From NCBI GenBank assembly GCA_023395555.1, contig JAEWYQ010000038.1, positions 1-64,000 on the forward strand: 64,000 nt of DNA. Reading direction: 5' to 3'. The notes below the pieces were generated by a model, which saw only the letters and a program-made list of their open reading frames with translations, was not told where the DNA came from and did no database searches. This stretch comes from Bacillota bacterium. GTDB lineage: Bacteria > Bacillota > Clostridia > Lachnospirales > Lachnospiraceae. A program made the translations under genes and the position numbers. Shown here in pieces: positions 1 through 64,000 of the stretch (its first letter is position 1; the number at the start of each line of letters is the position of its first letter).

Positions 1-31
1 GCCAAGGCCGGGAACTGTTAAATCTGAGGCT

Positions 32-606
32 CTATCCATATGCTCCAGGCATTGGAACAATAAGAAATAAAGAAAAAGAGTGATTTCTTGAAATTAACAC
101 TTGACAAGAGGTCACTTCATAACAGAAAGTATATGCCGCCCTATGGGGAAGCTGCATGAGGAAAATAACCGGCAGGAACAAAAGAAAGCCCGTATCCTTA
201 AATACTCTTTCCAGATGAAGCTCCCGGAAGGGCACCGCTTTTTCCGCCTGCGCATTGGTTTTAACCCGTGAAAAGAAAAGGGCGGAGATCATAAGGAAAG
301 CATTGCAATATCTTAGGGAAAGAGCCATAATCCCCTGCAAAAGCATGCATATTACCAGGGTCAGCTTCACAGAACGAAGCTTATCGGATATAATTCCCCA
401 GAATGGCTGGGCAAGAATTAATACCAGAGAATTCGTTCCCATAACCAGGCCGATTTCTTCCGCCCCAAGGCCTTTTCCTGGAGATAGACGGTGATAAAGG
501 GATTGAACAGCGCTCTTGCCGACATAAAGAAGAGATAAATAATAATAAAAGTGATAAATACATTGTCCGGCCTCCGAACATATTGCTTTTCTTTAGCATA
601 ACTCAT
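32..606 (-). pseudogene. Decayed MFS transporter (MFS_1-like/LacY-type), frameshifted and internally deleted
   Basis: Remnant of a major facilitator superfamily permease. A strong ribosome site (AGAAGGAG) precedes the ATG at 606, and the first 48 codons encode a typical first membrane helix with the motif NPFITVYLQEKALG. Around 466-475 the frame shifts by one base; the next frame continues the protein as AEEIGLVMGTNSLVLILAQ, where the next helix and the loop before helix 3 (WGIISDKLRS) are recognisable. After helix 4 the text jumps from ISALFF straight to SRVKTNAQAEKA, which in such transporters lies in the central loop after helix 6, so roughly two helices are missing. Reading ends soon after the motif LPHRAAYTF, so most of the second half is absent. 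Known: family members have 12 helices and about 400 residues. Inferred: non-functional, lost from the divergent LysR neighbourhood. Confidence 0.75.
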
Positions 607-908
607 GAAAGCTCTCCTTCTGCAATATATAATATCCAGTAGTCCCTTTAGTGAACCTCCTTTGTATATTAAACAAAAATCCGTATCCGGTCTAATACAT
701 ATTTATCTATGGAATTCATATCCCATAGGTTATCTGTTTTTTCTACGCTATATTGCTTATATTATAGATTATCGTTTCTATTGCCGTGCTTAATTTCTGA
801 AATAAGATTGACTTTTGATAAATCATCTTTTAGTCTATTAGATAAAGATGGATTATTGTACTATCATAAAAACCCGCAAAGGACATGTGCAAGCATGCAG
901 GTAACCCT
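607..908. promoter_or_regulatory. Divergent intergenic region with possible LysR operator
   Basis: AT-rich stretch of about 300 bases between the MFS remnant and lysR, without a gene. It holds an inverted repeat, CTATGG at 707-712 and CCATAG at 723-728 with a 10-base spacer. This is of the size and type bound by LysR regulators controlling a divergent target. No clear sigma-A promoter could be singled out. Confidence 0.35.
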
Positions 909-1820
909 ATGGAATTATTGCAATTAAGATATTTTTGTACCGTGGCGCAGATGGAGAATATTACAAATGCCGCCCAGAGCCTGAATATTTCACAGCCCTC
1001 CCTGAGCAAGACCATCATTAATCTGGAACGGGAGGTGGGAGTCCCTTTATTTGACCGCCTGGGCAGGCATATCTATCTAAATTCCCAGGGAAAGCTGTTC
1101 TACGAAAAGATCCGGGACGGTCTGGATCTCATCGACAGCGCCCGGAACGAGTTGCTGGATACCTCGGCTAAGCCCAGCGGTGATATCAAGCTCTTCGTCC
1201 TTGCCGCCTCCTCCCTTGTTCCTGGCATGCTGGCAGGCTTTGTCTCCTCCTATCCCCAGATCAGAATCAATCTATACCAGCAGACAAGCTATGATCTGCG
1301 GTATTCGGATGAATATAATTTCTCCATATCGGCGACCCCTATGGATTATACCAATCTGGAGGTCTATCCCCTCCTTACGGAGGAGATTGTTCTGGCCGTA
1401 CCTGCCTCCCATCCTCTTGCCGGTAAGGACGAGATCCAACTCTCGGATGCCGCCGACTGTAATTTTATTGCCTTTTCCCACGGCCCCAGTCTCCGGGTAT
1501 TGACGGACAGCCTGTGCTATATGGCGGGCTTTGCCCCCAGAATCATCTTTGAGAGTGACGGCATCAACACCTTATTTACCATGATCGAGGCAGGCGCCGG
1601 TGTCTCCCTCATTCCCGCCGAGACCCACCGCAGGATCGATGAACAGAAGATAAAGCTCGTCCGCATCCGTGAGCCCTATGCATCACGAACCGTGAATCTG
1701 GCCTGGAGAAGGGGGAAGAATATGAACAATGCCTGTATGCTTTTTAAGCAGCATTGTATCGATTTCTTCTATGAACACCTTCACAAGCATAACGCCCAGG
1801 ATATGAGTTCCATAACCTAA
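909..1820 (+). CDS. LysR-family transcriptional regulator
   Basis: DNA-binding regulator of 303 residues, the usual length for the family. The N-terminal winged helix-turn-helix covers about residues 1-60 (LQLRYFCTVAQMENITNAA, then SQPSLSKTI as recognition helix) and is followed by a periplasmic-binding-protein-like effector domain. The start was placed at the ATG at 909, which begins MELLQLRYF as in homologues; a start at 885 would add eight atypical residues. It is divergent from the decayed MFS transporter and is followed 95 bases downstream by a carboxylesterase and a ThuA-like gene, which are candidate targets. The effector is unknown. The loss of the transporter suggests that the regulated pathway may be degenerating. 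Confidence 0.9.
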   Translation: MELLQLRYFCTVAQMENITNAAQSLNISQPSLSKTIINLEREVGVPLFDRLGRHIYLNSQGKLFYEKIRDGLDLIDSARNELLDTSAKPSGDIKLFVLAASSLVPGMLAGFVSSYPQIRINLYQQTSYDLRYSDEYNFSISATPMDYTNLEVYPLLTEEIVLAVPASHPLAGKDEIQLSDAADCNFIAFSHGPSLRVLTDSLCYMAGFAPRIIFESDGINTLFTMIEAGAGVSLIPAETHRRIDEQKIKLVRIREPYASRTVNLAWRRGKNMNNACMLFKQHCIDFFYEHLHKHNAQDMSSIT

Positions 1821-1915
1821 AATATATTATACTTGCCGCTGCAATTCGTTTATCATCGAAGCAAATGGATTCATTTCATCCGGCAGGTGATCATACGAAA
1901 AGGAGCATATTTATT

Positions 1916-3373
1916 ATGGATCTCAGAATATCAAATGGAATTATACGGGGAATGCGGGAACATGGATGCATTTCCTTCAAGGGTATCCCTTATGCAAAGC
2001 CTCCCCTGGCAGAGCTGCGCTTTCAGCCTCCCGAGCCCTGTGAGGACTGGTTCGGAGCCCTGGACTGTACCTGTTACGGCCCCCGTCCCGTACAAATGCC
2101 CCCTCCCTGGTGCCTGGACCGTCATCTGGCGGTATACGGCGAGGACTGCCTCAATCTTAATGTATGGACCCCGAATATCGATGACAAAAAACGTCCGGTT
2201 TTATTTAACATCTATGGCGGCGGTCATATAGAGGGCTCCAATTCAGAGCTGGGAAGCGAGGGATACCGGCTGCTGCCCGGCCGGGACATGGTTGTGGTGG
2301 CGCCTAATTACCGGGTCGGCGCCCTGGGCTATTTATATCTGGGCCATCTGCTGGGCGGCAAATATGCTTCTTCCGGCAATCTGGGCCTGATGGATCTGAT
2401 TCTGGCATTGAAGTGGGTGCAGAAGAACATCGCATATTTTGGCGGTGATCCGGACCGTGTGACCATCGTGGGACAATCCGCCGGCGCTAAATCGGTGATC
2501 AACCTATTGGCAGCTCCCGAGGCAAGGAACCTGTTTCACGGCGCCGTGGCCATGAGCGGAGGGCTGCAGTCCATCAAGAGCATCCAGACCGAGATAAAGC
2601 TGACGAAGAATTTCCTTCATGCCCTGGAGCTTAGGGAGGAGGACGCGGCAAAGCTGCTGACCTTACCGGCAGAGGATATCGTGAAGGCACAGGAACGGGC
2701 CAACCAGGTATACTTTAAGGTAGAAAGCTATGGCCCCACCGCAGACGGCATCGTGCTGCCCCTGGATGTGGAGGCGGCGGTAAGAAGCGGTGATATTGCC
2801 AGAGTGCCCGTCATTATGGGGCACACGAAGGAAGAATTGTTCTTTCCTCCGGGCTCCGACGGGACGGATATCGGCAGGGAGGAGGTCATGAAAAAGCTCC
2901 GCTGGAAATTCGGCGATAATGCCGAACGGGTTATGGAATGCTATGACCGGCTCAGAAGCGAGGCAGAATACCCGGAGGCTTACGGCTCTGCCGTTACCAA
3001 TTACACCTATGCCCAGGCTTACCTTCGCACTGCCTCACTGTTAACACAGCAGAAGCTTCCCCTGTGGCTCTACCGCTGGGATTACAGCGGCGGTGATATC
3101 GCAGGCCATTCCTCCGATAATGAAGCCCTCTTCGGAAGGACCCTGCCCCAGAAATTCAAGACAAATCCGGAGGTTACTAAGCTTGTGGATCAGCTGTTCC
3201 GGGATGCCATCCTCAATTTTGTCGAGACCGGCAATCCCAATGGCGGCATCGTACCCCATTGGCCGTCTTATGACGAGGAGCACCGGGAGCGTTTGCTGAT
3301 CGATGCGGAGTGCCATACCGGGCACCTGGAGCTTGATTTTGATCCTTCCTTCCCATTACAGGTATTTAAATAA
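1916..3373 (+). CDS. Type B carboxylesterase / para-nitrobenzyl esterase family
   Basis: Alpha/beta-hydrolase of 485 residues, close to the roughly 490-500 usual for bacterial type B carboxylesterases, which hydrolyse carboxylic esters. Visible signatures are FKGIPYAKPP near the N-terminus, EDCLNLNVWTPN, and the nucleophile elbow GQSAGA with Ser188; the family consensus is GESAGA, so Gln replaces Glu next to the serine. A His-bearing segment (AGHSSDNEALFG) fits the third triad member. There is no signal peptide, so it is probably cytoplasmic. The start at 1916 follows AAAAGGAG by about 11 bases; an upstream ATG at 1865 lacks such a site. The ThuA-like gene follows 25 bases downstream, suggesting cotranscription. 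The substrate cannot be told from sequence. Confidence 0.88.
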   Translation: MDLRISNGIIRGMREHGCISFKGIPYAKPPLAELRFQPPEPCEDWFGALDCTCYGPRPVQMPPPWCLDRHLAVYGEDCLNLNVWTPNIDDKKRPVLFNIYGGGHIEGSNSELGSEGYRLLPGRDMVVVAPNYRVGALGYLYLGHLLGGKYASSGNLGLMDLILALKWVQKNIAYFGGDPDRVTIVGQSAGAKSVINLLAAPEARNLFHGAVAMSGGLQSIKSIQTEIKLTKNFLHALELREEDAAKLLTLPAEDIVKAQERANQVYFKVESYGPTADGIVLPLDVEAAVRSGDIARVPVIMGHTKEELFFPPGSDGTDIGREEVMKKLRWKFGDNAERVMECYDRLRSEAEYPEAYGSAVTNYTYAQAYLRTASLLTQQKLPLWLYRWDYSGGDIAGHSSDNEALFGRTLPQKFKTNPEVTKLVDQLFRDAILNFVETGNPNGGIVPHWPSYDEEHRERLLIDAECHTGHLELDFDPSFPLQVFK

Positions 3374-3398
3374 GAAAGAATTCCGAGGAGTGATAAAA

Positions 3399-4049
3399 AT
3401 GAAAGATGTTCTACTGCTATGTGACGACCATTGGCATCCGGCTGAGATTATAGAGCTGGGAATAAAGCCTCTTGAGCACCTGTTTCACTTTACGGTAATT
3501 AAGACCGCCAAGGATATACTGACACCGGAGCTGCTTGCAAAATACCCTGTGATTGTGTGCTGTAAGGGAAATGCAGTGAACTCCTCCAACACGAATCCCT
3601 GGTTCGAGGAAGGGGTGACCGAGGTCTGTCCCCGTGAATTTGAAGAGTATGTCAGAAACGGGGGAGGCTTCCTCTCCCTGCATTCCGGCAATACCTCCAA
3701 GGAAGGAGAAGCCTATACGGATTTCGTGGGAAATTACTTTGTGGGCCATCCTCCCCGCTGTACGGTGGAGGTGAAGGCAACCTCCAGCCATCCTATTACG
3801 GAAAACATAAAGGATTTTACCATACGGGATGAACATTATAACATTAAAGTAACCGCGCCGGACGCCGATGTTTTCTTAAAGACTTATTCAGAAACCGGCG
3901 GCGAACAGGTCGGCGGTTACACCAGAAGCCTCGGCAAGGGCCGCCTGTGTGTGTTGACCCCCGGCCATACCTTGGGTGTGTGGCAGCAGGAGGCTTTCCG
4001 GCAGCTTCTGATTAATGCGATAAACTGGTGCGGGGAAGTTATTAATTAG
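3399..4049 (+). CDS. ThuA-like domain protein (class I glutamine amidotransferase-like fold)
   Basis: Protein of 216 residues resembling ThuA/trehalose-utilisation family proteins. It opens with a Rossmann-like strand (KDVLLLCDDHWHP) and contains the family's FEEYVRNGGGFLSLHSG block and an H-rich GNYFVGHPP segment, followed by the ending GHTLGVWQQEAFRQLL. Known: ThuA-like proteins accompany sugar catabolic genes, and the biochemical reaction is uncertain. The start at 3399 is preceded by CGAGGAG at seven bases; earlier starts would overlap the esterase by almost 80 bases. Lying 25 bases after the esterase, it is probably in the same operon. Confidence 0.8.
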   Translation: MKDVLLLCDDHWHPAEIIELGIKPLEHLFHFTVIKTAKDILTPELLAKYPVIVCCKGNAVNSSNTNPWFEEGVTEVCPREFEEYVRNGGGFLSLHSGNTSKEGEAYTDFVGNYFVGHPPRCTVEVKATSSHPITENIKDFTIRDEHYNIKVTAPDADVFLKTYSETGGEQVGGYTRSLGKGRLCVLTPGHTLGVWQQEAFRQLLINAINWCGEVIN

Positions 4050-4072
4050 TAACAGAAATAATAAATTATCCA

Positions 4073-4100
4073 TTACAATTCAATACAAATATGGTATAAT
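4073..4100 (+). promoter_or_regulatory. Sigma-A type promoter for the ferredoxin gene
   Basis: TTACAA at 4073-4078 and TATAAT at 4095-4100 with a 16-base spacer, 79 bases before the ferredoxin start. Confidence 0.6.
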
Positions 4101-4178
4101 AAGGCTGTAATGAGCAGGTCACCCATTTGCTCATGAAAACATCGATTATATACAATGAATTGAAATGGAGGAATTTTC

Positions 4179-4370
4179 ATGAAAGCATTTGTTGAACGTA
4201 ATGGATGTATCGGATGCGGTCTGTGTGCCGATACCTGCCCCGAAGTATTTCGTATGGATGCCGATGGTCTTGCAGAGGTTTACACCACTCCCGTACCCGC
4301 CGATGCCGAGGATTCCGCCAAGGAAGCTGAGGATGGCTGCCCTGTAACCGTTATTATGATTGAGGCATAA
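4179..4370 (+). CDS. Single-cluster [4Fe-4S] ferredoxin
   Basis: Small electron carrier of 63 residues. It shows one cluster-binding motif, CIGCGLCADTCP, with Cys10, Cys13, Cys16 and Cys20, and a distant Cys-Pro (EDGCPV) near the C-terminus that provides the fourth ligand in one-cluster ferredoxins of the Thermotoga/Desulfovibrio type. Length and acidity fit that family. A GGAGGAA ribosome site precedes the ATG. It lies alone between the ThuA-like gene and ferritin and has its own promoter-like sequence. The redox partner is not evident. Confidence 0.9.
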   Translation: MKAFVERNGCIGCGLCADTCPEVFRMDADGLAEVYTTPVPADAEDSAKEAEDGCPVTVIMIEA

Positions 4371-4454
4371 TATCTGCCGATATTATTTCGCACCGGGCCA
4401 AAGAAGAGCGCATCCTGCTGCGAAGTGCCGCATATCACAGCTGTTTTGCGGATA

Positions 4455-4463
4455 TGCTATAAT
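4455..4463 (+). promoter_or_regulatory. Extended -10 promoter for ferritin
   Basis: TGCTATAAT (TGnTATAAT) at 4455-4463, 45 bases before the ferritin start. No good -35 box is visible, as is usual for extended -10 promoters. Confidence 0.5.
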
Positions 4464-4508
4464 GAAAGCGCGTACTTAAAAAACAGACAGAAGAAAGGAT
4501 AATATCAG

Positions 4509-5021
4509 ATGCTGAACAAGGAAGTAGTACAATTATTAAACGAACAGATTACGAAGGAGTTTTACTCCGCTTATCTTTACATGGACATGGCTAATTATTA
4601 TGCCGACCAGAGCCTCAACGGTTTTGAGAACTGGTTCTTCATTCAGATGCAGGAGGAACGGGATCACGCCCTTCTCTTCCGTGAATATCTGCTGAATAAC
4701 GGAGAGGTTGTCAAGCTGGCTGAGATTGCTGCTCCGGATAAGACCTACGCCAGCTTCCGCGATCCCCTGGCCATTGCCTATGAGCATGAGCAGTTTGTAA
4801 CAGCCTCCATCAATAATATTTATGAGGCGGCCTCCCGCTGCAAGGATTTCCGCACCATGCAGTTCCTGGACTGGTTCATCAAGGAACAGGGCGAGGAAGA
4901 GAAGAATGCCGACGATAATGTCAAGAAATTCGACCTGTTTGCCGGTGATCCCAAGGGCTTATATATGCTGGACAACGAGATGAAGGCCCGCGTATATTCC
5001 GCTCCTTCCCTGGTGCTGTAA
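4509..5021 (+). CDS. ftnA: Non-haem ferritin
   Basis: Iron-storage ferritin of 170 residues, four-helix bundle type. Ferroxidase-centre residues are in the expected places: Glu17 (KEFYSAYLY), Glu50 and His53 (QEERDHA), Glu94 (YEHEQF), and Gln127 and Glu130 (KEQGEEE). It oxidises Fe(II) and stores Fe(III) inside a 24-subunit shell in the cytoplasm. The start follows AGAAAGGATAATATCAG. Monocistronic: it has its own extended -10 promoter and a strong hairpin downstream. No Fur box could be recognised with confidence. Confidence 0.95.
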   Translation: MLNKEVVQLLNEQITKEFYSAYLYMDMANYYADQSLNGFENWFFIQMQEERDHALLFREYLLNNGEVVKLAEIAAPDKTYASFRDPLAIAYEHEQFVTASINNIYEAASRCKDFRTMQFLDWFIKEQGEEEKNADDNVKKFDLFAGDPKGLYMLDNEMKARVYSAPSLVL

Positions 5022-5334
5022 TAAGCTTTGCAGCATCAAAAGGTTGATACTTAGAGTCTATATTGAAACAACGGGCGGCACGCTCTGTGTGAGCCGCTCT
5101 TATGTTCCACAAAAGGGCTGTTCACCGGCAGTTGTAACTGCTGGTGTAACAGCCCTTTTGAATCCACAGCATGAGGATAATGTTTCAAAGTCTACTTAGA
5201 ACCTCGCAAATATAAGATTTTTATCAACTGAGCCTTTCTATAAGATAATCCTGCCTCTTCCATATGCCATAAGCGAACAAACGAATACAATTATGGCATG
5301 CAAGACGGCAACATCTATTGTTAATTACTATAAG
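5022..5334. other. Intergenic region between ferritin and GH31
   Basis: No gene is visible in these 313 bases. They hold the long terminator hairpin at 5111-5159 and a second inverted repeat, ATGCCATAA at 5264-5272 and TTATGGCAT at 5291-5299, which may end the minus-strand GH74-GH31 transcript. Confidence 0.6.
5111..5159. terminator. Strong bidirectional hairpin after ferritin
   Basis: AAAAGGGCTGTT pairs with AACAGCCCTTTT around an inner GGCAGTT/AACTGC stem. The flanking A and T runs give a U-tract on either strand, so it can serve both the ferritin gene and minus-strand transcripts. Confidence 0.8.
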
Positions 5335-7413
5335 CTACTTTGAAGAAGCCGGATAAATCTGAATATCAAATCCCTGCCTGGTGAATACCGGAATTCTCTC
5401 CAGAGGTGCTGCTGCGGTTACATATCTCCCGCCCTCCAGCTCCTCCCCGGTGCATGCATTGATCCATACAGTGCCTGCCGGAAGGTACACGCTCCGCTCC
5501 CTGACTCCTTCTTCCATGACCGGAGCCACCAGAATATCCGGGCCGAACATATACTGGTCCGTCAGCTCCCAGCACCGGGAATCCTCCGGGAATTCATAGA
5601 ACATAGTCCGAAGCAGGGGTGCTCCCTTCTCATGGGCTTCCTCCATCAGTCTCCTGGTATAAGGTCTTAGCCTTTCCCTCAGGAAAAGATACTCAGAGAA
5701 GATCGCCAGCTTATCCTCCCCATAGCTCCATACCTCATTATCCTGGCCGGAGGAGAATTGTCTCACACCGTTGCGGAATTCTTCCTTCAGCGGATGGAAG
5801 GGCGGCCTTTCTCCGTGCAGCCTCATGACGGGGCAGAAGGCGGCCCATTCAAACCAGCGCACCAGCAGCTCCTGGAAGCCTGCACCCGTAATATCACCGC
5901 CTAAGAAGCCTCCGATATCCGTAGTCCACCATGGAATTCCGGCAAGCCCCACATTGAGCCCGGCCTGAAGCTGTTCCCGCATACTGCGGAAGGAGGAATG
6001 CACATCCCCTGACCAGACCAGGGCTCCGTAACGCTGACTGCCTGCCCAGGCACAGCGCACCAGATTTACCGGATTATCCATTCCCTCCGCTCTCATCCCG
6101 TCATAATAGGCCTTGGAATAAAGCGCCGGATAGATATTGCTGCATTGCAGTGCAGGCCCCAGATGGTAGCGGTAAATATCAAAATCATAGGGGCCGTATT
6201 CCGGTTCCGCCTCGTCCAACCAGAAGATCCGAATCCCCTTGTCAAAATAGTTCTCCTTGCACCGGTTCCAGACGAATTGCCGGGCTGCCGGATTGGTTGC
6301 ATCAAAGAAAGCAGTCTCCCCCATCCAGTTCATATGAATTCCCATCCCCCGGTCCGTCCGCACCAGCATTCCTTCCTCTTCCATAGCCTTCCTGTTCTCA
6401 CTGGCGGCATCGATAGTGGGCCACACGGAGACCATTAATTCAATGCCCAGCTCCTTCAGCTCCGCCACCATCCCTTCCGGATCGGGCCAGTCCGCAGGAT
6501 CAAAACGGAAATCCCCCTGCCTGGTCCAATGGAAGAAATCCACCACAATGACATCCATGGGAAGTCCCCGGCGCTTGTGCTCCCTGGCTACCCGGAGCAC
6601 CTCCTCCTGATTCCGGTATCTTAACTTGCACTGCCAGAAGCCCAGCCCGTATTCCGGCATCATGGGAACCCTGCCCGTCACCCCGGCATACTGCTCCACG
6701 ATCTCAGAAGGAGTATCCCCGGCTGTAATCCAATAATCCAGTTTTTTCGTATTTTCTGCGATCCATTCCGTTTTATTGGTTCCAAAGACCACACTGCCCA
6801 CCGCCGGATTGTTCCAGAGCAGCCCATAGCCGCGGCTGGACACCATAAACGGAACGCTGGCCTGGCTGTTTCTCTGTGCCAGCTCCAGAACCGCTCCCTT
6901 TTTGTTCAGGTTGCCCTCCTGGTACTGGCCCATGCCGTAGATTTTTTCATCCTCAAATGCCTCAAACCGGGCCGTCAGCCGGTAATCCGAGGTTCCTGCA
7001 ATGGGCTTTAATTCCCTGGCTCCCACCCAGATGGGAACCGCGTACCGGTCAATCCGTGCCCGGTTGCGCCAATATTCCGCTGTCAAAAGCCCACCTTTTT
7101 CATTTTCAAAGGACAGCCAGCCTTCGATGTTGAAGCTGGCGGTTATTCTGCCGTTGGTAATGCTGGCAACGGTGAATTTCTGCATATGCTCCTGGGGCGC
7201 ATTCCTGTACCAGGGCTCTGCTACATCCGTCTCCTCTATCCGTATCACCGGTGTGCAGGCTTGGGGCGTCTCGAATAATGCCCAGTCATTCTGATCCATA
7301 TGGGCCTCTTTGGTCATGCGGATGCGCAGTGAATTCTCTCCCCAGGGCTCGATCCAAATCGTCTGCTCTCCCTCTCTGGCAATCAAGCGGTTATTCTGTA
7401 CCTCATACTTCAT
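5335..7413 (-). CDS. GH31 alpha-xylosidase / alpha-glucosidase
   Basis: Cytoplasmic glycoside hydrolase family 31 enzyme of 692 residues. An N-terminal beta-sandwich is followed by the barrel. The catalytic nucleophile is Asp400 in FWLDEAEPE and the acid/base is Asp470 in WSGDVHSSF; GIPWWTTDIGGF is also typical. The FWLDEAEPE form is common in alpha-xylosidases and related GH31 enzymes that act on xylose-substituted oligosaccharides. There is no signal peptide. The gene starts 27 bases after the GH74 stop with an excellent AAAGGAGGT site, so the two are almost certainly one operon. GH74 cuts xyloglucan oligosaccharides and GH31 can remove the alpha-1,6 xylose, which the xylose isomerase at 11.7 kb could then use. 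The substrate is inferred from context. Confidence 0.88.
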   Translation of the reverse strand: MKYEVQNNRLIAREGEQTIWIEPWGENSLRIRMTKEAHMDQNDWALFETPQACTPVIRIEETDVAEPWYRNAPQEHMQKFTVASITNGRITASFNIEGWLSFENEKGGLLTAEYWRNRARIDRYAVPIWVGARELKPIAGTSDYRLTARFEAFEDEKIYGMGQYQEGNLNKKGAVLELAQRNSQASVPFMVSSRGYGLLWNNPAVGSVVFGTNKTEWIAENTKKLDYWITAGDTPSEIVEQYAGVTGRVPMMPEYGLGFWQCKLRYRNQEEVLRVAREHKRRGLPMDVIVVDFFHWTRQGDFRFDPADWPDPEGMVAELKELGIELMVSVWPTIDAASENRKAMEEEGMLVRTDRGMGIHMNWMGETAFFDATNPAARQFVWNRCKENYFDKGIRIFWLDEAEPEYGPYDFDIYRYHLGPALQCSNIYPALYSKAYYDGMRAEGMDNPVNLVRCAWAGSQRYGALVWSGDVHSSFRSMREQLQAGLNVGLAGIPWWTTDIGGFLGGDITGAGFQELLVRWFEWAAFCPVMRLHGERPPFHPLKEEFRNGVRQFSSGQDNEVWSYGEDKLAIFSEYLFLRERLRPYTRRLMEEAHEKGAPLLRTMFYEFPEDSRCWELTDQYMFGPDILVAPVMEEGVRERSVYLPAGTVWINACTGEELEGGRYVTAAAPLERIPVFTRQGFDIQIYPASSK

Positions 7414-7440
7414 TTATACTACCTCCTTTTCCCTGATTAT

Positions 7441-10017
7441 TTACTGTATCGGAACAGGTTCTCCCCATAACACTCCCCTGGAGCCTGTTCCAATATAGAA
7501 TCTTCCGTAGGTGCGGGGATCACCCGCTATGCTTCGGATATCTCCGTACATCTGTTGTTCCGTATTAATTCTCTGCCAGCTTCTCCCCTCATCCATGGAA
7601 CGGTAGAAGCCGTACTCTCCACTAAGGCTTCCGTTTATATATATGGTTTTATATTCGCTGGAGGGAGCCGCCATTCCCATTCCCTGGCGGAAGACGCTGT
7701 CCCCCTCCTGGGTGATTCGGTTGAAACCAGCATATCCCTCCTCTGTATGGAAACAAAGTTTCCACAGTCCGCCTGCTCCGGTGGATATCCAGACCACTCC
7801 CCTGCGCCCGGATTCTACCCGTATTTCCGCCGGCATGATATTATCCACACCGCCCAGCTCCAGCTTAGGGAAATGTTCCGGCACTGCGATCTGTTTAAAA
7901 TTCTCTGCTCCGTCCGTGCTGAGATACATTCTGCTGTCCGAGCTAAAACCATAGAAAACATTAGGATCTACCCGATCCGCCATTACCTTAAAGGTAAGTC
8001 CGCAAAGCTCCTCCGCTTTCGGGCTGTTTCTATCTTCTTGCTGACCATCGCCGGTGGAACTCTTTATGAGGCTGGGGTCAATCAAGCCAGCATCAACCAA
8101 ACCGGCATTTATCGAACCAGCGTTTTCTAAATCAACATTTTCTAATTCAGTATTTACTAATCCAGCATCTTTCAAATCGGTATTTACTAATTCAATATTT
8201 ACTGGTTTACCCTCAAAATCATAAATTCTTGGAACCTTCCAGCTCCTCCCCTCATCCCTGGAATATACCACCGCCTCCAGGGGCAGGAGCTGTCCGTCGG
8301 CCACACACCAGACCAGCGTCCGGGTATCTGCGGAGATGGCTGCCCAGCCGGAATTGTTATTCGGCCTTCGTATGGTATCAACCAGGCTATCCAGATAGTT
8401 CGAAATACCCTTCGGGTCCGGCAGCCTCTGCCAGGTTCTGCACTGATCCCTGGATAAAATCAATCCTCCGGTGGTGTGTCCCGTCCAGTTCCCCCTGGCG
8501 GTCACTACGACCCGCTCCGGCTCATGATCCGGATAATCCGCGTTCAGACAGGTAATATAGCGGTGATTCTCCTCGTCCGCAAAGGAGTTGCCTGCGGGCT
8601 TTGTTAAATCGGTGAAGGCAAAGCCCCCCAGATCTCCCAGGATATCAATCAATCTAACTTCACCGGAAGGGGGACTGTAGACGTTCAGATGGACCGTTTC
8701 CTCCAACCCCTTGCAGCACTGTTTCCAAATTACGCTTTTCTCTTCCCGGGACTGAAGTAAGTTCTCTGTCATGAAGATGCCCGTACCGGTATTAAATACA
8801 GCCCGGTTTGAATCAAAAGGATCAAGCTTGATATCGGACAGCCAGTGGATCAGATTATTGTGATTATTATATTCGGGCATCATATAGGGCGCCCCTTCAT
8901 AATCCATACGGCCTGTTCTGAGTCCTTGAAGGACCGTGGTCCAGTGCTCTCCGTAATCAGTGGAGTAGAATACGGTCTCATCAACGCTGCAGCACTGGGT
9001 GGAGCATATAATATGCCCCGGCAGATTCCGGTCCGCACAGATCCCTCCAAAGCCGGTGCTTCGGTTAACTCCGTCTGCCTCCCCGCTGATTCCGGAGCCA
9101 TTTCCCAGCTCCGGTGTAATATAGGAATAATCCATGACTTCTCCCGTATCAGACAATTCATACCGGAGCACACAGCCCCATTGGGCGCCGCCCATATCAC
9201 AGGCATATCCCTTCCACCCGTTCCAGGAATATCCCACCGAGGCCATGGTGATAAACAGGAATTTTCCTGCGGCGGAGGCTCTTTGCCCCACAAAGCCGGG
9301 ATAACTGCCATAGCATGTATTCTCCGGCTGCCCGGGCATCACACGGAAGGTCCTTCCTCCGTCTGCGGATAGGTACAGGCTGGGCCCCCGGACCGTTCCT
9401 CCCGGGGAATTCGCCTCACCGGAGGCGGCGATCACCATGGTCTGACAGCGGTCTCTCCTGGCCGATCTGGGGTCCAGCCACACAAAGGCGATATCCAGCT
9501 CAGTCCGGCCCCCTTGCTGACACAGGGGCAAGGCTGACCAATGCTCTCCGTAGTCCTCCGATCTCAACAGCCCCTCCGATTGGGAACCGAAATAAAGTAT
9601 GGCCGGATTATGCGGGTCAACTGCCAGCCGCTCGCCGGTGCCCCTCCCGGAAGCATTCCCATGAACTCCCGCCGGGATGGGAAAATACTCAAAGGTTTCC
9701 CCCCGGTCCTTCGAACGGCACAGATAATTATTCTTCCAATCCCCGCTGGCGATATAGAGCCAGTCCGGATGCTGCTCATCAAGGGCGATAGAAAGGGGAA
9801 AGGTTTCCCAGATCTGTGTCGTTTTGACATGATCCATTAAAGAATGCCAGCTTTTCCTTTCAAAGTCATACCGGTATACTCCTCCGATATCTGTCCGTGC
9901 ATATAGAATATCCTTCTCTCCCGGATGGAAGCAGAAGCCCGTAACGAAGCCCCCTCCCGGTATCGGTGCATGATGATATTCATATGGTATTGTTTCAAAT
10001 CCATTCTTAGTTATCAC
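7441..10017 (-). CDS. GH74 xyloglucanase-type enzyme, no signal peptide, with pentapeptide-repeat insertion
   Basis: Family 74 glycoside hydrolase of 858 residues, built as two beta-propellers. Conserved blocks include GGGFVTGFCFHP, ARTDIGGVYR (Asp43, expected catalytic base), GRGTGERLAVDP, LYFGSQSEGLLRS and SDIKLDPFDSNRAVFNTGTG, which carries the second conserved Asp region. Most GH74 enzymes are secreted; this one has no signal peptide, which suits an intracellular oligoxyloglucan-processing role beside GH31. Residues 607-651 form nine consecutive five-residue repeats absent from usual GH74 enzymes. The start is GTG at 10017, eight bases after GGGAGGT; no ATG fits. First gene of an operon with GH31. 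Confidence 0.88.
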   Translation of the reverse strand: MITKNGFETIPYEYHHAPIPGGGFVTGFCFHPGEKDILYARTDIGGVYRYDFERKSWHSLMDHVKTTQIWETFPLSIALDEQHPDWLYIASGDWKNNYLCRSKDRGETFEYFPIPAGVHGNASGRGTGERLAVDPHNPAILYFGSQSEGLLRSEDYGEHWSALPLCQQGGRTELDIAFVWLDPRSARRDRCQTMVIAASGEANSPGGTVRGPSLYLSADGGRTFRVMPGQPENTCYGSYPGFVGQRASAAGKFLFITMASVGYSWNGWKGYACDMGGAQWGCVLRYELSDTGEVMDYSYITPELGNGSGISGEADGVNRSTGFGGICADRNLPGHIICSTQCCSVDETVFYSTDYGEHWTTVLQGLRTGRMDYEGAPYMMPEYNNHNNLIHWLSDIKLDPFDSNRAVFNTGTGIFMTENLLQSREEKSVIWKQCCKGLEETVHLNVYSPPSGEVRLIDILGDLGGFAFTDLTKPAGNSFADEENHRYITCLNADYPDHEPERVVVTARGNWTGHTTGGLILSRDQCRTWQRLPDPKGISNYLDSLVDTIRRPNNNSGWAAISADTRTLVWCVADGQLLPLEAVVYSRDEGRSWKVPRIYDFEGKPVNIELVNTDLKDAGLVNTELENVDLENAGSINAGLVDAGLIDPSLIKSSTGDGQQEDRNSPKAEELCGLTFKVMADRVDPNVFYGFSSDSRMYLSTDGAENFKQIAVPEHFPKLELGGVDNIMPAEIRVESGRRGVVWISTGAGGLWKLCFHTEEGYAGFNRITQEGDSVFRQGMGMAAPSSEYKTIYINGSLSGEYGFYRSMDEGRSWQRINTEQQMYGDIRSIAGDPRTYGRFYIGTGSRGVLWGEPVPIQ
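8065..8199 (-). repeat. Nine 15-bp tandem repeats coding for pentapeptides inside GH74
   Basis: Exactly 135 bp, coding on the minus strand for NIELV, NTDLK, DAGLV, NTELE, NVDLE, NAGSI, NAGLV, DAGLI and DPSLI. Leu (once Ser) recurs at position 4 and Asn or Asp at position 1. The array is more AT-rich than the flanking gene. Confidence 0.9.
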
Positions 10018-10452
10018 AAAAATACCTCCCTAAAAGATTCCTGTTTCTATAACTTCCTGTTCCTGTTCCTTCCTGTTCCTCCCTGTTCCTGTTTCCGGCT
10101 CTCCCTTAATACCTCGCTTACTCCACACTGACCCCAGTATTACATTCATTTCCCATATTGTACAATAGCTGTCTTAAAAATTCACTCTTACATTTTATCT
10201 CATTTTCATCCTTGAAATTAGTGATTAGTTATGATCAAACACGGCATAGGTTCCATTTTAGTAACGCTGCCCCAAAATACACTATATTTTTATGTTTCTT
10301 TGTGGTAGTATTAAGAAATCAGAATTTTACGGGCCGTTTTTAACCTGTGGGCCATTTATATTATGTAACATCAGATCTAAATTTCCTGAAAATGAATCAG
10401 AGACGGATTTCCTGAGAAATGCAAGAGGAGTAAATAAATTGGAGGGCATGCA
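10018..10452. other. Intergenic region before the GNAT gene, with TTCCTG-rich leader
   Basis: No gene is seen in 435 bases. The part nearest GH74 (10053-10096) is built of repeated TTCCTG units. In the GH74 transcript it reads as a purine-rich AGGAACAGG leader with several anti-Shine-Dalgarno-like sequences. The remainder is AT-rich and probably contains the divergent promoters, though no clear consensus stands out. Confidence 0.6.
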
Positions 10453-10938
10453 ATGATAGAATTGAGAAAAGTAGTTTCAAGTAATATCTGGAAAATAGTT
10501 AAGTTATCCGTACATAGCGAACAATTGGATTTTGTAGCGACAAATACAGAGAGTATTTTAGAAGCATATACCACTGTTACTTCGGGGGGAGTTGCGATGC
10601 CCTTTGGAATTTATAATGGGGATACCCTGGTTGGTTTTGTTATGTTTGGATACGGTACAAGCGGTGATGATGATGAACCTGATGTTGCTGCCGGTAACTA
10701 CTGTATATGGCGTTTTATGATTGATAAAGCATATCAAAGACAGGGGCTGGGTAAAGGAGCGTTACACGCATCAATTGAATATTTGCGAAGCGAACCCTGC
10801 GGGCGGGCCGCATATTGCTGGCTTTCTTACGAGCCTGAAAACACGGGGGCAAAAGCACTTTATAATTCAATGGGCTTTTATGAAAACGGAGAAATGTGCG
10901 GTGAAGAGATTGTCGCTGTTCTGCCGCTTTATGATTAA
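10453..10938 (+). CDS. GNAT-family N-acetyltransferase (spermidine/spermine acetyltransferase-like)
   Basis: Acetyl-CoA-dependent N-acetyltransferase of 161 residues. The acetyl-CoA-binding motif A is visible as YQRQGLGKGALHASIEYL, preceded by the strand CIWRFMID and followed by SYEPENTGAKALYNSMGFYENG, the motif B segment. The pattern resembles Bacillus BltD-type polyamine acetyltransferases, but the substrate is not established by sequence. The start at 10453 follows GGAGGGCATGCA. The next gene begins 32 bases downstream, so both are probably cotranscribed. Confidence 0.85.
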   Translation: MIELRKVVSSNIWKIVKLSVHSEQLDFVATNTESILEAYTTVTSGGVAMPFGIYNGDTLVGFVMFGYGTSGDDDEPDVAAGNYCIWRFMIDKAYQRQGLGKGALHASIEYLRSEPCGRAAYCWLSYEPENTGAKALYNSMGFYENGEMCGEEIVAVLPLYD

Positions 10939-10970
10939 TGCTATATACATTTATTTGGGAGGGCTATAGT

Positions 10971-11558
10971 ATGCAAAAGATTACCTTTGTTACCGGCAAT
11001 AAAGGAAAGGTCGCTACTGCACAGCAGTATTTTGATGAGTTGAACATAGAGTTGGAAACCTATTCCTATGAATTGATTGAACCGCGTTCTGATGACATAA
11101 CAGAAATAGCAAAGTCAAAAGTAAAGCAAGCTTACAAGCTGGTAAGGCAGCCGTGTATCGCTCAGGATTCCGGCTTCTATATAGATTCTCTGAATGGTTT
11201 TCCAAGGGCTTTTGTTAATTTTGCCTTGGATACCATTGGTGTAAACGGCATACTAAAATTAATGAACGGTGTTGAAAACCGAAATTGCAGGTTTAAAGAA
11301 TGCCTGGCTTATTATGACGGCAATGAAATTAAATATTTTTACTGCAATCACGAAGGCAGGCTTTCAAAGGAAATGGTTGGAATCGAAAATCCTGAAAAAT
11401 GGAGTGATTTATGGTATGTTTTTATTCCCAGCTACTCGCTTGACGGCAGAACCTTCGCACAATATACCATAGAAGAGACATACGAGAGACGGAGAAATGT
11501 AGATTCCTCAATAAAACAGTTCGCCGATTGGTACAAGACATGCGAATGCGGCAAATAA
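10971..11558 (+). CDS. RdgB/HAM1-like non-canonical purine NTP pyrophosphatase
   Basis: House-cleaning nucleotide hydrolase family of 195 residues. The N-terminal TGNKGKVATAQ is the family's SNNxxK phosphate-binding motif, and AQDSGFYIDSLNGFPRAF corresponds to the DDSGLxVxALxGxPG motif with its metal-binding Asp. The C-terminal half diverges from classical RdgB, lacking the usual SHR ending, so it belongs to a variant subgroup. Such enzymes hydrolyse ITP, XTP or dITP to monophosphates. The start at 10971 follows GGGAGG; an in-frame upstream ATG at 10938 would overlap the GNAT stop. Confidence 0.78.
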   Translation: MQKITFVTGNKGKVATAQQYFDELNIELETYSYELIEPRSDDITEIAKSKVKQAYKLVRQPCIAQDSGFYIDSLNGFPRAFVNFALDTIGVNGILKLMNGVENRNCRFKECLAYYDGNEIKYFYCNHEGRLSKEMVGIENPEKWSDLWYVFIPSYSLDGRTFAQYTIEETYERRRNVDSSIKQFADWYKTCECGK

Positions 11559-11624
11559 GAATGATGGAAGGTTTTTCGATAAATCAGAGATAGTATGGAA
11601 ATCCAAAATTCAATTATAGTCTGT

Positions 11625-11673
11625 AATGATAAGTAAGAGGAGCTGCGTCCCGCGGCTCCTCTTGCTTATCATT
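11625..11673. terminator. Hairpin between rdgB-like gene and xylA
   Basis: AATGATAAG and AAGAGGAGC pair with GCTCCTCTT and CTTATCATT through an almost perfect stem of about 19 bp. It lies between two convergent genes and can work for both. Confidence 0.8.
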
Positions 11674-11722
11674 TATAAAGTTTATTATCTTTTTTTCTTG
11701 ACAGAAAAGACAATCTCCCGCA

Positions 11723-13039
11723 TTATTTTGTTTCCAAAATATATTGATTCAGAATGCTCTCCAGCATCTCCTGCCTGCCGGATTTGTTGGGGCTGGTTCC
11801 GTTCTTCATGGCATAAGCCTCTAACTCCTTGAAGCCAACCTTGCCTTCCACAATATCCTTGCCGATGCCTTCCTTATAGCTGGCATAACGCTCCGCCTTG
11901 AAGTTCTCGAATACGCCGTCCTCCAGAAGCCTTGCAGCAACCTTCAGGCCCTTTGCAAAGGCATCCATACCTGCAATGTAAGCATAGAATAAATCATCAT
12001 CCTCAAAGGATGCACGGCGAACCTTGGAGTCAAAGTTCAAGCCGCCCTTTGTGAAGCCTCCGTCCAGGAGAATCTCATACATTGCCATGGTGGTATCATA
12101 TACATTGGTAGGGAACTGATCGGTATCCCAGCCCAGCATCGGATCGCCGGTGTTGGCATCCACACTGCCGAGAGCGCCGTTGATTCTGGACATATTCAGC
12201 TCATGCTGGAAGGTGTGCTGCGCCAGTGTTGCATGGTTTGCTTCGATATTCAGCTTGAAATCATCCTGTAAATTGTATTTTCTTAAGAAGGAAAGCACGG
12301 TTGCCGCATCAAAATCATACTGATGCTTGGTAGGCTCCTTCGGCTTGGGCTCGATTAAGAGCTGGCCGGTGAAGCCGATCTCCTTGGCATAATCCGCTGC
12401 CATACGAAGAAGTCTGGCGAGGTTATCCAGCTCCAGGCCGGTATCGGTATTCAGCAGGGTCTCATAGCCCTCACGGCCGCCCCAGAATACATAGTTCACA
12501 CCGCCTAAATCCTTGGTGATCTCCATTGCCTTCTTGATCTGTGCCGCGGTATAAGCGAAAACGCTGGCATTGCAGGAGGTGGAAGCGCCATGGACGAATC
12601 TGTCATCACCAAAGGCATTGGTGGTTCCCCATAAGCACTTGATGCCGGTACGGGCCATCTCTTCCTTAATCACTGCTACGATCTCGTCCAGTCTCCGGTT
12701 TGTCTCCTCCAGAGTAGCTGCTCTGGGAGCGATGTCCTGATCATGGAAGCAGAAGAAAGGAATCTGCATCTTCTCCATGAACTCGAAGGCTGCATGTACT
12801 CTTTCCTTCGCCTTTACCATCTCCTGATCCGTGTTATCCCATGCACGGTGCATGGAAGCGCCGCCGAAGGGATCATTTCCCATATAGGTGAGGGTGTGCC
12901 AGTAGGACATAGCAAAACGGAGCTGCTCCTTCATGGTCTTCCCCATCACTACTTCCTCGGGATTATAGTACTTGAAGGACAAAGGATTCTTGCTCTGGGG
13001 TCCCTCGTATTCAATCTTGCCAACCTGAAAATATGACAT
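11723..13039 (-). CDS. xylA: Xylose isomerase
   Basis: Class II xylose isomerase of 438 residues, converting D-xylose to D-xylulose with two divalent metal ions. Catalytic His99 and Asp102 lie in [46 protein letters not shown] and [10 protein letters not shown] supply the substrate and metal ligands. Length and sequence closely resemble known clostridial XylA enzymes. The start at 13039 follows AAAAGGAGG. No xylulokinase gene lies next to it here. The upstream 370-bp region contains an inverted-repeat element also found upstream of trpS. It would use xylose freed by the GH31/GH74 operon. Confidence 0.97.
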
Positions 13040-13096
13040 TTTAATATCCTCCTTTTGTTATATAAATTACTTTTTCTATACTTGACTACCTGCTCC

Positions 13097-13169
13097 ATCA
13101 TGAATAAAAGCCTCATTCATGATCTTGTTATCATGAACACAACCATGTCCATGATTTTTCGCTCCGCTC
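13097..13169. repeat. ATCATGAA/TTCATGAT...TTTCGCTCCGCTC element, copy 1
   Basis: Inverted repeat ATCATGAA (13097-13104) and TTCATGAT (13116-13123), another ATCATGAAC, then TTTCGCTCCGCTC (13157-13169). A shorter version lies at 35367-35407. Both copies are upstream of minus-strand genes. Confidence 0.6.
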
Positions 13170-13330
13170 GGCAATCGCAATTAAACTTGCATTTCCTCAC
13201 TGCGCTTTTATTATATTATAAATCCTTTCTTCAAATATTACAATAGCCAATTTGTAAATTAATTAAACAAACTTAATAGTATTGTTTTAATAGATCCGTA
13301 TAGAAGTAAAAAAGTTTTTTGATTTTGTTA

Positions 13331-13360
13331 TTGACATTATTGTGTATCACACAGTATAAT
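13331..13360 (+). promoter_or_regulatory. padR promoter
   Basis: TTGACA at 13331-13336 and TATAAT at 13355-13360 with an 18-base spacer. The spacer contains TGTGTATCACACA, with 4-bp complementary arms (TGTG/CACA), a possible autoregulatory PadR site. Confidence 0.65.
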
Positions 13361-13409
13361 ATTATTAACAGTAAGCGACAATGCACAATATTATAGAAGG
13401 GAGGCTATT

Positions 13410-13799
13410 ATGTCTAATAAAACTGAATTACTATCGGGGCTCCTGCTGGAGCTGAGGCGGGGAACCACCGTCCTGAGCGTACTATGCCGGCTGTCCGCCC
13501 CTACTTATGGATATTCCCTGGTACAGGATCTGAGCGGGAATGATATCCCCATGGAAGCCAATACCCTGTATCCCCTGCTGCGCCGGCTGGAGAAGCAGGG
13601 ACTTCTGAAAAGTGAATGGGAGACCTCAGGCGCCAAGCCGCGCAAATACTACATGCTCACCGAGCTGGGTCAGGAGGTATATCAGCAGCTGAGACTGGAA
13701 TGGGATAAGATGGTAACAGCAATGAATCACCTGATGGGGAACACTCCACAGAATTCCGGCCAGACGGGACAACAATCAAATATTAGCCCAATAAAATAA
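13410..13799 (+). CDS. PadR-family transcriptional regulator
   Basis: Small winged-helix repressor of 129 residues. The N-terminal PadR domain shows LSVLCRLSAPTYGYSLVQDL and the hallmark ANTLYPLLRRLEKQGLLKSEW, followed by KPRKYYMLTELGQEVYQQL. The C-terminus is short. It is followed 30 bases downstream by a HAAS-domain membrane protein; pairing of a PadR regulator with a HAAS protein is a known arrangement in Firmicutes. The start follows GAAGGGAGG. Confidence 0.93.
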   Translation: MSNKTELLSGLLLELRRGTTVLSVLCRLSAPTYGYSLVQDLSGNDIPMEANTLYPLLRRLEKQGLLKSEWETSGAKPRKYYMLTELGQEVYQQLRLEWDKMVTAMNHLMGNTPQNSGQTGQQSNISPIK

Positions 13800-13829
13800 C
13801 AAATTAAATTAATAAGGAGGATGTAAGAA

Positions 13830-14870
13830 ATGAAGAAACATACCATCAAGCATGACTTCGATTATATTGAAGATAGAATGAACCGTTACATTTACCAGGT
13901 AACAAAGCATATGACTCCTTCGAGCCGGAAGGATATCGAAATTGAATTAAAGACCCTGATCTACGATATGCTTGAATCTGGAAATCAAGGTACTCCCGCT
14001 GCCCTGGAGGATCTGAACAAAGTGCTGAGGGAGCTCGGGAACCCCAGGGACCTGGCGGAGAAATACCAGGATACCTCCAGGTATCTTATCCGCCCGGAGA
14101 GCTTCCCCATCTACCTGATGGTTTTAAAGATTGTGCTGGGAGCAGCTCTGATAGGGATAAGCATTGCCACCTCCCTGGAGCTTTTCACTTCCGAGATCAG
14201 TATAGGGTATCGCTATATCGGTACCTGGCTTGGGAATTTATTTAATACCGCTCTGTCCGCTTTTGGCTTTGTTACCCTGATTTTTGCATTGGCAGAACGC
14301 AATGGGATGAATATAAAGGATCTTGAACCGGAGTGGGATGCCGACTCCCTTCCCCCTGTCCCTGTCAAAGAGTTTCAAATCCCTATTTCAGAGCCCATTG
14401 CAGGGATTATCTTCACAACAATAGGTATCACGGTCTTTGCCTCGCTGCCGCATTTATTCAAATTCTATCATCATGCTGATAACGTTCGTACTGTCATACC
14501 GCTGTTCAATTCGGAAGCCTTTCAAATGGCCCTGCCTCTTTTTTTGATCGCCATGAGCCTTGGCCTCCTGAGAAATATTTGGGAGCTGATTGACAGGAAA
14601 TACTCCATTCCTTATGCCATATTTGCCTTCGTCCTCAATACCGTCAGCACAATTTTAACAGTGGTTGCCTTCACTGCCTTTGATGTCTGGAATCCGGACT
14701 TTGGAACACAGCTTGATGCGCTTCACTACTGGGGCTCTGACTTTTCTGTTACAAGCGCCTGGAATATAATAACCTCTAATTTTGTTACATTCCTGATTAT
14801 TATTTATATCCTGGAGACCATATTTGCAGTCATCAAGGCTCTGAAATACAGCCGTCCCTTTGATTTATAA
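13830..14870 (+). CDS. HAAS-domain integral membrane protein
   Basis: Protein of 346 residues with a cytosolic N-terminal helical region (MNRYIYQVTKHMTPSSRKDIE, then LRELGNPRDLAEKY) that matches the HAAS/DUF1700-type signalling domain. Several hydrophobic segments follow: about residues 93-115, 130-155, 185-205, 225-245, 255-280 and 315-340. Known: HAAS proteins are coupled to PadR regulators and are thought to act in envelope or stress sensing. The start follows AAGGAGGATGTAAGA. Sits in an operon with padR. The exact signal is unknown. Confidence 0.75.
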   Translation: MKKHTIKHDFDYIEDRMNRYIYQVTKHMTPSSRKDIEIELKTLIYDMLESGNQGTPAALEDLNKVLRELGNPRDLAEKYQDTSRYLIRPESFPIYLMVLKIVLGAALIGISIATSLELFTSEISIGYRYIGTWLGNLFNTALSAFGFVTLIFALAERNGMNIKDLEPEWDADSLPPVPVKEFQIPISEPIAGIIFTTIGITVFASLPHLFKFYHHADNVRTVIPLFNSEAFQMALPLFLIAMSLGLLRNIWELIDRKYSIPYAIFAFVLNTVSTILTVVAFTAFDVWNPDFGTQLDALHYWGSDFSVTSAWNIITSNFVTFLIIIYILETIFAVIKALKYSRPFDL

Positions 14871-14908
14871 TTTACGGCCTTTCATCATGGCTGTTCCAGC
14901 AGATTCCT

Positions 14909-14943
14909 GGTGTCAGGCACCGAGATACTTGGTGCCTGGCACC
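14909..14943. repeat. Pair of 13-bp GGTGCC-N-GGCACC palindromes
   Basis: GGTGTCAGGCACC at 14909-14921 and GGTGCCTGGCACC at 14931-14943. Each is itself palindromic and together they form a hairpin between two convergent genes. Related copies occur at 15101, 34227, 44987 and 50365. Confidence 0.8.
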
Positions 14944-14947
14944 ATCT

Positions 14948-17509
14948 TTATTTCGGGTCAATTCTCAGCTGATGAAGGGTTATCCGGGCATCGGCCTGAT
15001 ATACCCGGATCAGCTTCTCCTCATTGGGCAGCAATTCAAAATAATTATCGCTATAATGAATCCGGTCGTCTTCGCAGGCCAGATAAGCAACCGGTACATA
15101 GGTGCCTGACACCACTCTTACATCTACGTATTCCTCCGTTCGGTCTGTGATGGTCATCTCCGGCTGGGCCTCCGGTAATTGAAGCGCCCTGTAATAAGGG
15201 CGTATCTCCGAAGCCGCAGCAAATTCCTGGTGATTTAACGCCTTTATGTAGTAGCAGCCGCTTTGGAAATCCTCATATTCCGCAGGAACAGAGAATTCAT
15301 GCCTTGCATGGGCAGCCAGCTCAATCTCCGCCGGTTGGGTGAATCTCTTCTCTCCGTTAAGTCTGACATATCCGTATTCCAGGGAAAGGGACAAGGCTTC
15401 TCCGCTCTCATTAATAATGATAAACCGGATTAATCCATCCTGCCGTTTGACCAGGAATTTCTTAGGCTCGTAGGCACGCTTCAGAAAATAATAGGATATT
15501 TTTCTGGTCAGGTAATAGTCAATGACGGTCCAGCCAGTCTCCGGCCAGCAGTCATTATACATCCAAATCAGATTCCCCTGGCAGTATTCCTTGCTTCGTA
15601 AGGTCTCCGCCAGGTCTTTGTATAAGCATCCCTGTAAGATACCGCTGTACAGAAGATAATCCCCGGCACAATTCTCCTTTGGTTCCGCCAGGTGCCTCCG
15701 GATTCCTTCCATAATGCCCTGATGCTTTCTGGGATATTCGCCGTGATGCTCCCAAACCGGGCTGCCCATCCGAAGCTCCTCTCCGTCATGATAGCGCTTT
15801 ACGGAGCTGTGCATCAATGCACCGTAGAAACCGTATTCGCTGGAGAATCTGGTCTTCAAACGGTCGAAAGCCTCCAGCTCATACCGGAAGTTCATCTTCG
15901 TCTCCTCCGCATGGCCCATCCATTTCCAGATATGGGAATCCCCGGCGTCCATATCATTGGGCAGCCTGCCGAAATAGGGGGAACCGGGCACATAGGGAAT
16001 GCAGGGGGAATTATCGCGTACCGCTTTAGGCTGAATATAGTTAAATATTTTGGCACCGTAAAACTGCTTCGGCTGAATCTGATCAGGAAACCATTCCGCC
16101 ATGGATTCATGGATCTCATTATTGCCGGTCCAAAGAGCCATGCAGGGATAATGGGCCAGTCTCTTCGTCTGGTACTCCGCCTCCAGCATCGCCTGATGTA
16201 AAAACCAGGGGAGATGGTCGGGATACAGGGCACAGGCATACATGAAATCATGCATAATAAGAATTCCCTGACGCGAGCACTCCTCATAGAAATAATCCGG
16301 CTCATAGAGCCCGCCGCCCCACATGCGAAGCATTGTAAAATTCGCTTCCTTGGCCTCACTAATCAATGTCTTGTAGGTTTCCATGGGTGTCCTGAGATAA
16401 TAGGAATCCGCAGGCACCCAGTTTCCTCCCTTGCACCATATCTTTACTCCGTTGACAAAGACCGCATAATTTCTGGTGCCGTCCTCCCTTTTGCTGAGAT
16501 CAAGGGCTACGGTACGGATTCCGGCCTCCCTCTCCTTCATCCGGCAGACTTCCCCCCTATATTCCGTATAAGCCCTCACCTGGTACAGCTTCTGACTGCC
16601 GTATCCATTGGGCCACCATAATTCGATCTCCTCTAATTCAATCTCTTCCTCAACAAAATTCAAGCCCCCGGCAAAGTAATGCTCCCGGCTGCTCTCATAT
16701 AATGCCCTGTCTCCGTCATAAATGGAATAATGCAGCGTTACCTCTTCTGCCTGGCACATCCTCAGCTTTTCCACTTCAAAATAGATTCTGAGCTTTGCCC
16801 GGGTTCCTTCCATTTTCAGAGTGTCCATGCGAAATGCCGCGATCCTTGCCCCCGAGAAGGCTTCCAGATACATCTCCCCTCCCATGCCGCAGGTGGGCAG
16901 CGACTTGCACCAATCCCATCCATAGGTATATTGGGGCTTTCTGAGATAGATTCTTTGATTGCAGAGGGGATTGGAGTTCATTCCGTAGAAGGAAATGCTG
17001 TCCCTCTCATGAAATTCCTCCACCCCGGAGGTCAGCCGGATTACCAGCTGGTTTTTCCCCGGCTTCAGAAATCTTTTCACATTTTGATAAAAGGGAACAA
17101 AGGTATTCTTATGCTTCTCCACAAAATGATGGTTAATTATAATATCCGCATTATAATCCAGCTGTTCCAGAAAGAGTCTGACCTCTTCCTTTTCCAGTAT
17201 TTCCTCCTCCACATGGAATTCCCTGATATACCACCAGGACAGATCCTTCACCCACAGAGCTTCCTTTGAATTATCCTTTAACAGCGGATCTTTCATAAGC
17301 CCGTGCCGAAGAAGGGTATCCACTACATCCCCTGGCACTACGGCCTCCAGGTATCCGCAGCGGTGAGGAAAGGGAATCGGCCCCTTGCTGGAGAATTCTA
17401 TCCCAAAGGTTCCTTCCTCCCGCTCCGTCACCTCCTTCACATCCGCCGCTGCTACATCCAGAAACTCTCCTCTCAGTCTCCAATGATCACTTAATTTTTT
17501 TCTTATCAT
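14948..17509 (-). CDS. GH2 beta-mannosidase
   Basis: Cytoplasmic glycoside hydrolase family 2 enzyme of 853 residues. N-terminal sugar-binding and immunoglobulin-like domains (LEQLDYNADIIINHHFV, QYTYGWDWCKSLPTCGM) precede a barrel with WVPADSYY and MLRMWGGGLYEPDYFY. The acid/base is Glu465 in TGNNEIHES and the nucleophile is Glu558 in FSSEYGFYG, both of the beta-mannosidase type. There is no signal peptide. It lies 223 bases downstream of a solute-binding protein and two permeases on the same strand, so imported mannosides are the likely substrate. A GGTGCCTGACACC palindrome lies in frame near the 3' end (15101). Confidence 0.9.
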   Translation of the reverse strand: MIRKKLSDHWRLRGEFLDVAAADVKEVTEREEGTFGIEFSSKGPIPFPHRCGYLEAVVPGDVVDTLLRHGLMKDPLLKDNSKEALWVKDLSWWYIREFHVEEEILEKEEVRLFLEQLDYNADIIINHHFVEKHKNTFVPFYQNVKRFLKPGKNQLVIRLTSGVEEFHERDSISFYGMNSNPLCNQRIYLRKPQYTYGWDWCKSLPTCGMGGEMYLEAFSGARIAAFRMDTLKMEGTRAKLRIYFEVEKLRMCQAEEVTLHYSIYDGDRALYESSREHYFAGGLNFVEEEIELEEIELWWPNGYGSQKLYQVRAYTEYRGEVCRMKEREAGIRTVALDLSKREDGTRNYAVFVNGVKIWCKGGNWVPADSYYLRTPMETYKTLISEAKEANFTMLRMWGGGLYEPDYFYEECSRQGILIMHDFMYACALYPDHLPWFLHQAMLEAEYQTKRLAHYPCMALWTGNNEIHESMAEWFPDQIQPKQFYGAKIFNYIQPKAVRDNSPCIPYVPGSPYFGRLPNDMDAGDSHIWKWMGHAEETKMNFRYELEAFDRLKTRFSSEYGFYGALMHSSVKRYHDGEELRMGSPVWEHHGEYPRKHQGIMEGIRRHLAEPKENCAGDYLLYSGILQGCLYKDLAETLRSKEYCQGNLIWMYNDCWPETGWTVIDYYLTRKISYYFLKRAYEPKKFLVKRQDGLIRFIIINESGEALSLSLEYGYVRLNGEKRFTQPAEIELAAHARHEFSVPAEYEDFQSGCYYIKALNHQEFAAASEIRPYYRALQLPEAQPEMTITDRTEEYVDVRVVSGTYVPVAYLACEDDRIHYSDNYFELLPNEEKLIRVYQADARITLHQLRIDPK
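15101..15113. repeat. 13-bp palindrome copy inside the beta-mannosidase gene
   Basis: GGTGCCTGACACC. On the coding strand it reads GGTGTCAGGCACC and contributes Val-Ser-Gly-Thr. Confidence 0.7.
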
Positions 17510-17570
17510 AGCTGCCTCCGTTTCTTAAATTATAAGTTATTCGTTATAAATCATCCATCCTGTCAGTACC

Positions 17571-17630
17571 GCTGTAATAACTGCTGTACTAACTGCTGTA
17601 ATAAACGCCGTAATAAGCGCTGCAATAAAC
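17571..17630. repeat. Five 12-bp tandem repeats between solute-binding gene and GH2 gene
   Basis: GCTGTAATAACT, GCTGTACTAACT, GCTGTAATAAAC, GCCGTAATAAGC and GCTGCAATAAAC in exact register. The stretch is followed at 17633-17646 by GGAGGGCTCCCTCC, a short hairpin. In the minus-strand transcript this hairpin could attenuate transcription between the transport gene and the beta-mannosidase. Confidence 0.85.
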
Positions 17631-17732
17631 AAGGAGGGCTCCCTCCATACCGGATGGAAAGGGCATCTTCTCTTATGCCTTCCAACCCGTATGAAGGGAA
17701 GCCCGTTATACCATTATGGCAATTACTGTTCC

Positions 17733-19358
17733 TTATTTTTTGCTTTTGTAGGTCTCATACTCAGCAATCTGCTCCTTATAGAGCTCTGCTGCTTCTGCCT
17801 CCACTTCTTTTCCGCCGATTGTATAGAATTTCTCAACAAATTCATCAAAGGCATCGATGGGCATTGCACCGGAAATGATACCATAGAGATATTGGTCACG
17901 TAATGCCTGCAGCTCTCCGCCGTACTGCTTCCAAACAGGACGGTTTGCGCTCTTGAATTCAATGCTTGTTTCCTTGACTACCTGTGCATAGCCGATGGAT
18001 TTCTCAAAGAGGGAGATAACCTCAGGAGTATTTACGATGTTGGCGCCGTCCTTTCTTGCGAACAGATCCTTGAACAGTCCCAAACCGATATTATCCGCTT
18101 CGTTCTGACCGTCAGCCAGAAGGCTCTTGAATACGCCGTCCTCGATGGCATAATGCTCACCCTCAATACCGAATATCTTCTCCTTCCAGTGCTCTTCTGT
18201 TGCCAGATCATCAAACATTGCGAATACGCGCTCCGGATCATCACAGGTGTTGATGATGGCAAAATAACACCAGGATGCACTTCCGGCAAAATACTCGGAT
18301 TTCTTTCCGTTCGGTCCTGCAACCGGCTCAATTGCCATCAGTTCAGCACCGGGATTGTTGGCCTTTAATGCGCTTGCCTGTCCATCGGAAGGATTCATGG
18401 CTGCAATCCAGCGATAAACACTTCCCCACTTGCCGCCTGCAAATATTTCACTGATATTGTTCTGTGTTACAATGGCAGGATCAATGACACCCTCCATATA
18501 TAATTCGTTGATTACCTTCAGCGCTTCCTTTACCTCCGGCTGAGTTGCGCCGTATACAACAGAACCATCCTCTTTAATGACAAACTTCTCGGGATTTGCT
18601 CCATATGCTCCGTAGAAGGGCCAGAAGCTGCGGATGCTCAAGCCTTCTCCTGTAAAGCCATAGGTATCGTTCTGTCCGTTTCCGTCGGGATCATTGAAGG
18701 TAAAGGCACGCAGTACCTCCTTATATTCGTCGATGGTGGTCGGTACGGAAAGTCCCAGCTTATCCATCCAGTCCTTTCTTAATAAGGTAACGGTACAGGA
18801 TTCCTCCGCTACATCGCCGGGGATTCTGTAAAGGCTGCCGTTTGCTTCCTGCGCAAAGAATAATGCATCGCCGGTCTCGGAATAATACTTCTTCATGTTG
18901 GGGTATTTATCCATATAGGGTGCGACATCGATCAACAGTCCTGCGTCAACCCACTGCTTATACTCCTGCTGCAGGCCCCACCACCAGATTACGTCGGGTC
19001 TCTGCCCTTCGTCGGCCATCAAAAGGTTAACCTTTGCTTCTCCGTCACTCCAGCCGGGTAATACCAGAACCTCGATATTTACATTATAACGCTCTTCCCA
19101 AAGCTTCTCCAGCCAGCTGTCCGGCTGTACAAAGCCCTGCATGGTTACGATGGTTACATCAATCTTCTTCTGCTCCTCAGGCGCAGCTTCGTTGTTTTTC
19201 TCATCGGTCTTATCTGCCGTATCGGTCTTTCCTGTCTCTGCTTTCTTCCCGCTGTCCGTTGATTTGGGATCACTGGAGGAGCATCCCGTCAATAAACCAA
19301 TGCTCAAAACCAATGCCAAGCCTAACGCCAGTATTCTGTTACCCAACCTTTTTTTCAT
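17733..19358 (-). CDS. ABC transporter substrate-binding lipoprotein (LplA-like, carbohydrate)
   Basis: Lipid-anchored extracellular solute-binding protein of 541 residues. The signal peptide ends in the lipobox LLTGC (Cys26), followed by a Ser/Lys/Asp/Glu-rich linker. The body matches family 1 solute-binding proteins of the longer LplA type (VTIVTMQGFVQPDSWLEKLWEERYNVNIEVLVLPG; YRIPGDVAEESCTVTLLRKDWMDKLGL). Downstream of two permeases in one operon (gap 93 bases) and upstream of a beta-mannosidase. It probably delivers mannose-containing oligosaccharides. No ATPase gene is present nearby. Confidence 0.9.
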   Translation of the reverse strand: MKKRLGNRILALGLALVLSIGLLTGCSSSDPKSTDSGKKAETGKTDTADKTDEKNNEAAPEEQKKIDVTIVTMQGFVQPDSWLEKLWEERYNVNIEVLVLPGWSDGEAKVNLLMADEGQRPDVIWWWGLQQEYKQWVDAGLLIDVAPYMDKYPNMKKYYSETGDALFFAQEANGSLYRIPGDVAEESCTVTLLRKDWMDKLGLSVPTTIDEYKEVLRAFTFNDPDGNGQNDTYGFTGEGLSIRSFWPFYGAYGANPEKFVIKEDGSVVYGATQPEVKEALKVINELYMEGVIDPAIVTQNNISEIFAGGKWGSVYRWIAAMNPSDGQASALKANNPGAELMAIEPVAGPNGKKSEYFAGSASWCYFAIINTCDDPERVFAMFDDLATEEHWKEKIFGIEGEHYAIEDGVFKSLLADGQNEADNIGLGLFKDLFARKDGANIVNTPEVISLFEKSIGYAQVVKETSIEFKSANRPVWKQYGGELQALRDQYLYGIISGAMPIDAFDEFVEKFYTIGGKEVEAEAAELYKEQIAEYETYKSKK

Positions 19359-19451
19359 ACAATCCTCCTATAATATTTATTCTTTGTTCTATATCAAACC
19401 GCATCCGTGATACTGCTGCTCTTTAAAATACCACTCTGCGGATATGACCGT

Positions 19452-20354
19452 TTAGCCCTTTACGCCGCCTATCATAACACCCTTTACAAAATACTTTTGC
19501 AGGAAAGGGTATACCACCAGGATGGGAACCGTCGCCACGATGATGGAAGCGGCCCGGATGGTTGTTGCATTGATGGCAGGCGTCATATTGATATTTACAC
19601 CAACGGCGTTCATTGCCTCTGCGGTGTTGGTCAGCATATTACGAAGATATGCCTGCAAGGACCACAGCTCCTTCTTGTTGATATACATTACGGTGCTGAA
19701 GAAGTCGTTCCAATACATAACTGCATTGAATAAAGCAATGGTTGCAATAGTTGCCTTTGACAGAGGAACAATGATCCCAAAGAAAATCCTCACATCATTG
19801 GCGCCGTCAATTCTCGCCGCCTCTTCATAGCTTTCGGGAATTGACTGAAAAAAGCTCTTCATAATAATTACATTGTAGGCGCTGATTAATGCGGGAATAA
19901 TCAATGCGAAAACACTGTTCAGCAGCTTCAAATTCTTAATCAGTATGTAATTGGGGATCATTCCTCCGCTGAACAGCATGGTGAACATAATCAGAAACAT
20001 CACCAGCTTCCCGCCTCTTAACCGGTTCTTGGAAAGGGGGTATGCCGTCATGGCTGTCAGGAGGGTTCCGGTCAGGGAGCCCGCTATGGTGACAAAGACC
20101 GTCACTCCGTAAGCCCTCCAGATTTCCCTGTTCTTGAATACGCTCTGGTAGGTGCTTAAGGTAAAGCCCTTGGGCCACAGGAAGATGCCTCCCGCCGCTG
20201 TTTCATTGATCCCGCTGAGAGACTGCATCGCAACATGCCAGAAAGGATAGATCATAATCACCGCGATCAATGTAAAGAAGATATAATTAAACACTGAAAA
20301 AATCTTACCTCCGGTGGTTTGTTTGATGCGGTTTTTTTTCGATGTTTTATTCAT
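19452..20354 (-). CDS. Carbohydrate ABC transporter permease (LplC-like, MalG type)
   Basis: Membrane permease of 300 residues with six predicted helices. The EAA loop is EEAARIDGANDVRIFFGIIVPLSKATIAT, the contact site for the ATPase. The C-terminal KYFVKGVMIGGVKG is typical of the MalG/LplC group. It follows the partner permease by 44 bases and precedes the solute-binding gene. The ribosome site is AAAGGAG, about 16 bases before the ATG. It needs an ATPase encoded elsewhere, presumably an MsmX-like shared one. Confidence 0.92.
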   Translation of the reverse strand: MNKTSKKNRIKQTTGGKIFSVFNYIFFTLIAVIMIYPFWHVAMQSLSGINETAAGGIFLWPKGFTLSTYQSVFKNREIWRAYGVTVFVTIAGSLTGTLLTAMTAYPLSKNRLRGGKLVMFLIMFTMLFSGGMIPNYILIKNLKLLNSVFALIIPALISAYNVIIMKSFFQSIPESYEEAARIDGANDVRIFFGIIVPLSKATIATIALFNAVMYWNDFFSTVMYINKKELWSLQAYLRNMLTNTAEAMNAVGVNINMTPAINATTIRAASIIVATVPILVVYPFLQKYFVKGVMIGGVKG

Positions 20355-20398
20355 AATGTTATGTAATTACTCCTTTCCTGTCCTTTATTCTGAGCTCC

Positions 20399-21331
20399 TT
20401 AATAAATGCCTTCCTGACCCGCCGTTTTTGCAATCCGGTTGGCGCCCACGATCATGATCAGGGCCACCACCGATTTAAACAGCCCCGCCGCGGTACTGAA
20501 GGAATAATCACTTCCGATAATACCTGCCCGGTAAACAAAGGTGTCGATTACATCCGCCACATCATATACCAGCGGACTGTACAGCAGGAAGATCTGTTCA
20601 AAGCCTGCGTTTAAAATATTGCCGAGGTTTAAAATAAATACTATGATAATTACCGGACGGATTGCCGGAAGCGTAATATGCCGTACCCTGTGCCAGCGGT
20701 TGGCTCCGTCAATGCTGGCGGATTCATACAGCTGCTCGTCCACGCCGGAGATAGCGGCAAAGTAGATGATGGTTCCCCATCCCATGCTCTTATAGATTTC
20801 CGTCAATACCAGCAGCGGAACGAAAGCCGAGGGATTGGTTAAGAAATCAATTGTTTTTCCGCCCATCTGGGTGATCAAAACATTAATTAATCCGTTGGTG
20901 GGATTTACAAAGCTTCGGATCAGTCCCGCCATAATAACCCAGGAAATAAAATGGGGAAGATATAATACGGTCTGTGTAAATTTCTTAAACTTTAATACCC
21001 TCACCTCATTTAGCAGCAGCGCAAGAATAATCGGAACAGGAAATCCTACTAAGGATTTCAGCATACTGATCTTTAAGGTGTTCCAGAAAACCTTTGGAAA
21101 TGAGATTGAGGTAAAAAGCCTCTTAAACTGATGCAGTCCTACAAAGGGGCTGCTGGGCGGATCAAAGGGATTATAATCCAGAAATGCGATCCGCAGGCCA
21201 AACATAGGCACATACCTGAAAATGATAAAAAATACAACTCCCGGCAGCAATAAAAAATACAACCATTTATCTCTAAGAATATCCCTCAGAACCCGTTTCC
21301 CCCGCGTCCTTTTTATCGCCACTTCACTCAT
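20399..21331 (-). CDS. Carbohydrate ABC transporter permease (LplB-like, MalF type)
   Basis: First gene of the Lpl-type transport operon; 310 residues with about six membrane helices. The EAA loop is YESASIDGANRWHRVRHITLPAIRPV, with Glu and Ser replacing the double Ala that gives the loop its name, as is common in LplB proteins. N-terminal WLYFLLLPGVVFFIIFRYVPMFG is characteristic. The ribosome site is AGGAGGATGCAGT. The upstream gap of 205 bases contains a terminator for the protease gene and probably the operon promoter. Confidence 0.92.
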   Translation of the reverse strand: MSEVAIKRTRGKRVLRDILRDKWLYFLLLPGVVFFIIFRYVPMFGLRIAFLDYNPFDPPSSPFVGLHQFKRLFTSISFPKVFWNTLKISMLKSLVGFPVPIILALLLNEVRVLKFKKFTQTVLYLPHFISWVIMAGLIRSFVNPTNGLINVLITQMGGKTIDFLTNPSAFVPLLVLTEIYKSMGWGTIIYFAAISGVDEQLYESASIDGANRWHRVRHITLPAIRPVIIIVFILNLGNILNAGFEQIFLLYSPLVYDVADVIDTFVYRAGIIGSDYSFSTAAGLFKSVVALIMIVGANRIAKTAGQEGIY

Positions 21332-21460
21332 ACTGCATCCTCCTGTTTCTTTTCTTCAGCTTCTGTAATTATGCTACCACAAGAGGGACGGCTCTTTAAC
21401 TGCTCCCCTTTGGATTTATATACAATTTTTTAGAACAGGAAAACATCTTCCCTATACGAC

Positions 21461-21515
21461 AAAAAACTCCCCGTAACCACCGAAGCTGTTTCTGCTTTGA
21501 TGATCTCGGAGAGTT
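21461..21515 (-). terminator. Terminator after the subtilisin-like gene
   Basis: On the minus strand AACTCTCCG pairs with CGGGGAGTT (one wobble), followed by TTTTTTGTC, a U-tract. The loop is long, so folding is less certain than for other hairpins here. Confidence 0.5.
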
Positions 21516-21536
21516 GTAAAATAAAATAAACCCGGT

Positions 21537-22706
21537 TTACGGCTGTTCCAGCAGTCTGCGGACATTCAGCAGCCCCCAGCCCTGCTTCTCCCAATGCTGT
21601 CCCAGGTTAACCGCACAGCTGCGCAGTCTCAGCTTCACCTCCCTGTTGGAGAGCTGGGGATGGGCGGACAGAAGCAGGGCAATGGCACCCGTGACTACCG
21701 GTGTTGCCATGGACGTTCCGCTTTTGATGGTGTACATCATGGGCGAATCCACTGCGGAATACCGTAGCTCGCTGCTCTTTGCCCTCGACGGATACCGGCA
21801 GATATTACAGGATATAATATTGGAGCCCGGTGCGACAATATCCGGCTTCTTGATGCAAAAAGGGGTGGGCCCCCGGCCGGAATAGTCCTTGGTGCGCCCG
21901 CTTCCGAACACCTCCACCGCCACATTGTCATCCGAAGAGCCGACGGTTATTACCTTTCTGCTGATGCCCGGGGTGGAGATGGACATGGGACCGGGACCGT
22001 TGTTCCCTGCAGCCACTACCACCACTATCCCGCTGTCCCACACCGCGTTGACCCCCTGCACCAGGAGAGAGTTCTCATCCAGGCTTTCCTTGGCGGAGGT
22101 TCCCACAGAGATATTCACAACCCTGATATTGTATCTTTTCTTATTATCTATAATCCACTGGAGTCCGGCAAGCACATCGGAGATATTCCCATCCCCTCTC
22201 TTATCCAGAACCTTGACCCCGATCAGATTACACTCCGGGGCAAGACCCTGATATCTTCCTTGGGAAGAGAAACCATTGCCTCCCACAATCCCTGCCACAT
22301 GGGTTCCGTGTCCGTTATCGTCATAGGGCTCCGCCCGGCGGTTGATAAAATCCACAAAGCCAATCACCCGGTTGCCTCCGTCTACAAAATCCTTATGTAA
22401 GGTAATTCCGGTATCCACGATTGCCACTCCTACTCCGCGGCCAAAATATCCGTGATCATGCGCCCATTTACTCTCAATAATATCACTGACCCGGTTCATC
22501 TGCGCTGTAATATGAGTGTCCAGCTCGTAGCTGATCATCCCTTCCATGGATATGATTTTGTCCAGTGCATCTTCGTCTATCTCTATCACACAGGCACCGA
22601 TCATCGGGAGCCAGTATTTGATCCGTCCCAGCTCCTCCAAGGTCCTTCGGCGCTGCTCATAATCTTCAAAATACACAATCACCTGGATTTTTTGTTTTTT
22701 GACCAT
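21537..22706 (-). CDS. Subtilisin-like serine protease (S8), no signal peptide
   Basis: S8 family peptidase of 389 residues. The triad is Asp98 (VAIVDTGI), His133 (NGHGTHVAG) and Ser332 (SGTSMATP), with oxyanion Asn235 (AAGNNGPG). The first 65 residues resemble an inhibitor I9-like prodomain. There is no signal peptide, so it is intracellular or released by other means, like Bacillus AprX/Isp proteins. Other features are Cys284 (TPFCIKKPDIVAPG) and Cys300 (IISCNICR). The ribosome site AAAAGGTGGAG precedes the ATG. It stands alone, with a spore-coat-like small gene divergent upstream; a role in sporulation is speculative. Confidence 0.92.
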   Translation of the reverse strand: MVKKQKIQVIVYFEDYEQRRRTLEELGRIKYWLPMIGACVIEIDEDALDKIISMEGMISYELDTHITAQMNRVSDIIESKWAHDHGYFGRGVGVAIVDTGITLHKDFVDGGNRVIGFVDFINRRAEPYDDNGHGTHVAGIVGGNGFSSQGRYQGLAPECNLIGVKVLDKRGDGNISDVLAGLQWIIDNKKRYNIRVVNISVGTSAKESLDENSLLVQGVNAVWDSGIVVVVAAGNNGPGPMSISTPGISRKVITVGSSDDNVAVEVFGSGRTKDYSGRGPTPFCIKKPDIVAPGSNIISCNICRYPSRAKSSELRYSAVDSPMMYTIKSGTSMATPVVTGAIALLLSAHPQLSNREVKLRLRSCAVNLGQHWEKQGWGLLNVRRLLEQP

Positions 22707-22901
22707 CCGATTGCTCCACCTTTTTTGTATTATCCTATTCCGAGGGCTTAATCAATATACTTCTATTCAGGAGCCTGGGGGAAATGCTGCTTCATAACCG
22801 CAAAAGAAAAAAAATATGTGCATAATTATATGAAAAAACAGGAAATCAGTCAAGCAATCCTTCATATGATACATTGTAATTATTATTAGGAGGAACAATC
22901 A

Positions 22902-23165
22902 ATGAGTGATTTAGCAGCAACAGGTTGCGACAGAGGCTGTGATAACGGCTGTGGAGGCGGAAGCAACAACGGATGCCTCATCTTAATCCTTTTATTGCTC
23001 TGCTGTGGCGGTGGTAATGGCCTTCTTGGAGGCAATAGCTGCAATAATGGCTGCGGCAATAGCTGCGGCGGTGGCTGCGGCAATGGTATCCTCGGCGGCG
23101 GCGATAGCTGCGGAAGCATTATCTGGATCATCCTTCTGCTCAGCTGCTGTGGTGGCTGCTTCTAA
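22902..23165 (+). CDS. Cys/Gly-rich small protein (high-cysteine, chorion-like) with two hydrophobic stretches
   Basis: An 87-residue protein in which nearly half the residues are Cys or Gly. The architecture is repeated: a Cys/Gly/Asn block (GCDRGCDNGCGGGSNNG), a hydrophobic run ending in Cys-Cys (CLILILLLLCCGGG), a second Cys/Gly/Asn block, and a second hydrophobic run (SIIWIILLLSCCGGCF). Clostridial proteins of this composition have been annotated as chorion class high-cysteine proteins; no function is known to me. It has a good AGGAGG site, a CATATGATA sequence 31 bases before the start that resembles a sporulation sigma -10 (CATA-N3-TA), and a strong terminator. Inferred: a structural, possibly spore-envelope, cross-linked protein. 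Confidence 0.72.
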   Translation: MSDLAATGCDRGCDNGCGGGSNNGCLILILLLLCCGGGNGLLGGNSCNNGCGNSCGGGCGNGILGGGDSCGSIIWIILLLSCCGGCF

Positions 23166-23203
23166 AGAGCCGTTTTCCCAACAGTCCCAAGCATCCGATG
23201 GCG

Positions 23204-23240
23204 AAGTAAAAGGGCCTCCTGACAGGAGGCCTTTTACTTT
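23204..23240. terminator. Terminator between convergent small genes
   Basis: AAGTAAAAGGGCCTCCT pairs with AGGAGGCCTTTTACTTT around a GAC loop, with one bulged G. Works on both strands. Confidence 0.8.
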
Positions 23241-23241
23241 G

Positions 23242-23448
23242 TTATTCTCTTCTCTTCTTCTGCTTCAGCCGCTCAAAGCAGGCTCTGTCGATTTCATAAA
23301 CTGTATTATCCTCGATGATCAAATCAGCGTCCGCATCCTCCCCGGTATAGTGGGAGGTATTTCTATTATCATTGTTCCCCTTGGAAGGGGCAGTTGGTTT
23401 ACCATATTGAAATCCGGATCTCCCGGAAGAAAAAAAACGATCACTCAT
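23242..23448 (-). CDS. Small conserved-looking hypothetical protein
   Basis: Short protein of 68 residues, polar at the N-terminus (SGRSGFQYGKPTAPSKGNN). The C-terminal part, ADLIIEDNTVYEIDRACFERLKQ, looks like a folded, conserved segment with acidic and basic halves. The start was put at the second ATG because TTGAGG lies eight bases upstream; an alternative ATG at 23460 adds four residues. It converges on the Cys-rich gene and shares its terminator. I do not recognise a named family. Confidence 0.55.
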   Translation of the reverse strand: MSDRFFSSGRSGFQYGKPTAPSKGNNDNRNTSHYTGEDADADLIIEDNTVYEIDRACFERLKQKKRRE

Positions 23449-23634
23449 ATACTGCCTCAAATTATTTTGTCATTTTAATATATGATTATTTTACCCAAAC
23501 GTCCTTAAAATGATTGAATCTATAACTACTTTCCTATATACTATTGATACATTCTCCCGGGCGGCACCGTCTCTTAATTTCTTACTGCATCTGCCCTTCG
23601 GAAGACATAATCAAGATAAAACAGGAGGAAAACT

Positions 23635-24741
23635 ATGTCAGGTTCTATCTACGGTACTCTGTTCACCATAACAACCTGGGGAGAATCCCACGGCACCGGA
23701 ATCGGTGTCGTCGTGGACGGCTGCCCTGCCGGCCTCCCGCTGGACGAGGAATATCTCCAAACCTATATGAACCGCAGGAAGCCGGGTCAGACCAAATACT
23801 CCACCCCCCGCAAGGAAGGGGACAGGATCACGATTCAGTCCGGTGTCTTTGAAGGCCGGACCACCGGCGCCCCCATCTCACTGGTGGTATACAATGAAAA
23901 CCAACGTTCCGGCGACTATTCCGAGATTGCAAATTATTACCGTCCGGGCCATGCGGATTATACCTTTGATCAGAAATACGGCTTCCGGGATTACCGGGGC
24001 AGCGGACGCTTCTCCGGGCGGGAGACTATCGGGAGGGTGGCTGCCGGTGCCATTGCCGCCGCTATTTTAAGGGAACTGGGAGTTGAGGTAAATGCTTACA
24101 CCCGTTCCATCGGCCCCATCTCCATCGATCCCGCCAGATTCGATCTCCGGGAGGCACGGACAAGCCCTCTTTGCATGCCCGATCCCGATGCCTCCAAACG
24201 CGCGGAGGATTATCTATCGGGGCAGATGGATGCTTACAATTCCTCCGGCGGAATTATCGAATGCATCGTGACCGGAATGCCTGCAGGAGTTGGGGAGCCG
24301 GTCTTCCAGAAGCTGGACGCTTCCCTGGCCAGAGCCGTAATGTCCATCGGCGCGGTGAAAGGGGTAGAGATCGGTGACGGCTTCCGCTGCGCCCAGATGA
24401 CCGGGGCGGAGAATAATGATCCTTTTCACTATGATGAGAACACGGGTATCACCAAGATGACCAATCACGGCGGCGGTATCCTGGGAGGTCTCAGCGACGG
24501 CTCGGATATTATTGTTCGGGCGGCAATCAAGCCTACTCCCTCCATCTTCCGCACCCAGAAGACGGTGAATAAGCAGAATGAGAATATTGAGATTCAGATC
24601 AAGGGCCGTCATGACCCTGTGATTGTTCCCAGGGCTGTAGTGGTTGTTGAATCCATGGTTGCCGTTACCCTTGTGGATCAGCTCTTCCTGGGCATGACCT
24701 CAAGACTGGATAAAATTAAGGATTTCTACCGTTCTGAATAA
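23635..24741 (+). CDS. aroC: Chorismate synthase
   Basis: Last enzyme of the shikimate pathway, turning EPSP into chorismate with reduced FMN; 368 residues. Signatures are GESHGTGIGVVVDGCPAGLPL at the N-terminus, the basic block MNRRKPGQ, and RPGHADYTFDQKYGFRDYRGSGRFSGRETIGRVAAGAIA. The C-terminal segment KPTPSIFRTQKTVN carries further active-site residues. The ribosome site is ACAGGAGG. It stands alone here, outside an aro cluster, and ends at a hairpin. Confidence 0.97.
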   Translation: MSGSIYGTLFTITTWGESHGTGIGVVVDGCPAGLPLDEEYLQTYMNRRKPGQTKYSTPRKEGDRITIQSGVFEGRTTGAPISLVVYNENQRSGDYSEIANYYRPGHADYTFDQKYGFRDYRGSGRFSGRETIGRVAAGAIAAAILRELGVEVNAYTRSIGPISIDPARFDLREARTSPLCMPDPDASKRAEDYLSGQMDAYNSSGGIIECIVTGMPAGVGEPVFQKLDASLARAVMSIGAVKGVEIGDGFRCAQMTGAENNDPFHYDENTGITKMTNHGGGILGGLSDGSDIIVRAAIKPTPSIFRTQKTVNKQNENIEIQIKGRHDPVIVPRAVVVVESMVAVTLVDQLFLGMTSRLDKIKDFYRSE

Positions 24742-24773
24742 GGAACTGTTACATTATAGTTCATAAAATGCTG

Positions 24774-24820
24774 CAGCAGGAAGGCCTAATCTTCCAGAAT
24801 GATTCCTGGCCTTCTTGCTG
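24774..24820 (+). terminator. Hairpin after aroC
   Basis: CAGCAGGAAGGCC (24774-24786) pairs with GGCCTTCTTGCTG (24808-24820) with one G-T wobble and a 21-base loop. A weak T-rich tail follows. Confidence 0.6.
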
Positions 24821-25031
24821 TATTATTCTGTACCCTTCTTTTTCCCTGCTTTTCGGCTTTCTCCTAAATCTTTCTCATTCTATGCACAATTTGAGCTCGT
24901 TACTGAAGGATTGTTTTACCGCCTCCATCTTCTCCCCAACCTTCCGGCATCGTCTTTCCCCCTTTCCTGCTTCCTTTTATTTGCATTTATAATTCTCTAC
25001 AAAATTATACACGTAATTTTTATAAAAATGA

Positions 25032-25060
25032 TTGACAATATGAATTATACTAGTATAATT
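25032..25060 (+). promoter_or_regulatory. Promoter and 18-bp perfect palindrome of the XRE-cupin/pot operon
   Basis: TTGACA at 25032-25037 and TATAAT at 25054-25059, spacer 16. AATTATACTAGTATAATT (25043-25060) is a perfect palindrome that covers the spacer and the -10 box, so a dimeric repressor bound there would block RNA polymerase. The obvious candidate is the XRE-cupin protein encoded 71 bases downstream. Confidence 0.8.
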
Positions 25061-25130
25061 TATATTGTTTGCTGTTTAGCGTAACTAAACTTTGAGTTTA
25101 TTCTCAGTAAGAATCAGAAAGGACACCCCC

Positions 25131-25670
25131 ATGAATATCGGATCAAAAATCAAGGAATTGCGCATTCAGAAAAGTCTGACCCAGGAAGAGCTGGCAGACC
25201 GGGCGGAGTTATCCAAGGGCTTCATCTCCCAGCTGGAACGGGATCTGACCTCACCGTCCATCGCGACTCTCATGGATATCCTGCAATGCCTGGGCACCAA
25301 CCTGGAGGAATTCTTCAGCGGAACCTCCTCCGAACAGGTAGTGTTCAAGAAATCAGATTATTTTGAAAAATACGATTCCGAATTAAAAAATGAAGTGAAG
25401 TGGATCATTCCCAACGCTCAGAAGAATATCATGGAGCCCATCCTGCTGACCCTGGACCCCCACGGATCCACCTATCCCGATAATCCCCATGAAGGGGAGG
25501 AATTCGGCTATATTTTAAACGGAAGCATCACCCTGCATATCGGCAACCGGAACTATAAGGTCAAAAAGGGAGAATCCTTTTATTTTACCGCCAATAAGCA
25601 GCACTACATCACCGCTTCCGAAAAAACAGGCGCTACCCTATTATGGGTATCTACTCCGCCAAGCTTTTAA
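25131..25670 (+). CDS. XRE-family regulator with C-terminal cupin (PuuR-like)
   Basis: Regulator of 179 residues. N-terminal Cro/CI helix-turn-helix (IGSKIKELRIQKSLTQEELADRAELSKGFISQLERDLTSPSIATL, residues 3-45) and C-terminal single-domain cupin (about 105-175; HEGEEFGYILNGSITLHIG and KKGESFYFTANKQHYI). Known: this architecture includes PuuR, a putrescine-responsive repressor. It is the first gene of a five-gene cluster with potABCD, so sensing polyamine and repressing its import is the likely role. The start at 25131 follows AGAAAGGA; an in-frame ATG at 25092 has no ribosome site. Confidence 0.92.
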   Translation: MNIGSKIKELRIQKSLTQEELADRAELSKGFISQLERDLTSPSIATLMDILQCLGTNLEEFFSGTSSEQVVFKKSDYFEKYDSELKNEVKWIIPNAQKNIMEPILLTLDPHGSTYPDNPHEGEEFGYILNGSITLHIGNRNYKVKKGESFYFTANKQHYITASEKTGATLLWVSTPPSF

Positions 25671-25728
25671 CTCAAAATAGGAGAAGGCTGCCAACCCGGC
25701 CTTTGTGATAATTCAGGAGGATCCCAGG

Positions 25729-26805
25729 ATGACGGATAATAAGTTAATCAATCTAGTGAACATAAGCAAGTCCTTTGGTGACACCATGGTACTTGATGAA
25801 TTGAATTTATATATACGGGAGAATGAATTTCTGACTCTGCTGGGTCCCTCCGGCTGCGGCAAGACCACGACACTCCGCATCATCGGCGGCTTTGAAACCC
25901 CCAATGTGGGTCAGGTTATCTTCGAGGGCAAGGATATCACCAAGCTTCCGCCCAACGAACGCCAGTTAAACACGGTTTTTCAGAAATACGCTCTTTTTAC
26001 CCATATGACCATAGCGGAAAACATTGCCTTCGGTCTGAAGATAAAGAAGAAAAGCAAAGCTTACATCCAGGATAAGATTAATTATGCCTTAAAGCTGGTG
26101 AATCTGGAGGGCTTCGGCAACCGTATGCCGGATTCCTTAAGCGGCGGCCAGCAGCAGCGGATTGCCATCGCCAGGGCCATCGTGAACGAGCCGAAGGTTC
26201 TTCTCCTGGACGAACCCCTGGGCGCGCTGGATCTGAAGCTGCGCCAGGACATGCAGTATGAGCTGATCCGTCTGAAGAACGAGCTGGGAATTACCTTTAT
26301 CTACGTAACCCATGACCAGGAGGAGGCTCTGACCATGTCCGACACCATTGTGGTTATGAACCAGGGTTATATCCAGCAGATCGGAACACCGGAGGATATC
26401 TACAATGAGCCGAAGAACGCCTTCGTAGCCGACTTCATCGGTGACAGCAATATTATCCCCTCCGTCATGGTGGAGGATAAGCTGGTGAATATTCTCGGAG
26501 CGAATTTCCCCTGCGTGGACATCGGTTTTGGACGGAATAAGCCTGTGGATGTGGTGATTCGTCCCGAGGATATCGATCTGGTGAAGCCGGAGAACGGCAT
26601 CCTCAGCGGAAGGGTGACCTCCCTGCTCTTTAAGGGTGTCCATTATGAGATGGAGGTAACCGCGAACGGACGGGAATGGCTGGTGCATTCCACCGATCTC
26701 TTCCCCGTCGGCAGCGAGGTCGGCATCAGCGTCGATCCTTATGATATCCAGATCATGAATAAACCGGAATCCGAGGATGAGGAAGCTGCGGAAATCGCGG
26801 AATAG
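25729..26805 (+). CDS. potA: Spermidine/putrescine ABC transporter ATPase
   Basis: ATP-binding subunit of 358 residues. Walker [11 protein letters not shown]-loop ([13 protein letters not shown]), signature LSGGQQQR, Walker [15 protein letters not shown] and the switch His (YVTHDQEEA) are all present. The C-terminal third is a TOBE-type regulatory domain ([12 protein letters not shown]). It energises polyamine import with the PotBC permeases. The start at 25729 has AGGAGG seven bases upstream. It lies 58 bases after the XRE-cupin gene and is the only ABC ATPase in the window. Confidence 0.95.
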
Positions 26806-26854
26806 TTACTGAAAACCAGTAACCGCAAAATAGTATATCAGGAGATGAAGTCCT

Positions 26855-27772
26855 ATGGCAGTTATCGATAAATTAAAGCATCTTACGGAAAAAAGCCCAA
26901 TTCCCGCTCTGCGGTTTTCCCATGCAGATAAAACGGAGGCAGGCGGCAGGCATCCTGTGTCGTCTTCCATGAAATGGCTTTCCTTTCCCTATATTATATG
27001 GATGGTCGGATTTATCATAATCCCTTTGATTATGATTATCTATTACGGTCTGACCAGCAGCAAAGGCTTTACCCTGGATAATGTGGCGCTGATCGCAGAT
27101 CCGGTCAACCGGCGGGCCCTTGTGCTTGCGCTGGAGCTTTCCGTCGTCAGCACCATATTATGCCTGCTTCTTGCCTATCCCCTGGCAATGATATTAAATA
27201 ACTCCAAGCTGGAGAGCAACAGCTTTATCGTGCTGATTATTATCCTGCCCATGTGGATGAATTTTCTGCTGCGCACTATTGCATGGCAGAATATTCTGGA
27301 GAAAACCGGTGTGCTGAATAAGATACTGGAGTTTCTCCATCTTCCGCTGCTGAACATTATCAATACCCCTTCTGCCATCATTCTGGGTATGGTATATAAT
27401 TTCCTGCCCTTTATGGTGCTTCCGATTTACAATGTATTGATTAAGATTGACAGGGACGTGGTGAATGCGGCCAGAGATCTCGGAGCCAGCAGCTCCCAGA
27501 CCTTTTTGAGAATTATTCTGCCCCTGAGCCTTCCGGGAGTGATAAGCGGTATTACCATGGTATTTGTACCCTCTCTTACCACCTTCGTCATCTCCACCAT
27601 CCTTGGCGGAAGCAAGATCGTTCTCATCGGCAACGTGATTGAGCAGCAATTCCGCCTGGGGAACTGGAACACCGGCTCCGGGCTGTCCCTGGTACTGATG
27701 ATTTTCATCCTGTTCTGTATGGCGGTTCTGTCCAAATACGATAAGGAAAAGGAGGGAAGCAATCTATGGTAA
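26855..27772 (+). CDS. potB: Spermidine/putrescine ABC transporter permease PotB
   Basis: Inner-membrane permease of 305 residues with about six helices. The EAA-type loop is DVVNAARDLGASSSQTFLRIILPLSLPGV. There is an unusually long polar N-terminal tail of about 45 residues before the first helix. The ribosome site is CAGGAGATG. The stop overlaps the potC start by seven bases (ATGGTAA), indicating translational coupling. Confidence 0.95.
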   Translation: MAVIDKLKHLTEKSPIPALRFSHADKTEAGGRHPVSSSMKWLSFPYIIWMVGFIIIPLIMIIYYGLTSSKGFTLDNVALIADPVNRRALVLALELSVVSTILCLLLAYPLAMILNNSKLESNSFIVLIIILPMWMNFLLRTIAWQNILEKTGVLNKILEFLHLPLLNIINTPSAIILGMVYNFLPFMVLPIYNVLIKIDRDVVNAARDLGASSSQTFLRIILPLSLPGVISGITMVFVPSLTTFVISTILGGSKIVLIGNVIEQQFRLGNWNTGSGLSLVLMIFILFCMAVLSKYDKEKEGSNLW

Positions 27773-28554
27773 AAAAAATAGTAAGCCGTCTCTATGTTGG
27801 CATTATTCTGCTGTTTTTATATGCACCCATTATCATTCTGATTGTCCTGTCCTTTAACGCCTCCAAGTCCAGGGCGAAGTGGGGCGGCTTCACCCTTCAC
27901 TGGTACAAGCAGCTCTTTCGGAATGATGATATTATGGCGGCCCTCTCAACTACTTTGATTATTGCCTTTTCCTCCGCACTCATTGCCACACTGCTGGGTA
28001 CTGCGGCGGCTCTCGCAATGAACAGCATGAAGAAGACACCCCGGGCCGTATTGATGAGCATTACCAATATTCCCATGCTCAACGCGGATATTGTGACGGG
28101 TATTTCCCTGATGCTGATCTTTGTTGCACTGAACTTTACCCTGGGCTTTACCAGCGTATTACTGGCTCATATTACCTTTAATATTCCCTATGTGATTTTA
28201 AGTGTCATGCCAAAGCTAAAGCAACTCAATCCTCATACCTTTGAAGCGGCTCAGGATCTGGGAGCATCCCGCTCATATGCTTTTTTCCGGGTTATTCTGC
28301 CGGATATCCTGCCCGGGGTCATGTCAGGTTTTTTCCTGTCCTTTACCATGTCCCTGGATGATTTCGTAATCACCCACTTTACCAAGGGGCCTGAGATTAA
28401 TACCCTGTCAACCAAGATCTATACCGAGGTGCGCAAGGGCATCAAGCCGGAGATTTATGCACTCTCCACCCTGATGTTCGTAACGGTATTATTACTGCTG
28501 ATCTTCATTAACCGGAGAAATGCAGGAAAAAATGCACCGCTTCGCAAGCTGTAA
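27766..28554 (+). CDS. potC: Spermidine/putrescine ABC transporter permease PotC
   Basis: Second permease of the polyamine importer, 262 residues, six helices. The EAA loop reads TFEAAQDLGASRSYAFFRVILPDILPGV, and the next segment SLDDFVITHFTKGPEINTLSTKIYTEVRKGI is a PotC hallmark. The gene overlaps potB and precedes potD by 105 bases. Confidence 0.95.
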   Translation: MVKKIVSRLYVGIILLFLYAPIIILIVLSFNASKSRAKWGGFTLHWYKQLFRNDDIMAALSTTLIIAFSSALIATLLGTAAALAMNSMKKTPRAVLMSITNIPMLNADIVTGISLMLIFVALNFTLGFTSVLLAHITFNIPYVILSVMPKLKQLNPHTFEAAQDLGASRSYAFFRVILPDILPGVMSGFFLSFTMSLDDFVITHFTKGPEINTLSTKIYTEVRKGIKPEIYALSTLMFVTVLLLLIFINRRNAGKNAPLRKL

Positions 28555-28659
28555 TACATTCATAAGATATCTGCTTGCATTTCCATTACAAAAAAAGTAT
28601 TTAACCGGAACAATAAGATCATGTCTTAAGAACATGGCAAATTAAGAGGAGGAACAAGA

Positions 28660-29712
28660 ATGAAGAAAGTAATTGGATGTTTTGCCCTGCTGGCCTTTTC
28701 CCTCAGCCTTCTGGCAGGCTGCAGCAAGGATGAGGGGGAGAAGGTCTATGTGTACAACTGGGGAGAGTATATTGACCGGGAGGTTCTGGATCAATTTGAG
28801 GAAGAGACCGGTATCAAGGTGGTTTATGATGAATTTGAGCAGAATGAAGAGATGTATCCCAAGATCAAGGCAGGGGCGGTCCAGTATGATGTGGTATGCC
28901 CTTCTGATTACATGATACAGAAAATGATCAAGGAAAATTTGCTTGCGGAAATCAATTTCGATAATGTACCCAATATCTCCAATATTGATCCTGCCTATCT
29001 GAAAAGCTCCCAGAGCTTTGATCCAGAGAACAAATACAGTGTTCCTTACTGCTGGGGAACCGTTGGAATCCTTTACAACAAGACCATGGTGGAGGGTCCC
29101 ATTGACAGCTGGGGCGCCCTTTTTGACGAGAAATATTCCGGTAATATTCTGATGATGGACAGTGTGCGGGATGCCTTCGGCATCGCTCTGACCTATCTGG
29201 GCTATGACATGAACAGCACTGACAACGCCCAGCTGGAGGAGGCAAAGGCGCTGTTAGCCAGCCAGTATCCCCTGGTACAGGCTTATGTGGTTGACCAGGT
29301 ACGGGATAAAATGATCGGCGGCGAGGCTGCCCTGGGCGTCATCTATTCCGGTGAAGCAATCTACACGCAGAGGGAAAATCCCGACCTGGAATATGTTATT
29401 CCAAAGGAAGGGTCCAATGTCTGGATCGATGGCTGGGTTATCCCGAAGAACTGCCGGAACAAGGAGAATGCGGAAGCCTTTATCAATTTCCTGTGCCGCG
29501 GTGATATCGCCTTGAAGAATTTTGAGTACATTACCTACTCCACACCTAACACTGCTGCCAGAGAGATGATAATGGATGCGGATATCAAGAACAGCAAGGT
29601 AGCCTTTCCTGAGCAGTCCGTTCTGGACCGCTGCCAGACCTATCAATATCTGGGCGAGGAAATCGAATCATCCTATATTGATAAATGGAATGAGGCAAAG
29701 TCCTCCCATTAA
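28660..29712 (+). CDS. potD: Spermidine/putrescine-binding lipoprotein
   Basis: Extracellular polyamine-binding lipoprotein of 350 residues. Lipobox LLAGC (Cys21). The mature protein begins KVYVYNWGEYIDREVLDQFEEETGIKVVYD, diagnostic of PotD/PotF, and contains YDVVCPSDYMIQKM and VWIDGWVIPKNCRNKENAEAFINFL. It captures spermidine or putrescine for PotABC. Last gene of the operon, with its own ribosome site AGAGGAGG and a terminator 81 bases downstream. Confidence 0.95.
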   Translation: MKKVIGCFALLAFSLSLLAGCSKDEGEKVYVYNWGEYIDREVLDQFEEETGIKVVYDEFEQNEEMYPKIKAGAVQYDVVCPSDYMIQKMIKENLLAEINFDNVPNISNIDPAYLKSSQSFDPENKYSVPYCWGTVGILYNKTMVEGPIDSWGALFDEKYSGNILMMDSVRDAFGIALTYLGYDMNSTDNAQLEEAKALLASQYPLVQAYVVDQVRDKMIGGEAALGVIYSGEAIYTQRENPDLEYVIPKEGSNVWIDGWVIPKNCRNKENAEAFINFLCRGDIALKNFEYITYSTPNTAAREMIMDADIKNSKVAFPEQSVLDRCQTYQYLGEEIESSYIDKWNEAKSSH

Positions 29713-29792
29713 TTCTACGTTCTGCTGCTATTGGCAAGCTTGAACGGCAGGAATAAAATCAACTATATAGAACCTTACCATATCAGTATGAT

Positions 29793-29843
29793 AAAATGAT
29801 GCGGAAGAAGCTCTGTGACCAGGTCTTCTCCGCATCATTTTTT
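29793..29843 (+). terminator. Terminator of the pot operon
   Basis: AAAATGATGCGG-AAGA pairs with TCTTC-CCGCATCATTTT and is followed by a T run. Confidence 0.85.
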
Positions 29844-29919
29844 AGTATTATTAAGATATTTTTAAAGCGTGACATGTAGCTGCCATATTTGTATGCTACG
29901 CTGATTTTGGTGATGAAAT

Positions 29920-30816
29920 ATGAACAGATTATTTGAAATTACATATCTTCTGATGAATAGAAAAGCCATAACCGCCAGGGAGCTGGCGGAGCATTTTGGC
30001 GTGTCCCAGCGCACGATCTACCGTGATATCGATGCGCTGAGTTTGTCGGGCATCCCTGTCTATACCGAGAAGGGCAAGGGCGGCGGCATTCGTCTTCTGC
30101 CGGATTTCGTTCTGAACAAATCCATCCTGAGCGAGGAAGAACAGAATGAGATTCTGTATGCCCTGCAGGGCCTTTCCAGCGTAACAACAGCAGAAACCAA
30201 TCAGGTATTACAAAAGCTGTCCACCATTTTCAACCGGAATACTGTTCCCTGGCTGGAGGTGGATTTTTCTGATTGGAGCTATGCAAACGGCCAGTCCTTT
30301 AATGACTTTAAGACAGCGATTCTGGAGCATCGGATTGCCGAGTTTGATTATTATAGCACTTACGGTGAGAAAACCCACCGGCGCATTGAGCCGATTCAGC
30401 TCTGGTTTAAATCCAAAGCCTGGTATATCAAGGGCTTCTGTCTGACCCGGCAGGACATACGCCTGTTTAAGCTGTCGAGGGTGAAGAAGCTGACCGTGAC
30501 GAATGAGCGGTTCACCGAGCGCAGTATGTCAGATCTCCGCCCGGATACCAGTCCCGCCGGACACCGGCGGCCGGATGTGAGTCTCCGGCTTAAAATCACA
30601 CCGGAGATGACCTATCGTGTCTATGACGAGTTTGATGAAGATATGGTGGAAAAACAGCCGGACGGCAGCTTCATCATATCGGTGACATGGCCGGAGGATG
30701 ATTGGGTGTACGGAACCATCCTCTCCTATGGGGAATATATGGAGGTTCTGGAGCCGGAGCATATCCGGGCGATTATTAAGAAAAAAGCACAGAATACAGT
30801 AAGAAAATATTTATAG
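29920..30816 (+). CDS. YafY-type regulator, HTH plus WYL domain
   Basis: Transcriptional regulator of 298 residues. The N-terminal helix-turn-helix type 11 domain shows LMNRKAITARELAEHFGVSQRTIYRDIDALSLSGIPVYTEKGKGGGIRL (about 11-59). The central WYL domain includes RRIEPIQLWFKSKAWYIKGFCLTRQDIRLFKLSRV, and the C-terminal extension ends in the family's WCX-like part. WYL domains bind small ligands or nucleic acid. The gene stands before an unusual set of palindromes and an effector-binding protein gene, possible targets. The ribosome site is weak (GGTGATGAAAT). Confidence 0.9.
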   Translation: MNRLFEITYLLMNRKAITARELAEHFGVSQRTIYRDIDALSLSGIPVYTEKGKGGGIRLLPDFVLNKSILSEEEQNEILYALQGLSSVTTAETNQVLQKLSTIFNRNTVPWLEVDFSDWSYANGQSFNDFKTAILEHRIAEFDYYSTYGEKTHRRIEPIQLWFKSKAWYIKGFCLTRQDIRLFKLSRVKKLTVTNERFTERSMSDLRPDTSPAGHRRPDVSLRLKITPEMTYRVYDEFDEDMVEKQPDGSFIISVTWPEDDWVYGTILSYGEYMEVLEPEHIRAIIKKKAQNTVRKYL

Positions 30817-30830
30817 CAAAAAACATTTAT

Positions 30831-30990
30831 ATTACAGGAACATAATGCGTTCCTGTAATCAGGGTATGCGATGCAGGTATAGTTGTTCTGATAACTTATA
30901 TTACAGGAACATAATGTGCGTTCCTTGTAATCGGGATGGACGGCACAGAAGCAGCGTCTTATATCAGAAGTTTGAAATATAACTTCTGAT
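30831..30990. repeat. Cluster of three inverted repeats upstream of the effector-binding gene
   Basis: Copies 1 and 2 share ATTACAGGAAC...GTTCCTGTAAT (30831-30859 and 30900-30931, the latter with one extra T). Copy 3 is ATCAGAAGTT (30963-30972) and AACTTCTGAT (30981-30990), a perfect 10-bp repeat with an 8-base spacer. Copies 1 and 2 are 69 bases apart. They may be terminators of the WYL gene or binding sites. Confidence 0.75.
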
Positions 30991-31065
30991 AATTTATAAT
31001 ATGACATTACGTTGTCAGGTTACGGGTTTTATAATTGAAACAAACGCAGAAAAGGAGTAACCACA

Positions 31066-31545
31066 ATGACTACAAAACATATTTACAAGGACATATTCTC
31101 TGTTATCGGAAAAGCCGGACAGGGCCCGGCGGACAGCCCCCAGAAGTGGATACCGCAGTTATGGAACGATGCTAATTCCCACTTTGCAGAGATCGCGGAA
31201 GTCATCCGCAAGGATGAAAATGGCATCCCCCTGGGTGTATGGGGCGCAATGAACGATGCGGAGGAAAGCAACAAGCGCTGGGGCGAAACCGGCAAATACA
31301 TGGCAGGCTGCGAGGCTGATATTGACGCAGCGGCGCCGGAAGGCTGGACAAAGTGGATCATCCCGGCACAGACCTACCTGGTGGCAGAATGCACAGCGGA
31401 GGAATACGGGGAAGTATTTGGAAAGATTACTAATGATCCCAACATAGAAATCGTTGGCACCGTTCATGAACGCTATCCCGTACCGGGCAACTCCGATCTA
31501 CTTGAATTATATTTCCCTATTGCAAAGGGGTCCTCTTATGCCTAA
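31066..31545 (+). CDS. Stand-alone GyrI-like / AraC effector-binding domain protein
   Basis: Protein of 159 residues with no DNA-binding domain. The fold is suggested by the N-terminal strand and helix region (PQKWIPQLWNDANSHFAEI), the central GVWGAMND, and WIIPAQTYLVAECT followed by NIEIVGTVHERYPVPGNSDLLELYFPI, which match the small-molecule-binding GyrI-like/AraC effector domain. Such stand-alone proteins bind drugs or metabolites. The ribosome site is AAAAGGAG. Its stop overlaps the start of the next gene by eight bases, so the two are translationally coupled. Confidence 0.8.
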   Translation: MTTKHIYKDIFSVIGKAGQGPADSPQKWIPQLWNDANSHFAEIAEVIRKDENGIPLGVWGAMNDAEESNKRWGETGKYMAGCEADIDAAAPEGWTKWIIPAQTYLVAECTAEEYGEVFGKITNDPNIEIVGTVHERYPVPGNSDLLELYFPIAKGSSYA

Positions 31546-32080
31546 ATCGGATCACGCCCACGCAATCAAGCTGTATCAAAGTCTGGAAAGGCATATTGGG
31601 TCCGAGGCGGCGGGGGATTTCCTTGAAAAGCTGCCCTTGTCCAAATCTGCCGATTATAATAAAAAATTCAAATGGGCCAGCGAAGTCTGCTCCTATCTGG
31701 AAGAACGTTTTTCAGAAGAGGAGATACGCAATATCCGCATGGACTGCTGCTGCCTGCCGGGAAGTAAGGCGGAGGATGCAAGGATACTGTATGAAAGCTC
31801 CGCAGATTACGGCGAGTTCTGTGAGCGTTTCAATAAGAAACACGCGCCCGGCAACAGTCTTTCCCATGACGGCAAGGCACTTTACTTCTCCTACCCGACC
31901 TGCTACTGCTCCTGTATCAAGCGCGGTGACGGAAATGTAACGGGTTCCTGGTGTGCATGCACCCTTGGCTATACCGAGAAATTGTTCTCACACGCACTTT
32001 CCTGCAAGGTACAGGTAGAATTGCTGGAAAGTGTAAAAACCGGCGGCAAGAAATGTGTAATGAAGATTATACAAAGCTGA
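31538..32080 (+). CDS. Cys-rich conserved protein (possibly DUF6144 family)
   Basis: Protein of 180 residues with a Cys-rich core: MDCCCLPGSKAEDARILYESS, then SYPTCYCSCIKRGDGNVTGSWCACTLGYTEKLF, about eight clustered Cys, which may bind metal. The C-terminal half resembles small V4R- or hydrolase-like sensor domains, but I can assign it only tentatively to DUF6144-like proteins. The start at 31538 is inside the preceding gene's last codons; an upstream ATG at 31454 would force a large overlap. Its coupling to a GyrI-like protein suggests a shared ligand or detoxification task. Confidence 0.65.
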   Translation: MPKSDHAHAIKLYQSLERHIGSEAAGDFLEKLPLSKSADYNKKFKWASEVCSYLEERFSEEEIRNIRMDCCCLPGSKAEDARILYESSADYGEFCERFNKKHAPGNSLSHDGKALYFSYPTCYCSCIKRGDGNVTGSWCACTLGYTEKLFSHALSCKVQVELLESVKTGGKKCVMKIIQS

Positions 32081-32115
32081 AAGTAACACACATAAGCCTC
32101 TTGTACGATTACATA

Positions 32116-32160
32116 AATGTGCGCCATCTTTCTTTATAGAAGAAACGGCGCACATTTTTC
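32116..32160 (+). terminator. Terminator after the Cys-rich gene
   Basis: AATGTGCGCC (32116-32125) pairs perfectly with GGCGCACATT (32147-32156), then T residues. An inner stem is also possible. Confidence 0.85.
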
Positions 32161-32173
32161 ACTGTATTAAAAT

Positions 32174-33547
32174 CTATTTCATTATTTTTTTCAGTATAGA
32201 TAAATGATTTTCAAAAGGCGGGTAACGTAAATTTATGTCCAGTAAGTTAGACTTTTTTATAACACCTTTTTGATGTGTAAATGTATCATAGCTATTTTTT
32301 CCGTGATACCGCCCCATTCCGCTTTCTCCAACTCCCCCGAACGGCATATTGGGATTGGTCAAATGAATTACCGTATCGTTCACACACCCGCCGCCGAAGG
32401 AAGCATTCTTCATGACATATCTTTCCCGCTTTTTACTTGTTGTGAAAAAATAAAGGGCAAGGGGTTTTGGACGTTCTCTGATGGCTGCCAGCGCGTCGCT
32501 TAACCTCTCAAATTGCAGAATCGGAAGCAAAGGCCCGAAGATTTCCTCCTTCATTACGGCATTTTCCCAAGTTACATGATCCAAAATAGTAGGCGCAATT
32601 TGTAAGCTATCCTTATTGCATCCTCCTCCAGTAACAATCTTGCTGTTTTCTATCAAACTCAAAAGTCTTTCAAAATGTTTCTGATTGATAATTTTAGGAT
32701 AGTGCTCGCTTTGCAGAGGGTCCTTCCCGTAAAATACGGTAATATATTTCTTCATCTCAATGATCAGCTCGTCTTTTATCCTTTTATGCACAAGTACATA
32801 ATCCGGGGCAACACAGGTTTGACCCGCGTTTAAAAACTTACCCCAGACAATTCTTTTTGCCGCCAGCTTAAGATTGGCTGTTTCATCGACAATACACGGG
32901 CTTTTCCCGCCCAGCTCCAAGGTTACGGGCGTAAGATGCTTTGCCGCTGATTCCATAACGCTTTTTCCAACCTGCGGGCTTCCGGTAAAAAATATATAAT
33001 CGAATTTCTCATCCAGCAACGATTTGTTAGCTTCCCGTCCGCCGCGGACTACCGCAACATATTCCTCCCTGAAAACCTCTTTCATTATTTTTTCTATCAT
33101 TTCGGAGGTGTGAAAGGAATACTCCGAAGGCTTTAATACACAGGTATTCCCCGCAGCCAGCGCGCCTACAAGCGGTACCATGGCTAATTGGAACGGATAG
33201 TTCCATGGCGACATAATAAGAACCACGCCGTAAGGCTCCGTATAAAGAACACTGGAAGAAGGAAAATGCATCAGAGGGGTTTTTACCCGCTTAGGCCTTG
33301 TCCAATTGGATAAATGCTTTATCACATATTTAATTTCTTCTAATACGATTCCGATTTCTGTTTCATAAGCTTCGAATTCCGATTTGTTTAAATCCAATTT
33401 TAAAGCCGACATAATTTCATTTTCATGCTTTTTAATCGCGTCACGCAAACAATTGAGCTTTGCAATACGGAATTTAATGTCTTTCGTTTCTCCTGCCGAA
33501 AAAAATTCTCTCTGCGATTTGATTGCTTCCTTCCTATCAGATATAAT
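32174..33547 (-). CDS. Aldehyde dehydrogenase (class 3 type), apparent ATT start or frameshifted start
   Basis: NAD(P)-dependent aldehyde dehydrogenase of about 457 residues, membrane-associated YwdH/ALDH3 type by its length and PPF-type C-terminus. Signatures: MSPWNYPFQ, LKPSEYS, FTGSPQVGKS, the Glu in TLELGGKSPCI, catalytic Cys in NAGQTCVAPDY, and EEIFGPLLPIL. Open, family-like sequence (AIKSQREFFSAGETKDIKFRIAKLN) runs upstream of the first possible TTG (33448) back to 33547. There an ATT lies six bases after AGGAGG, while the nearby ATG (33551) is out of frame and ends after four codons. Either initiation is at ATT or one base has been lost or gained. Confidence 0.85.
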   Translation of the reverse strand: MISDRKEAIKSQREFFSAGETKDIKFRIAKLNCLRDAIKKHENEIMSALKLDLNKSEFEAYETEIGIVLEEIKYVIKHLSNWTRPKRVKTPLMHFPSSSVLYTEPYGVVLIMSPWNYPFQLAMVPLVGALAAGNTCVLKPSEYSFHTSEMIEKIMKEVFREEYVAVVRGGREANKSLLDEKFDYIFFTGSPQVGKSVMESAAKHLTPVTLELGGKSPCIVDETANLKLAAKRIVWGKFLNAGQTCVAPDYVLVHKRIKDELIIEMKKYITVFYGKDPLQSEHYPKIINQKHFERLLSLIENSKIVTGGGCNKDSLQIAPTILDHVTWENAVMKEEIFGPLLPILQFERLSDALAAIRERPKPLALYFFTTSKKRERYVMKNASFGGGCVNDTVIHLTNPNMPFGGVGESGMGRYHGKNSYDTFTHQKGVIKKSNLLDINLRYPPFENHLSILKKIMK

Positions 33548-33641
33548 ACATCTCCTCCTTACTGTAAAGTTTTATTATTCCCTTATGGATAGCTTATACC
33601 CTCTTTCATCAACCAGTCAAGTAAAAGGATAAAAGTTTTTT

Positions 33642-33670
33642 CAGCAGGGGATGATTCTCATCCCCTGCTG
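33642..33670. terminator. Strong hairpin after the sigma-like remnant
   Basis: CAGCAGGGGATGA pairs perfectly with TCATCCCCTGCTG around a TTC loop. No good U-tract follows on the minus strand, so terminator function is likely but unproven. Confidence 0.6.
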
Positions 33671-33680
33671 CCATTATTAA

Positions 33681-34130
33681 TCAGTATTCATAAATAGAGC
33701 AGGCAACCGGCGTATTATCCTCTTTTTCAGGAAGCACGAGAAAGCCTTTGTTATATAGTGCCTCATAAAAATAAATACCGGAATAAAAACTGATCCAGGT
33801 TGCAGCAAATCCGTCGGCATATCCCTTTAAATGCTCCGGGATCGTGTTTTTAACAATCCGCCGTATATTCGCTGCCTTCTCTCTACAGAGGGGGCCCAGC
33901 ACCCTTTTCATTTCTGCATTTACTTCGTCAAACAGTTTTCTGCCCACACCATACATTTTTCAAGTTCGGTTGGTGTCTGCCCCGAACTCCATTGATAACC
34001 TGCGACGCCATCTGATTTCCTGCGCCAGCTCCTCAGCTTCATCATAGTTATTCATTTTTTTAATTGCAAACCCAAGGAATGCATTCAGGTAGGTTTCTTC
34101 TAACTGACGCCGTTGCTCTTCTCTGTTCAT
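33681..34130 (-). pseudogene. Degenerate gene: sigma-70 region 2-like N-terminus with in-frame stop
   Basis: The first 40 codons from the ATG at 34130 (ribosome site GGAGAA) read as the start of a sigma-70-like protein, including AFLGFAIKKMNNYDEAEELAQEI. Unusual text then runs to a TGA at 33960-33962, after which the same frame resumes for 91 codons (MKRVLGPLCREKAANIRRIVKNTIPEHLKGYADGF and onward). Between about 33930 and 34020 the +1 frame gives a more protein-like sequence (GYQWSSGQTPTELEKCMVW), suggesting two compensating frameshifts or a deletion scar. Region 4, needed for -35 recognition, is missing. The sigma assignment rests on the N-terminus only. Confidence 0.5.
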
Positions 34131-34226
34131 GTTCATTTCTCCATTGCTTATGTAAGCTGCTTACAACAATATAGTAACCAGCGCCAATGAAAAGATAAGT
34201 AAATTAGCAGCTATATTTATAAAATC

Positions 34227-34256
34227 GGGGCCTGACACCTATCGTGACACCTATCG
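34227..34256. repeat. Variant 13-bp palindrome plus 12-bp tandem duplication at the trpS stop
   Basis: GGGGCCTGACACC (one base off the dispersed palindrome) at 34227-34239. TGACACCTATCG occurs twice in direct succession (34233-34244 and 34245-34256), and the second copy covers the trpS stop codon. Confidence 0.7.
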
Positions 34257-35255
34257 GATTCTCTCCGGGAAACCAACCTTCTTCTGAACCTTTCGAAGGG
34301 TCTTGGTTGCATAATAGTTTGCCTTCTCCGCATTGGCCTTGATAATTCCGTCAATATAGCCTTTATCCTTCTCCAGCCGGGAGAATTCCTCCTGAATCGG
34401 CTTCAGCAGATGAACCGCGGCTTCTCCCACGGCTAATTTAAAGTCACCATAGCCGGAGCTTGCAAATTCCGCCTCCGTCTCGGCCACATTCTTGCCGGTA
34501 GCAATACAGTAGATATCAATGAGATTCTTAATTCCCGGCTTATCCTCACTGTAACGGATGCTGTTCTCCGAATCAGTCACCGCTCTCTTGAACTTACGGA
34601 TAATGGTATCCGTATCATCCATCAGGTAAATACTTGCGTTGGGATTCTCATCGGATTTGGACATCTTCTTCTCCGGCTCCTGGAGGCTCATGATCTTGGC
34701 TCCCTGCTTGCCCAGATAGGGCTCCGGTATCGTAAATACATCTCCGTAGATTCCGTTAAAACGCTCCGCAATATCCCTGGTAAGTTCAATATGCTGCTTC
34801 TGATCCACACCAACCGGAACGATATCCGACTGGAACAGCAGAATATCTGCCGCCATCAGAACCGGATAGGTGAAGAGACCCGCATTGATATTATCCGCGT
34901 GCTTTGCCGATTTGTCCTTGTACTGGGTCATGCGGCTCAGCTCACCCATATAGGTAAAGCAATTTAATATCCAGCTCAATTCCGCATGGGCTGATACATG
35001 GGATTGATAATAAATGCAATTCTTCTCCGGGTTGAGACCGGCGGCAATATACAGGGTGAGAAGCGCCCTTGCCCTCTTGCGCAGCTCTGCCGGCTCCTGG
35101 CGGACCGTGATGGAATGCATATCAACCACACAGTAGAAGGTCTCATATTCATCCTCAAAAGCAACCCAGTTCTTCAAAGCTCCCAGATAATTTCCCAAGG
35201 TAAGAGTGCCGGTTGCCTGCATCCCGCTAAATAATGATTTTTTTCCGTCTAACAT
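34251..35255 (-). CDS. trpS: Tryptophanyl-tRNA synthetase
   Basis: Class I aminoacyl-tRNA synthetase of 334 residues, charging tRNA-Trp. The N-terminal signature is SGMQATGTLTLGNYLGAL (TLGN variant of HIGH), and KKMSKSDENPNASI is the KMSKS loop. DKSAKHADNINAGLFTYPVLMAADILLF is also typical. Length is normal. No T-box leader was recognisable upstream. The upstream region carries copy 2 of the ATCATGAA element. The end of the gene carries a 12-bp tandem duplication. Confidence 0.96.
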   Translation of the reverse strand: MLDGKKSLFSGMQATGTLTLGNYLGALKNWVAFEDEYETFYCVVDMHSITVRQEPAELRKRARALLTLYIAAGLNPEKNCIYYQSHVSAHAELSWILNCFTYMGELSRMTQYKDKSAKHADNINAGLFTYPVLMAADILLFQSDIVPVGVDQKQHIELTRDIAERFNGIYGDVFTIPEPYLGKQGAKIMSLQEPEKKMSKSDENPNASIYLMDDTDTIIRKFKRAVTDSENSIRYSEDKPGIKNLIDIYCIATGKNVAETEAEFASSGYGDFKLAVGEAAVHLLKPIQEEFSRLEKDKGYIDGIIKANAEKANYYATKTLRKVQKKVGFPERIR

Positions 35256-35366
35256 ATTGTCACTTCCTATTCATTAGTCAGAGCCTTAAATACATCATGC
35301 ATTCTGTCGTAATCATATCAGATGCATTCACTCTCTGCTGGTATCGTACTTATTATGCTTTACTAT

Positions 35367-35407
35367 ATCATGAACAAAAAACATGTTCATGATCTTTCGC
35401 TCCGCTC
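35367..35407. repeat. ATCATGAA/TTCATGAT...TTTCGCTCCGCTC element, copy 2
   Basis: ATCATGAA (35367-35374), TTCATGAT (35386-35393) and TTTCGCTCCGCTC (35395-35407), upstream of trpS; see 13097-13169. Confidence 0.6.
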
Positions 35408-35534
35408 ACATGACTGCAAACCGGCTTGTCGTGCGAATGCTCTTTCCGCACTGTTTACTATGCTTTACTATATAAAGAATATCTAAAAATGTCAATGTTT
35501 CCTGCTAAATAATTTGGCAGGCTGCGAAAGCTTA

Positions 35535-36164
35535 TCATCTAAACTTCTGCACCAATTCTGCCAGGGAATCGACTACACCATCATACTCCGTCACATCCCC
35601 AAAACCATACCTCGCAAAAATGAAAGGTACCCCGGCTTCTTTTGCGGCATTGGCATCTCCCTGGGTATCGCCTACGTAGACCGGATTCTCCAGCTTGTTG
35701 CGCTCTACCACCATGCGTATGTTGTCCGCCTTTAATTTACCGGAACGCCCCGGATACTCATAATCCGTAAAATACTGCTCAAGCTGGGGATAAGCAGCAA
35801 AGAAACACTGGATGTAGCCTTCCTGACAATTGCTTACTATAAATAGTTTATATTTCTTCGTCAATTCTCTCAAGGCTTCTTCCAGCCCTTCATATAACAC
35901 CGCTCCATGCTCCGCCAGATATTCGCACTCATATGCGCAGCATTCCTCTATCACCTTGACCGCATGCGCCCTGTCCACGCTCTGATACAGTCTCTCCCCG
36001 ATCACATCCAGGGGCAAGCCGAATAGCTCCTGCAGCCGTTCCGGGGTTACGACCTCCTTCACCTCCGGGTGCCTTTCCGCCAGCACCTTATTAAAGGCAT
36101 CCGCTACCTCGGCTGTTGAATCCCATAGTGTTCCATCCAAATCAAAAATAATACTATCTGTCAT
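35535..36164 (-). CDS. HAD-superfamily phosphatase (phosphoglycolate phosphatase-like)
   Basis: Cytoplasmic phosphohydrolase of about 209 residues. Motif I is IIFDLDGTLWDS with the nucleophilic Asp; motif II Ser is in IVSNCQEGYI; the Lys motif is in GRSGKLKADNI; motif III is VYVGDTQGDANAAKEAG. The cap is helical (subclass I). The start is uncertain: the ATG at 36164 begins at motif I, while in-frame ATGs at 36179 and 36188 would add 5-8 basic residues. Longer versions up to 36335 lack a convincing ribosome site. Divergent from luxS. Substrate not predictable. Confidence 0.88.
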   Translation of the reverse strand: MTDSIIFDLDGTLWDSTAEVADAFNKVLAERHPEVKEVVTPERLQELFGLPLDVIGERLYQSVDRAHAVKVIEECCAYECEYLAEHGAVLYEGLEEALRELTKKYKLFIVSNCQEGYIQCFFAAYPQLEQYFTDYEYPGRSGKLKADNIRMVVERNKLENPVYVGDTQGDANAAKEAGVPFIFARYGFGDVTEYDGVVDSLAELVQKFR

Positions 36165-36390
36165 GTTATGCTTTTTCATCCTCTTCATTTTATTGATTTT
36201 CCATTGAACTATTTTACCATACATCGCCGGTAATGTATACTCTGTAATCTTCCGTAATTCCTGCTTATCTGTCTTGTTTCTGCCAGAACCTCTTCTTTCC
36301 TGCATTCCCTTTCCTGCCTTTGCCTCATTGGACAAAATCCTTTCCCCATGCTATAATCTTAAATAAAACACCAGGAAAGGCAGGTAACAA

Positions 36391-36870
36391 ATGAAGCAAA
36401 TCGCAAGCTTTACTATTGACCATATGAAATTACTCCGGGGCTTCTATGTCTCAAGGAAGGATAAGATCGGAGAGGAAACCATTACCACCTTTGATATCCG
36501 CATGACCCGTCCCAATTATGAACCGGTGATGCAGACCGGTGAGATGCACGCCATCGAGCATCTGGCCGCAACCTATCTGCGCAATCATCCCGAATACGCC
36601 GGAAAAGTAGTTTATTTCGGCCCAATGGGCTGCCGCACGGGCTTCTACCTGCTTCTTGGCGGTGACTATGAATCAAGGGAGATTCTTCCCCTTTTGATGG
36701 AGACCTATGAATTCATCCGGGATTTTACCGGCGATATCCCCGGTGCGGCTCCGGAAAACTGCGGGAATTATTCGGATATGAACCTGGAAGCGGCTAAGCT
36801 CTGCGCCAAAAGCTTTTTGGATGATATTCTTTACAAGATCACGGACGCCAATCTGATTTATCCAAATTAA
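36391..36870 (+). CDS. luxS: S-ribosylhomocysteine lyase
   Basis: Metal-dependent enzyme of 159 residues that cleaves S-ribosylhomocysteine to homocysteine and the AI-2 precursor DPD. Metal ligands are His53 and His57 in HAIEH and Cys124 (ENCGNYSDM); Glu56 and Cys81 (GPMGCRTGFYLL) are the catalytic pair. Length is standard. No pfs (nucleosidase) gene is adjacent, so in this window the role is best read as activated-methyl-cycle recycling; signalling cannot be judged from the sequence. Confidence 0.96.
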   Translation: MKQIASFTIDHMKLLRGFYVSRKDKIGEETITTFDIRMTRPNYEPVMQTGEMHAIEHLAATYLRNHPEYAGKVVYFGPMGCRTGFYLLLGGDYESREILPLLMETYEFIRDFTGDIPGAAPENCGNYSDMNLEAAKLCAKSFLDDILYKITDANLIYPN

Positions 36871-36959
36871 TAACGCCGTCTGATCCGCAGGCAGCAAAGC
36901 GATTCATTTTTCACGGCTTGATGAATATACTGTATTAAGTATGTATAATGGGAGAAGCT

Positions 36960-37850
36960 ATGGCACACCAAAACTATTTACATATAGCCGAGATAATGAA
37001 GGCATCCCTGCCCTATTTTGACTCGGCGTCAAGGGTACGGCTGGAGTTCTTCAGCAAGCTGCTTGATTTGATGGGAAATCTGAGTGCTATCAGCCGCAAT
37101 AGTATGGTTGCCTGTGGCTACGAAAGTACACATGTGGATGTCGAGGGTCTGTTAAACGGTATCCGCCCTGTATGCAATAACAGGGAACGAGACTTTGTTG
37201 ACCGCATTCTGAACATATTTAATATGAGACGAATGTTTGAGATGTATAATAACATCATGAACATGATGAACGCAATGAATGCCATGCAGGAATTTGAAGG
37301 CTTTTCCTTTACTGACGACACACCGAAGGATGATACGGATAATGTCACAAGCAATTTCACAAATACAAACTTTGAATCCATTTTCCGGGCCTTCAATCAG
37401 GGAGGCTCTGATACACAGGATTCATTCTCCCAACACCGGCAGGAAGGGGATGATGTTCAGGAAGCTTTCTCCCAGCACAGGCAGGAAGGTGATGATACCC
37501 AGGATACTTTCTCTGCCCGCCGGGATGAGAATGACCTCGGTTCACAAGATGATTTCTCCCGGAATGAAGATGGCTTCGGTTCACAGGATGATTTCTCCCG
37601 GAATGAAGATGGCTTCGATTCACAGGATGATTTTTCCCGGCAGCAGCAGGAGGCTTCCTCCCGGCAGCAAGAGGCTCCCTCCGGCAAAAATAATTCCTTT
37701 ATGCCAAATAATTCCATGTTTGAGATGCTGAAGACTATGGTTCCGCCGGAACAGGCAAATACCTTTGAAAACATAAGAATGCTTTTGAATACAATGTCAT
37801 ATGATGGTAATAGTAAATCTGACAATAGCAAGGAGCATGAAAATGGCTGA
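36960..37850 (+). CDS. Uncharacterised protein with two tandem-repeat arrays in a polar middle region
   Basis: Protein of 296 residues. A helical N-terminus (about 1-110; IAEIMKASLPYFDSASRVRLEFFSKLLDLMGNL and a Met/Asn-rich stretch) is followed by a highly polar region of Ser, Gln, Asp, Arg and Glu and a short helical C-terminus (FEMLKTMVPPEQANTFENIRMLLNTM). The middle contains two 14-residue repeats beginning SQHRQEGDD (157-184) and nearly three 13-residue repeats GSQDDFSRNEDGF (194 onward). No family recognised. The start follows GGGAGAAGCT. It overlaps the next gene by eight bases, so the pair forms a unit. The architecture suggests a scaffold or structural role, for instance in sporulation; this is a guess. 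Confidence 0.7.
   Translation: MAHQNYLHIAEIMKASLPYFDSASRVRLEFFSKLLDLMGNLSAISRNSMVACGYESTHVDVEGLLNGIRPVCNNRERDFVDRILNIFNMRRMFEMYNNIMNMMNAMNAMQEFEGFSFTDDTPKDDTDNVTSNFTNTNFESIFRAFNQGGSDTQDSFSQHRQEGDDVQEAFSQHRQEGDDTQDTFSARRDENDLGSQDDFSRNEDGFGSQDDFSRNEDGFDSQDDFSRQQQEASSRQQEAPSGKNNSFMPNNSMFEMLKTMVPPEQANTFENIRMLLNTMSYDGNSKSDNSKEHENG
37428..37643 (+). repeat. In-frame 42-bp (x2) and 39-bp (x2.7) tandem repeats
   Basis: 42-bp units at 37428-37469 and 37470-37511. 39-bp units at 37539-37577, 37578-37616 and a partial one from 37617. The second and third 39-bp units differ at few positions, pointing to recent duplication. Confidence 0.88.
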
Positions 37851-38121
37851 CACATCCTGGACCAATAACCCCAGATTAAATAACATTGATCCCCGGAAGC
37901 TGTCCATCCTCTTGGATTTAATGAAGGAAGTCGAAGGAAAGTCACTGGATCAGGTATTTCCCCTGTTAATGAATACCAATAAGCGTCTGCAGGAACAAAA
38001 CATGGCATTTTCAAAGGATGAAAGCGATATTATGATCGAAATACTTACCAAGAACATGACCCCGAAGGAAAAATCCCAGTTTGAAATGGTAAGAAAAATG
38101 ATGGCTTCCAGGAAAACCTGA
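37843..38121 (+). CDS. Small uncharacterised helical protein, partner of the preceding gene
   Basis: Protein of 92 residues, predicted all-helical: LDLMKEVEGKSLDQVFPLLMNTNKRLQEQNMAFSKDESDIMIEILTKNMTPKEKSQFEMVRKMM. It resembles the C-terminal helical part of its neighbour (both end in a MVPPEQ/MTPKEK-type segment followed by a helix), so the two could be related or interact. The start at 37843 follows AAGGAG at seven bases and overlaps the upstream stop. Terminator 19 bases downstream. Function unknown. Confidence 0.68.
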   Translation: MADTSWTNNPRLNNIDPRKLSILLDLMKEVEGKSLDQVFPLLMNTNKRLQEQNMAFSKDESDIMIEILTKNMTPKEKSQFEMVRKMMASRKT

Positions 38122-38139
38122 TGCCAGCGAAAAATATGT

Positions 38140-38178
38140 AAATAAACAGCGGAGCGGTTACCGTTCCGCTGTTTATTT
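38140..38178. terminator. Terminator of the two-gene unknown cassette
   Basis: AATAAACAGCGGAGCGG pairs with CCGTTCCGCTGTTTATT around a TTA loop (one wobble). Confidence 0.85.
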
Positions 38179-38302
38179 GTAACCAACTAAAAAATACATT
38201 GTTGCTAAATTGCGTAAATACTATATAATCAGAGTTACAGGAAAGCAATTTCAAGCTGACTGGCTGGCTGGATTCAGATAGAGAATAGAAAGAGGTTACA
38301 CC

Positions 38303-39730
38303 ATGCGTAAAAAAGAAAAGGGACATTTCATAAAAACAGTTGCAACGGATTCCATCGGCGCGGAAATGGGAATCGAGCCCGGTGACTATCTTGTTGCCAT
38401 CAATGAGGAGGAAATCGATGATGTATTTGACTATCAGTATCTGATCAAAGACGAATATCTTGAGCTTTTAATTCGAAAAAGCAACGGGGAAGAATGGCTC
38501 CTGGAAATAGATAAGGAGTACGATGAGGATCTGGGCATTGATTTTGAGAACAGTCTGATGAGCGATTACCGCTCCTGCCATAATAAGTGCATCTTCTGCT
38601 TCATTGATCAGATGCCGGAGGGGATGCGCGATACCCTGTATTTTAAGGACGATGATTCCCGGCTGTCCTTTCTCCAGGGAAATTATATCACTCTGACCAA
38701 TATGAGCGATAAGGATGTTGACCGGATTATCCGCTTTCATCTCTCTCCCATTAATATATCCGTCCAGGCTACCAATCCCGAACTCCGCTGCAGGATGCTG
38801 AACAACCGCTTTGCCGGGCGGGCCCTCCAGAAGCTGGACAAGCTGTACGAGGGACATATCGAGATGAACGGCCAGATTGTTCTGTGTAAGAGTGTCAATG
38901 ACGGTCCCGAGCTGAAACGCTCCATTGAGGATCTTTCCAAATACCTCCCCTTTATGAGGAGTGTCTCCGTCGTGCCTGCCGGGATCACCAAATTCCGCCA
39001 GGGATTGTATTCCCTGGGATTATATAATAAGGAAGAAGCCGGGGAGGTCATTGACATGGTGGAAAGCTACCAGCAGAGCTTTTATGAGGCCTTTGGACTT
39101 CATTTCATTCATGCAAGCGACGAATTCTACATCACGGCAGAACGCGAATTCCCCGAGGAGGAACGATATGACGGTTATATCCAGCTGGAAAACGGCGTGG
39201 GTATGATGCGGCTTTTTATCAATGAATTCCATGAGGCCCTGGATCATATTCTGAATTCGGAAGAATACAAAAATCAAAGGACGGATGTCTGCAGAAATGT
39301 CACGAGTGCCACCGGAAAGCTGGCCTATCCGACAATCTGTGCCTTTGCAAAGGAAATCATGGACGCTTTTCCTAACATAAAAATCAATGTGGTATGCATC
39401 CGGAATGATTTCTTCGGTGAGACCATCACCGTGGCGGGTCTGATCACCGGGCAGGATCTCATCCGTCAGCTGAAGGAACGAAAAGAAGAAGGCTGCGATC
39501 TGGGTGATACCCTCCTCATCCCATCCTCCATGCTCAGAACCGGGGAAAATGTATTTCTCGATGACATTACTGTAGAAATGGTGGAGCAGGAGCTTGACAT
39601 CCGGCTGATTCCCGTAGAGTCCAGCGGACAGGAATATCTCCGTTCCATCCTGGATAAGGACCACCGGATGACAAGGAATAACGAAGGCTTCGTATATGTC
39701 AAAGCCTACGAAGAAACTCCACCTGTCTGA
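38303..39730 (+). CDS. DUF512 / PDZ-containing radical SAM-like protein
   Basis: Protein of 475 residues. An N-terminal PDZ-like domain (ATDSIGAEMGIEPGDYLVAIN) precedes a CX3CX2C cluster motif (Cys92, Cys96, Cys99 in CHNKCIFCFIDQMP), a radical-SAM-like barrel (SPINISVQATNPELR, VVPAGITKFRQGL) and the C-terminal DUF512 region. This matches the widespread Firmicute/cyanobacterial TIGR03279-type putative radical SAM proteins, often found near the GTPase Der. Function unknown. Here it is alone. The ribosome site is AGAGG; the gene ends at a 22-bp perfect inverted repeat. Confidence 0.9.
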   Translation: MRKKEKGHFIKTVATDSIGAEMGIEPGDYLVAINEEEIDDVFDYQYLIKDEYLELLIRKSNGEEWLLEIDKEYDEDLGIDFENSLMSDYRSCHNKCIFCFIDQMPEGMRDTLYFKDDDSRLSFLQGNYITLTNMSDKDVDRIIRFHLSPINISVQATNPELRCRMLNNRFAGRALQKLDKLYEGHIEMNGQIVLCKSVNDGPELKRSIEDLSKYLPFMRSVSVVPAGITKFRQGLYSLGLYNKEEAGEVIDMVESYQQSFYEAFGLHFIHASDEFYITAEREFPEEERYDGYIQLENGVGMMRLFINEFHEALDHILNSEEYKNQRTDVCRNVTSATGKLAYPTICAFAKEIMDAFPNIKINVVCIRNDFFGETITVAGLITGQDLIRQLKERKEEGCDLGDTLLIPSSMLRTGENVFLDDITVEMVEQELDIRLIPVESSGQEYLRSILDKDHRMTRNNEGFVYVKAYEETPPV

Positions 39731-39736
39731 TATTAC

Positions 39737-39794
39737 AGATTGGCCCCTTCCATTAAGCCTGAAGTATCACACGCTTAATGGAAGGGGCCAATCT
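39737..39794. terminator. 22-bp perfect inverted repeat between DUF512 gene and the sugar operon
   Basis: Arms at 39737-39758 and 39773-39794 (core GGCCCCTTCC/GGAAGGGGCC), 14-base loop, T run on the plus strand. It ends both convergent transcripts. Confidence 0.88.
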
Positions 39795-39814
39795 ATTCTA
39801 CTATATTTTTTGAA

Positions 39815-40681
39815 TTACTTAATTCCCGAATGTGCCATTGTATTCATTACCTTGCTCTGCAGCAGAATGAACAGCAGTATATTGGGAAGGAACATAATAA
39901 GTGCTCCTGCCGCCGCCATTCCCTGGCCGACTACCGTATTGTTGGCATTGATCAGGGTGCTCATGTAAAATGCCAGGGTTTTCATACTCTCCTGGGAGGT
40001 GAACATATTGGAGGTCTCCAGGTTCCCCCACACCTGCTGAAAGGACAAAATGCATACAGTAGCAACCGCGGGCTTGATCAGCGGTAGAATGACCTTGGCA
40101 TATACCTTGAGATTGCTGGCGCCGTCCATGTAGGCGGCCTCCATCAGCTCATCCGGCACCTGGTCGATAAATTGCTTTAACAGGAACAAACCGACAGGCA
40201 TGGCCAGCAAGGGCAGGATATGGGCAAAGTAGGTATCCATAATTCCCATCTTATCAATAATCAGGTATCGTGGAATCAGCACCGCAGCCGGTACGAACAT
40301 CATGGACAGGGTATTGGCTTCGAAGATCAGCTTCTTCCCCTTGAACTCCAGCTTGGACAGGGCAAAGCCCGCCATGGAGCCGATGATCACCGTCAGCAGC
40401 ACCACCAGGAAGGTGACCGCCAGGGTGTTAAGCAGATACCTGCTTAACGCCACGGATGAGGTCTGCGCTGTCTGGGACAGCTTTGTAAAGTTATCCAAAG
40501 TCGGATGAACCGCAAAGAATTTCGGAGGAAAAGCAAACAATTCTCCCAGGGGTTTAAAGGCATGATTGATGATGTAAACAATTGGCAGCGCCATAAATAA
40601 TGCCAGGGGCACTAATACGATATAGAATTTTAACTGGCTTTTTTGAAAGCCCTTCGGATTAATTGTTATGCTTCTCTTCAT
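39815..40681 (-). CDS. Carbohydrate ABC permease (MalG type), last gene of the large glycan operon
   Basis: Permease of 288 residues, six helices. The EAA loop is LMEAAYMDGASNLKVYAKVILPLIKPA. The start at 40681 follows GGAAGAGG. It is 55 bases after a solute-binding gene, an unusual place because MalG-type permeases normally directly follow the MalF-type gene. It may be the missing partner of the permease at 48.6-49.5 kb or an extra subunit. No ATPase in the cluster. Confidence 0.9.
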   Translation of the reverse strand: MKRSITINPKGFQKSQLKFYIVLVPLALFMALPIVYIINHAFKPLGELFAFPPKFFAVHPTLDNFTKLSQTAQTSSVALSRYLLNTLAVTFLVVLLTVIIGSMAGFALSKLEFKGKKLIFEANTLSMMFVPAAVLIPRYLIIDKMGIMDTYFAHILPLLAMPVGLFLLKQFIDQVPDELMEAAYMDGASNLKVYAKVILPLIKPAVATVCILSFQQVWGNLETSNMFTSQESMKTLAFYMSTLINANNTVVGQGMAAAGALIMFLPNILLFILLQSKVMNTMAHSGIK

Positions 40682-40736
40682 AAGAACCTCTTCCTTCCGG
40701 ATATACTGAAATAATGAATAATAAATTATTTATTAA

Positions 40737-42206
40737 TTACGGCATATTAGCCAGCCACTCATCCTTGAATTCGTTGGCCTTCTGGGTCAAGGTATCCGCC
40801 ATCTCGGCAGGGGTTACTTCCCTGTTGTCCAGCTGGGCCCAGATACCGTTCTCGGTTGCCCAGGCATCAAACTGGCTCCAGCCGGGTGCTACGGAACCTA
40901 CTGTAGGAACCACATTGGTCAGTCTCTTATATACTTCCTTGATATCTTCTCTGTCCGTGAAGGCCGAGACTGCATCCCACACCTTCTGATTGCTGATGAC
41001 CGGCATACGGCTTACCATGGTAACTCCTGCCGCCTTGTAGCCTTCCAGACGGTTCAGACAGGCTTCTTCACCCCAGGAGGTCCACTTCTGAAGCTCCCAT
41101 GCCTCTCTCGGATGCTCTGTTGTTGAAGAAATCACACCATAATCCACGATAGCCATCTGTCTTCCGGAAGGCCCCGCAGGCTGGGGATAGTATAAGAAAT
41201 CACAGCCGGACTGCGCCTTTACGGCATCCTCAAAGTAAGCAATGGTCCAGGTCCAGTCAAAATGCATTGCACTTCTTCCGAATCCGGGAGGCCATGCGCC
41301 TTCATCGCCAAGCCATTTCAGCTTATCTTCCGGGGACTCCCACTCACAGATATCCCTGTCAATAAAATCGTATTTAAGATTCAAGCCGTCAATCCAGGAC
41401 TGACCAAAATTATAATTGCTTCCGTCCCAGCCTCTCATGGATTCATTATCCGTATACTGGGCGGGAAAATAATCCGCATAGTTGGGATTGGAGGTTCCAA
41501 AGTTAAAATCCTCCGGATGGGAGATTCTGGCCGCAATATCTTTGAACTGATCCAGGGTCCAGTCATAGGACGGAAGGGGCTCGTTATACTTCTCAAACAA
41601 AGTCTTGTTTAAGAACACCAGATAAGGGAACATAACGACGGGCATGCTGTACAGCCTGCCGTTAATTCTGGCATTTTCCACCATGGAGGGATAAACATCC
41701 TTGGCATCCGGGTCTTTTTCAAAAAATTCTGTTACATCCATGGCCCACTGATTGGAAATAGCGTCGGTTACCGAGAAGGTCCAGAACACGTCCGGCAGGG
41801 TGCCGGTTGCCGCCATGGTGGTAAGTCCGTCATTCCAGGCCGCCTGGTCGATGGTTACAAATTCCACCTTGATGTTGGGATACGCCTTCATGAATGCTTC
41901 AATCTGTTTGTCCTTCGCTTCGGTTTCCCCTTTTTCCCCAAGACCCCAGCAAGCATAGGTGAGAGTGATATTCTCGGTTGTCATAGGCCCCAGCAGGGAA
42001 TCTGCATCTGCATTGGCATCCGCATTGGTATCCGTGTCTGTTTTGGCATCGGCATCTGCATCCTTATCCTTCGTGCCGCTTCCCTGGTCTGCTGCTTTTG
42101 TAACATCTGGATTTCCGCCGCCCGTGCTCTTTTCCTGGCAGGCGGTGAGGGTTGACAGTATTAATACCATAATCATTAATACCGACAATAGTTTTTTCGC
42201 CTTCAT
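40737..42206 (-). CDS. Sugar-binding lipoprotein with repetitive Asp/Ala linker
   Basis: Family 1 extracellular solute-binding protein of 489 residues. Lipobox LTAC (Cys23), then a linker of about 45 residues containing a hexamer-coded Asp-Ala/Asp-Thr tract (residues 47-69). The ligand-binding body starts ITLTYACWGLGEKGETEAKDKQIEAF and includes FDWTWTIAYFEDA and a WELQKWTSWGEEA segment with aromatic residues. Ribosome site AAGAGGAGG. It lies between permeases at 42.3 and 39.8 kb. The sugar is unknown; the operon's GH2 and GH43 enzymes suggest a plant-derived oligosaccharide. Confidence 0.92.
   Translation of the reverse strand: MKAKKLLSVLMIMVLILSTLTACQEKSTGGGNPDVTKAADQGSGTKDKDADADAKTDTDTNADANADADSLLGPMTTENITLTYACWGLGEKGETEAKDKQIEAFMKAYPNIKVEFVTIDQAAWNDGLTTMAATGTLPDVFWTFSVTDAISNQWAMDVTEFFEKDPDAKDVYPSMVENARINGRLYSMPVVMFPYLVFLNKTLFEKYNEPLPSYDWTLDQFKDIAARISHPEDFNFGTSNPNYADYFPAQYTDNESMRGWDGSNYNFGQSWIDGLNLKYDFIDRDICEWESPEDKLKWLGDEGAWPPGFGRSAMHFDWTWTIAYFEDAVKAQSGCDFLYYPQPAGPSGRQMAIVDYGVISSTTEHPREAWELQKWTSWGEEACLNRLEGYKAAGVTMVSRMPVISNQKVWDAVSAFTDREDIKEVYKRLTNVVPTVGSVAPGWSQFDAWATENGIWAQLDNREVTPAEMADTLTQKANEFKDEWLANMP
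42000..42068 (-). repeat. Hexanucleotide repeat coding Asp-Ala/Asp-Thr linker
   Basis: GCATCT, GCATTG, GCATCC-type six-base units in tandem. They encode the acidic linker between lipid anchor and ligand-binding domain. Confidence 0.75.
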
Positions 42207-42298
42207 ACAAAATCCTCCTCTTATAATGATTTAAAAGCTTTCCCTATGTGATCTTAAGGGCCGCTGCTTTCCGGCTCCTTAAGTCTAAGGCATTCCTG

Positions 42299-43264
42299 TT
42301 ACTCCCCGGTAATACCGGTTCTGTCGATCCCTTCCACGAAGTATTTCTGCAATACAAAATACATCAGCAAAAGGGGGGATATGGTAACCACCGTAGCGGC
42401 CATTTTAATGGCTTCGTTAGCGACGGAGTCGCCCATTACGGAAGCCCCCCATCCGGCTACCATCTGCACATGCTGCTTGTAGCTGATGTCAAAATTCTGC
42501 AGCTCCAACAGCATGGTCCTTACCACGCCGGTATCCGTGGCGCTGGTAATTCCCATATACAGGGCGGTAAAATAGGTATCATTCCAATACCATACAAAGG
42601 AAAATAAAAAGCATATGATAAAAGCCGGGACCGCCAGCGGCACCGCTATCCCAAGGAAGATCCTCGCCTCGGAAGCGCCGTCCACCCTGGCCGCTTCATC
42701 CAGGGAGATAGGGGTCTGCTTAAAAAACTGCATAAAGATCAGAACAAATATGGCGCTCCTGGTTCCCTGTCCCAATAGTGCGGGGTAAATCAGGGTTTTC
42801 ATGGTGCCGATCATATGGTAATCCGAGAACATGGTGTATCTTGGCACCATCAGCACATAGGGCGGCAGGATAAAGGTGATGAGAAGCAGGCCGAGAATCA
42901 GTGTTTTAAAGGGAACCTCGTACCTTGCCAGCCCGTATCCCGTCAGTGCGCATACCGCTGTCTGGGCCAGGGAAGGAAGCAGGGCGCTTAATACTGTGTT
43001 CCAGATGGTCTTATCCACCTTCATTACTTCAAAGGCATCCTTATAATTCTTTAAGGTGACCGAGGTGGGAATCCATTTTACCGACGCATCCAGGAGGTCA
43101 GGCAAGGACATGAGACTTTTTACAATCATCTCAAGGATCGGATACAGATACACGAACCCCATTGCAACCAGTATGATGTATACTCCTGCCATATATAACA
43201 GGCCCCTTTTGCCGGTGCGTCCGATGAGCTTTGCCTTGACTTTATGTAACCGGGCGTAATTCAT
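42299..43264 (-). CDS. Carbohydrate ABC permease (MalG type)
   Basis: Permease of 321 residues, six helices. The EAA loop is LDEAARVDGASEARIFLGIAVPLAVPAF and the C-terminus KYFVEGIDRTGITGE is MalG-like. The start at 43264 (MNYARLH) is seven bases after AGGAG; further upstream only a TTG is available. It follows the MalF-type gene by 58 bases and likely pairs with it and the solute-binding protein at 40.7 kb. Confidence 0.92.
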   Translation of the reverse strand: MNYARLHKVKAKLIGRTGKRGLLYMAGVYIILVAMGFVYLYPILEMIVKSLMSLPDLLDASVKWIPTSVTLKNYKDAFEVMKVDKTIWNTVLSALLPSLAQTAVCALTGYGLARYEVPFKTLILGLLLITFILPPYVLMVPRYTMFSDYHMIGTMKTLIYPALLGQGTRSAIFVLIFMQFFKQTPISLDEAARVDGASEARIFLGIAVPLAVPAFIICFLFSFVWYWNDTYFTALYMGITSATDTGVVRTMLLELQNFDISYKQHVQMVAGWGASVMGDSVANEAIKMAATVVTISPLLLMYFVLQKYFVEGIDRTGITGE

Positions 43265-43322
43265 ATCATTCTCCTGCCTTTCCCTCAGCGGATATCCATC
43301 CTCCGCATCTGCTTTTTCCAAA

Positions 43323-44231
43323 CTAATTTTTCCTTCTCATTACTCCTGCATGTACCTCCCTGCTCTTAGGCTCCCGCCCGAACAGCAGATAGCATACCAG
43401 GAGCAGAAGGCCGATGCCCAGGGAATAGATCCAGGCGGCTGCGGAGGCTACCCCGAAGCCCCTCTTGGTGGCATCCAGCATACTTTCCCGAATCCACAGA
43501 ATTACTGTGTTAATCTCCGACGTAGCCAGGAATACAATAATATAAATGGCATTGATCAGGATCATTCCCCGGATGGAAGGCAGCACGATCTTCCAGAAGG
43601 ACACCCAGGAAGAGGCTCCGTCAATGGAGGACGCTTCATAAAGGCATTGGTCGATTTTCTGCAGCCCCGACAGGAAGATCAGAATCGGCACCCCGGAATA
43701 CCACAGGATCAGAATCAGCTCGCTGAATAATGTGGACACCGGCTCTACCAGGAAATAGGGCAGCTTATTATTAATAAAATCATAGATCCCATATTGCTCT
43801 ATTAAGGGTATGGTGGATGCTCCCTGGCTCATGAGCATATTCATGACCGGTCCGCTCACTACCACGATGGGCAGAAAGAACAGGGTGCGGAACATCCCCC
43901 TCAGCTTAATCTTTTCATTCAGCAGCAGTGCCAGCACCAGGGAGAATACAAGGATTAAGGGAAGCTGCATTACGATGTTTTTAAAAAATGCCGCCAGCCT
44001 TTCCAGGAAATACGGGTCCTTGGAAACAAAGTATTTAAAATTCTCCATCCCCACAAAGGTGACTACCCTGCCCTTGCCGGTAAATGCCACTTTGCTGAAG
44101 CTGAATAATACGGACTGGACCAGCGGATACAAAAAGAAGATGAGAAACCCTGCAATCCAGGGGGTCACAAATAAGAGACCCGTTAATTTCTGCTTATTGA
44201 AAACTGTGAATATCTTTTTTCTCTTTTTCAT
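43323..44231 (-). CDS. Carbohydrate ABC permease (MalF type)
   Basis: Permease of 302 residues. The N-terminal KLTGLLFVTPWIAGFLIFFLYPLVQS and EAA loop YEASSIDGASSWVSFWKIVLPSIRG are typical. The start at 44231 follows AAAGAGG; an in-frame start at 44261 would add ten residues. It is 143 bases after the DUF5696-like gene, the largest gap in the operon, where an internal promoter could lie. Confidence 0.92.
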   Translation of the reverse strand: MKKRKKIFTVFNKQKLTGLLFVTPWIAGFLIFFLYPLVQSVLFSFSKVAFTGKGRVVTFVGMENFKYFVSKDPYFLERLAAFFKNIVMQLPLILVFSLVLALLLNEKIKLRGMFRTLFFLPIVVVSGPVMNMLMSQGASTIPLIEQYGIYDFINNKLPYFLVEPVSTLFSELILILWYSGVPILIFLSGLQKIDQCLYEASSIDGASSWVSFWKIVLPSIRGMILINAIYIIVFLATSEINTVILWIRESMLDATKRGFGVASAAAWIYSLGIGLLLLVCYLLFGREPKSREVHAGVMRRKN

Positions 44232-44374
44232 ACAGCCTCTTTCCTGATACCTTATTATCAATAGATGTCCTGCTTACAATCCATATCTGTGTCGGCCAAA
44301 GGAAGTCCGCCCAACTCAGTGAGTGTACCTCCCGGTACGCAGTGCCGCCAGCATGGCCGCTTTCCGGCATCCCA

Positions 44375-46555
44375 TCATCTCTCCTGCCGGATTACCTGGA
44401 AGCTCATAGCTTCGACGGTAACCGCACCGCTCTGATAATCGGAAGCCGAATAATTAATCAGAAGCTCCACTCCATTGTCATATTCCACAGAGACCACGCT
44501 GTCCGTCAGCCAGGCATGTTTCCTGATTCCCACGCCCTCCACAAGCCGCAGTACGGAGCCGATCCGGTTATAATAATCCGTAACCATGGGTTCCAGCACC
44601 TCATACTCCGAAGTGTAGATATAATCGGAATTGGTATTCCTCAGCTTCTCCGGAGATTCCCCCGTAAGGAGAAAGTCAGGATACGCGCCGTACTCCAGCA
44701 TTTTCAGAAAATACTCCGTCTCATTAGCTTTAAAATTGCTGCATTCGCCCCAATAAGGGAGATACCCCCTCAAAACTATAGGCAGGAAGGGAACCTCCTT
44801 GCTGATATAACTGTAGTTGGAAGTGGAAAGAGGCAGGTCGTAGTACTGGCTGGTATATTTCCAGAGATACTCATAGGGATTCTCCATGGAGATCTGAAAA
44901 TCCCCCAGCGCCTCCATTGTCTCCTCATACATCCGGGCCGTGTCCCCTCTAGAATAAATCTTCCCGCCGGAGTAAAAAGAAAATAGGGTGTCAGGCACCG
45001 AGGCAAGTGCTATCGCACTTATGTTCCCGGTTTTGTACCGGTCTGCCCACTTTTTCGCAAGGCTTAAGGTCTTCCCCGGCGTCAGGTAATACATATAGGG
45101 GAATACTCCGGCATTGGTGGACTTTTCTACCAGCATCTGGTTGATCCCCTTTACAATGTCCCTGGCCGTATTGTAAAACCGCTTTGGATTGGCTTGAAGG
45201 AAATCCTGCTGCAATACCAGACGAATCTCCTGCTCCTCCAGCTTTGCCGCAAGAGCATCCAGCTCCTTCCGGCTGCCCAGCTTTCCTTCCAGCTTGAAAT
45301 TGCCGCTGCCGTAATTTAAGGAGATACCTTTGGACTGCCATCCCGTATAAACAGGCTGGATATCCATAACCCCTTTCTCCCGCAGCTTGTCAATGATCTC
45401 TTCCATCTTAGAAACTGTGGTCATGGGTACTACCTGGTTAAAGATAAACCATTTTTTCGTATCCGCTCCGAAGAAATCCAGCTTGATGCGGAATTGGTCT
45501 TCCTGCTTTCTTAAGTCTCCCCGTTGAACCAGGTATTGCTGATACCGCCGGGCCAGCCCGGTATAATCCGCTTCGTTTCCGTTTACCAGCTTGTAGCTTA
45601 CGGAAAGATCCCTCATGTAGGGATTTTTCTCAAAGGCAGGGACGCCGGAAGAGGCCGCCGTCTGCATGGTATAGACCTCCCGGTAATTATATTTGGCGGT
45701 GACCCAGTTATAATCCGTGGTTGCGCCATTGGGATAGGCCAGGATATCCGCATTGTACTGCCCTTCCTCAATAATTCCCAGAAAGCCCTGCTTCTCTCCC
45801 GTATAGGCCATGCCGAATACCGGTACGGTAATCCTCTTCGGTTCCTTCACAAAGAGGCCGTTAAAATAATTGTTATTGGTGGTCTCCGTTCCCACATTGG
45901 GCCCGTATATTTTCTTGGAATAGGGGGTCTTGAATTTCCCGTGGTTATCCTCCAGGCTGATGATCGCCCCGGAACCTTCCGGGATCAGCAGGTAGCCCTC
46001 CTTCTCCGCCTTTTTGGTGGCCCCGAACATGGGATAGAGGTATACCGCCGCCAGCATGTAATTTTCCCCCTCCCGGATGCTCTCCTGCTTCACGGAAGCG
46101 CTGAAGCCATCCCCCTTCAGCCTTACCTGAAGGCCGATGCTAAAATCATAGGAGGGAAAACGGATGTCCGCATCGAAGCCGTCCTCATAGCTGGTGATTA
46201 CCTTCTCTGCTTTTCCCTTCACCAGATCCACCCGTTCCGGCATGGCACCCTTGCCGGTGCACAGCTCAACGGAGATTCCGGAGCTTAAGAAGCCCTTCCA
46301 GGAATCATTGGAGCTTTCATCTTCTATCACGGATTCATAGACATAGCCCGTTTTCCGGTCTGTGAGAGTGATACCCAGGGTCTCCTCATCCAGGTTCATG
46401 ATGTAATTCTGATTTTCAAAGGTGTTCCTGCTCTCCTTCTTTGGGGAGGAAGTATCCGCCGATGCCGCAGCCATGCCTCCTGCCGCAAGAGCCGCGGCAA
46501 GAACCGCCAGCAGGCATCGTGCCATATGGCACCGGAAGCTTTTTCTATCTGCCAC
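44375..46555 (-). CDS. Exported DUF5696-like protein, possible unclassified glycosidase
   Basis: Protein of 726 residues with a signal peptide (MARCLLAVLAAALAAGGMAAASA). A beta-rich N-terminal half (about 40-330; YESVIEDE, EGYLLIPEGSGAIISL, KRITVPVFGMAYT) precedes a likely TIM-barrel half (about 350-680). The barrel has QPVYTGWQSKGISLNYGSG, a LGSRKELDALAAKLEEQEIRLVLQQD strand-helix unit, PYMYYLTPGKTL and LPIVLRGYLPYWG. The pattern is what one sees in large glycoside hydrolases with a mutarotase-like N-domain, but I recognise no catalytic pair. To my knowledge DUF5696 has no assigned activity. The start is GTG, nine bases after GGAGG, overlapping the upstream gene by 11 bases. A 13-bp palindrome lies in frame at 44987. 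Confidence 0.75.
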   Translation of the reverse strand: MADRKSFRCHMARCLLAVLAAALAAGGMAAASADTSSPKKESRNTFENQNYIMNLDEETLGITLTDRKTGYVYESVIEDESSNDSWKGFLSSGISVELCTGKGAMPERVDLVKGKAEKVITSYEDGFDADIRFPSYDFSIGLQVRLKGDGFSASVKQESIREGENYMLAAVYLYPMFGATKKAEKEGYLLIPEGSGAIISLEDNHGKFKTPYSKKIYGPNVGTETTNNNYFNGLFVKEPKRITVPVFGMAYTGEKQGFLGIIEEGQYNADILAYPNGATTDYNWVTAKYNYREVYTMQTAASSGVPAFEKNPYMRDLSVSYKLVNGNEADYTGLARRYQQYLVQRGDLRKQEDQFRIKLDFFGADTKKWFIFNQVVPMTTVSKMEEIIDKLREKGVMDIQPVYTGWQSKGISLNYGSGNFKLEGKLGSRKELDALAAKLEEQEIRLVLQQDFLQANPKRFYNTARDIVKGINQMLVEKSTNAGVFPYMYYLTPGKTLSLAKKWADRYKTGNISAIALASVPDTLFSFYSGGKIYSRGDTARMYEETMEALGDFQISMENPYEYLWKYTSQYYDLPLSTSNYSYISKEVPFLPIVLRGYLPYWGECSNFKANETEYFLKMLEYGAYPDFLLTGESPEKLRNTNSDYIYTSEYEVLEPMVTDYYNRIGSVLRLVEGVGIRKHAWLTDSVVSVEYDNGVELLINYSASDYQSGAVTVEAMSFQVIRQER
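44987..44999. repeat. 13-bp palindrome copy inside the DUF5696-like gene
   Basis: GGTGTCAGGCACC; coding strand GGTGCCTGACACC, giving Val-Pro-Asp-Thr. Confidence 0.7.
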
Positions 46556-48584
46556 GATAGTATCCCTCCTTTACAATCGATACGATGAAATCCGTCACCT
46601 GGCTGATAAGCGCCACCAGGATAAAGCCCGCGGCCAGCGCCAGTACCATGGTAAAGACCGTCAGAAAAATGCATTTAAAGGTCTTCTTATAGGTATAAGC
46701 CTGTATTTCCTTGATCATCACAACTACCAGCACCGCCATTCCGGCAACAATGAAGAAATTCAGGAACTGAATAATAAAGCGTTCGTTCAGGCTCAGCACA
46801 TGCCCCAGAAGAATTACCGCCGGTTTCACGAACAGATAGGGCATCAGACAGTAGGCGTATGCACAGTAAAGATTTTTCAAAGAGCCTTCTCCGTCCTGGA
46901 TGGAGCAGATCAGATTGCAGCAGATCATACTTACCAGGAAGAACCCGAATACGGTCACGAAATCCGTTCCGATCTCATAGTAGCCGTCGGCTATTCTTTT
47001 AAACAGGAAGCCGCTGTAATACTTATTGATCACATACAGAAGGAAGAACAGCACATAGATCAGTGTGGAAGAAAGAATACTGACCTTTCCTTCAAATTTG
47101 ATGCCATAAAAGGCATCCGCCGGATTCTTAGGCATGTATTTTAAATAAGCCATCTCGCGGGAGAACTTCTTCCCCTTCACCCGTTCCAGCCGCTGTGAAA
47201 ATCCGGCTAACAGGGGCACTTTGTTTTTATGTTTTTTATAAGCCTTTCGCAGAAGATACAGAAGCAGCAGGCCAGCCAGTACCGCCATTACATTTTCCCG
47301 AATCCAGGTGTTGCGAAGCTCCCAGAACGCATCGGAATAGCCGGTATAGTCTCCGCCCTGTCTTGCGGCTGTCAAGGCTCCGCCATAGTCCTCCAGGCGG
47401 TAATATGCCTTCCCGATTCCCCGCTGTGCATAATCGAAGAGACTGTCCCTGCTTAACACCCTTTCCCATGGACCCTGGCTCTCCGTGTAATAGCCCTCCT
47501 GGAACAAATTCAGGGCTTCATGGACGGTTCTGGCGTATTCCGTCTGCTGGAGCACCGTAACCCTTGCCATTTCCGAATCCAGCACATAGAGCCTGCCTGT
47601 GCTGTCAGCGTCAATGGCGGAGGGGGCCGTGAACAAACCCGTCCGGTTATTGCCGTCATCCCTGCCGCCGAATAGGAACAGCAGCGCATTATCCCTTGTA
47701 TATTCCGCAATATAACCCTCTTTGGATATGGTATAGATGTTTTCAATATTCCCTACGGCAACATCCGTCACAAGCATCTCGAAATAGCCCGTATCCAGTA
47801 TGTTCTTGCCGGCCATATTGAATTTCTTCAAGCTGTCCCGGCCTGCTCCCTGGGTTACGGTATAGATCAGTCCGTTCCCGTCAATGGCAATATTGCTGGC
47901 TGCCGCAGGCACATTCTTCTGGAGGCTTTTCTTCATCTCCTCCGTAAAAGCCAGTCTTTTAAGGATCTGGGAAAGCCTGGTGTAGGTGTAGTTGGCTCCA
48001 AAATATCCGTAGAAATCCCCTTCTGCGCCAAAGGACAGGATGCCGTTGCCGTTTCCCTCGGAAAGGGCATAGACGCCGCCTGCTCCGTTCACCACAAGCT
48101 TGGAGGGCGCATACCGGCTCTCCTGCGCAAACAGGGGGCTGACCGGTTTTTCATAGGCTTTTACCAGGGTGCCTTCACGGTCATATACCATAATCTTTTG
48201 CAGCTTCGGGTCCGCCACATAGACGGTTCCCTGGGCATCCACATAGAGTCCGGTGGGGGTATTCAAATCACCCTTGATGGTATCGATAAGATTTCCCTCC
48301 ATATCACAGATCAGCACCCGGCTGTTGCCGGTGTCCGCAATATACATTCTGCTGTCCTTCCAGATAAACAGGTCCGAAGGATTTTTCAAGCGTTCCTCCC
48401 CGAATTTATCATATACCTGGGAGGGGATATAGCCGTCCTGGGTATGGGCCAGATTGCCATTCTTATCAATGGTCAGGGTGGTGTACGGCGCTTCTGCCCC
48501 CTTTGCGGAAGAAGGATACAGAATGAGGGCAATTGCTGTCAGAATTCCCGGCAGGCATTTTCTGAAATTATTAAGATATCTCAT
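46545..48584 (-). CDS. NHL-repeat ectodomain fused to YIP1-like membrane domain
   Basis: Protein of 679 residues. Signal peptide (GILTAIALILYPSSAKGA), then an NHL-type beta-propeller with repeated blades such as LKNPSDLFIWKDSRMYIADTGNSRVLICD, LNTPTGLYVDAQGTVYVADPKLQKIMVYD and FTAPSAIDADSTGRLYVLDSEMARV. A TPR-like hairpin (AQRGIGKAYYRLEDYGGAL) follows, then one helix (about 440-455) and a C-terminal bundle of about five helices resembling YIP1-family domains. It is thus membrane-anchored with an external propeller that may bind a polymer or partner protein. The ribosome site is GGAGGTGACC. It sits between a permease and the DUF5696 gene with overlap or short gaps, implying shared function. Confidence 0.8.
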   Translation of the reverse strand: MRYLNNFRKCLPGILTAIALILYPSSAKGAEAPYTTLTIDKNGNLAHTQDGYIPSQVYDKFGEERLKNPSDLFIWKDSRMYIADTGNSRVLICDMEGNLIDTIKGDLNTPTGLYVDAQGTVYVADPKLQKIMVYDREGTLVKAYEKPVSPLFAQESRYAPSKLVVNGAGGVYALSEGNGNGILSFGAEGDFYGYFGANYTYTRLSQILKRLAFTEEMKKSLQKNVPAAASNIAIDGNGLIYTVTQGAGRDSLKKFNMAGKNILDTGYFEMLVTDVAVGNIENIYTISKEGYIAEYTRDNALLFLFGGRDDGNNRTGLFTAPSAIDADSTGRLYVLDSEMARVTVLQQTEYARTVHEALNLFQEGYYTESQGPWERVLSRDSLFDYAQRGIGKAYYRLEDYGGALTAARQGGDYTGYSDAFWELRNTWIRENVMAVLAGLLLLYLLRKAYKKHKNKVPLLAGFSQRLERVKGKKFSREMAYLKYMPKNPADAFYGIKFEGKVSILSSTLIYVLFFLLYVINKYYSGFLFKRIADGYYEIGTDFVTVFGFFLVSMICCNLICSIQDGEGSLKNLYCAYAYCLMPYLFVKPAVILLGHVLSLNERFIIQFLNFFIVAGMAVLVVVMIKEIQAYTYKKTFKCIFLTVFTMVLALAAGFILVALISQVTDFIVSIVKEGYYRGR

Positions 48585-48610
48585 TGGTCACCTCCATTTT
48601 TCTCCTTCCG

Positions 48611-49507
48611 TCAATCCTCCTGAAAGATCCTGCGGGCAAATCTTGAAATGCCGTATATGACCAGAAGCAGGACAAGAGAGACACAGGAGGCATAGCCCAT
48701 TTCATAACGGATAAAGCCGTAGTCCTCGATGTGGTTTACAATCAGCTGCCCCGAATAAAGGGGCGTGGGATTGGCTCCGCTGAGCTGTACCCCGATGGCT
48801 CCCACCGAAAAGGTGTTCACCACTGCCATAACTGCTGCAAAGAGCATCTGCGGCTTCATCATGGGGATGGTGATATAGAACATTTCCTGGAAACGGTTGC
48901 GCAGGCCGTCGATGGCCGCGGCTTCGTATACCTGGGTGTCAATGTTCAGGATACCCGCCAGAATTGCCAGGAACCCCACCCCCATGCTGCTCCAGAGCGA
49001 CACAATAATCATAATGGCCAGCAGGTACTTTGCATCGGTGAGAAAGAGAACGGGTTCATTGGTAATTCCCAGCTCCATCAGCAGATAGTTGATGTATCCC
49101 ATCTGATCCCCTGCAAATATGATCTTCCACACCACCGCCATGGCAACACCGGAGGTCATGGAGGGGGAATAGATCAGCAATGCCAGTATGGTTCGCGGCA
49201 ACCTGCTGATCTGCGCCAGCATCCAGGCCAGCAAAAAGGAAAGGGTATAGCCCAGCGGGCCCACGACAAAGGCAAAGATACAGGTATTGGGCAGTACCTT
49301 CTGCATAAAGACATCGTCCTGGGTCAGGAGGTTGATATAGTTTAGCACCCCCACAAAATCCGGTCTCTGCACCGCGTCATAATTGGTGAAGCTCAGCACG
49401 ATGGCCGCACCGATTGGCACGATGATAAAAATTGCAAACAGCAGCAGATAGGGGAGCATAAACAGGTATGCTGAATTTATTCGGGATTTTCTCATCATTT
49501 TAACCAT
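48611..49507 (-). CDS. Carbohydrate ABC permease (MalF/UgpA type)
   Basis: Permease of 298 residues, six helices; EAA loop [27 protein letters not shown]. The start overlaps the stop of the 966-residue solute-binding gene by 13 bases (an inner ATG at 49498 is an alternative), so the two are coupled. No MalG-type gene follows directly; the nearest unpaired one is at 39.8 kb. Confidence 0.92.
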
Positions 49508-52395
49508 TCCTCAATCATCTGAATGTCGGGGACTACCAACTCCTTCATCATGCTTCCGTTGGAATCCAGGTATCCGAACTCTTCCATCTTCCGGTTCAGT
49601 TCCCGGTTGATCTTCTTCTGGGCACTGTCCACCGCACTTCGTAAATTAGCGTTCTGGGTCACCGCCTGAACCAGGACATTGCCCAGCTCCCGCTCGATAA
49701 TATAGCCCCCAGGCACTCTTGGAGCCTCATAGGTCCAGGATATCTGTTCTACTATGGTATCCTTGAATCGGGAGCTCCAGGGGGAAGCCTTGATGGCGTC
49801 CAGATTGGCCGAATTCCACAGGTATTCATTGCCCAGGGTGGATTGCAGGGTGAAAGCAAATTCCGTCTGTACTTCGGTGGAGGTCCACCAGTCAATGAAT
49901 TTCCAGGCAGCCTCGGCCTTGAGGTCATTCTCAAAGACCACACAGCTCTCCGCCGCTCCGGAGGTATAGCGAAGGACATTCCCCTCCTCATCCGCGATTC
50001 CCGGATAAGGTGCGATATTCCAGGCATCCGCCAGCTCCGGCGCCGCATTGGTCAGCAGGTTAAAGGTGCCGTAATCGGAGGTTCCGATGGGCAGGCGCCC
50101 GTCCCGGAAGGCCTGGTAGAAGCTCAGTACCTCATAGTCCATATCGTAGATCGTAAAGTTTTCCGTCAGAACCTTCAGTCCCCCCAGAACGCCGGGTGTC
50201 TCCAGATCAATCTGCATCTCGCCGCTCTCCATCAATTTTCCGCCGCTCTGAAAGATGAAGGGGGCCGTGGTGTTATAGCCCTTTACAAGAAAATTGGCCA
50301 CATGGGTGTTAAAGCCCAGACCCATCCGTTCCAGCTGGGGCAGCATCTTCCTTACTTCCTCCATGGTGTCAGGCACCGTCAGTCCCAACGACTCCAGTAT
50401 ATCCGTCCGGTAGAACAATACATAGAAGTTAAAGGTCTCCGGCAGCGCATAGATCCCGTCATCACAGACCCCCGGAATCAGCATTCCCGGTGCGAACCGC
50501 CTGCCCACTTCCTTAAAATTATCATACTGGCGCAGGTTCTCTAAGGCTCCCCGGAGAGCCAGGTCATATACATACCCGGAGGAAATTCCGATTGCGGCGT
50601 CGGGAGCCTTACCGGAAGCATTGGCAAGAATTAATTTCTGCTGGTCGGGTACAATGGAAAGATTCACATTGATTCCATACCTTTCTGCAAAATCCGTATC
50701 CGCCATACGCTGCATAATCTCCAGGTACTGTCTGGGACGGGCTACCCAGACATTCAAAGTATCCTTGTCTTTATCATAGGTAGGAGCGTAATCCTGTTTG
50801 GTGAAGGAGGAGAAGAGCCGCCTCAGGCTGAGGAATGCTTTCTTTATCACAGCCGGCTTGCCCGGCAGCTTGGCGTCCTCCTGGTACAGGAAGAGCTTAT
50901 CCAGTCCCAGCTGTCCTACGCTTAATTTCTCAATCACATTATTCACACTCTGCCTGGCGGAGCTGTTGCCGTAGGAGAACAGGTTCAGCTTCTTGGGCAG
51001 CTCGTTGGGCTTCTCGGCCAGCTTTCTCAGATTCTTGGATGCCACGGTCAGTTGGGCAATCTCACCCACGTTGCCCTCTCCGGGATTGAGTTCCGACAGG
51101 CTGCTATGCACCTGCTCCAGGGTATCCGCCCAGTCTGAGAGCTTCTGCCGGATGTTGAAGCCGTAAGGCTCCAGGTCAAAATCCCGGTATTTGTCCGAAT
51201 TTCCTCCGGTGATCTTGCTGACCTCCAGAGCCAGGGTATTCATTTCCTTTGTCACTGCATTTAATATTTTCACCGCATAACGTACCTTATCCAGGGACAC
51301 CTCCAGGGTAATGGTGTGCATCCCCTCTTCCAGGTAGATGGCATTTCCCTCTTCTTCCGGGATCAGCCTGGCGAACTTCTTAGCGTAGGGAAAGGCAAAG
51401 TCCTCGTAAAAAGCGGAGGGTATCCTGCCGTCTATGTAAATATTGCGGTACACGCGAAAGCCCGGCTTGGCGCTCTGGCGGTAATCGAAGGCCAGATTAT
51501 AGTATCCCGGCTTTCCGACTTTAAACTCGTAGGTAATGCTGGTTCCTCCTGTTTTAAAGGATTCCTCCGCTACCATATTAAGCACCTTCCGCTTGGGATC
51601 ATAGGGAGTAATATCCGTAACGAATTCCGACGCGGCTCTTATATTGGGGGAATTCCGGCAGGTCATATTCTCCGCCTCTATCACAATCAGCTCATTACCG
51701 GAGGCTTTCTCTCCCAGAGCCGGTCCGTCCTCTTCCCTTCCTTCCAGGTACAGGCTTCCTATGCGGATGTTGCCCTCTCTTGCCTGGAAGGTCAGGATAT
51801 TCTCTCCCGCCTCCAGATACAGGAGCATGGGCTCACTGTACAGATAGGCCGTATCATGGATATAGGCTTTCTTCCACTCCGGCACCTTCGTGGGCATGGC
51901 AAGGCATTCATTGCCGTACCGGTCATGCTGAACCTCCCCTGAGATCCAGGTGTCGCCCAGAAAGATCCGTTTCAGCTCATCATAGGGATATTCCCCGTTT
52001 ACCTTCAGGGCCAGATTTGTCGGAAGAATATTCTCCCCCAGGGTCTGGTAGTCAAAGCTCAGGACATAGGCTGCCGCCTGTTCTGCCCGGATGGTCACCT
52101 GCACCTCTTCGCTCTCTTCCAGCAGAAAGCCTTCCTGTTGGGTGCTCTCCGCCCACAGCTCTTCGGCGGGATAGGTAATTTCCTTCCCTTGATAAAGACT
52201 GTCCCCATACCTTTTCAGATATTTTTCATAATCCGTATCCGGGGTATTTTCCATGCCCAGGTAGAGATCCTTCAATACCAAAAGCCCCGCCCCGCAGGCC
52301 GCTGTGTTATTCCCCGCCCGAAGGGAACAGCTTCCCGCTCCGGCCAGGATTACGGCCGCAAGGCACAACAGCGCCGCTTTATATTTTTTTCCCAT
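49495..52395 (-). CDS. Very large lipoprotein: N-terminal carbohydrate-binding-like region plus solute-binding domain
   Basis: Protein of 966 residues, about twice the usual solute-binding size. Lipobox AGSC (Cys23). Residues of about 90-240 and 240-385 look like two beta-sandwich modules ([54 protein letters not shown]), of the kind seen in carbohydrate-binding modules. Helical linkers follow (about 390-530). From about 560 a family 1 solute-binding domain runs to the end ([57 protein letters not shown]). It could hold a polymer at the surface while delivering oligomers to the permease. The start at 52395 follows AAGGAG. A palindrome copy lies in frame at 50365. Confidence 0.85.
50365..50377. 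repeat. 13-bp palindrome copy inside the large solute-binding gene
   Basis: GGTGTCAGGCACC; coding strand gives Val-Pro-Asp-Thr, in the same frame as the copy at 44987. Confidence 0.7.
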
Positions 52396-52408
52396 AAGTT
52401 TCTCTCCT

Positions 52409-54835
52409 TCAGGATACGCCGTACACTGCGAACTCTTCAAAAGCAAAGCCTTCTCCCTTTGCTTCCAGCCCCGCTTTGCCGCTCAAGAAGCCATCGGTAT
52501 CGGTATAGGTGAGAATAACCTCCCCTTCCGCCGCCAGCTTCAGCACTCCTTTCGCTGCCGCGACGGAGAGCTTTAAAATCTCCGCCTCCCTGCTGGGGCA
52601 GGCATAGAAGCCAATCTGCTCCTCTTTGTAGCAGCAGCGGTAGAGATAGATTCCCTCGTGATCCACCTTCACCTTGTAGCCGAACAGGGATGCTTCCACC
52701 TGATCGGGATACCAGGATTCCCTTGAAGCCATCACATAGACGGAGACCTCACCGGTGGGCGCGTTGTTTCTGTAAATCGCCGCTTCCACGGTATAGGCGC
52801 CCCAGCCGCTCTCCCCTGCAAAGGCCCTTCCGAAATTCTCCGCACAGGTAAAGCCGGAATATTTGGTCAGCATGCTCTTGAACCTCTTATGCCCGTATAT
52901 TCTGATCTTATCCATGGCCTCCGCCGTCAGCACTCCAGCCTTTATCACATGGATATCCCGAACCTCTGCTGCTTTTTCAAAGATAAAGCAATCGATGAGG
53001 GCTTCGTCCCGGCTGCTGATCTCCAGCTCCTGGATTCCTCCGGTAAGCCGCAGGATACCGGCCTCCGCTTTCTCAAAGCCATTGGCATCCTTTCTTCCTG
53101 GCAGGGTAAAGGTGAGGGGAATTTCCCTTCCCTGACAGGAGACTGTGAGGCAGACCTCCCTTGCTTCGGAAGAAATTCTGGTAATCAGCCGGTAGGATGC
53201 ATCTTCTTTTATATTTACATGATAAACAAGCTTTTTGTTTCTTTTGAAGACCGCCGCTTCTGTCTGAAAGCCGGACTCTGTTACAGGACGGCTCTCCACC
53301 TCTCCCAAGGCATGAATTGCATCCATCCTGCCGGGAATGGCCTTGGCTGCGGTCTTGTCGCCTCTTCCGCCGACGGTATGGGATATTCCGTAGAAGCCGA
53401 CTTCCCGGACTCCTTCCTCTCCAATACAGAGGCTTCCCTGACCGGTACATGTGGAATAGCTGGTCAGGAGCATATTGTTCAGATAGATTTCCATAGTGCC
53501 GTCAATATCTTTGGCAAGCCTTACAGTCAGCAGCCCTTGAAAACTGACAGAAGAATTAATGCTGCCTTTCACGGTTTCCCTGCCGCATTCTCTTATCTCA
53601 TAGGTACCTCCGGCGCAGAGATGTATTTCACCATATCCGTAAGTACTTCCTACACAGAGACCTCTTTCATCATGCCCATGGGTACCTTCGGCATAAAGAC
53701 TTGATTCTCCATGTCCATAGGTATCTCCGGCACAGAGACCTGTTTCACCACATCCGCAAATGTCCTTACTTACGGAATGTTCTACTGTTTCATGAGATGT
53801 GCCCGCCTCATCCGATGTGACACAATTCTCACCGGCTTTATAGCCATAGAGCAGAACAAGATCTCTGCCTCCGGTATTTACATTGATTTCAACCGTATAG
53901 GCATCGGGAGTCTCCGCTCTCAAAGCAAGGTATTGTTCCGCACCTATGGTTACTGTCTCCAGCTCTTCCTTCCCTCTTCCATAATAATCCGGCAGGGAAG
54001 ACGCTTCCTGTTCCCACCAGATGGGATTGCAGTACATTCTGGCTCCGTTAAAGAAGATCCGGTCAATATTCGTGCTTCTCTTCCTTGGTACGATATCCAG
54101 ATTAATGTTATGATAGGCAATGCAATAGCTGTCCAGATCCGGCGCCAGGAAGCTGGAGCTATGGCCCAGAGCATGGAATTCATCCCCTGTTTCCAGCAGG
54201 AGGGTATTATCCCGAAGGTTCACATAGCCTTCTTCCGGGCTTTTCTCCGATACACTGTAGGCGATGCGGTAACCCCTGCTTAACAGGTGGTTCCCCGTAT
54301 AAGTCAGATAATAGATGCCCTTGCGCTTAATGATCATAGGGCCTTCCGTCCAGTAATTCAGGTAAGTCTCCGGAATCGTCGTTCCATTTACATCAATTTC
54401 ATTCCGCGCCGTCATCCTGTGGGTGATAATTCCTTTATGACCGGCCCGCAGAAAATACTGGCCTCCGTCATCGTCGATGAAAAAGCTTCCGTCAATGAGC
54501 AGGCCGTAATTCTTGCTGATGAGACGGAAAGGTCCTTCCGGCCGCCCGCTTTCCAGCAGGTAGTGCCCGCTTCCCACCGGGGAAGTCACCATGTAGAATT
54601 TCCCCTGGCAGTAACAGACCTCCGGCGCATAAGCCCCTTCAATCTCCGGCTCGTCACAGACGCTTCCAAGATAAACAAAGTCAATGAGGTTCTCCGATTT
54701 CCAGGCCTTGATATGGTTTCCCGCACTGGAGCAGTAGAGATAATAAGATCCGTTGAATCTCATAATAAAGGGATCTCCGCATTCATTTTCAGACCACTGG
54801 TGTTCAAATAAGAATGGATTTTTATATGTTCTCAT
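52409..54835 (-). CDS. GH43-like enzyme with long C-terminal region and 13-residue repeats
   Basis: Cytoplasmic enzyme of 808 residues. The five-bladed GH43 domain is at about 1-300 with Asp21 (ECGDPFIMR, base), Asp115 (LLIDGSFFIDDDG, pKa modulator) and Glu164 (YWTEGPMII, acid), all present. The C-terminal 500 residues are beta-rich and end in a sandwich of concanavalin/DUF1080 kind (TKYSGFTCAENFGRAFAGESGWGAYTVEAAIYR and onward). Residues 360-411 are four 13-residue repeats rich in Gly, Cys, Tyr and His. There is no signal peptide. GH43 enzymes cut alpha-L-arabinofuranosides or beta-xylosides. The start at 54835 has GGGAGG upstream. Gap to GH2 of 22 bases. Confidence 0.85.
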   Translation of the reverse strand: MRTYKNPFLFEHQWSENECGDPFIMRFNGSYYLYCSSAGNHIKAWKSENLIDFVYLGSVCDEPEIEGAYAPEVCYCQGKFYMVTSPVGSGHYLLESGRPEGPFRLISKNYGLLIDGSFFIDDDGGQYFLRAGHKGIITHRMTARNEIDVNGTTIPETYLNYWTEGPMIIKRKGIYYLTYTGNHLLSRGYRIAYSVSEKSPEEGYVNLRDNTLLLETGDEFHALGHSSSFLAPDLDSYCIAYHNINLDIVPRKRSTNIDRIFFNGARMYCNPIWWEQEASSLPDYYGRGKEELETVTIGAEQYLALRAETPDAYTVEINVNTGGRDLVLLYGYKAGENCVTSDEAGTSHETVEHSVSKDICGCGETGLCAGDTYGHGESSLYAEGTHGHDERGLCVGSTYGYGEIHLCAGGTYEIRECGRETVKGSINSSVSFQGLLTVRLAKDIDGTMEIYLNNMLLTSYSTCTGQGSLCIGEEGVREVGFYGISHTVGGRGDKTAAKAIPGRMDAIHALGEVESRPVTESGFQTEAAVFKRNKKLVYHVNIKEDASYRLITRISSEAREVCLTVSCQGREIPLTFTLPGRKDANGFEKAEAGILRLTGGIQELEISSRDEALIDCFIFEKAAEVRDIHVIKAGVLTAEAMDKIRIYGHKRFKSMLTKYSGFTCAENFGRAFAGESGWGAYTVEAAIYRNNAPTGEVSVYVMASRESWYPDQVEASLFGYKVKVDHEGIYLYRCCYKEEQIGFYACPSREAEILKLSVAAAKGVLKLAAEGEVILTYTDTDGFLSGKAGLEAKGEGFAFEEFAVYGVS
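53603..53758 (-). repeat. Four 39-bp tandem repeats inside the GH43 gene
   Basis: Units at 53603, 53642, 53681 and 53720, in exact register and in frame. Each unit starts like GGTACCTCCGGC and codes 13 residues such as GETGLCAGDTYGH. They are not identical, so they are not a fresh duplication. Confidence 0.9.
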
Positions 54836-54857
54836 ACAGATCTTTTCCTCCCTGCTT

Positions 54858-56594
54858 CTATCTCCGGTTAATCTCTCCAATTCTGCCGATATCCACCTTC
54901 GGCTCCCTTTTCATGGTATACAGGCCGTTGATCTCCTGCTGCACATCCGTCAGCTGGGTGTAGCAGAAGCCGCAGACATAATCCAGGGATTTGATGGCTG
55001 AAGTAATGGCGTCAAACCGCTTTATAAAATCCTCTTCCGACTGCACCTGTTCCCCGTAGCCCCAGCCCCGGTCATCCCGCAGGGCAATTCCGCCGTACTC
55101 GCTGATGATCACCGGCTGTCCCTGATAGGCATAGCCCCTGGCGAAGGCATAGAGGGAACGGTTGAAGGGAATTTCATTCCCCAGGATTTTGTCCTTGCCG
55201 GAATATCTTTCAAAGAGCTCTCTGCCGCCCTCCTCATAGTCGTGAAGGGTAATAATATCCGATACCGTATGCTGCCATCCGTCATTTACAATAACCGGCC
55301 TCATATTGTCAAAGCTCTTGGTAAGGTGATAGATGCTTTCGGTAAATTGCTGCTGGGAGACATCCGTCGCTACGGCTTCGATTCCCCAACTCTCATTAAA
55401 GGGCGTCCAGGTAATAATGGAAGGGTGATTGTAGTTCTGTTCCACTACTTCCATCCACTCCCTGGTAAAAAGCTGCATCCCGCGGTCACTGAAGGCATAT
55501 TGGGAGGCCATCTCCGACCAGACTAAGAGTCCCTTTCTGTCACACCAATACAAGAAACGCGCATCCTCTACCTTCTGATGTTTCCTCAAGCCGTTGTAAC
55601 CGGCCTCCAAAATCAGATCAATATCCTTTATGATGGCTTCCTCCGAAGGAGGGGTTAGATGGGATTCCTCCCAGTAGCCCTGATCCAGGATCAGCCTCTG
55701 ATAAATGGGCCGGTTGTTCAGCAGAACCCTGCCTCCCTCGATGGATATCTTACGCATACCGAAATAAGAATCCACCTCATCCATTACCGCTCCAGCCTCC
55801 AACAGCCGGAACTTTATATCATACAGCTTCGGAGACTCTGGCGACCAGAACTCCAGGGTCCAGGGCACTCCGGTTCCCCGCAGGCTGGCAGAAATCCGAA
55901 GTCTGTTCTCCAGCACCTGCGCCTGCTGCCTGCACACCAGCCTGCCCTCCAGCCAGATCTCCCATTGAAGCCAGGTCTCTTCCTTCCCGGGCGTACCGGA
56001 GAAGCTTGCCGTAATATCGATCAATCCCCTGTCAATATCCGGGGTCATCTTGATCCGGTCAAGATAGAAATCAGAAACCTCTTCCAGCCAGACGGTCTTC
56101 CAGATTCCGGTGGTCTGCACATACCAGCAGCCGAAATTATCATCCTTCCATCTCTGTTTTCCTCTGGGCTGCTCGCAGCTGATGCTGTCCTCCGCCCGTA
56201 CGGTTATGCGATTTCTTCCCAGCTTAAGAAACCGGGTAATATCCAGGGCAAAGGCTCCATAACCGCCTTGATGGCCGCCGGCAAAGCTGCCGTTGACCCA
56301 GACCCTGGCTTCATAATCCACACCTTCAAAATGTAAGAGCAGCCGTCTGCCGTCCCTTGCCTCCGCTTCAAACTCTCTTTCATACCAGAGGATATTATGA
56401 TGCCTCTCATCCTCAACTCCGCTTAAGGGGGTTTCATAGGTATAGGGAACCAGAATGGTCCTGCTTTCGGGGAATTGCCGGTACCACTCTTCTCTCTCCC
56501 CTCTGTTGTCATCATCAAAAAGAAAATTCCATTCACCATTGAGATTCATCCAGCTCTTTCTTGCAAACTGGGGTCTTGGGTATTGTGTCAGCAT
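54858..56594 (-). CDS. GH2 family glycosidase (beta-galactosidase/glucuronidase type)
   Basis: Cytoplasmic enzyme of 578 residues, first gene of the large operon. The sugar-binding domain (LNGEWNFLFDDDNRGE, VDYEARVWVNGSFAGGHQGGYGAF) and immunoglobulin-like domain precede the barrel. Acid/base is Glu401 in PFNESWG; nucleophile is Glu499 in ISEYGGI. It lacks the long beta-gal small-chain domain, which puts it with short GH2 enzymes of varied specificity. No signal peptide. Expression probably starts at the divergent region 56595-56848 and is controlled by the regulator encoded opposite. Confidence 0.9.
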   Translation of the reverse strand: MLTQYPRPQFARKSWMNLNGEWNFLFDDDNRGEREEWYRQFPESRTILVPYTYETPLSGVEDERHHNILWYEREFEAEARDGRRLLLHFEGVDYEARVWVNGSFAGGHQGGYGAFALDITRFLKLGRNRITVRAEDSISCEQPRGKQRWKDDNFGCWYVQTTGIWKTVWLEEVSDFYLDRIKMTPDIDRGLIDITASFSGTPGKEETWLQWEIWLEGRLVCRQQAQVLENRLRISASLRGTGVPWTLEFWSPESPKLYDIKFRLLEAGAVMDEVDSYFGMRKISIEGGRVLLNNRPIYQRLILDQGYWEESHLTPPSEEAIIKDIDLILEAGYNGLRKHQKVEDARFLYWCDRKGLLVWSEMASQYAFSDRGMQLFTREWMEVVEQNYNHPSIITWTPFNESWGIEAVATDVSQQQFTESIYHLTKSFDNMRPVIVNDGWQHTVSDIITLHDYEEGGRELFERYSGKDKILGNEIPFNRSLYAFARGYAYQGQPVIISEYGGIALRDDRGWGYGEQVQSEEDFIKRFDAITSAIKSLDYVCGFCYTQLTDVQQEINGLYTMKREPKVDIGRIGEINRR

Positions 56595-56929
56595 TGTAAT
56601 AGCTCCTTATTCTTCGACATTATAATTGTTTGTACATAATAAATGTATTAATAAAACTCTAAGTTTATCTATTATTTATGTATTAATACTTTTATTTTTC
56701 TCAATATCTTTAGTCAAAGCATACTACAATACTTATTTTATGTCAATACTTTTGTTTAGTTTTTAGCAAATAATATTTTTATATACATTTTTAATGTACA
56801 AAAATATTTCTTTCCCGATTTGCTTTCTACATTTTTATTGTATATATATTGCTTTTCCTTTTCTTTTATGTTAGGATGAAATATAACCGATACAATATGA
56901 CTTTAAGAAAGACGAGGGTTGTTCCATTT
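56595..56929. promoter_or_regulatory. Divergent control region with two TACAT-N5-ATGTA operators
   Basis: Very AT-rich. TACATAATAAATGTA (56633-56647) and TACATTTTTAATGTA (56784-56798) are two copies of the same inverted repeat. The first overlaps the -35 region of a likely minus-strand promoter (TATAAT, complement of 56619-56624) for the GH2 operon. The second lies before the regulator gene, where TACAAT near 56895 may be its -10. A dimeric regulator could bind both and control both directions. Confidence 0.7.
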
Positions 56930-57862
56930 ATGAAAGATAGTCTGAAGCTTAACCTTAAGAATAAGGAAGAACTGGTCAATGTGGGGAAGGCTTTTTCCTC
57001 CGCCATCCGCATCGACATTCTGGAATTCCTCTCCGCGAAGCCCGCCATCATAACCGATGTAGCTTCCCATTTCAATATCCCCCTCTCCAGTGCGGCTCTC
57101 CACATCCGAACCCTGGAGAACGCCGGGCTTATTTCCGTTCAGCCCATTCCCGGTTCAAAGGGAGCCCAGAAGCTCTGCGGCGTTCTGGTCTCCAATGTGA
57201 ATGCGGATATCTGTCCGGATCCGAACAGGAACGCACACTGTCTGTTCCGCGAGGACATGCCCATCGGCTGCTACCTTGACTACCATGTATCCCCGCCCTG
57301 CGGTATTGTGTCCGATATCGCCGACCTGGGTGCGGAAGACAGCATCTGCGGGTTCTTCAGCACTGAGCGCTATAAGGCCCAGTTGATCTGGCTGACCTGC
57401 GGATATCTGGAATACCGTTTTTCCAATACTATCTTGAAATCCAACTCAGCCAACAAGATCCAGTTTACCTTTGAAATCTGCTCCGAAGCTCTGGGCTATA
57501 ACCCCAACTGGCGTTCGGACGTCAGCATCTGGATGAACAACACGGAGATCGGCATTCTCCAATGCCCGGGGGATTACGGCGGCAGGAGAGGAAAGCTGAA
57601 CCCCTACTGGTGGAGCGATACTTCCACCCAGTACGGTGATTTAAGAAAGATCTGGATTACGGAAAAGGGGTGTTTTATTGATGAGAAAAAGGTATCGGAT
57701 CATACCATTTCTTCCCTCAGTCTCAACAGGAACAGTTTTATCTCCTTTAAAATCGGAGTAAAACCGGATGCCGAGTACCTGGGCGGAATGAATCTCTTCG
57801 GAGAAAAGTTCGGGGATTACCCTCAGAATATTGTAATGGAGGTATTTCATGAAGAACCCTAG
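56930..57862 (+). CDS. ArsR-type winged-helix regulator with large C-terminal sensor domain
   Basis: Protein of 310 residues, far longer than ordinary ArsR regulators. The N-terminal winged helix shows GKAFSSAIRIDILEFLSAKPAIITDVASHFNIPLSSAALHIRTLENAGLI (about 17-66). The remaining 240 residues are beta-rich, with a jelly-roll-like FTFEICSEALGYNPNWRSDVSIWMNNTEIG and aromatic WWSDTS, suggesting direct sugar binding. The start at 56930 was chosen because GAGGG precedes it and upstream ATGs overlap the probable promoter. Divergent from the GH2 operon and overlapping the next gene by 14 bases. Probable local regulator of the glycan locus. Confidence 0.82.
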   Translation: MKDSLKLNLKNKEELVNVGKAFSSAIRIDILEFLSAKPAIITDVASHFNIPLSSAALHIRTLENAGLISVQPIPGSKGAQKLCGVLVSNVNADICPDPNRNAHCLFREDMPIGCYLDYHVSPPCGIVSDIADLGAEDSICGFFSTERYKAQLIWLTCGYLEYRFSNTILKSNSANKIQFTFEICSEALGYNPNWRSDVSIWMNNTEIGILQCPGDYGGRRGKLNPYWWSDTSTQYGDLRKIWITEKGCFIDEKKVSDHTISSLSLNRNSFISFKIGVKPDAEYLGGMNLFGEKFGDYPQNIVMEVFHEEP

Positions 57863-59321
57863 AAAATTCGCCGCAGCCCTCCTTTGCTTCCTTACGGCTG
57901 GCGCCGTGTGCGCCGGCCTTGCAGGCTGCAGCAAAAAAGCCGTTCCCCAGACTCTGGAGGACGGCATCTATAAGATCGTCAACAAGGCCACAAATCGGGC
58001 CCTGAATATGCAGCTCAGCGGCATGGCGGACGGTGCCGCACTGTGGCAATACGGGGATACCGACAGCTTTGACGAGCTTTGGCGTGTTAAAAAAAACGAA
58101 AACGGCTACATAATACAGTCCCTCCTCACTCCAAGGAATCTATCCATCCGCAAGGCTTCCAAGGATGCAGGAGCCTTGGCAGAGGTGCGCATTCCCGGCG
58201 AGACACAGGATCAATCCCAGCTTTGGACTCTCCAGGAAACCAACGGATCCATTCAGATCATATCCTCCCTCTCCGGCTATACACTGGGACTGGAAGAGAA
58301 GTCTCCAAAATCTTCCGTACCGGTCAAGCTGCTGGAATATACCGGGCAGGACTGTCAGCTCTGGAATTTCAAGAAGGTCTCTCTTACGGAAGACCTTCCT
58401 TACCTGCTGCCTTTAGAAGGAAGCCTCTTCCATTCCTCCTGCCCGGAAATCATCCGCTATGGGGATACCTACTACATGTTTATCATGGCACCCCATATCA
58501 GCATCAAAACCTCCAAGGATCTGATTCATTGGACCATCGCAGGCACGGTATTCGGGAATCAGGACCCCTCCTGGATGAACAAGGAGGTTCCCGGCTATGG
58601 CATCTGGGCTCCCGGTGTGTACCAGATAAAGGATAAATACTATCTGTATTACTGCATTTCCACAGTAGGCAGCCAGAATTCCGCCATCGGCATGGCCGTG
58701 AACACCACCCTGGATATGGATTCCCCGGATTACCGGTGGGAGGACAAGGGCGTCGTAATCCGCTCCTACACCGGAGACGATTACAATTGTATCGACCCCA
58801 ATATTATCACCGATGAAAACGGGGATGTGTTCCTTACCTTCGGTTCCTACTGGAATGGAATCTACCAGTGCCAGGTCGACCCGGATACCGGTCTGCTTCT
58901 GGGAAGCAATCCCCAGTTCTACCATCTGGCCAAACGCTATGCCAATAACGGGGCCATCGAGGCGCCTTATATCATCAAGCACGGGGATTATTACTATCTT
59001 TTTACCGCTTTTAATCCCATGGATAAGAGTTATCACAACAGGGTAGGCCGTTCTTCCAGCGTACACGGCCCCTTTGTGGACCGGACAGGCAAATCCATGC
59101 TGGAAGGCGGAGGCACCCCTGTCACCCAGGGTCTGTCCCAGCTGCTGATGCCGGGGCACGCCTCCGTATTCCAGGACGAGGATGGGCGGGACTATCTGGT
59201 CAGCGAGTATTTCCGCGAGAACAGCGCCAGCATCCTGCTCATCGGAACCATCCGCTGGGACGAGGAAGGCTGGCCCATCACCGCCCTGACACCGGATGCG
59301 GTGCGCTTGCTGGCGGAGTAA
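57849..59321 (+). CDS. Ricin-type lectin plus GH43-like lipoprotein, catalytic base replaced by Cys
   Basis: Surface lipoprotein of 490 residues. Lipobox LAGC (Cys27). Residues 35-175 form a ricin B/CBM13-like lectin with repeated QxW-type motifs (DELWRV, SQLWTL, CQLWNF). Residues 185-490 are a GH43 propeller of the arabinanase type. Asp316 (CIDPNIITDENGDVFLTFGSYWNGI) and Glu371 (AIEAPYII) are conserved, but where arabinanases have HDPS with the catalytic base, this protein reads SSCPEII, with Cys198 in place of Asp. It may be inactive and act as a binding or sensing protein. The ribosome site GGAGG is inside the regulator's last codons; translation is coupled. Confidence 0.85.
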   Translation: MKNPRKFAAALLCFLTAGAVCAGLAGCSKKAVPQTLEDGIYKIVNKATNRALNMQLSGMADGAALWQYGDTDSFDELWRVKKNENGYIIQSLLTPRNLSIRKASKDAGALAEVRIPGETQDQSQLWTLQETNGSIQIISSLSGYTLGLEEKSPKSSVPVKLLEYTGQDCQLWNFKKVSLTEDLPYLLPLEGSLFHSSCPEIIRYGDTYYMFIMAPHISIKTSKDLIHWTIAGTVFGNQDPSWMNKEVPGYGIWAPGVYQIKDKYYLYYCISTVGSQNSAIGMAVNTTLDMDSPDYRWEDKGVVIRSYTGDDYNCIDPNIITDENGDVFLTFGSYWNGIYQCQVDPDTGLLLGSNPQFYHLAKRYANNGAIEAPYIIKHGDYYYLFTAFNPMDKSYHNRVGRSSSVHGPFVDRTGKSMLEGGGTPVTQGLSQLLMPGHASVFQDEDGRDYLVSEYFRENSASILLIGTIRWDEEGWPITALTPDAVRLLAE

Positions 59322-59345
59322 GATCCGTCTCATGCAAAAAGCGGC

Positions 59346-60458
59346 TTAGCCCCATACCTCCCTGGCAATTTCCCGTACCAGCTTCAATTTATCCCACTGC
59401 TCTTCTTCTGTCAGCTTATTTCCTTCTTCCGTGGAGGCAAATCCGCATTGCGGACTGAGGCACAGACGTTCCAATGGAATGTAGCGCTCTGCCTCCCGGA
59501 TGCGCTTAATAATATTCTCCTTCTCCTCCGGAACCGGGGATTTGGTGGTAATAAGGCCCAATACCACCTGTTTATCCTTGCTCACATGTTGCAGGGGCTC
59601 AAAACCGCCGGAACGGTCATCGTCAAATTCCAGATAAAAGGCATTTACATTTTCATTCGCAAAAAGATCCTTTGCTACCCGGTCATAGCCGCCCTGGCAG
59701 GCCCAGGTGGAATGGAAATTGCCCCGGCAGATATGGGAGTTGATTACCAGATCCCCGGGCTTGCCCTCTATGGCGAGGTTATTGACCCTGATCAGCAATT
59801 CAATCCGCTTCTGCAGGCCTTCCTCATCCGTTCCCAGAATGAAGCATGCATGGGGGTCCACGCATACGCCCCAGGTACAGTCATCAAACTGGATATTCCG
59901 GCAGCCCGCATCGTATAAATCCCGGATTACCTTCCTATAGCCCTTCGCAATGTCCAGAACCAGATCCTCTTCCTCAGGATAGATGGCCTTTGTGCCCTCC
60001 AGGTTCTGGGGAATGAGCATCTGGAACAGGAACTGGGCCGGCGCCGGTATGGTCTGGCGCGCCCTTGTGTTCTCATTCTCGAATTGCTTTACAAATTTGA
60101 AATGCTCTACAAAGGGATGATTGTCCACCGATACCTTTCCTGTAAGGAAGGTATCATCGATTAAGGCATCCTCCCCGTGGAAAGGAATTCCGGATTTCGT
60201 CTTTTCATGTCCCACTCCGCCAAACGCCCACATAAAATCCAGATGCCAGGAGCTTCTTCTGAATTCTCCGTCCGTGATCACCTGGTATCCGGCCGCTTTC
60301 TGCTTTGCAATCAGATCCGTGATCGCGGCATCCTCTGTTTTTTTCAGTTCTTCCGCCGTAATCCGGCCCTTTGCATACTCTTCCCTGGCCTGCTTCAGAT
60401 TCTCCGGCCTTAAGAAGCTTCCTACGATATCCCATTTAAAAGGTGCATTTTTACTCAT
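59346..60458 (-). CDS. MetE-like methyltransferase (YxjG/YxjH type)
   Basis: Cobalamin-independent methionine synthase C-terminal-domain-like protein of 370 residues. Zinc-site segments are INSHICRGNFHS (His, Cys), the Glu in FYLEFDDDRSGGFE, and LSPQCGFAS (Cys). VGSFLRP at the N-terminus and QFDDCTWGVC are conserved. It lacks the N-terminal folate-binding half of MetE, as in Bacillus YxjG/YxjH, whose methyl donor is uncertain. The ribosome site is AGGAGG. It has its own promoter (TATAAT complement at 60510-60515), separated by a terminator from the LysR gene. luxS at 36 kb also produces homocysteine. Confidence 0.88.
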   Translation of the reverse strand: MSKNAPFKWDIVGSFLRPENLKQAREEYAKGRITAEELKKTEDAAITDLIAKQKAAGYQVITDGEFRRSSWHLDFMWAFGGVGHEKTKSGIPFHGEDALIDDTFLTGKVSVDNHPFVEHFKFVKQFENENTRARQTIPAPAQFLFQMLIPQNLEGTKAIYPEEEDLVLDIAKGYRKVIRDLYDAGCRNIQFDDCTWGVCVDPHACFILGTDEEGLQKRIELLIRVNNLAIEGKPGDLVINSHICRGNFHSTWACQGGYDRVAKDLFANENVNAFYLEFDDDRSGGFEPLQHVSKDKQVVLGLITTKSPVPEEKENIIKRIREAERYIPLERLCLSPQCGFASTEEGNKLTEEEQWDKLKLVREIAREVWG

Positions 60459-60509
60459 CCGCCCTACCTCCTGTTTTTTAATATAAGAAACATCTCTTTT
60501 GTTTTCTGT

Positions 60510-60538
60510 ATTATAGCTCTGTTTGGCAGAATTGAAAA
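60510..60538 (-). promoter_or_regulatory. Promoter of the metE-like gene
   Basis: On the minus strand TTTTCA and TATAAT with a 17-base spacer. The spacer includes TCTGCCAAACAGA, a small inverted repeat that may be the LysR site. Confidence 0.45.
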
Positions 60539-60540
60539 AT

Positions 60541-60588
60541 ATAAAAAAACATGTATCTGATATAGTTTTAATCTATATCAGACACATG
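60541..60588 (-). terminator. Terminator overlapping the end of the LysR gene
   Basis: On the minus strand CATGTGTCTGATATAG pairs with CTATATCAGATACATG and is followed by TTTTTTT. The LysR stop codon TAA lies in the 7-base loop. Confidence 0.88.
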
Positions 60589-61476
60589 CTTTCTTAAAGC
60601 CTCCATATATGCCTTCCCGTACCGGCTGAGGGGCATTTCCTTCTGCTTTATGGTTCCAACACGGATATGCTCCTCCACCATGAGGGGTCTCGCAATGATA
60701 TTCTCCCCATTGAGCTCCCTGCTGATCACACCGGTGCTGACCGTATATCCGTTCAGCCCCACCGCCAGGTTAAAGAGCGTCGCCCTGTCTCTCACCTTGA
60801 TATTCTTATTGCGGTCAATGGTGCTGAGTATTTCCTCTGAAAAATAAAAGGAATTATAATCTCCCTGTTCAAAAGACAGGTAAGGATATTTCTCCAGCTC
60901 CTCCAGCGTAATCCTCTCCCTGTCTGCCAGAGGGTGCTTTGAGCTGATGAATACATGGGGCTTCGCTACAAAGAGCTCCCCGAACTCCAGACCGTTCTGC
61001 TTGATTAGCTTTTGGATTATCTCCTCGTTTTTTGAAGAGGTGTACAATATCCCGACCTCACTCTTCAGCCTGCTCACGTCTTCGATAATCTCGTAGGTCT
61101 GAGTCTCCCGGAGAGTAAAATCATACTGGCTGCCCCCAAATTCACGGATCACATCCACAAAGGCATTCACCGCAAAGGAATAATGCTGGGCCGAGACGGA
61201 GAACCTGGGACTCTGCTTTTTCCCATTCAGGAATCGTTCCTCAAGGAGATTCGCCTGCTCCAGAACCTGTCTGGCATAGGCCAGAAATTCATCTCCCGCA
61301 TTAGAAACGGTGGTTCCTTTCTTCGTCCGGTTAAATATGGTGATCTGCATTTCATTCTCCAGTTCCCTGATTGCGCTGGTGAGGCTGGGCTGGGAGATAA
61401 ACAGCTCCTTGGCCGCCTCACTGATGGTTCCCTTATCCGCAACGGTCACCGCATATTTTAACTGCTGTAATGTCAT
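60568..61476 (-). CDS. LysR-family transcriptional regulator
   Basis: Regulator of 302 residues. N-terminal helix-turn-helix (LQQLKYAVTVADKGTISEAAKELFISQPSLTSAIRELENEM) and effector domain (FGGSQYDFTLRETQTYEIIEDVSRLKSEVGILYTS). Located upstream of the MetE-like gene on the same strand; members of this group often control methionine and cysteine genes, so it is the natural candidate for regulating it. A hairpin with the stop codon in its loop ends the transcript. Confidence 0.92.
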   Translation of the reverse strand: MTLQQLKYAVTVADKGTISEAAKELFISQPSLTSAIRELENEMQITIFNRTKKGTTVSNAGDEFLAYARQVLEQANLLEERFLNGKKQSPRFSVSAQHYSFAVNAFVDVIREFGGSQYDFTLRETQTYEIIEDVSRLKSEVGILYTSSKNEEIIQKLIKQNGLEFGELFVAKPHVFISSKHPLADRERITLEELEKYPYLSFEQGDYNSFYFSEEILSTIDRNKNIKVRDRATLFNLAVGLNGYTVSTGVISRELNGENIIARPLMVEEHIRVGTIKQKEMPLSRYGKAYMEALRKHVSDID

Positions 61477-61522
61477 CCGCTTCTCGATCTCCTTCTATAC
61501 AGCTTTGACTTCCGCCGGATTC

Positions 61523-62521
61523 TCATATGGCCCTGACACTGTCCCGTTCCACGAATTCCGTACATACCTGTATCTTTGTTTTTATTCCGTCATTATTTTT
61601 AATCAGCTCTATCATTCTGCGGACTGCGAGACGGCCCATCTCCTGCTTCGGCACACGAAGGCTGGTGAGGCGCGGAGAAGATATCTCACAGAAGGGCAGA
61701 TCATCAAAGCCGATGACCGAGACATCCTCCGGTACCCGGTAGCCCCTTTCCTCCAGTGCCTTCATCGCCCCCAGAGCGATCATATCATTCTCGGCAAAAT
61801 AGGCCGTGGGAAGCTCCGGCTTCCCTCCCAGATACTTCAGCATATCCTTGTAGGCGCCGTTCATGGTGGTATTGAGCTCCACACAGTACTTTGGATTGTA
61901 TTCTATGTTCTGCTCCCGGAGCGCGGAACGGTACCCGGACTGCCGCTGCTGGAAGCCAAGGATACGGAAGCTTCCCTTCAGATAGCCGATCTTCTTATGT
62001 CCCTTGGAACACAGATAATTGATTGCCATTCTTACCGAATCCGCATTATTGATAATAACTCCGTTAAAATCCATGTCAAAGCTCCAGTAGTCCAGCAGAA
62101 GAATCGGACACTGGGCCGCCTTGTACAGCTTAAGCTCTTCCGGAGACAGCTCCGTACCAAGAAGGATAATCGCTGTTCCGGGTTCATTCATCATCTGCCT
62201 GGCCTGTTCCGCATAATCTGGATGCCGGATATCCAGATTCCCCATAGCCATCTCATATCCGGATTCACGGCATTCCTGCTCTATGCCGCTGATCAGGGAC
62301 GGAAAAAACGGCGTATCATCAATGATCATTCCGTTCTTTTTATAGATCACCAGCCTTATCTTCGCTACAGAACTGCTGTCTATATATCCGACTTCCCTTG
62401 CTACCCGCAGTATTTCCTCTGCTGTTTTTGCATTCACACCTTTTTTTCCGTTTAAAGCGTTGGATATTGTAGCCGCAGAAAATCCGGTAATATCACTGAT
62501 CTGCTTAATCCCTGTCTTCAA
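61523..62521 (-). CDS. LacI-family transcriptional regulator
   Basis: Repressor of 332 residues. The helix-turn-helix (IKQISDITGFSAATISNALNGKKGVNAKTAEEILRVAREVGY) includes the hinge region. The periplasmic-binding-like domain shows INNADSVRMAINYLCSKGHKKIGYL and FAENDMIALGAMKALEERGYRVPEDVSVIGFDDLPF. The start is TTG at 62521 preceded by GGGACGTGAG; no upstream in-frame ATG exists. No sugar operon is adjacent on either side within the window, so the targets are unknown; the GH loci here are candidates. Confidence 0.92.
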   Translation of the reverse strand: MKTGIKQISDITGFSAATISNALNGKKGVNAKTAEEILRVAREVGYIDSSSVAKIRLVIYKKNGMIIDDTPFFPSLISGIEQECRESGYEMAMGNLDIRHPDYAEQARQMMNEPGTAIILLGTELSPEELKLYKAAQCPILLLDYWSFDMDFNGVIINNADSVRMAINYLCSKGHKKIGYLKGSFRILGFQQRQSGYRSALREQNIEYNPKYCVELNTTMNGAYKDMLKYLGGKPELPTAYFAENDMIALGAMKALEERGYRVPEDVSVIGFDDLPFCEISSPRLTSLRVPKQEMGRLAVRRMIELIKNNDGIKTKIQVCTEFVERDSVRAI

Positions 62522-62720
62522 TCACTCACGTCCCATCTGTTTTTAATTCATAAATTTGGCCCCATCCCGTACCAAATCAATATAAATATTATTATAAATT
62601 ATTTATATAAAATATCAAGTAAATATTTTGCCAATATATCAGATTATGTATTATTTATTACAGTTCAGAGCACCTCGCTTAACTAACTGACATTGGTTCA
62701 GAGGGGCGTTAGAACAAAAA

Positions 62721-62751
62721 TCAAGACCACCAGTTCAGCCGATGGTCTTGA
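62721..62751 (-). terminator. Terminator of the P-type ATPase gene
   Basis: TCAAGACCA pairs with TGGTCTTGA (9 bp). On the minus strand ATTTTTG follows as U-tract. Confidence 0.7.
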
Positions 62752-62809
62752 CTTAAGTTTTTATCTGAAAATTACAGGAAAAGAATCTCCGGTTTTGGGT
62801 CTGAAGAAA

Positions 62810-64000
62810 TTATTTCCGTTTCGCAGCTCTCTGAAGCGCCTTGATAATCTCAACAATCGGAATAACACTGACTGCCAGCAACATGGCAATACCGTATTCC
62901 ATCAGGCTGATGTGTGCAAAATCAAAGAGATCGCTAAGGAAAGGTACATAAATTACAGCCGTTGTCAGCACAAAGCTGGCCACTCCCGCAATAATTAGCG
63001 CAGTATTCTGCGTGTTCATGCGGAAGATGGAACCGCGCTGGCTCCTCATATTGAAGCCATGGAAGATCTCCGCCATACTCATGGTTAAGAATGCCATGGT
63101 CATACCATCGGGACTGTTAACAAATTCCCACCGGCCGGATTCAATATAATGTCCGATAAAATACGCCGTCAGGGTAAGCACCGATACCATCAAGCCCTGG
63201 TATGCAACATCAACACCGACTCCGCCGGAGAAAATACCATCCTTGGAGGAGCGGGGCTTACGCTGCATCAGATCCTTCTCACCCTTTTCCATACCCAGGG
63301 CCAATGCCGGGAAGCTGTCCGTAATCAGGTTAATCCAAAGGATGTGCACCGGCTTTAAAATGGTAAAGCCCAGCAATGTCGCAACAAATATGGATATTAC
63401 TTCACTTAGGTTGGAGGACAGCAGGAACTGAATCGCCTTACGGATATTGTCATAGATTCTTCTTCCCTCTTCAACTGCCGAAACAATGGTAGCAAAATTA
63501 TCATCCGCCAATACCATGTCGGCTACATTCTTCGTTACATCCGTACCGGTAATACCCATTCCGACGCCGATATCGGCACTTTTAATGGACGGAGCATCAT
63601 TTACACCGTCTCCGGTCATCGCAGTAATCATCCCCTGCTGCTTCCATGCCTTTACAATACGCACCTTATGCTCCGGCTGAACACGGGCATACACACCGTA
63701 ATCGCCAATGGTCTTCTGGAATTCTTCCTCTGATATATCATTGAGCTGAGCACCGGTAATGGCCTGCTTCGGATCATTGATAATACCGATCTGGGTAGCA
63801 ATTGCAATTGCCGTATCCCTGTGGTCACCGGTAATCATTACCGGACGGATACCTGCGCTGCGGCACTCCTTAATTGCGTCAATAACCTCAGGACGGACAG
63901 GATCAATCATACCGGTCAAACCAATGAAGACCAGCTCCCGCTCCAGCTCCTGGGGAGTGAATTCTGCCGGAACCGCCGCATGAATCCGATATGCTGCCGC
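62810..64000 (-). CDS. Cation-transporting P-type ATPase (calcium type), C-terminal part
   Basis: The gene runs off the window edge; 396 codons are seen and the N-terminus is missing. Conserved P-domain and hinge motifs are VMITGDHRDTAIAIA and MTGDGVNDAPSIKSADIGVGMGITGTDVTKNVADMVLADDNFATIV. The C-terminal membrane domain contains ILWINLITDSFPALALGMEKGEKDLM and a run of helices up to the end, typical of the type II (SERCA/PMCA-like) Ca2+ pumps of Firmicutes. The final part AALQRAAKRK-like tail is basic (KALQRAAKRK). Confidence 0.93.
   Translation of the reverse strand, partial: AAAYRIHAAVPAEFTPQELERELVFIGLTGMIDPVRPEVIDAIKECRSAGIRPVMITGDHRDTAIAIATQIGIINDPKQAITGAQLNDISEEEFQKTIGDYGVYARVQPEHKVRIVKAWKQQGMITAMTGDGVNDAPSIKSADIGVGMGITGTDVTKNVADMVLADDNFATIVSAVEEGRRIYDNIRKAIQFLLSSNLSEVISIFVATLLGFTILKPVHILWINLITDSFPALALGMEKGEKDLMQRKPRSSKDGIFSGGVGVDVAYQGLMVSVLTLTAYFIGHYIESGRWEFVNSPDGMTMAFLTMSMAEIFHGFNMRSQRGSIFRMNTQNTALIIAGVASFVLTTAVIYVPFLSDLFDFAHISLMEYGIAMLLAVSVIPIVEIIKALQRAAKRK

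Follow-up and report, generated by a model that had tools for sequence, protein, structure and literature searches.

The closest described relatives of the transporter treated here are the ABC importers of the CUT1 group (carbohydrate uptake transporter 1), such as AbnEFJ, MsmEFG and MalEFG, whose MalF/MalG-type permeases carry an EAA-type loop as a motif. The way in which Gram-positive bacteria take up plant glycans is usually put down to a single binding protein working with one permease pair. SusCD systems are the polysaccharide utilisation loci of the Bacteroidota. What is new in the operon described here is the composition of its importer, which includes two uncharacterised and nearly constant partners, an NHL-YIP1 protein and a DUF5696 protein. 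The literature searched yielded no paper naming DUF5696 and none joining YIP1, NHL and a solute-binding protein; the term "YIP1 family protein" was absent from the papers among the matches listed, and YIP1 was absent from the available portions of PMC4792470 and PMC8579813.

The window, by which we mean the whole stretch of 64,000 nucleotides analysed, contains a minus-strand operon of ten ORFs within positions 39815 to 56594. Read from 56594 towards 39815 the genes are GH2, GH43, SBP8, perm7, NHL-YIP1, DUF5696, perm4, perm3, SBP2 and perm1. Pfam identifies four BPD_transp_1 permeases, two solute-binding proteins, DUF5696, NHL with Yip1, GH43 and GH2, and no ATPase gene among the ten ORFs; the score of perm4 falls marginally below the cut-off (25.9 against 26.4 bits). 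Intergenic gaps range from -38 to 113 bases when the longest ORFs are taken and, by hand count, from -13 to 92 with a single gap of 143 when the next in-frame ATG is used in perm4, perm3, SBP8 and GH43, the difference being due to the choice of start codon. The array is closed by a 25-nt inverted repeat (39737..39794, on neither strand in particular), whose arms at 39737-39761 and 39770-39794 are 96% complementary. Folded as RNA it reaches -48.7 kcal/mol (z -11.7; none of 200 shuffles was equally good) and, since it lies between convergent genes, it could terminate both and is a likely two-way terminator. A single promoter would be consistent with a promoter-like TTGACA-17-TATGCT on the minus strand (56746-56718), such sites occurring near chance frequency (25 found, 19.5 expected). 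The original prediction, made from the letters alone, is confirmed in these observations: ten minus-strand genes with the gaps obtained from the alternative ATG starts, a closing hairpin (there given as 22 bp), and a set of two solute-binding proteins, four permeases, GH43 and GH2 without an ATPase, arranged as two transporters.

Two further genes, absent from that prediction, lie directly upstream on the plus strand. These are a divergent HTH regulator (56849..57862; Pfam HTH_20/HTH_5), probably a local regulator, and an exported GH43 enzyme with a RicinB lectin domain (57849..59321; GH43 173 bits, RicinB 56.8 bits), which has a hydrophobic N-terminus and is likely to be extracellular. Of 80 related loci, 43 likewise have a relative of the HTH regulator upstream of the cassette and divergent from it, and both genes probably belong to the same locus as the operon.

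The transporter genes form two CUT1-type pairs. In the first, perm7 (48611..49507, minus strand), a MalF-type permease, is the partner of the large binding protein SBP8 (49495..52446, minus strand), directly behind which it lies in related loci, and is paired with perm1 (MalG; 39815..40681, minus strand) at the operon end; perm1 was placed by gene-order comparison and by its profile score, which at 493 against 69 for perm3 equates it with the MalG found after perm7 elsewhere. In the second, perm4 (MalF'; 43323..44261, minus strand), the usual downstream neighbour of DUF5696, is paired with perm3 (MalG'; 42299..43321, minus strand) and served by SBP2 (40737..42206, minus strand). The assignments of perm7, perm4 and perm3 draw on Pfam, the EAA-type loop and synteny. 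The loop is present in all four window permeases under a loosened pattern, which was used for all counts, a stricter one having matched perm7 in 0 of 75 cases. It recurs in 70/72, 69/70, 69/70 and 74/75 of the four permeases of the 80-locus set and, in a sample of genomes described below, in perm1 19/20, perm3 33/41, perm4 36/42 and perm7 22/22, so that 8 of the 41 perm3 and 6 of the 42 perm4 proteins lack the pattern. Both binding proteins are of the SBP_bac_1/8 type, SBP2 matching SBP_bac_1. In SBP8 the binding domain spans approximately residues 565-900 and matches Lin1841 (5ysb) in PDB, and is preceded by a long N-terminal part in which residues 30-450 gave no Pfam match at E 5; residues 249-384 show a weak similarity to 5x7g, a cycloisomaltooligosaccharide glucanotransferase (E 5.5e-4).

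NHL-YIP1 (46545..48584, minus strand) comprises an NHL propeller, a short helical repeat, one membrane helix, a basic loop and a Yip1-type membrane domain. Its alignment was used to scan contigs, and of 386 confirmed stretches the 80 best were retained, a set biased toward relatives of the window. The gene right after NHL-YIP1 is DUF5696 in 78 of these 80 loci, the contigs of the other two ending 105 and 84 bases past NHL-YIP1. Wherever the flanks were long enough (over 6.5 kb ahead of NHL-YIP1 and over 9.5 kb beyond it), all eight cassette genes were present (53/53 loci). The commoner order is SBP8, MalF, MalG, NHL-YIP1, DUF5696, MalF', MalG', SBP2; the window and its closer relatives differ in that the first MalG gene comes after SBP2. 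The eight genes thus form a single cassette, found repeatedly in two arrangements that differ little, and the public annotation of two named plasmid records gives the same gene order.

Because the 80 loci had been found through NHL-YIP1, a check was made with DUF5696 as the only query, on 299 genomes sampled evenly across the phylum of G001 (the genome to which locus L003 belongs). DUF5696 scored above cut-off in 26 genomes; weaker matches to PF18952 below the cut-off in seven more, and in the controls Thermotoga maritima and Lactococcus lactis, were not counted. NHL-YIP1 was found at E 1e-20 in 27 genomes including all 26 with DUF5696 (Fisher p 1.4e-36, uncorrected for relatedness). In the remaining one, G251, a 284-aa propeller ORF stands by itself where a contig ends, and the 8.5 kb there carries nothing else of the cassette. 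Forty-four sampled DUF5696 genes were followed, with at most four candidates scored per genome (mostly three in the NHL-YIP1 scan) and four rows of G001 left out, so that copy numbers are lower bounds and the 44 are not all the copies. NHL/YIP1 lies directly upstream in 41 of the 44 and MalF'-MalG' directly downstream in 41. Two of the upstream exceptions are at contig starts and the third, L160, is a real one with an unrelated ORF upstream; all three downstream exceptions are cut by contig ends. SBP8 was seen in 22 of the 44 stretches, some of which are too short to tell, and stands behind MalG' in L171, L178 and L179. Given 41/44 on each side and 22/44 for SBP8, the most constant core consists of NHL/YIP1, DUF5696, MalF' and MalG'. 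The core was likewise present in 20 of 20 stretches fetched from eight genomes picked via the 80 loci, 15 of them outside that set; these genomes hold 23 DUF5696 genes over cut-off, nine in G001, and the other three of the 23 are those of L009, L069 and L073. Instead of a fusion, NHL and YIP1 form two genes in 12 of the 44 sampled stretches and in 9 of the 20 further ones. A chance or lineage-bound gene order is ruled out by the 80 loci together with the 299-genome sample. Conserved synteny, which the original prediction had proposed as its own check, was strongly positive (78/80 loci, 41/44 on each side, 26/26 genomes), so that the lack of co-occurrence in other genomes which would have refuted it was not observed, and its remark that the propeller-YIP1 protein is unlike known importer parts also holds, the protein being very strongly co-conserved with DUF5696 and the permease pair.

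DUF5696 (44375..46555, minus strand) matches Pfam PF18952 with 573.7 bits and has an N-terminal hydrophobic segment. As a single sequence it gave no match in PDB at E 10, while a profile found GH129 and GH129-like proteins (E 5.7e-9 and 8e-4), and its AlphaFold model (pLDDT 90.6) adopts the GH129 fold over the whole chain (Foldseek 3.5e-35). All 120 GH129-like proteins listed carry both Pfam domains, and GH129 itself (PF11308) is seldom met in the phylum sampled, occurring in 1 of 398 genomes. Three alignments hold 44 of 56 matches (A1), 42 of the 120 listed among 1230 found (A2) and 24 of the 120 listed among 868 found (A3). According to the part of PMC5698469 available, the GH129 nucleophile is Asp435 in NagBb, equivalent to Asp486 in ZgGH129. 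The corresponding residue in the window, in a column set by profile alignment at 16% identity (MAFFT placed it two positions away), is Ser519. Among the 72 proteins of the window's clade (that of the window plus 71 from the 80 loci, each 691 aa or longer) this column is occupied by Gly, Thr, Ser, Lys, Ala or Glu, with Asp in 0/72 and Glu in 1/72, and no column from 516 to 523 is acidic in more than 17 of them. For the second catalytic acid (ZgGH129 Glu517, Glu478 in NagBb) the profile alignment has a gap, which adjoins Glu558, a position that is Glu in 49/72. Judged by the nucleophile column, GH129 catalysis has probably been lost in the window protein, and external cleavage through the GH129 mechanism is rejected for its clade. 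Cleavage outside the cell by the barrel had been put forward as a possibility, with a search for a paired Asp/Glu in the predicted fold as its check: the barrel is there, with a GH129 fold, but the nucleophile column lacks Asp, which makes outside cleavage by DUF5696 unlikely. The exported GH43-lectin fits better as a candidate for that step. Asp does occupy the column in 19 of the 44 sampled DUF5696 proteins and in 7 of 15 paralogues, and some members may therefore be enzymes.

Within the operon, GH2 (54858..56594, minus strand; Pfam GH2 domains) is closest in PDB to 7xyr (361.6 bits), 7sf2 (276), 9j6n (251.2; named a galactofuranosidase) and 9j6m (249.6), with the next match at 95.6 bits. 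Since 7XYR and 9J6M belong to GH2_19 and GH2_18 in the portion of PMC12243196 available, the enzyme is closest, among solved GH2 structures, to this furanose-acting group, 7sf2, whose subfamily was not checked, ranking between them. Its PFNESWG motif aligns with NEGWG of 9j6n; 7xyr lacks the NE motif. GH43 (52409..54880, minus strand) has a long C-terminal part, its Pfam domain (108.9 bits) covering residues 35-278 of 823, and its best PDB match is 4qqs. Neither enzyme has a hydrophobic segment or an export signal and both are probably cytoplasmic, as had been predicted. Among cassette relatives, members of GH43, GH51, GH2, AraA or FGGY clusters, each cluster named from one representative, occur at 59 of the 80 loci; among the 51 loci longer than 21 kb the count is 46, and the other five carry none of the listed enzymes. 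SBP2 is most similar in PDB to 22hh (122 bits) and next to the arabino-oligosaccharide-binding protein 6rjy (50.1 bits). In GH43, GH2 and the exported GH43 the window has enzymes of families that include arabinan-acting members, and on the strength of the GH43/GH51/GH2/AraA/FGGY neighbours, of the furanose-group GH2 and of the kinship of SBP2 to 6rjy, products of arabinan are the likeliest substrate.

The same core occurs elsewhere beside many other enzyme sets. In the eight genomes, the chosen neighbours include GH10, GH16, GH35 with GH130, GH35 with a sulfatase, GH36, GH76 and GH113; in the 299-genome sample they include pectate lyase, GH106, GH42, GH29 and GH31, and GH3 is also among the scanned neighbours. 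A system dedicated to arabinan alone is rejected for the core on account of these varied neighbours, and the single pathway proposed originally stands as a likely common pathway in the window and falls as a description of the core. In a Paenibacillus cassette, adjoined by a UgpC-type ATPase gene, three flavin oxidoreductases lie alongside and no glycosidase occurs among the 14 genes listed in an incomplete gene table; some substrates may therefore be other than glycans.

We propose, with confidence evenly balanced, that the operon serves the utilisation of arabinan or arabino-oligosaccharides and has at its centre an eight-gene importer in which DUF5696 binds glycan and NHL-YIP1 acts as a scaffold. 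The exported GH43-lectin would trim arabinan outside the cell and the cleavage products would be caught by SBP8 and SBP2. DUF5696, held outside the membrane by its N-terminal helix, may bind glycan chains with its nucleophile-less barrel and hand them to, or gate, the MalF'-MalG' pair, while NHL-YIP1 would join the parts, its propeller outside and its Yip1 domain in the membrane. A shared ATPase of the MsmX/UgpC type encoded elsewhere would power both permease pairs, and the operon GH43 and GH2 would release arabinofuranose (or galactofuranose) inside. The receptor role of DUF5696 and the scaffold role of NHL-YIP1 are the least certain elements. More tentatively, and with rather less than even confidence, NHL-YIP1, DUF5696 and MalF'-MalG' may form one membrane complex. 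This would be an ABC importer linked to the second one, with a dead glycosidase as its glycan receptor and a propeller protein as its scaffold, and its many paralogous versions would serve as a Gram-positive Sus counterpart for long or branched glycans.

Other readings of the same data were weighed. Two ordinary importers for different sugars might merely be co-transcribed, with NHL-YIP1 and DUF5696 acting not as transporter subunits but in an accessory role, for example as a surface sensor or in assembly. That SBP8 is unseen in half of the sampled stretches makes the first importer separable, most permeases of both pairs keep their EAA-type loop and L160 lacks NHL/YIP1 upstream, all of which suit such an arrangement; a sensor, however, would not need NHL/YIP1, DUF5696, MalF' and MalG' to stay together amid very different enzyme sets, and we regard it as doubtful. 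Another reading, rather improbable, makes DUF5696 an active glycosidase of the cell surface, trimming oligosaccharides just before they are taken up and using a catalytic pair unlike that of GH129. Its fold would suit an enzyme, as would the conservation of Glu621 (72/72) and Asp360 (71/72) in the window's clade, and the GH129-like DagB is an enzyme according to the portion of PMC5698469 available; yet the clade lacks the nucleophile Asp throughout, and Glu621 lies within helix 612-622 of the AlphaFold model and is equally kept amid different enzyme neighbours (43/44 sampled proteins, 14/15 paralogues), which looks structural.

As to the substrate, a galactofuranose-bearing or mixed arabinogalactan glycan could take the place of linear arabinan, which we consider unlikely. 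GH2 group III spans beta-D-galactofuranosidase and alpha-L-arabinofuranosidase in the available text of PMC12243196, and the naming of 9j6n points the same way; the GH51-type and AraA genes that accompany related cassettes and the relationship of SBP2 to the arabino-oligosaccharide-binding protein argue against it.

In the cassette a second permease pair is tied to two uncharacterised families, and among the 44 sampled genes L160 is the one clear exception. If the proposed roles are true, many glycan uptake loci contain unstudied subunits, and the neighbouring enzymes give each copy of the cassette a predicted substrate. Its relation to known systems is one of partial resemblance. Like CUT1 importers it has a solute-binding protein and MalF/MalG-type permeases with EAA-type loops, and like the CUT1 mannan cluster in the available part of PMC4792470 the operon contains no ATPase gene; unlike them it has two permease pairs and the constant NHL-YIP1 and DUF5696. 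The binding domains of SBP8 and SBP2 are like those of Lin1841 and 6rjy-type proteins, but SBP8 has about 500 extra N-terminal residues. DUF5696 shares with the GH129 enzyme NagBb and with the GH129-like DagB and ZgGH129 a whole-chain fold and a detectable sequence relation, whereas in the window's clade it lacks the nucleophile Asp and is tied to importer genes. Finally, cassette paralogues within one genome that stand beside different enzyme sets, as with the nine copies of G001, may be compared with SusCD loci; the cassette has ABC permeases and unrelated proteins, however, and the likeness is one of analogy only.

The conserved core of the cassette consists of the genes for the NHL/YIP1 and DUF5696 proteins and the second permease pair, and there are two exceptions to it. 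At locus L160, an unassigned ORF lies upstream of the DUF5696 gene where NHL/YIP1 would be expected, and at L195, from genome G251, a propeller ORF stands alone and the cassette is absent. A further variant occurs at L165, where the first MalG gene (perm1) appears to be broken into two parts, separated by a 442-aa ORF of the opposite strand, as if by insertion.

The surroundings of the cassette also vary. Among the 80 best of the 386 stretches found with the NHL-YIP1 alignment, a sample biased to relatives of the window, 23 (L020, L023, L025 and 20 others) have a protein cluster directly downstream of the SBP2 gene, after the cassette. Its members are about 300–1000 aa long; of four scanned against Pfam, one includes Laminin_G_3, one gave scattered matches only and two gave none. 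On a Paenibacillus cellulosilyticus plasmid (L193; NZ_CP054609.1), the cassette lies beside a UgpC-type ATPase gene and three genes for LLM-class flavin oxidoreductases, and no glycosidase is present among the 14 genes listed for this 20-kb stretch, whose gene table is incomplete. The substrate of this cassette may be other than a plain sugar.

In the window itself, the minus strand encodes a MetE-like protein (Meth_synt_2) at 59346-60458, and after it come ORFs which, judged by eye, resemble LysR and LacI regulators; these genes appear unrelated to the operon. A 300-aa protein (36948-37850) has no Pfam match, and its second half contains short near-perfect repeats with many D, F, S, R and E residues.

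The large solute-binding protein SBP8 (49495-52446, minus strand) has no Pfam match over residues ~30-560, ahead of its SBP domain, nor did residues 30-450 give one when scanned separately at E 5. In the PDB, residues 249-384 weakly match a cycloisomaltooligosaccharide glucanotransferase, a hint that this N-terminal part includes carbohydrate-binding modules. For the GH129-like protein of L184 (918-3533), all 120 database relatives listed carry both PF18952 (DUF5696) and PF11308 (GH129), and the two families therefore overlap.
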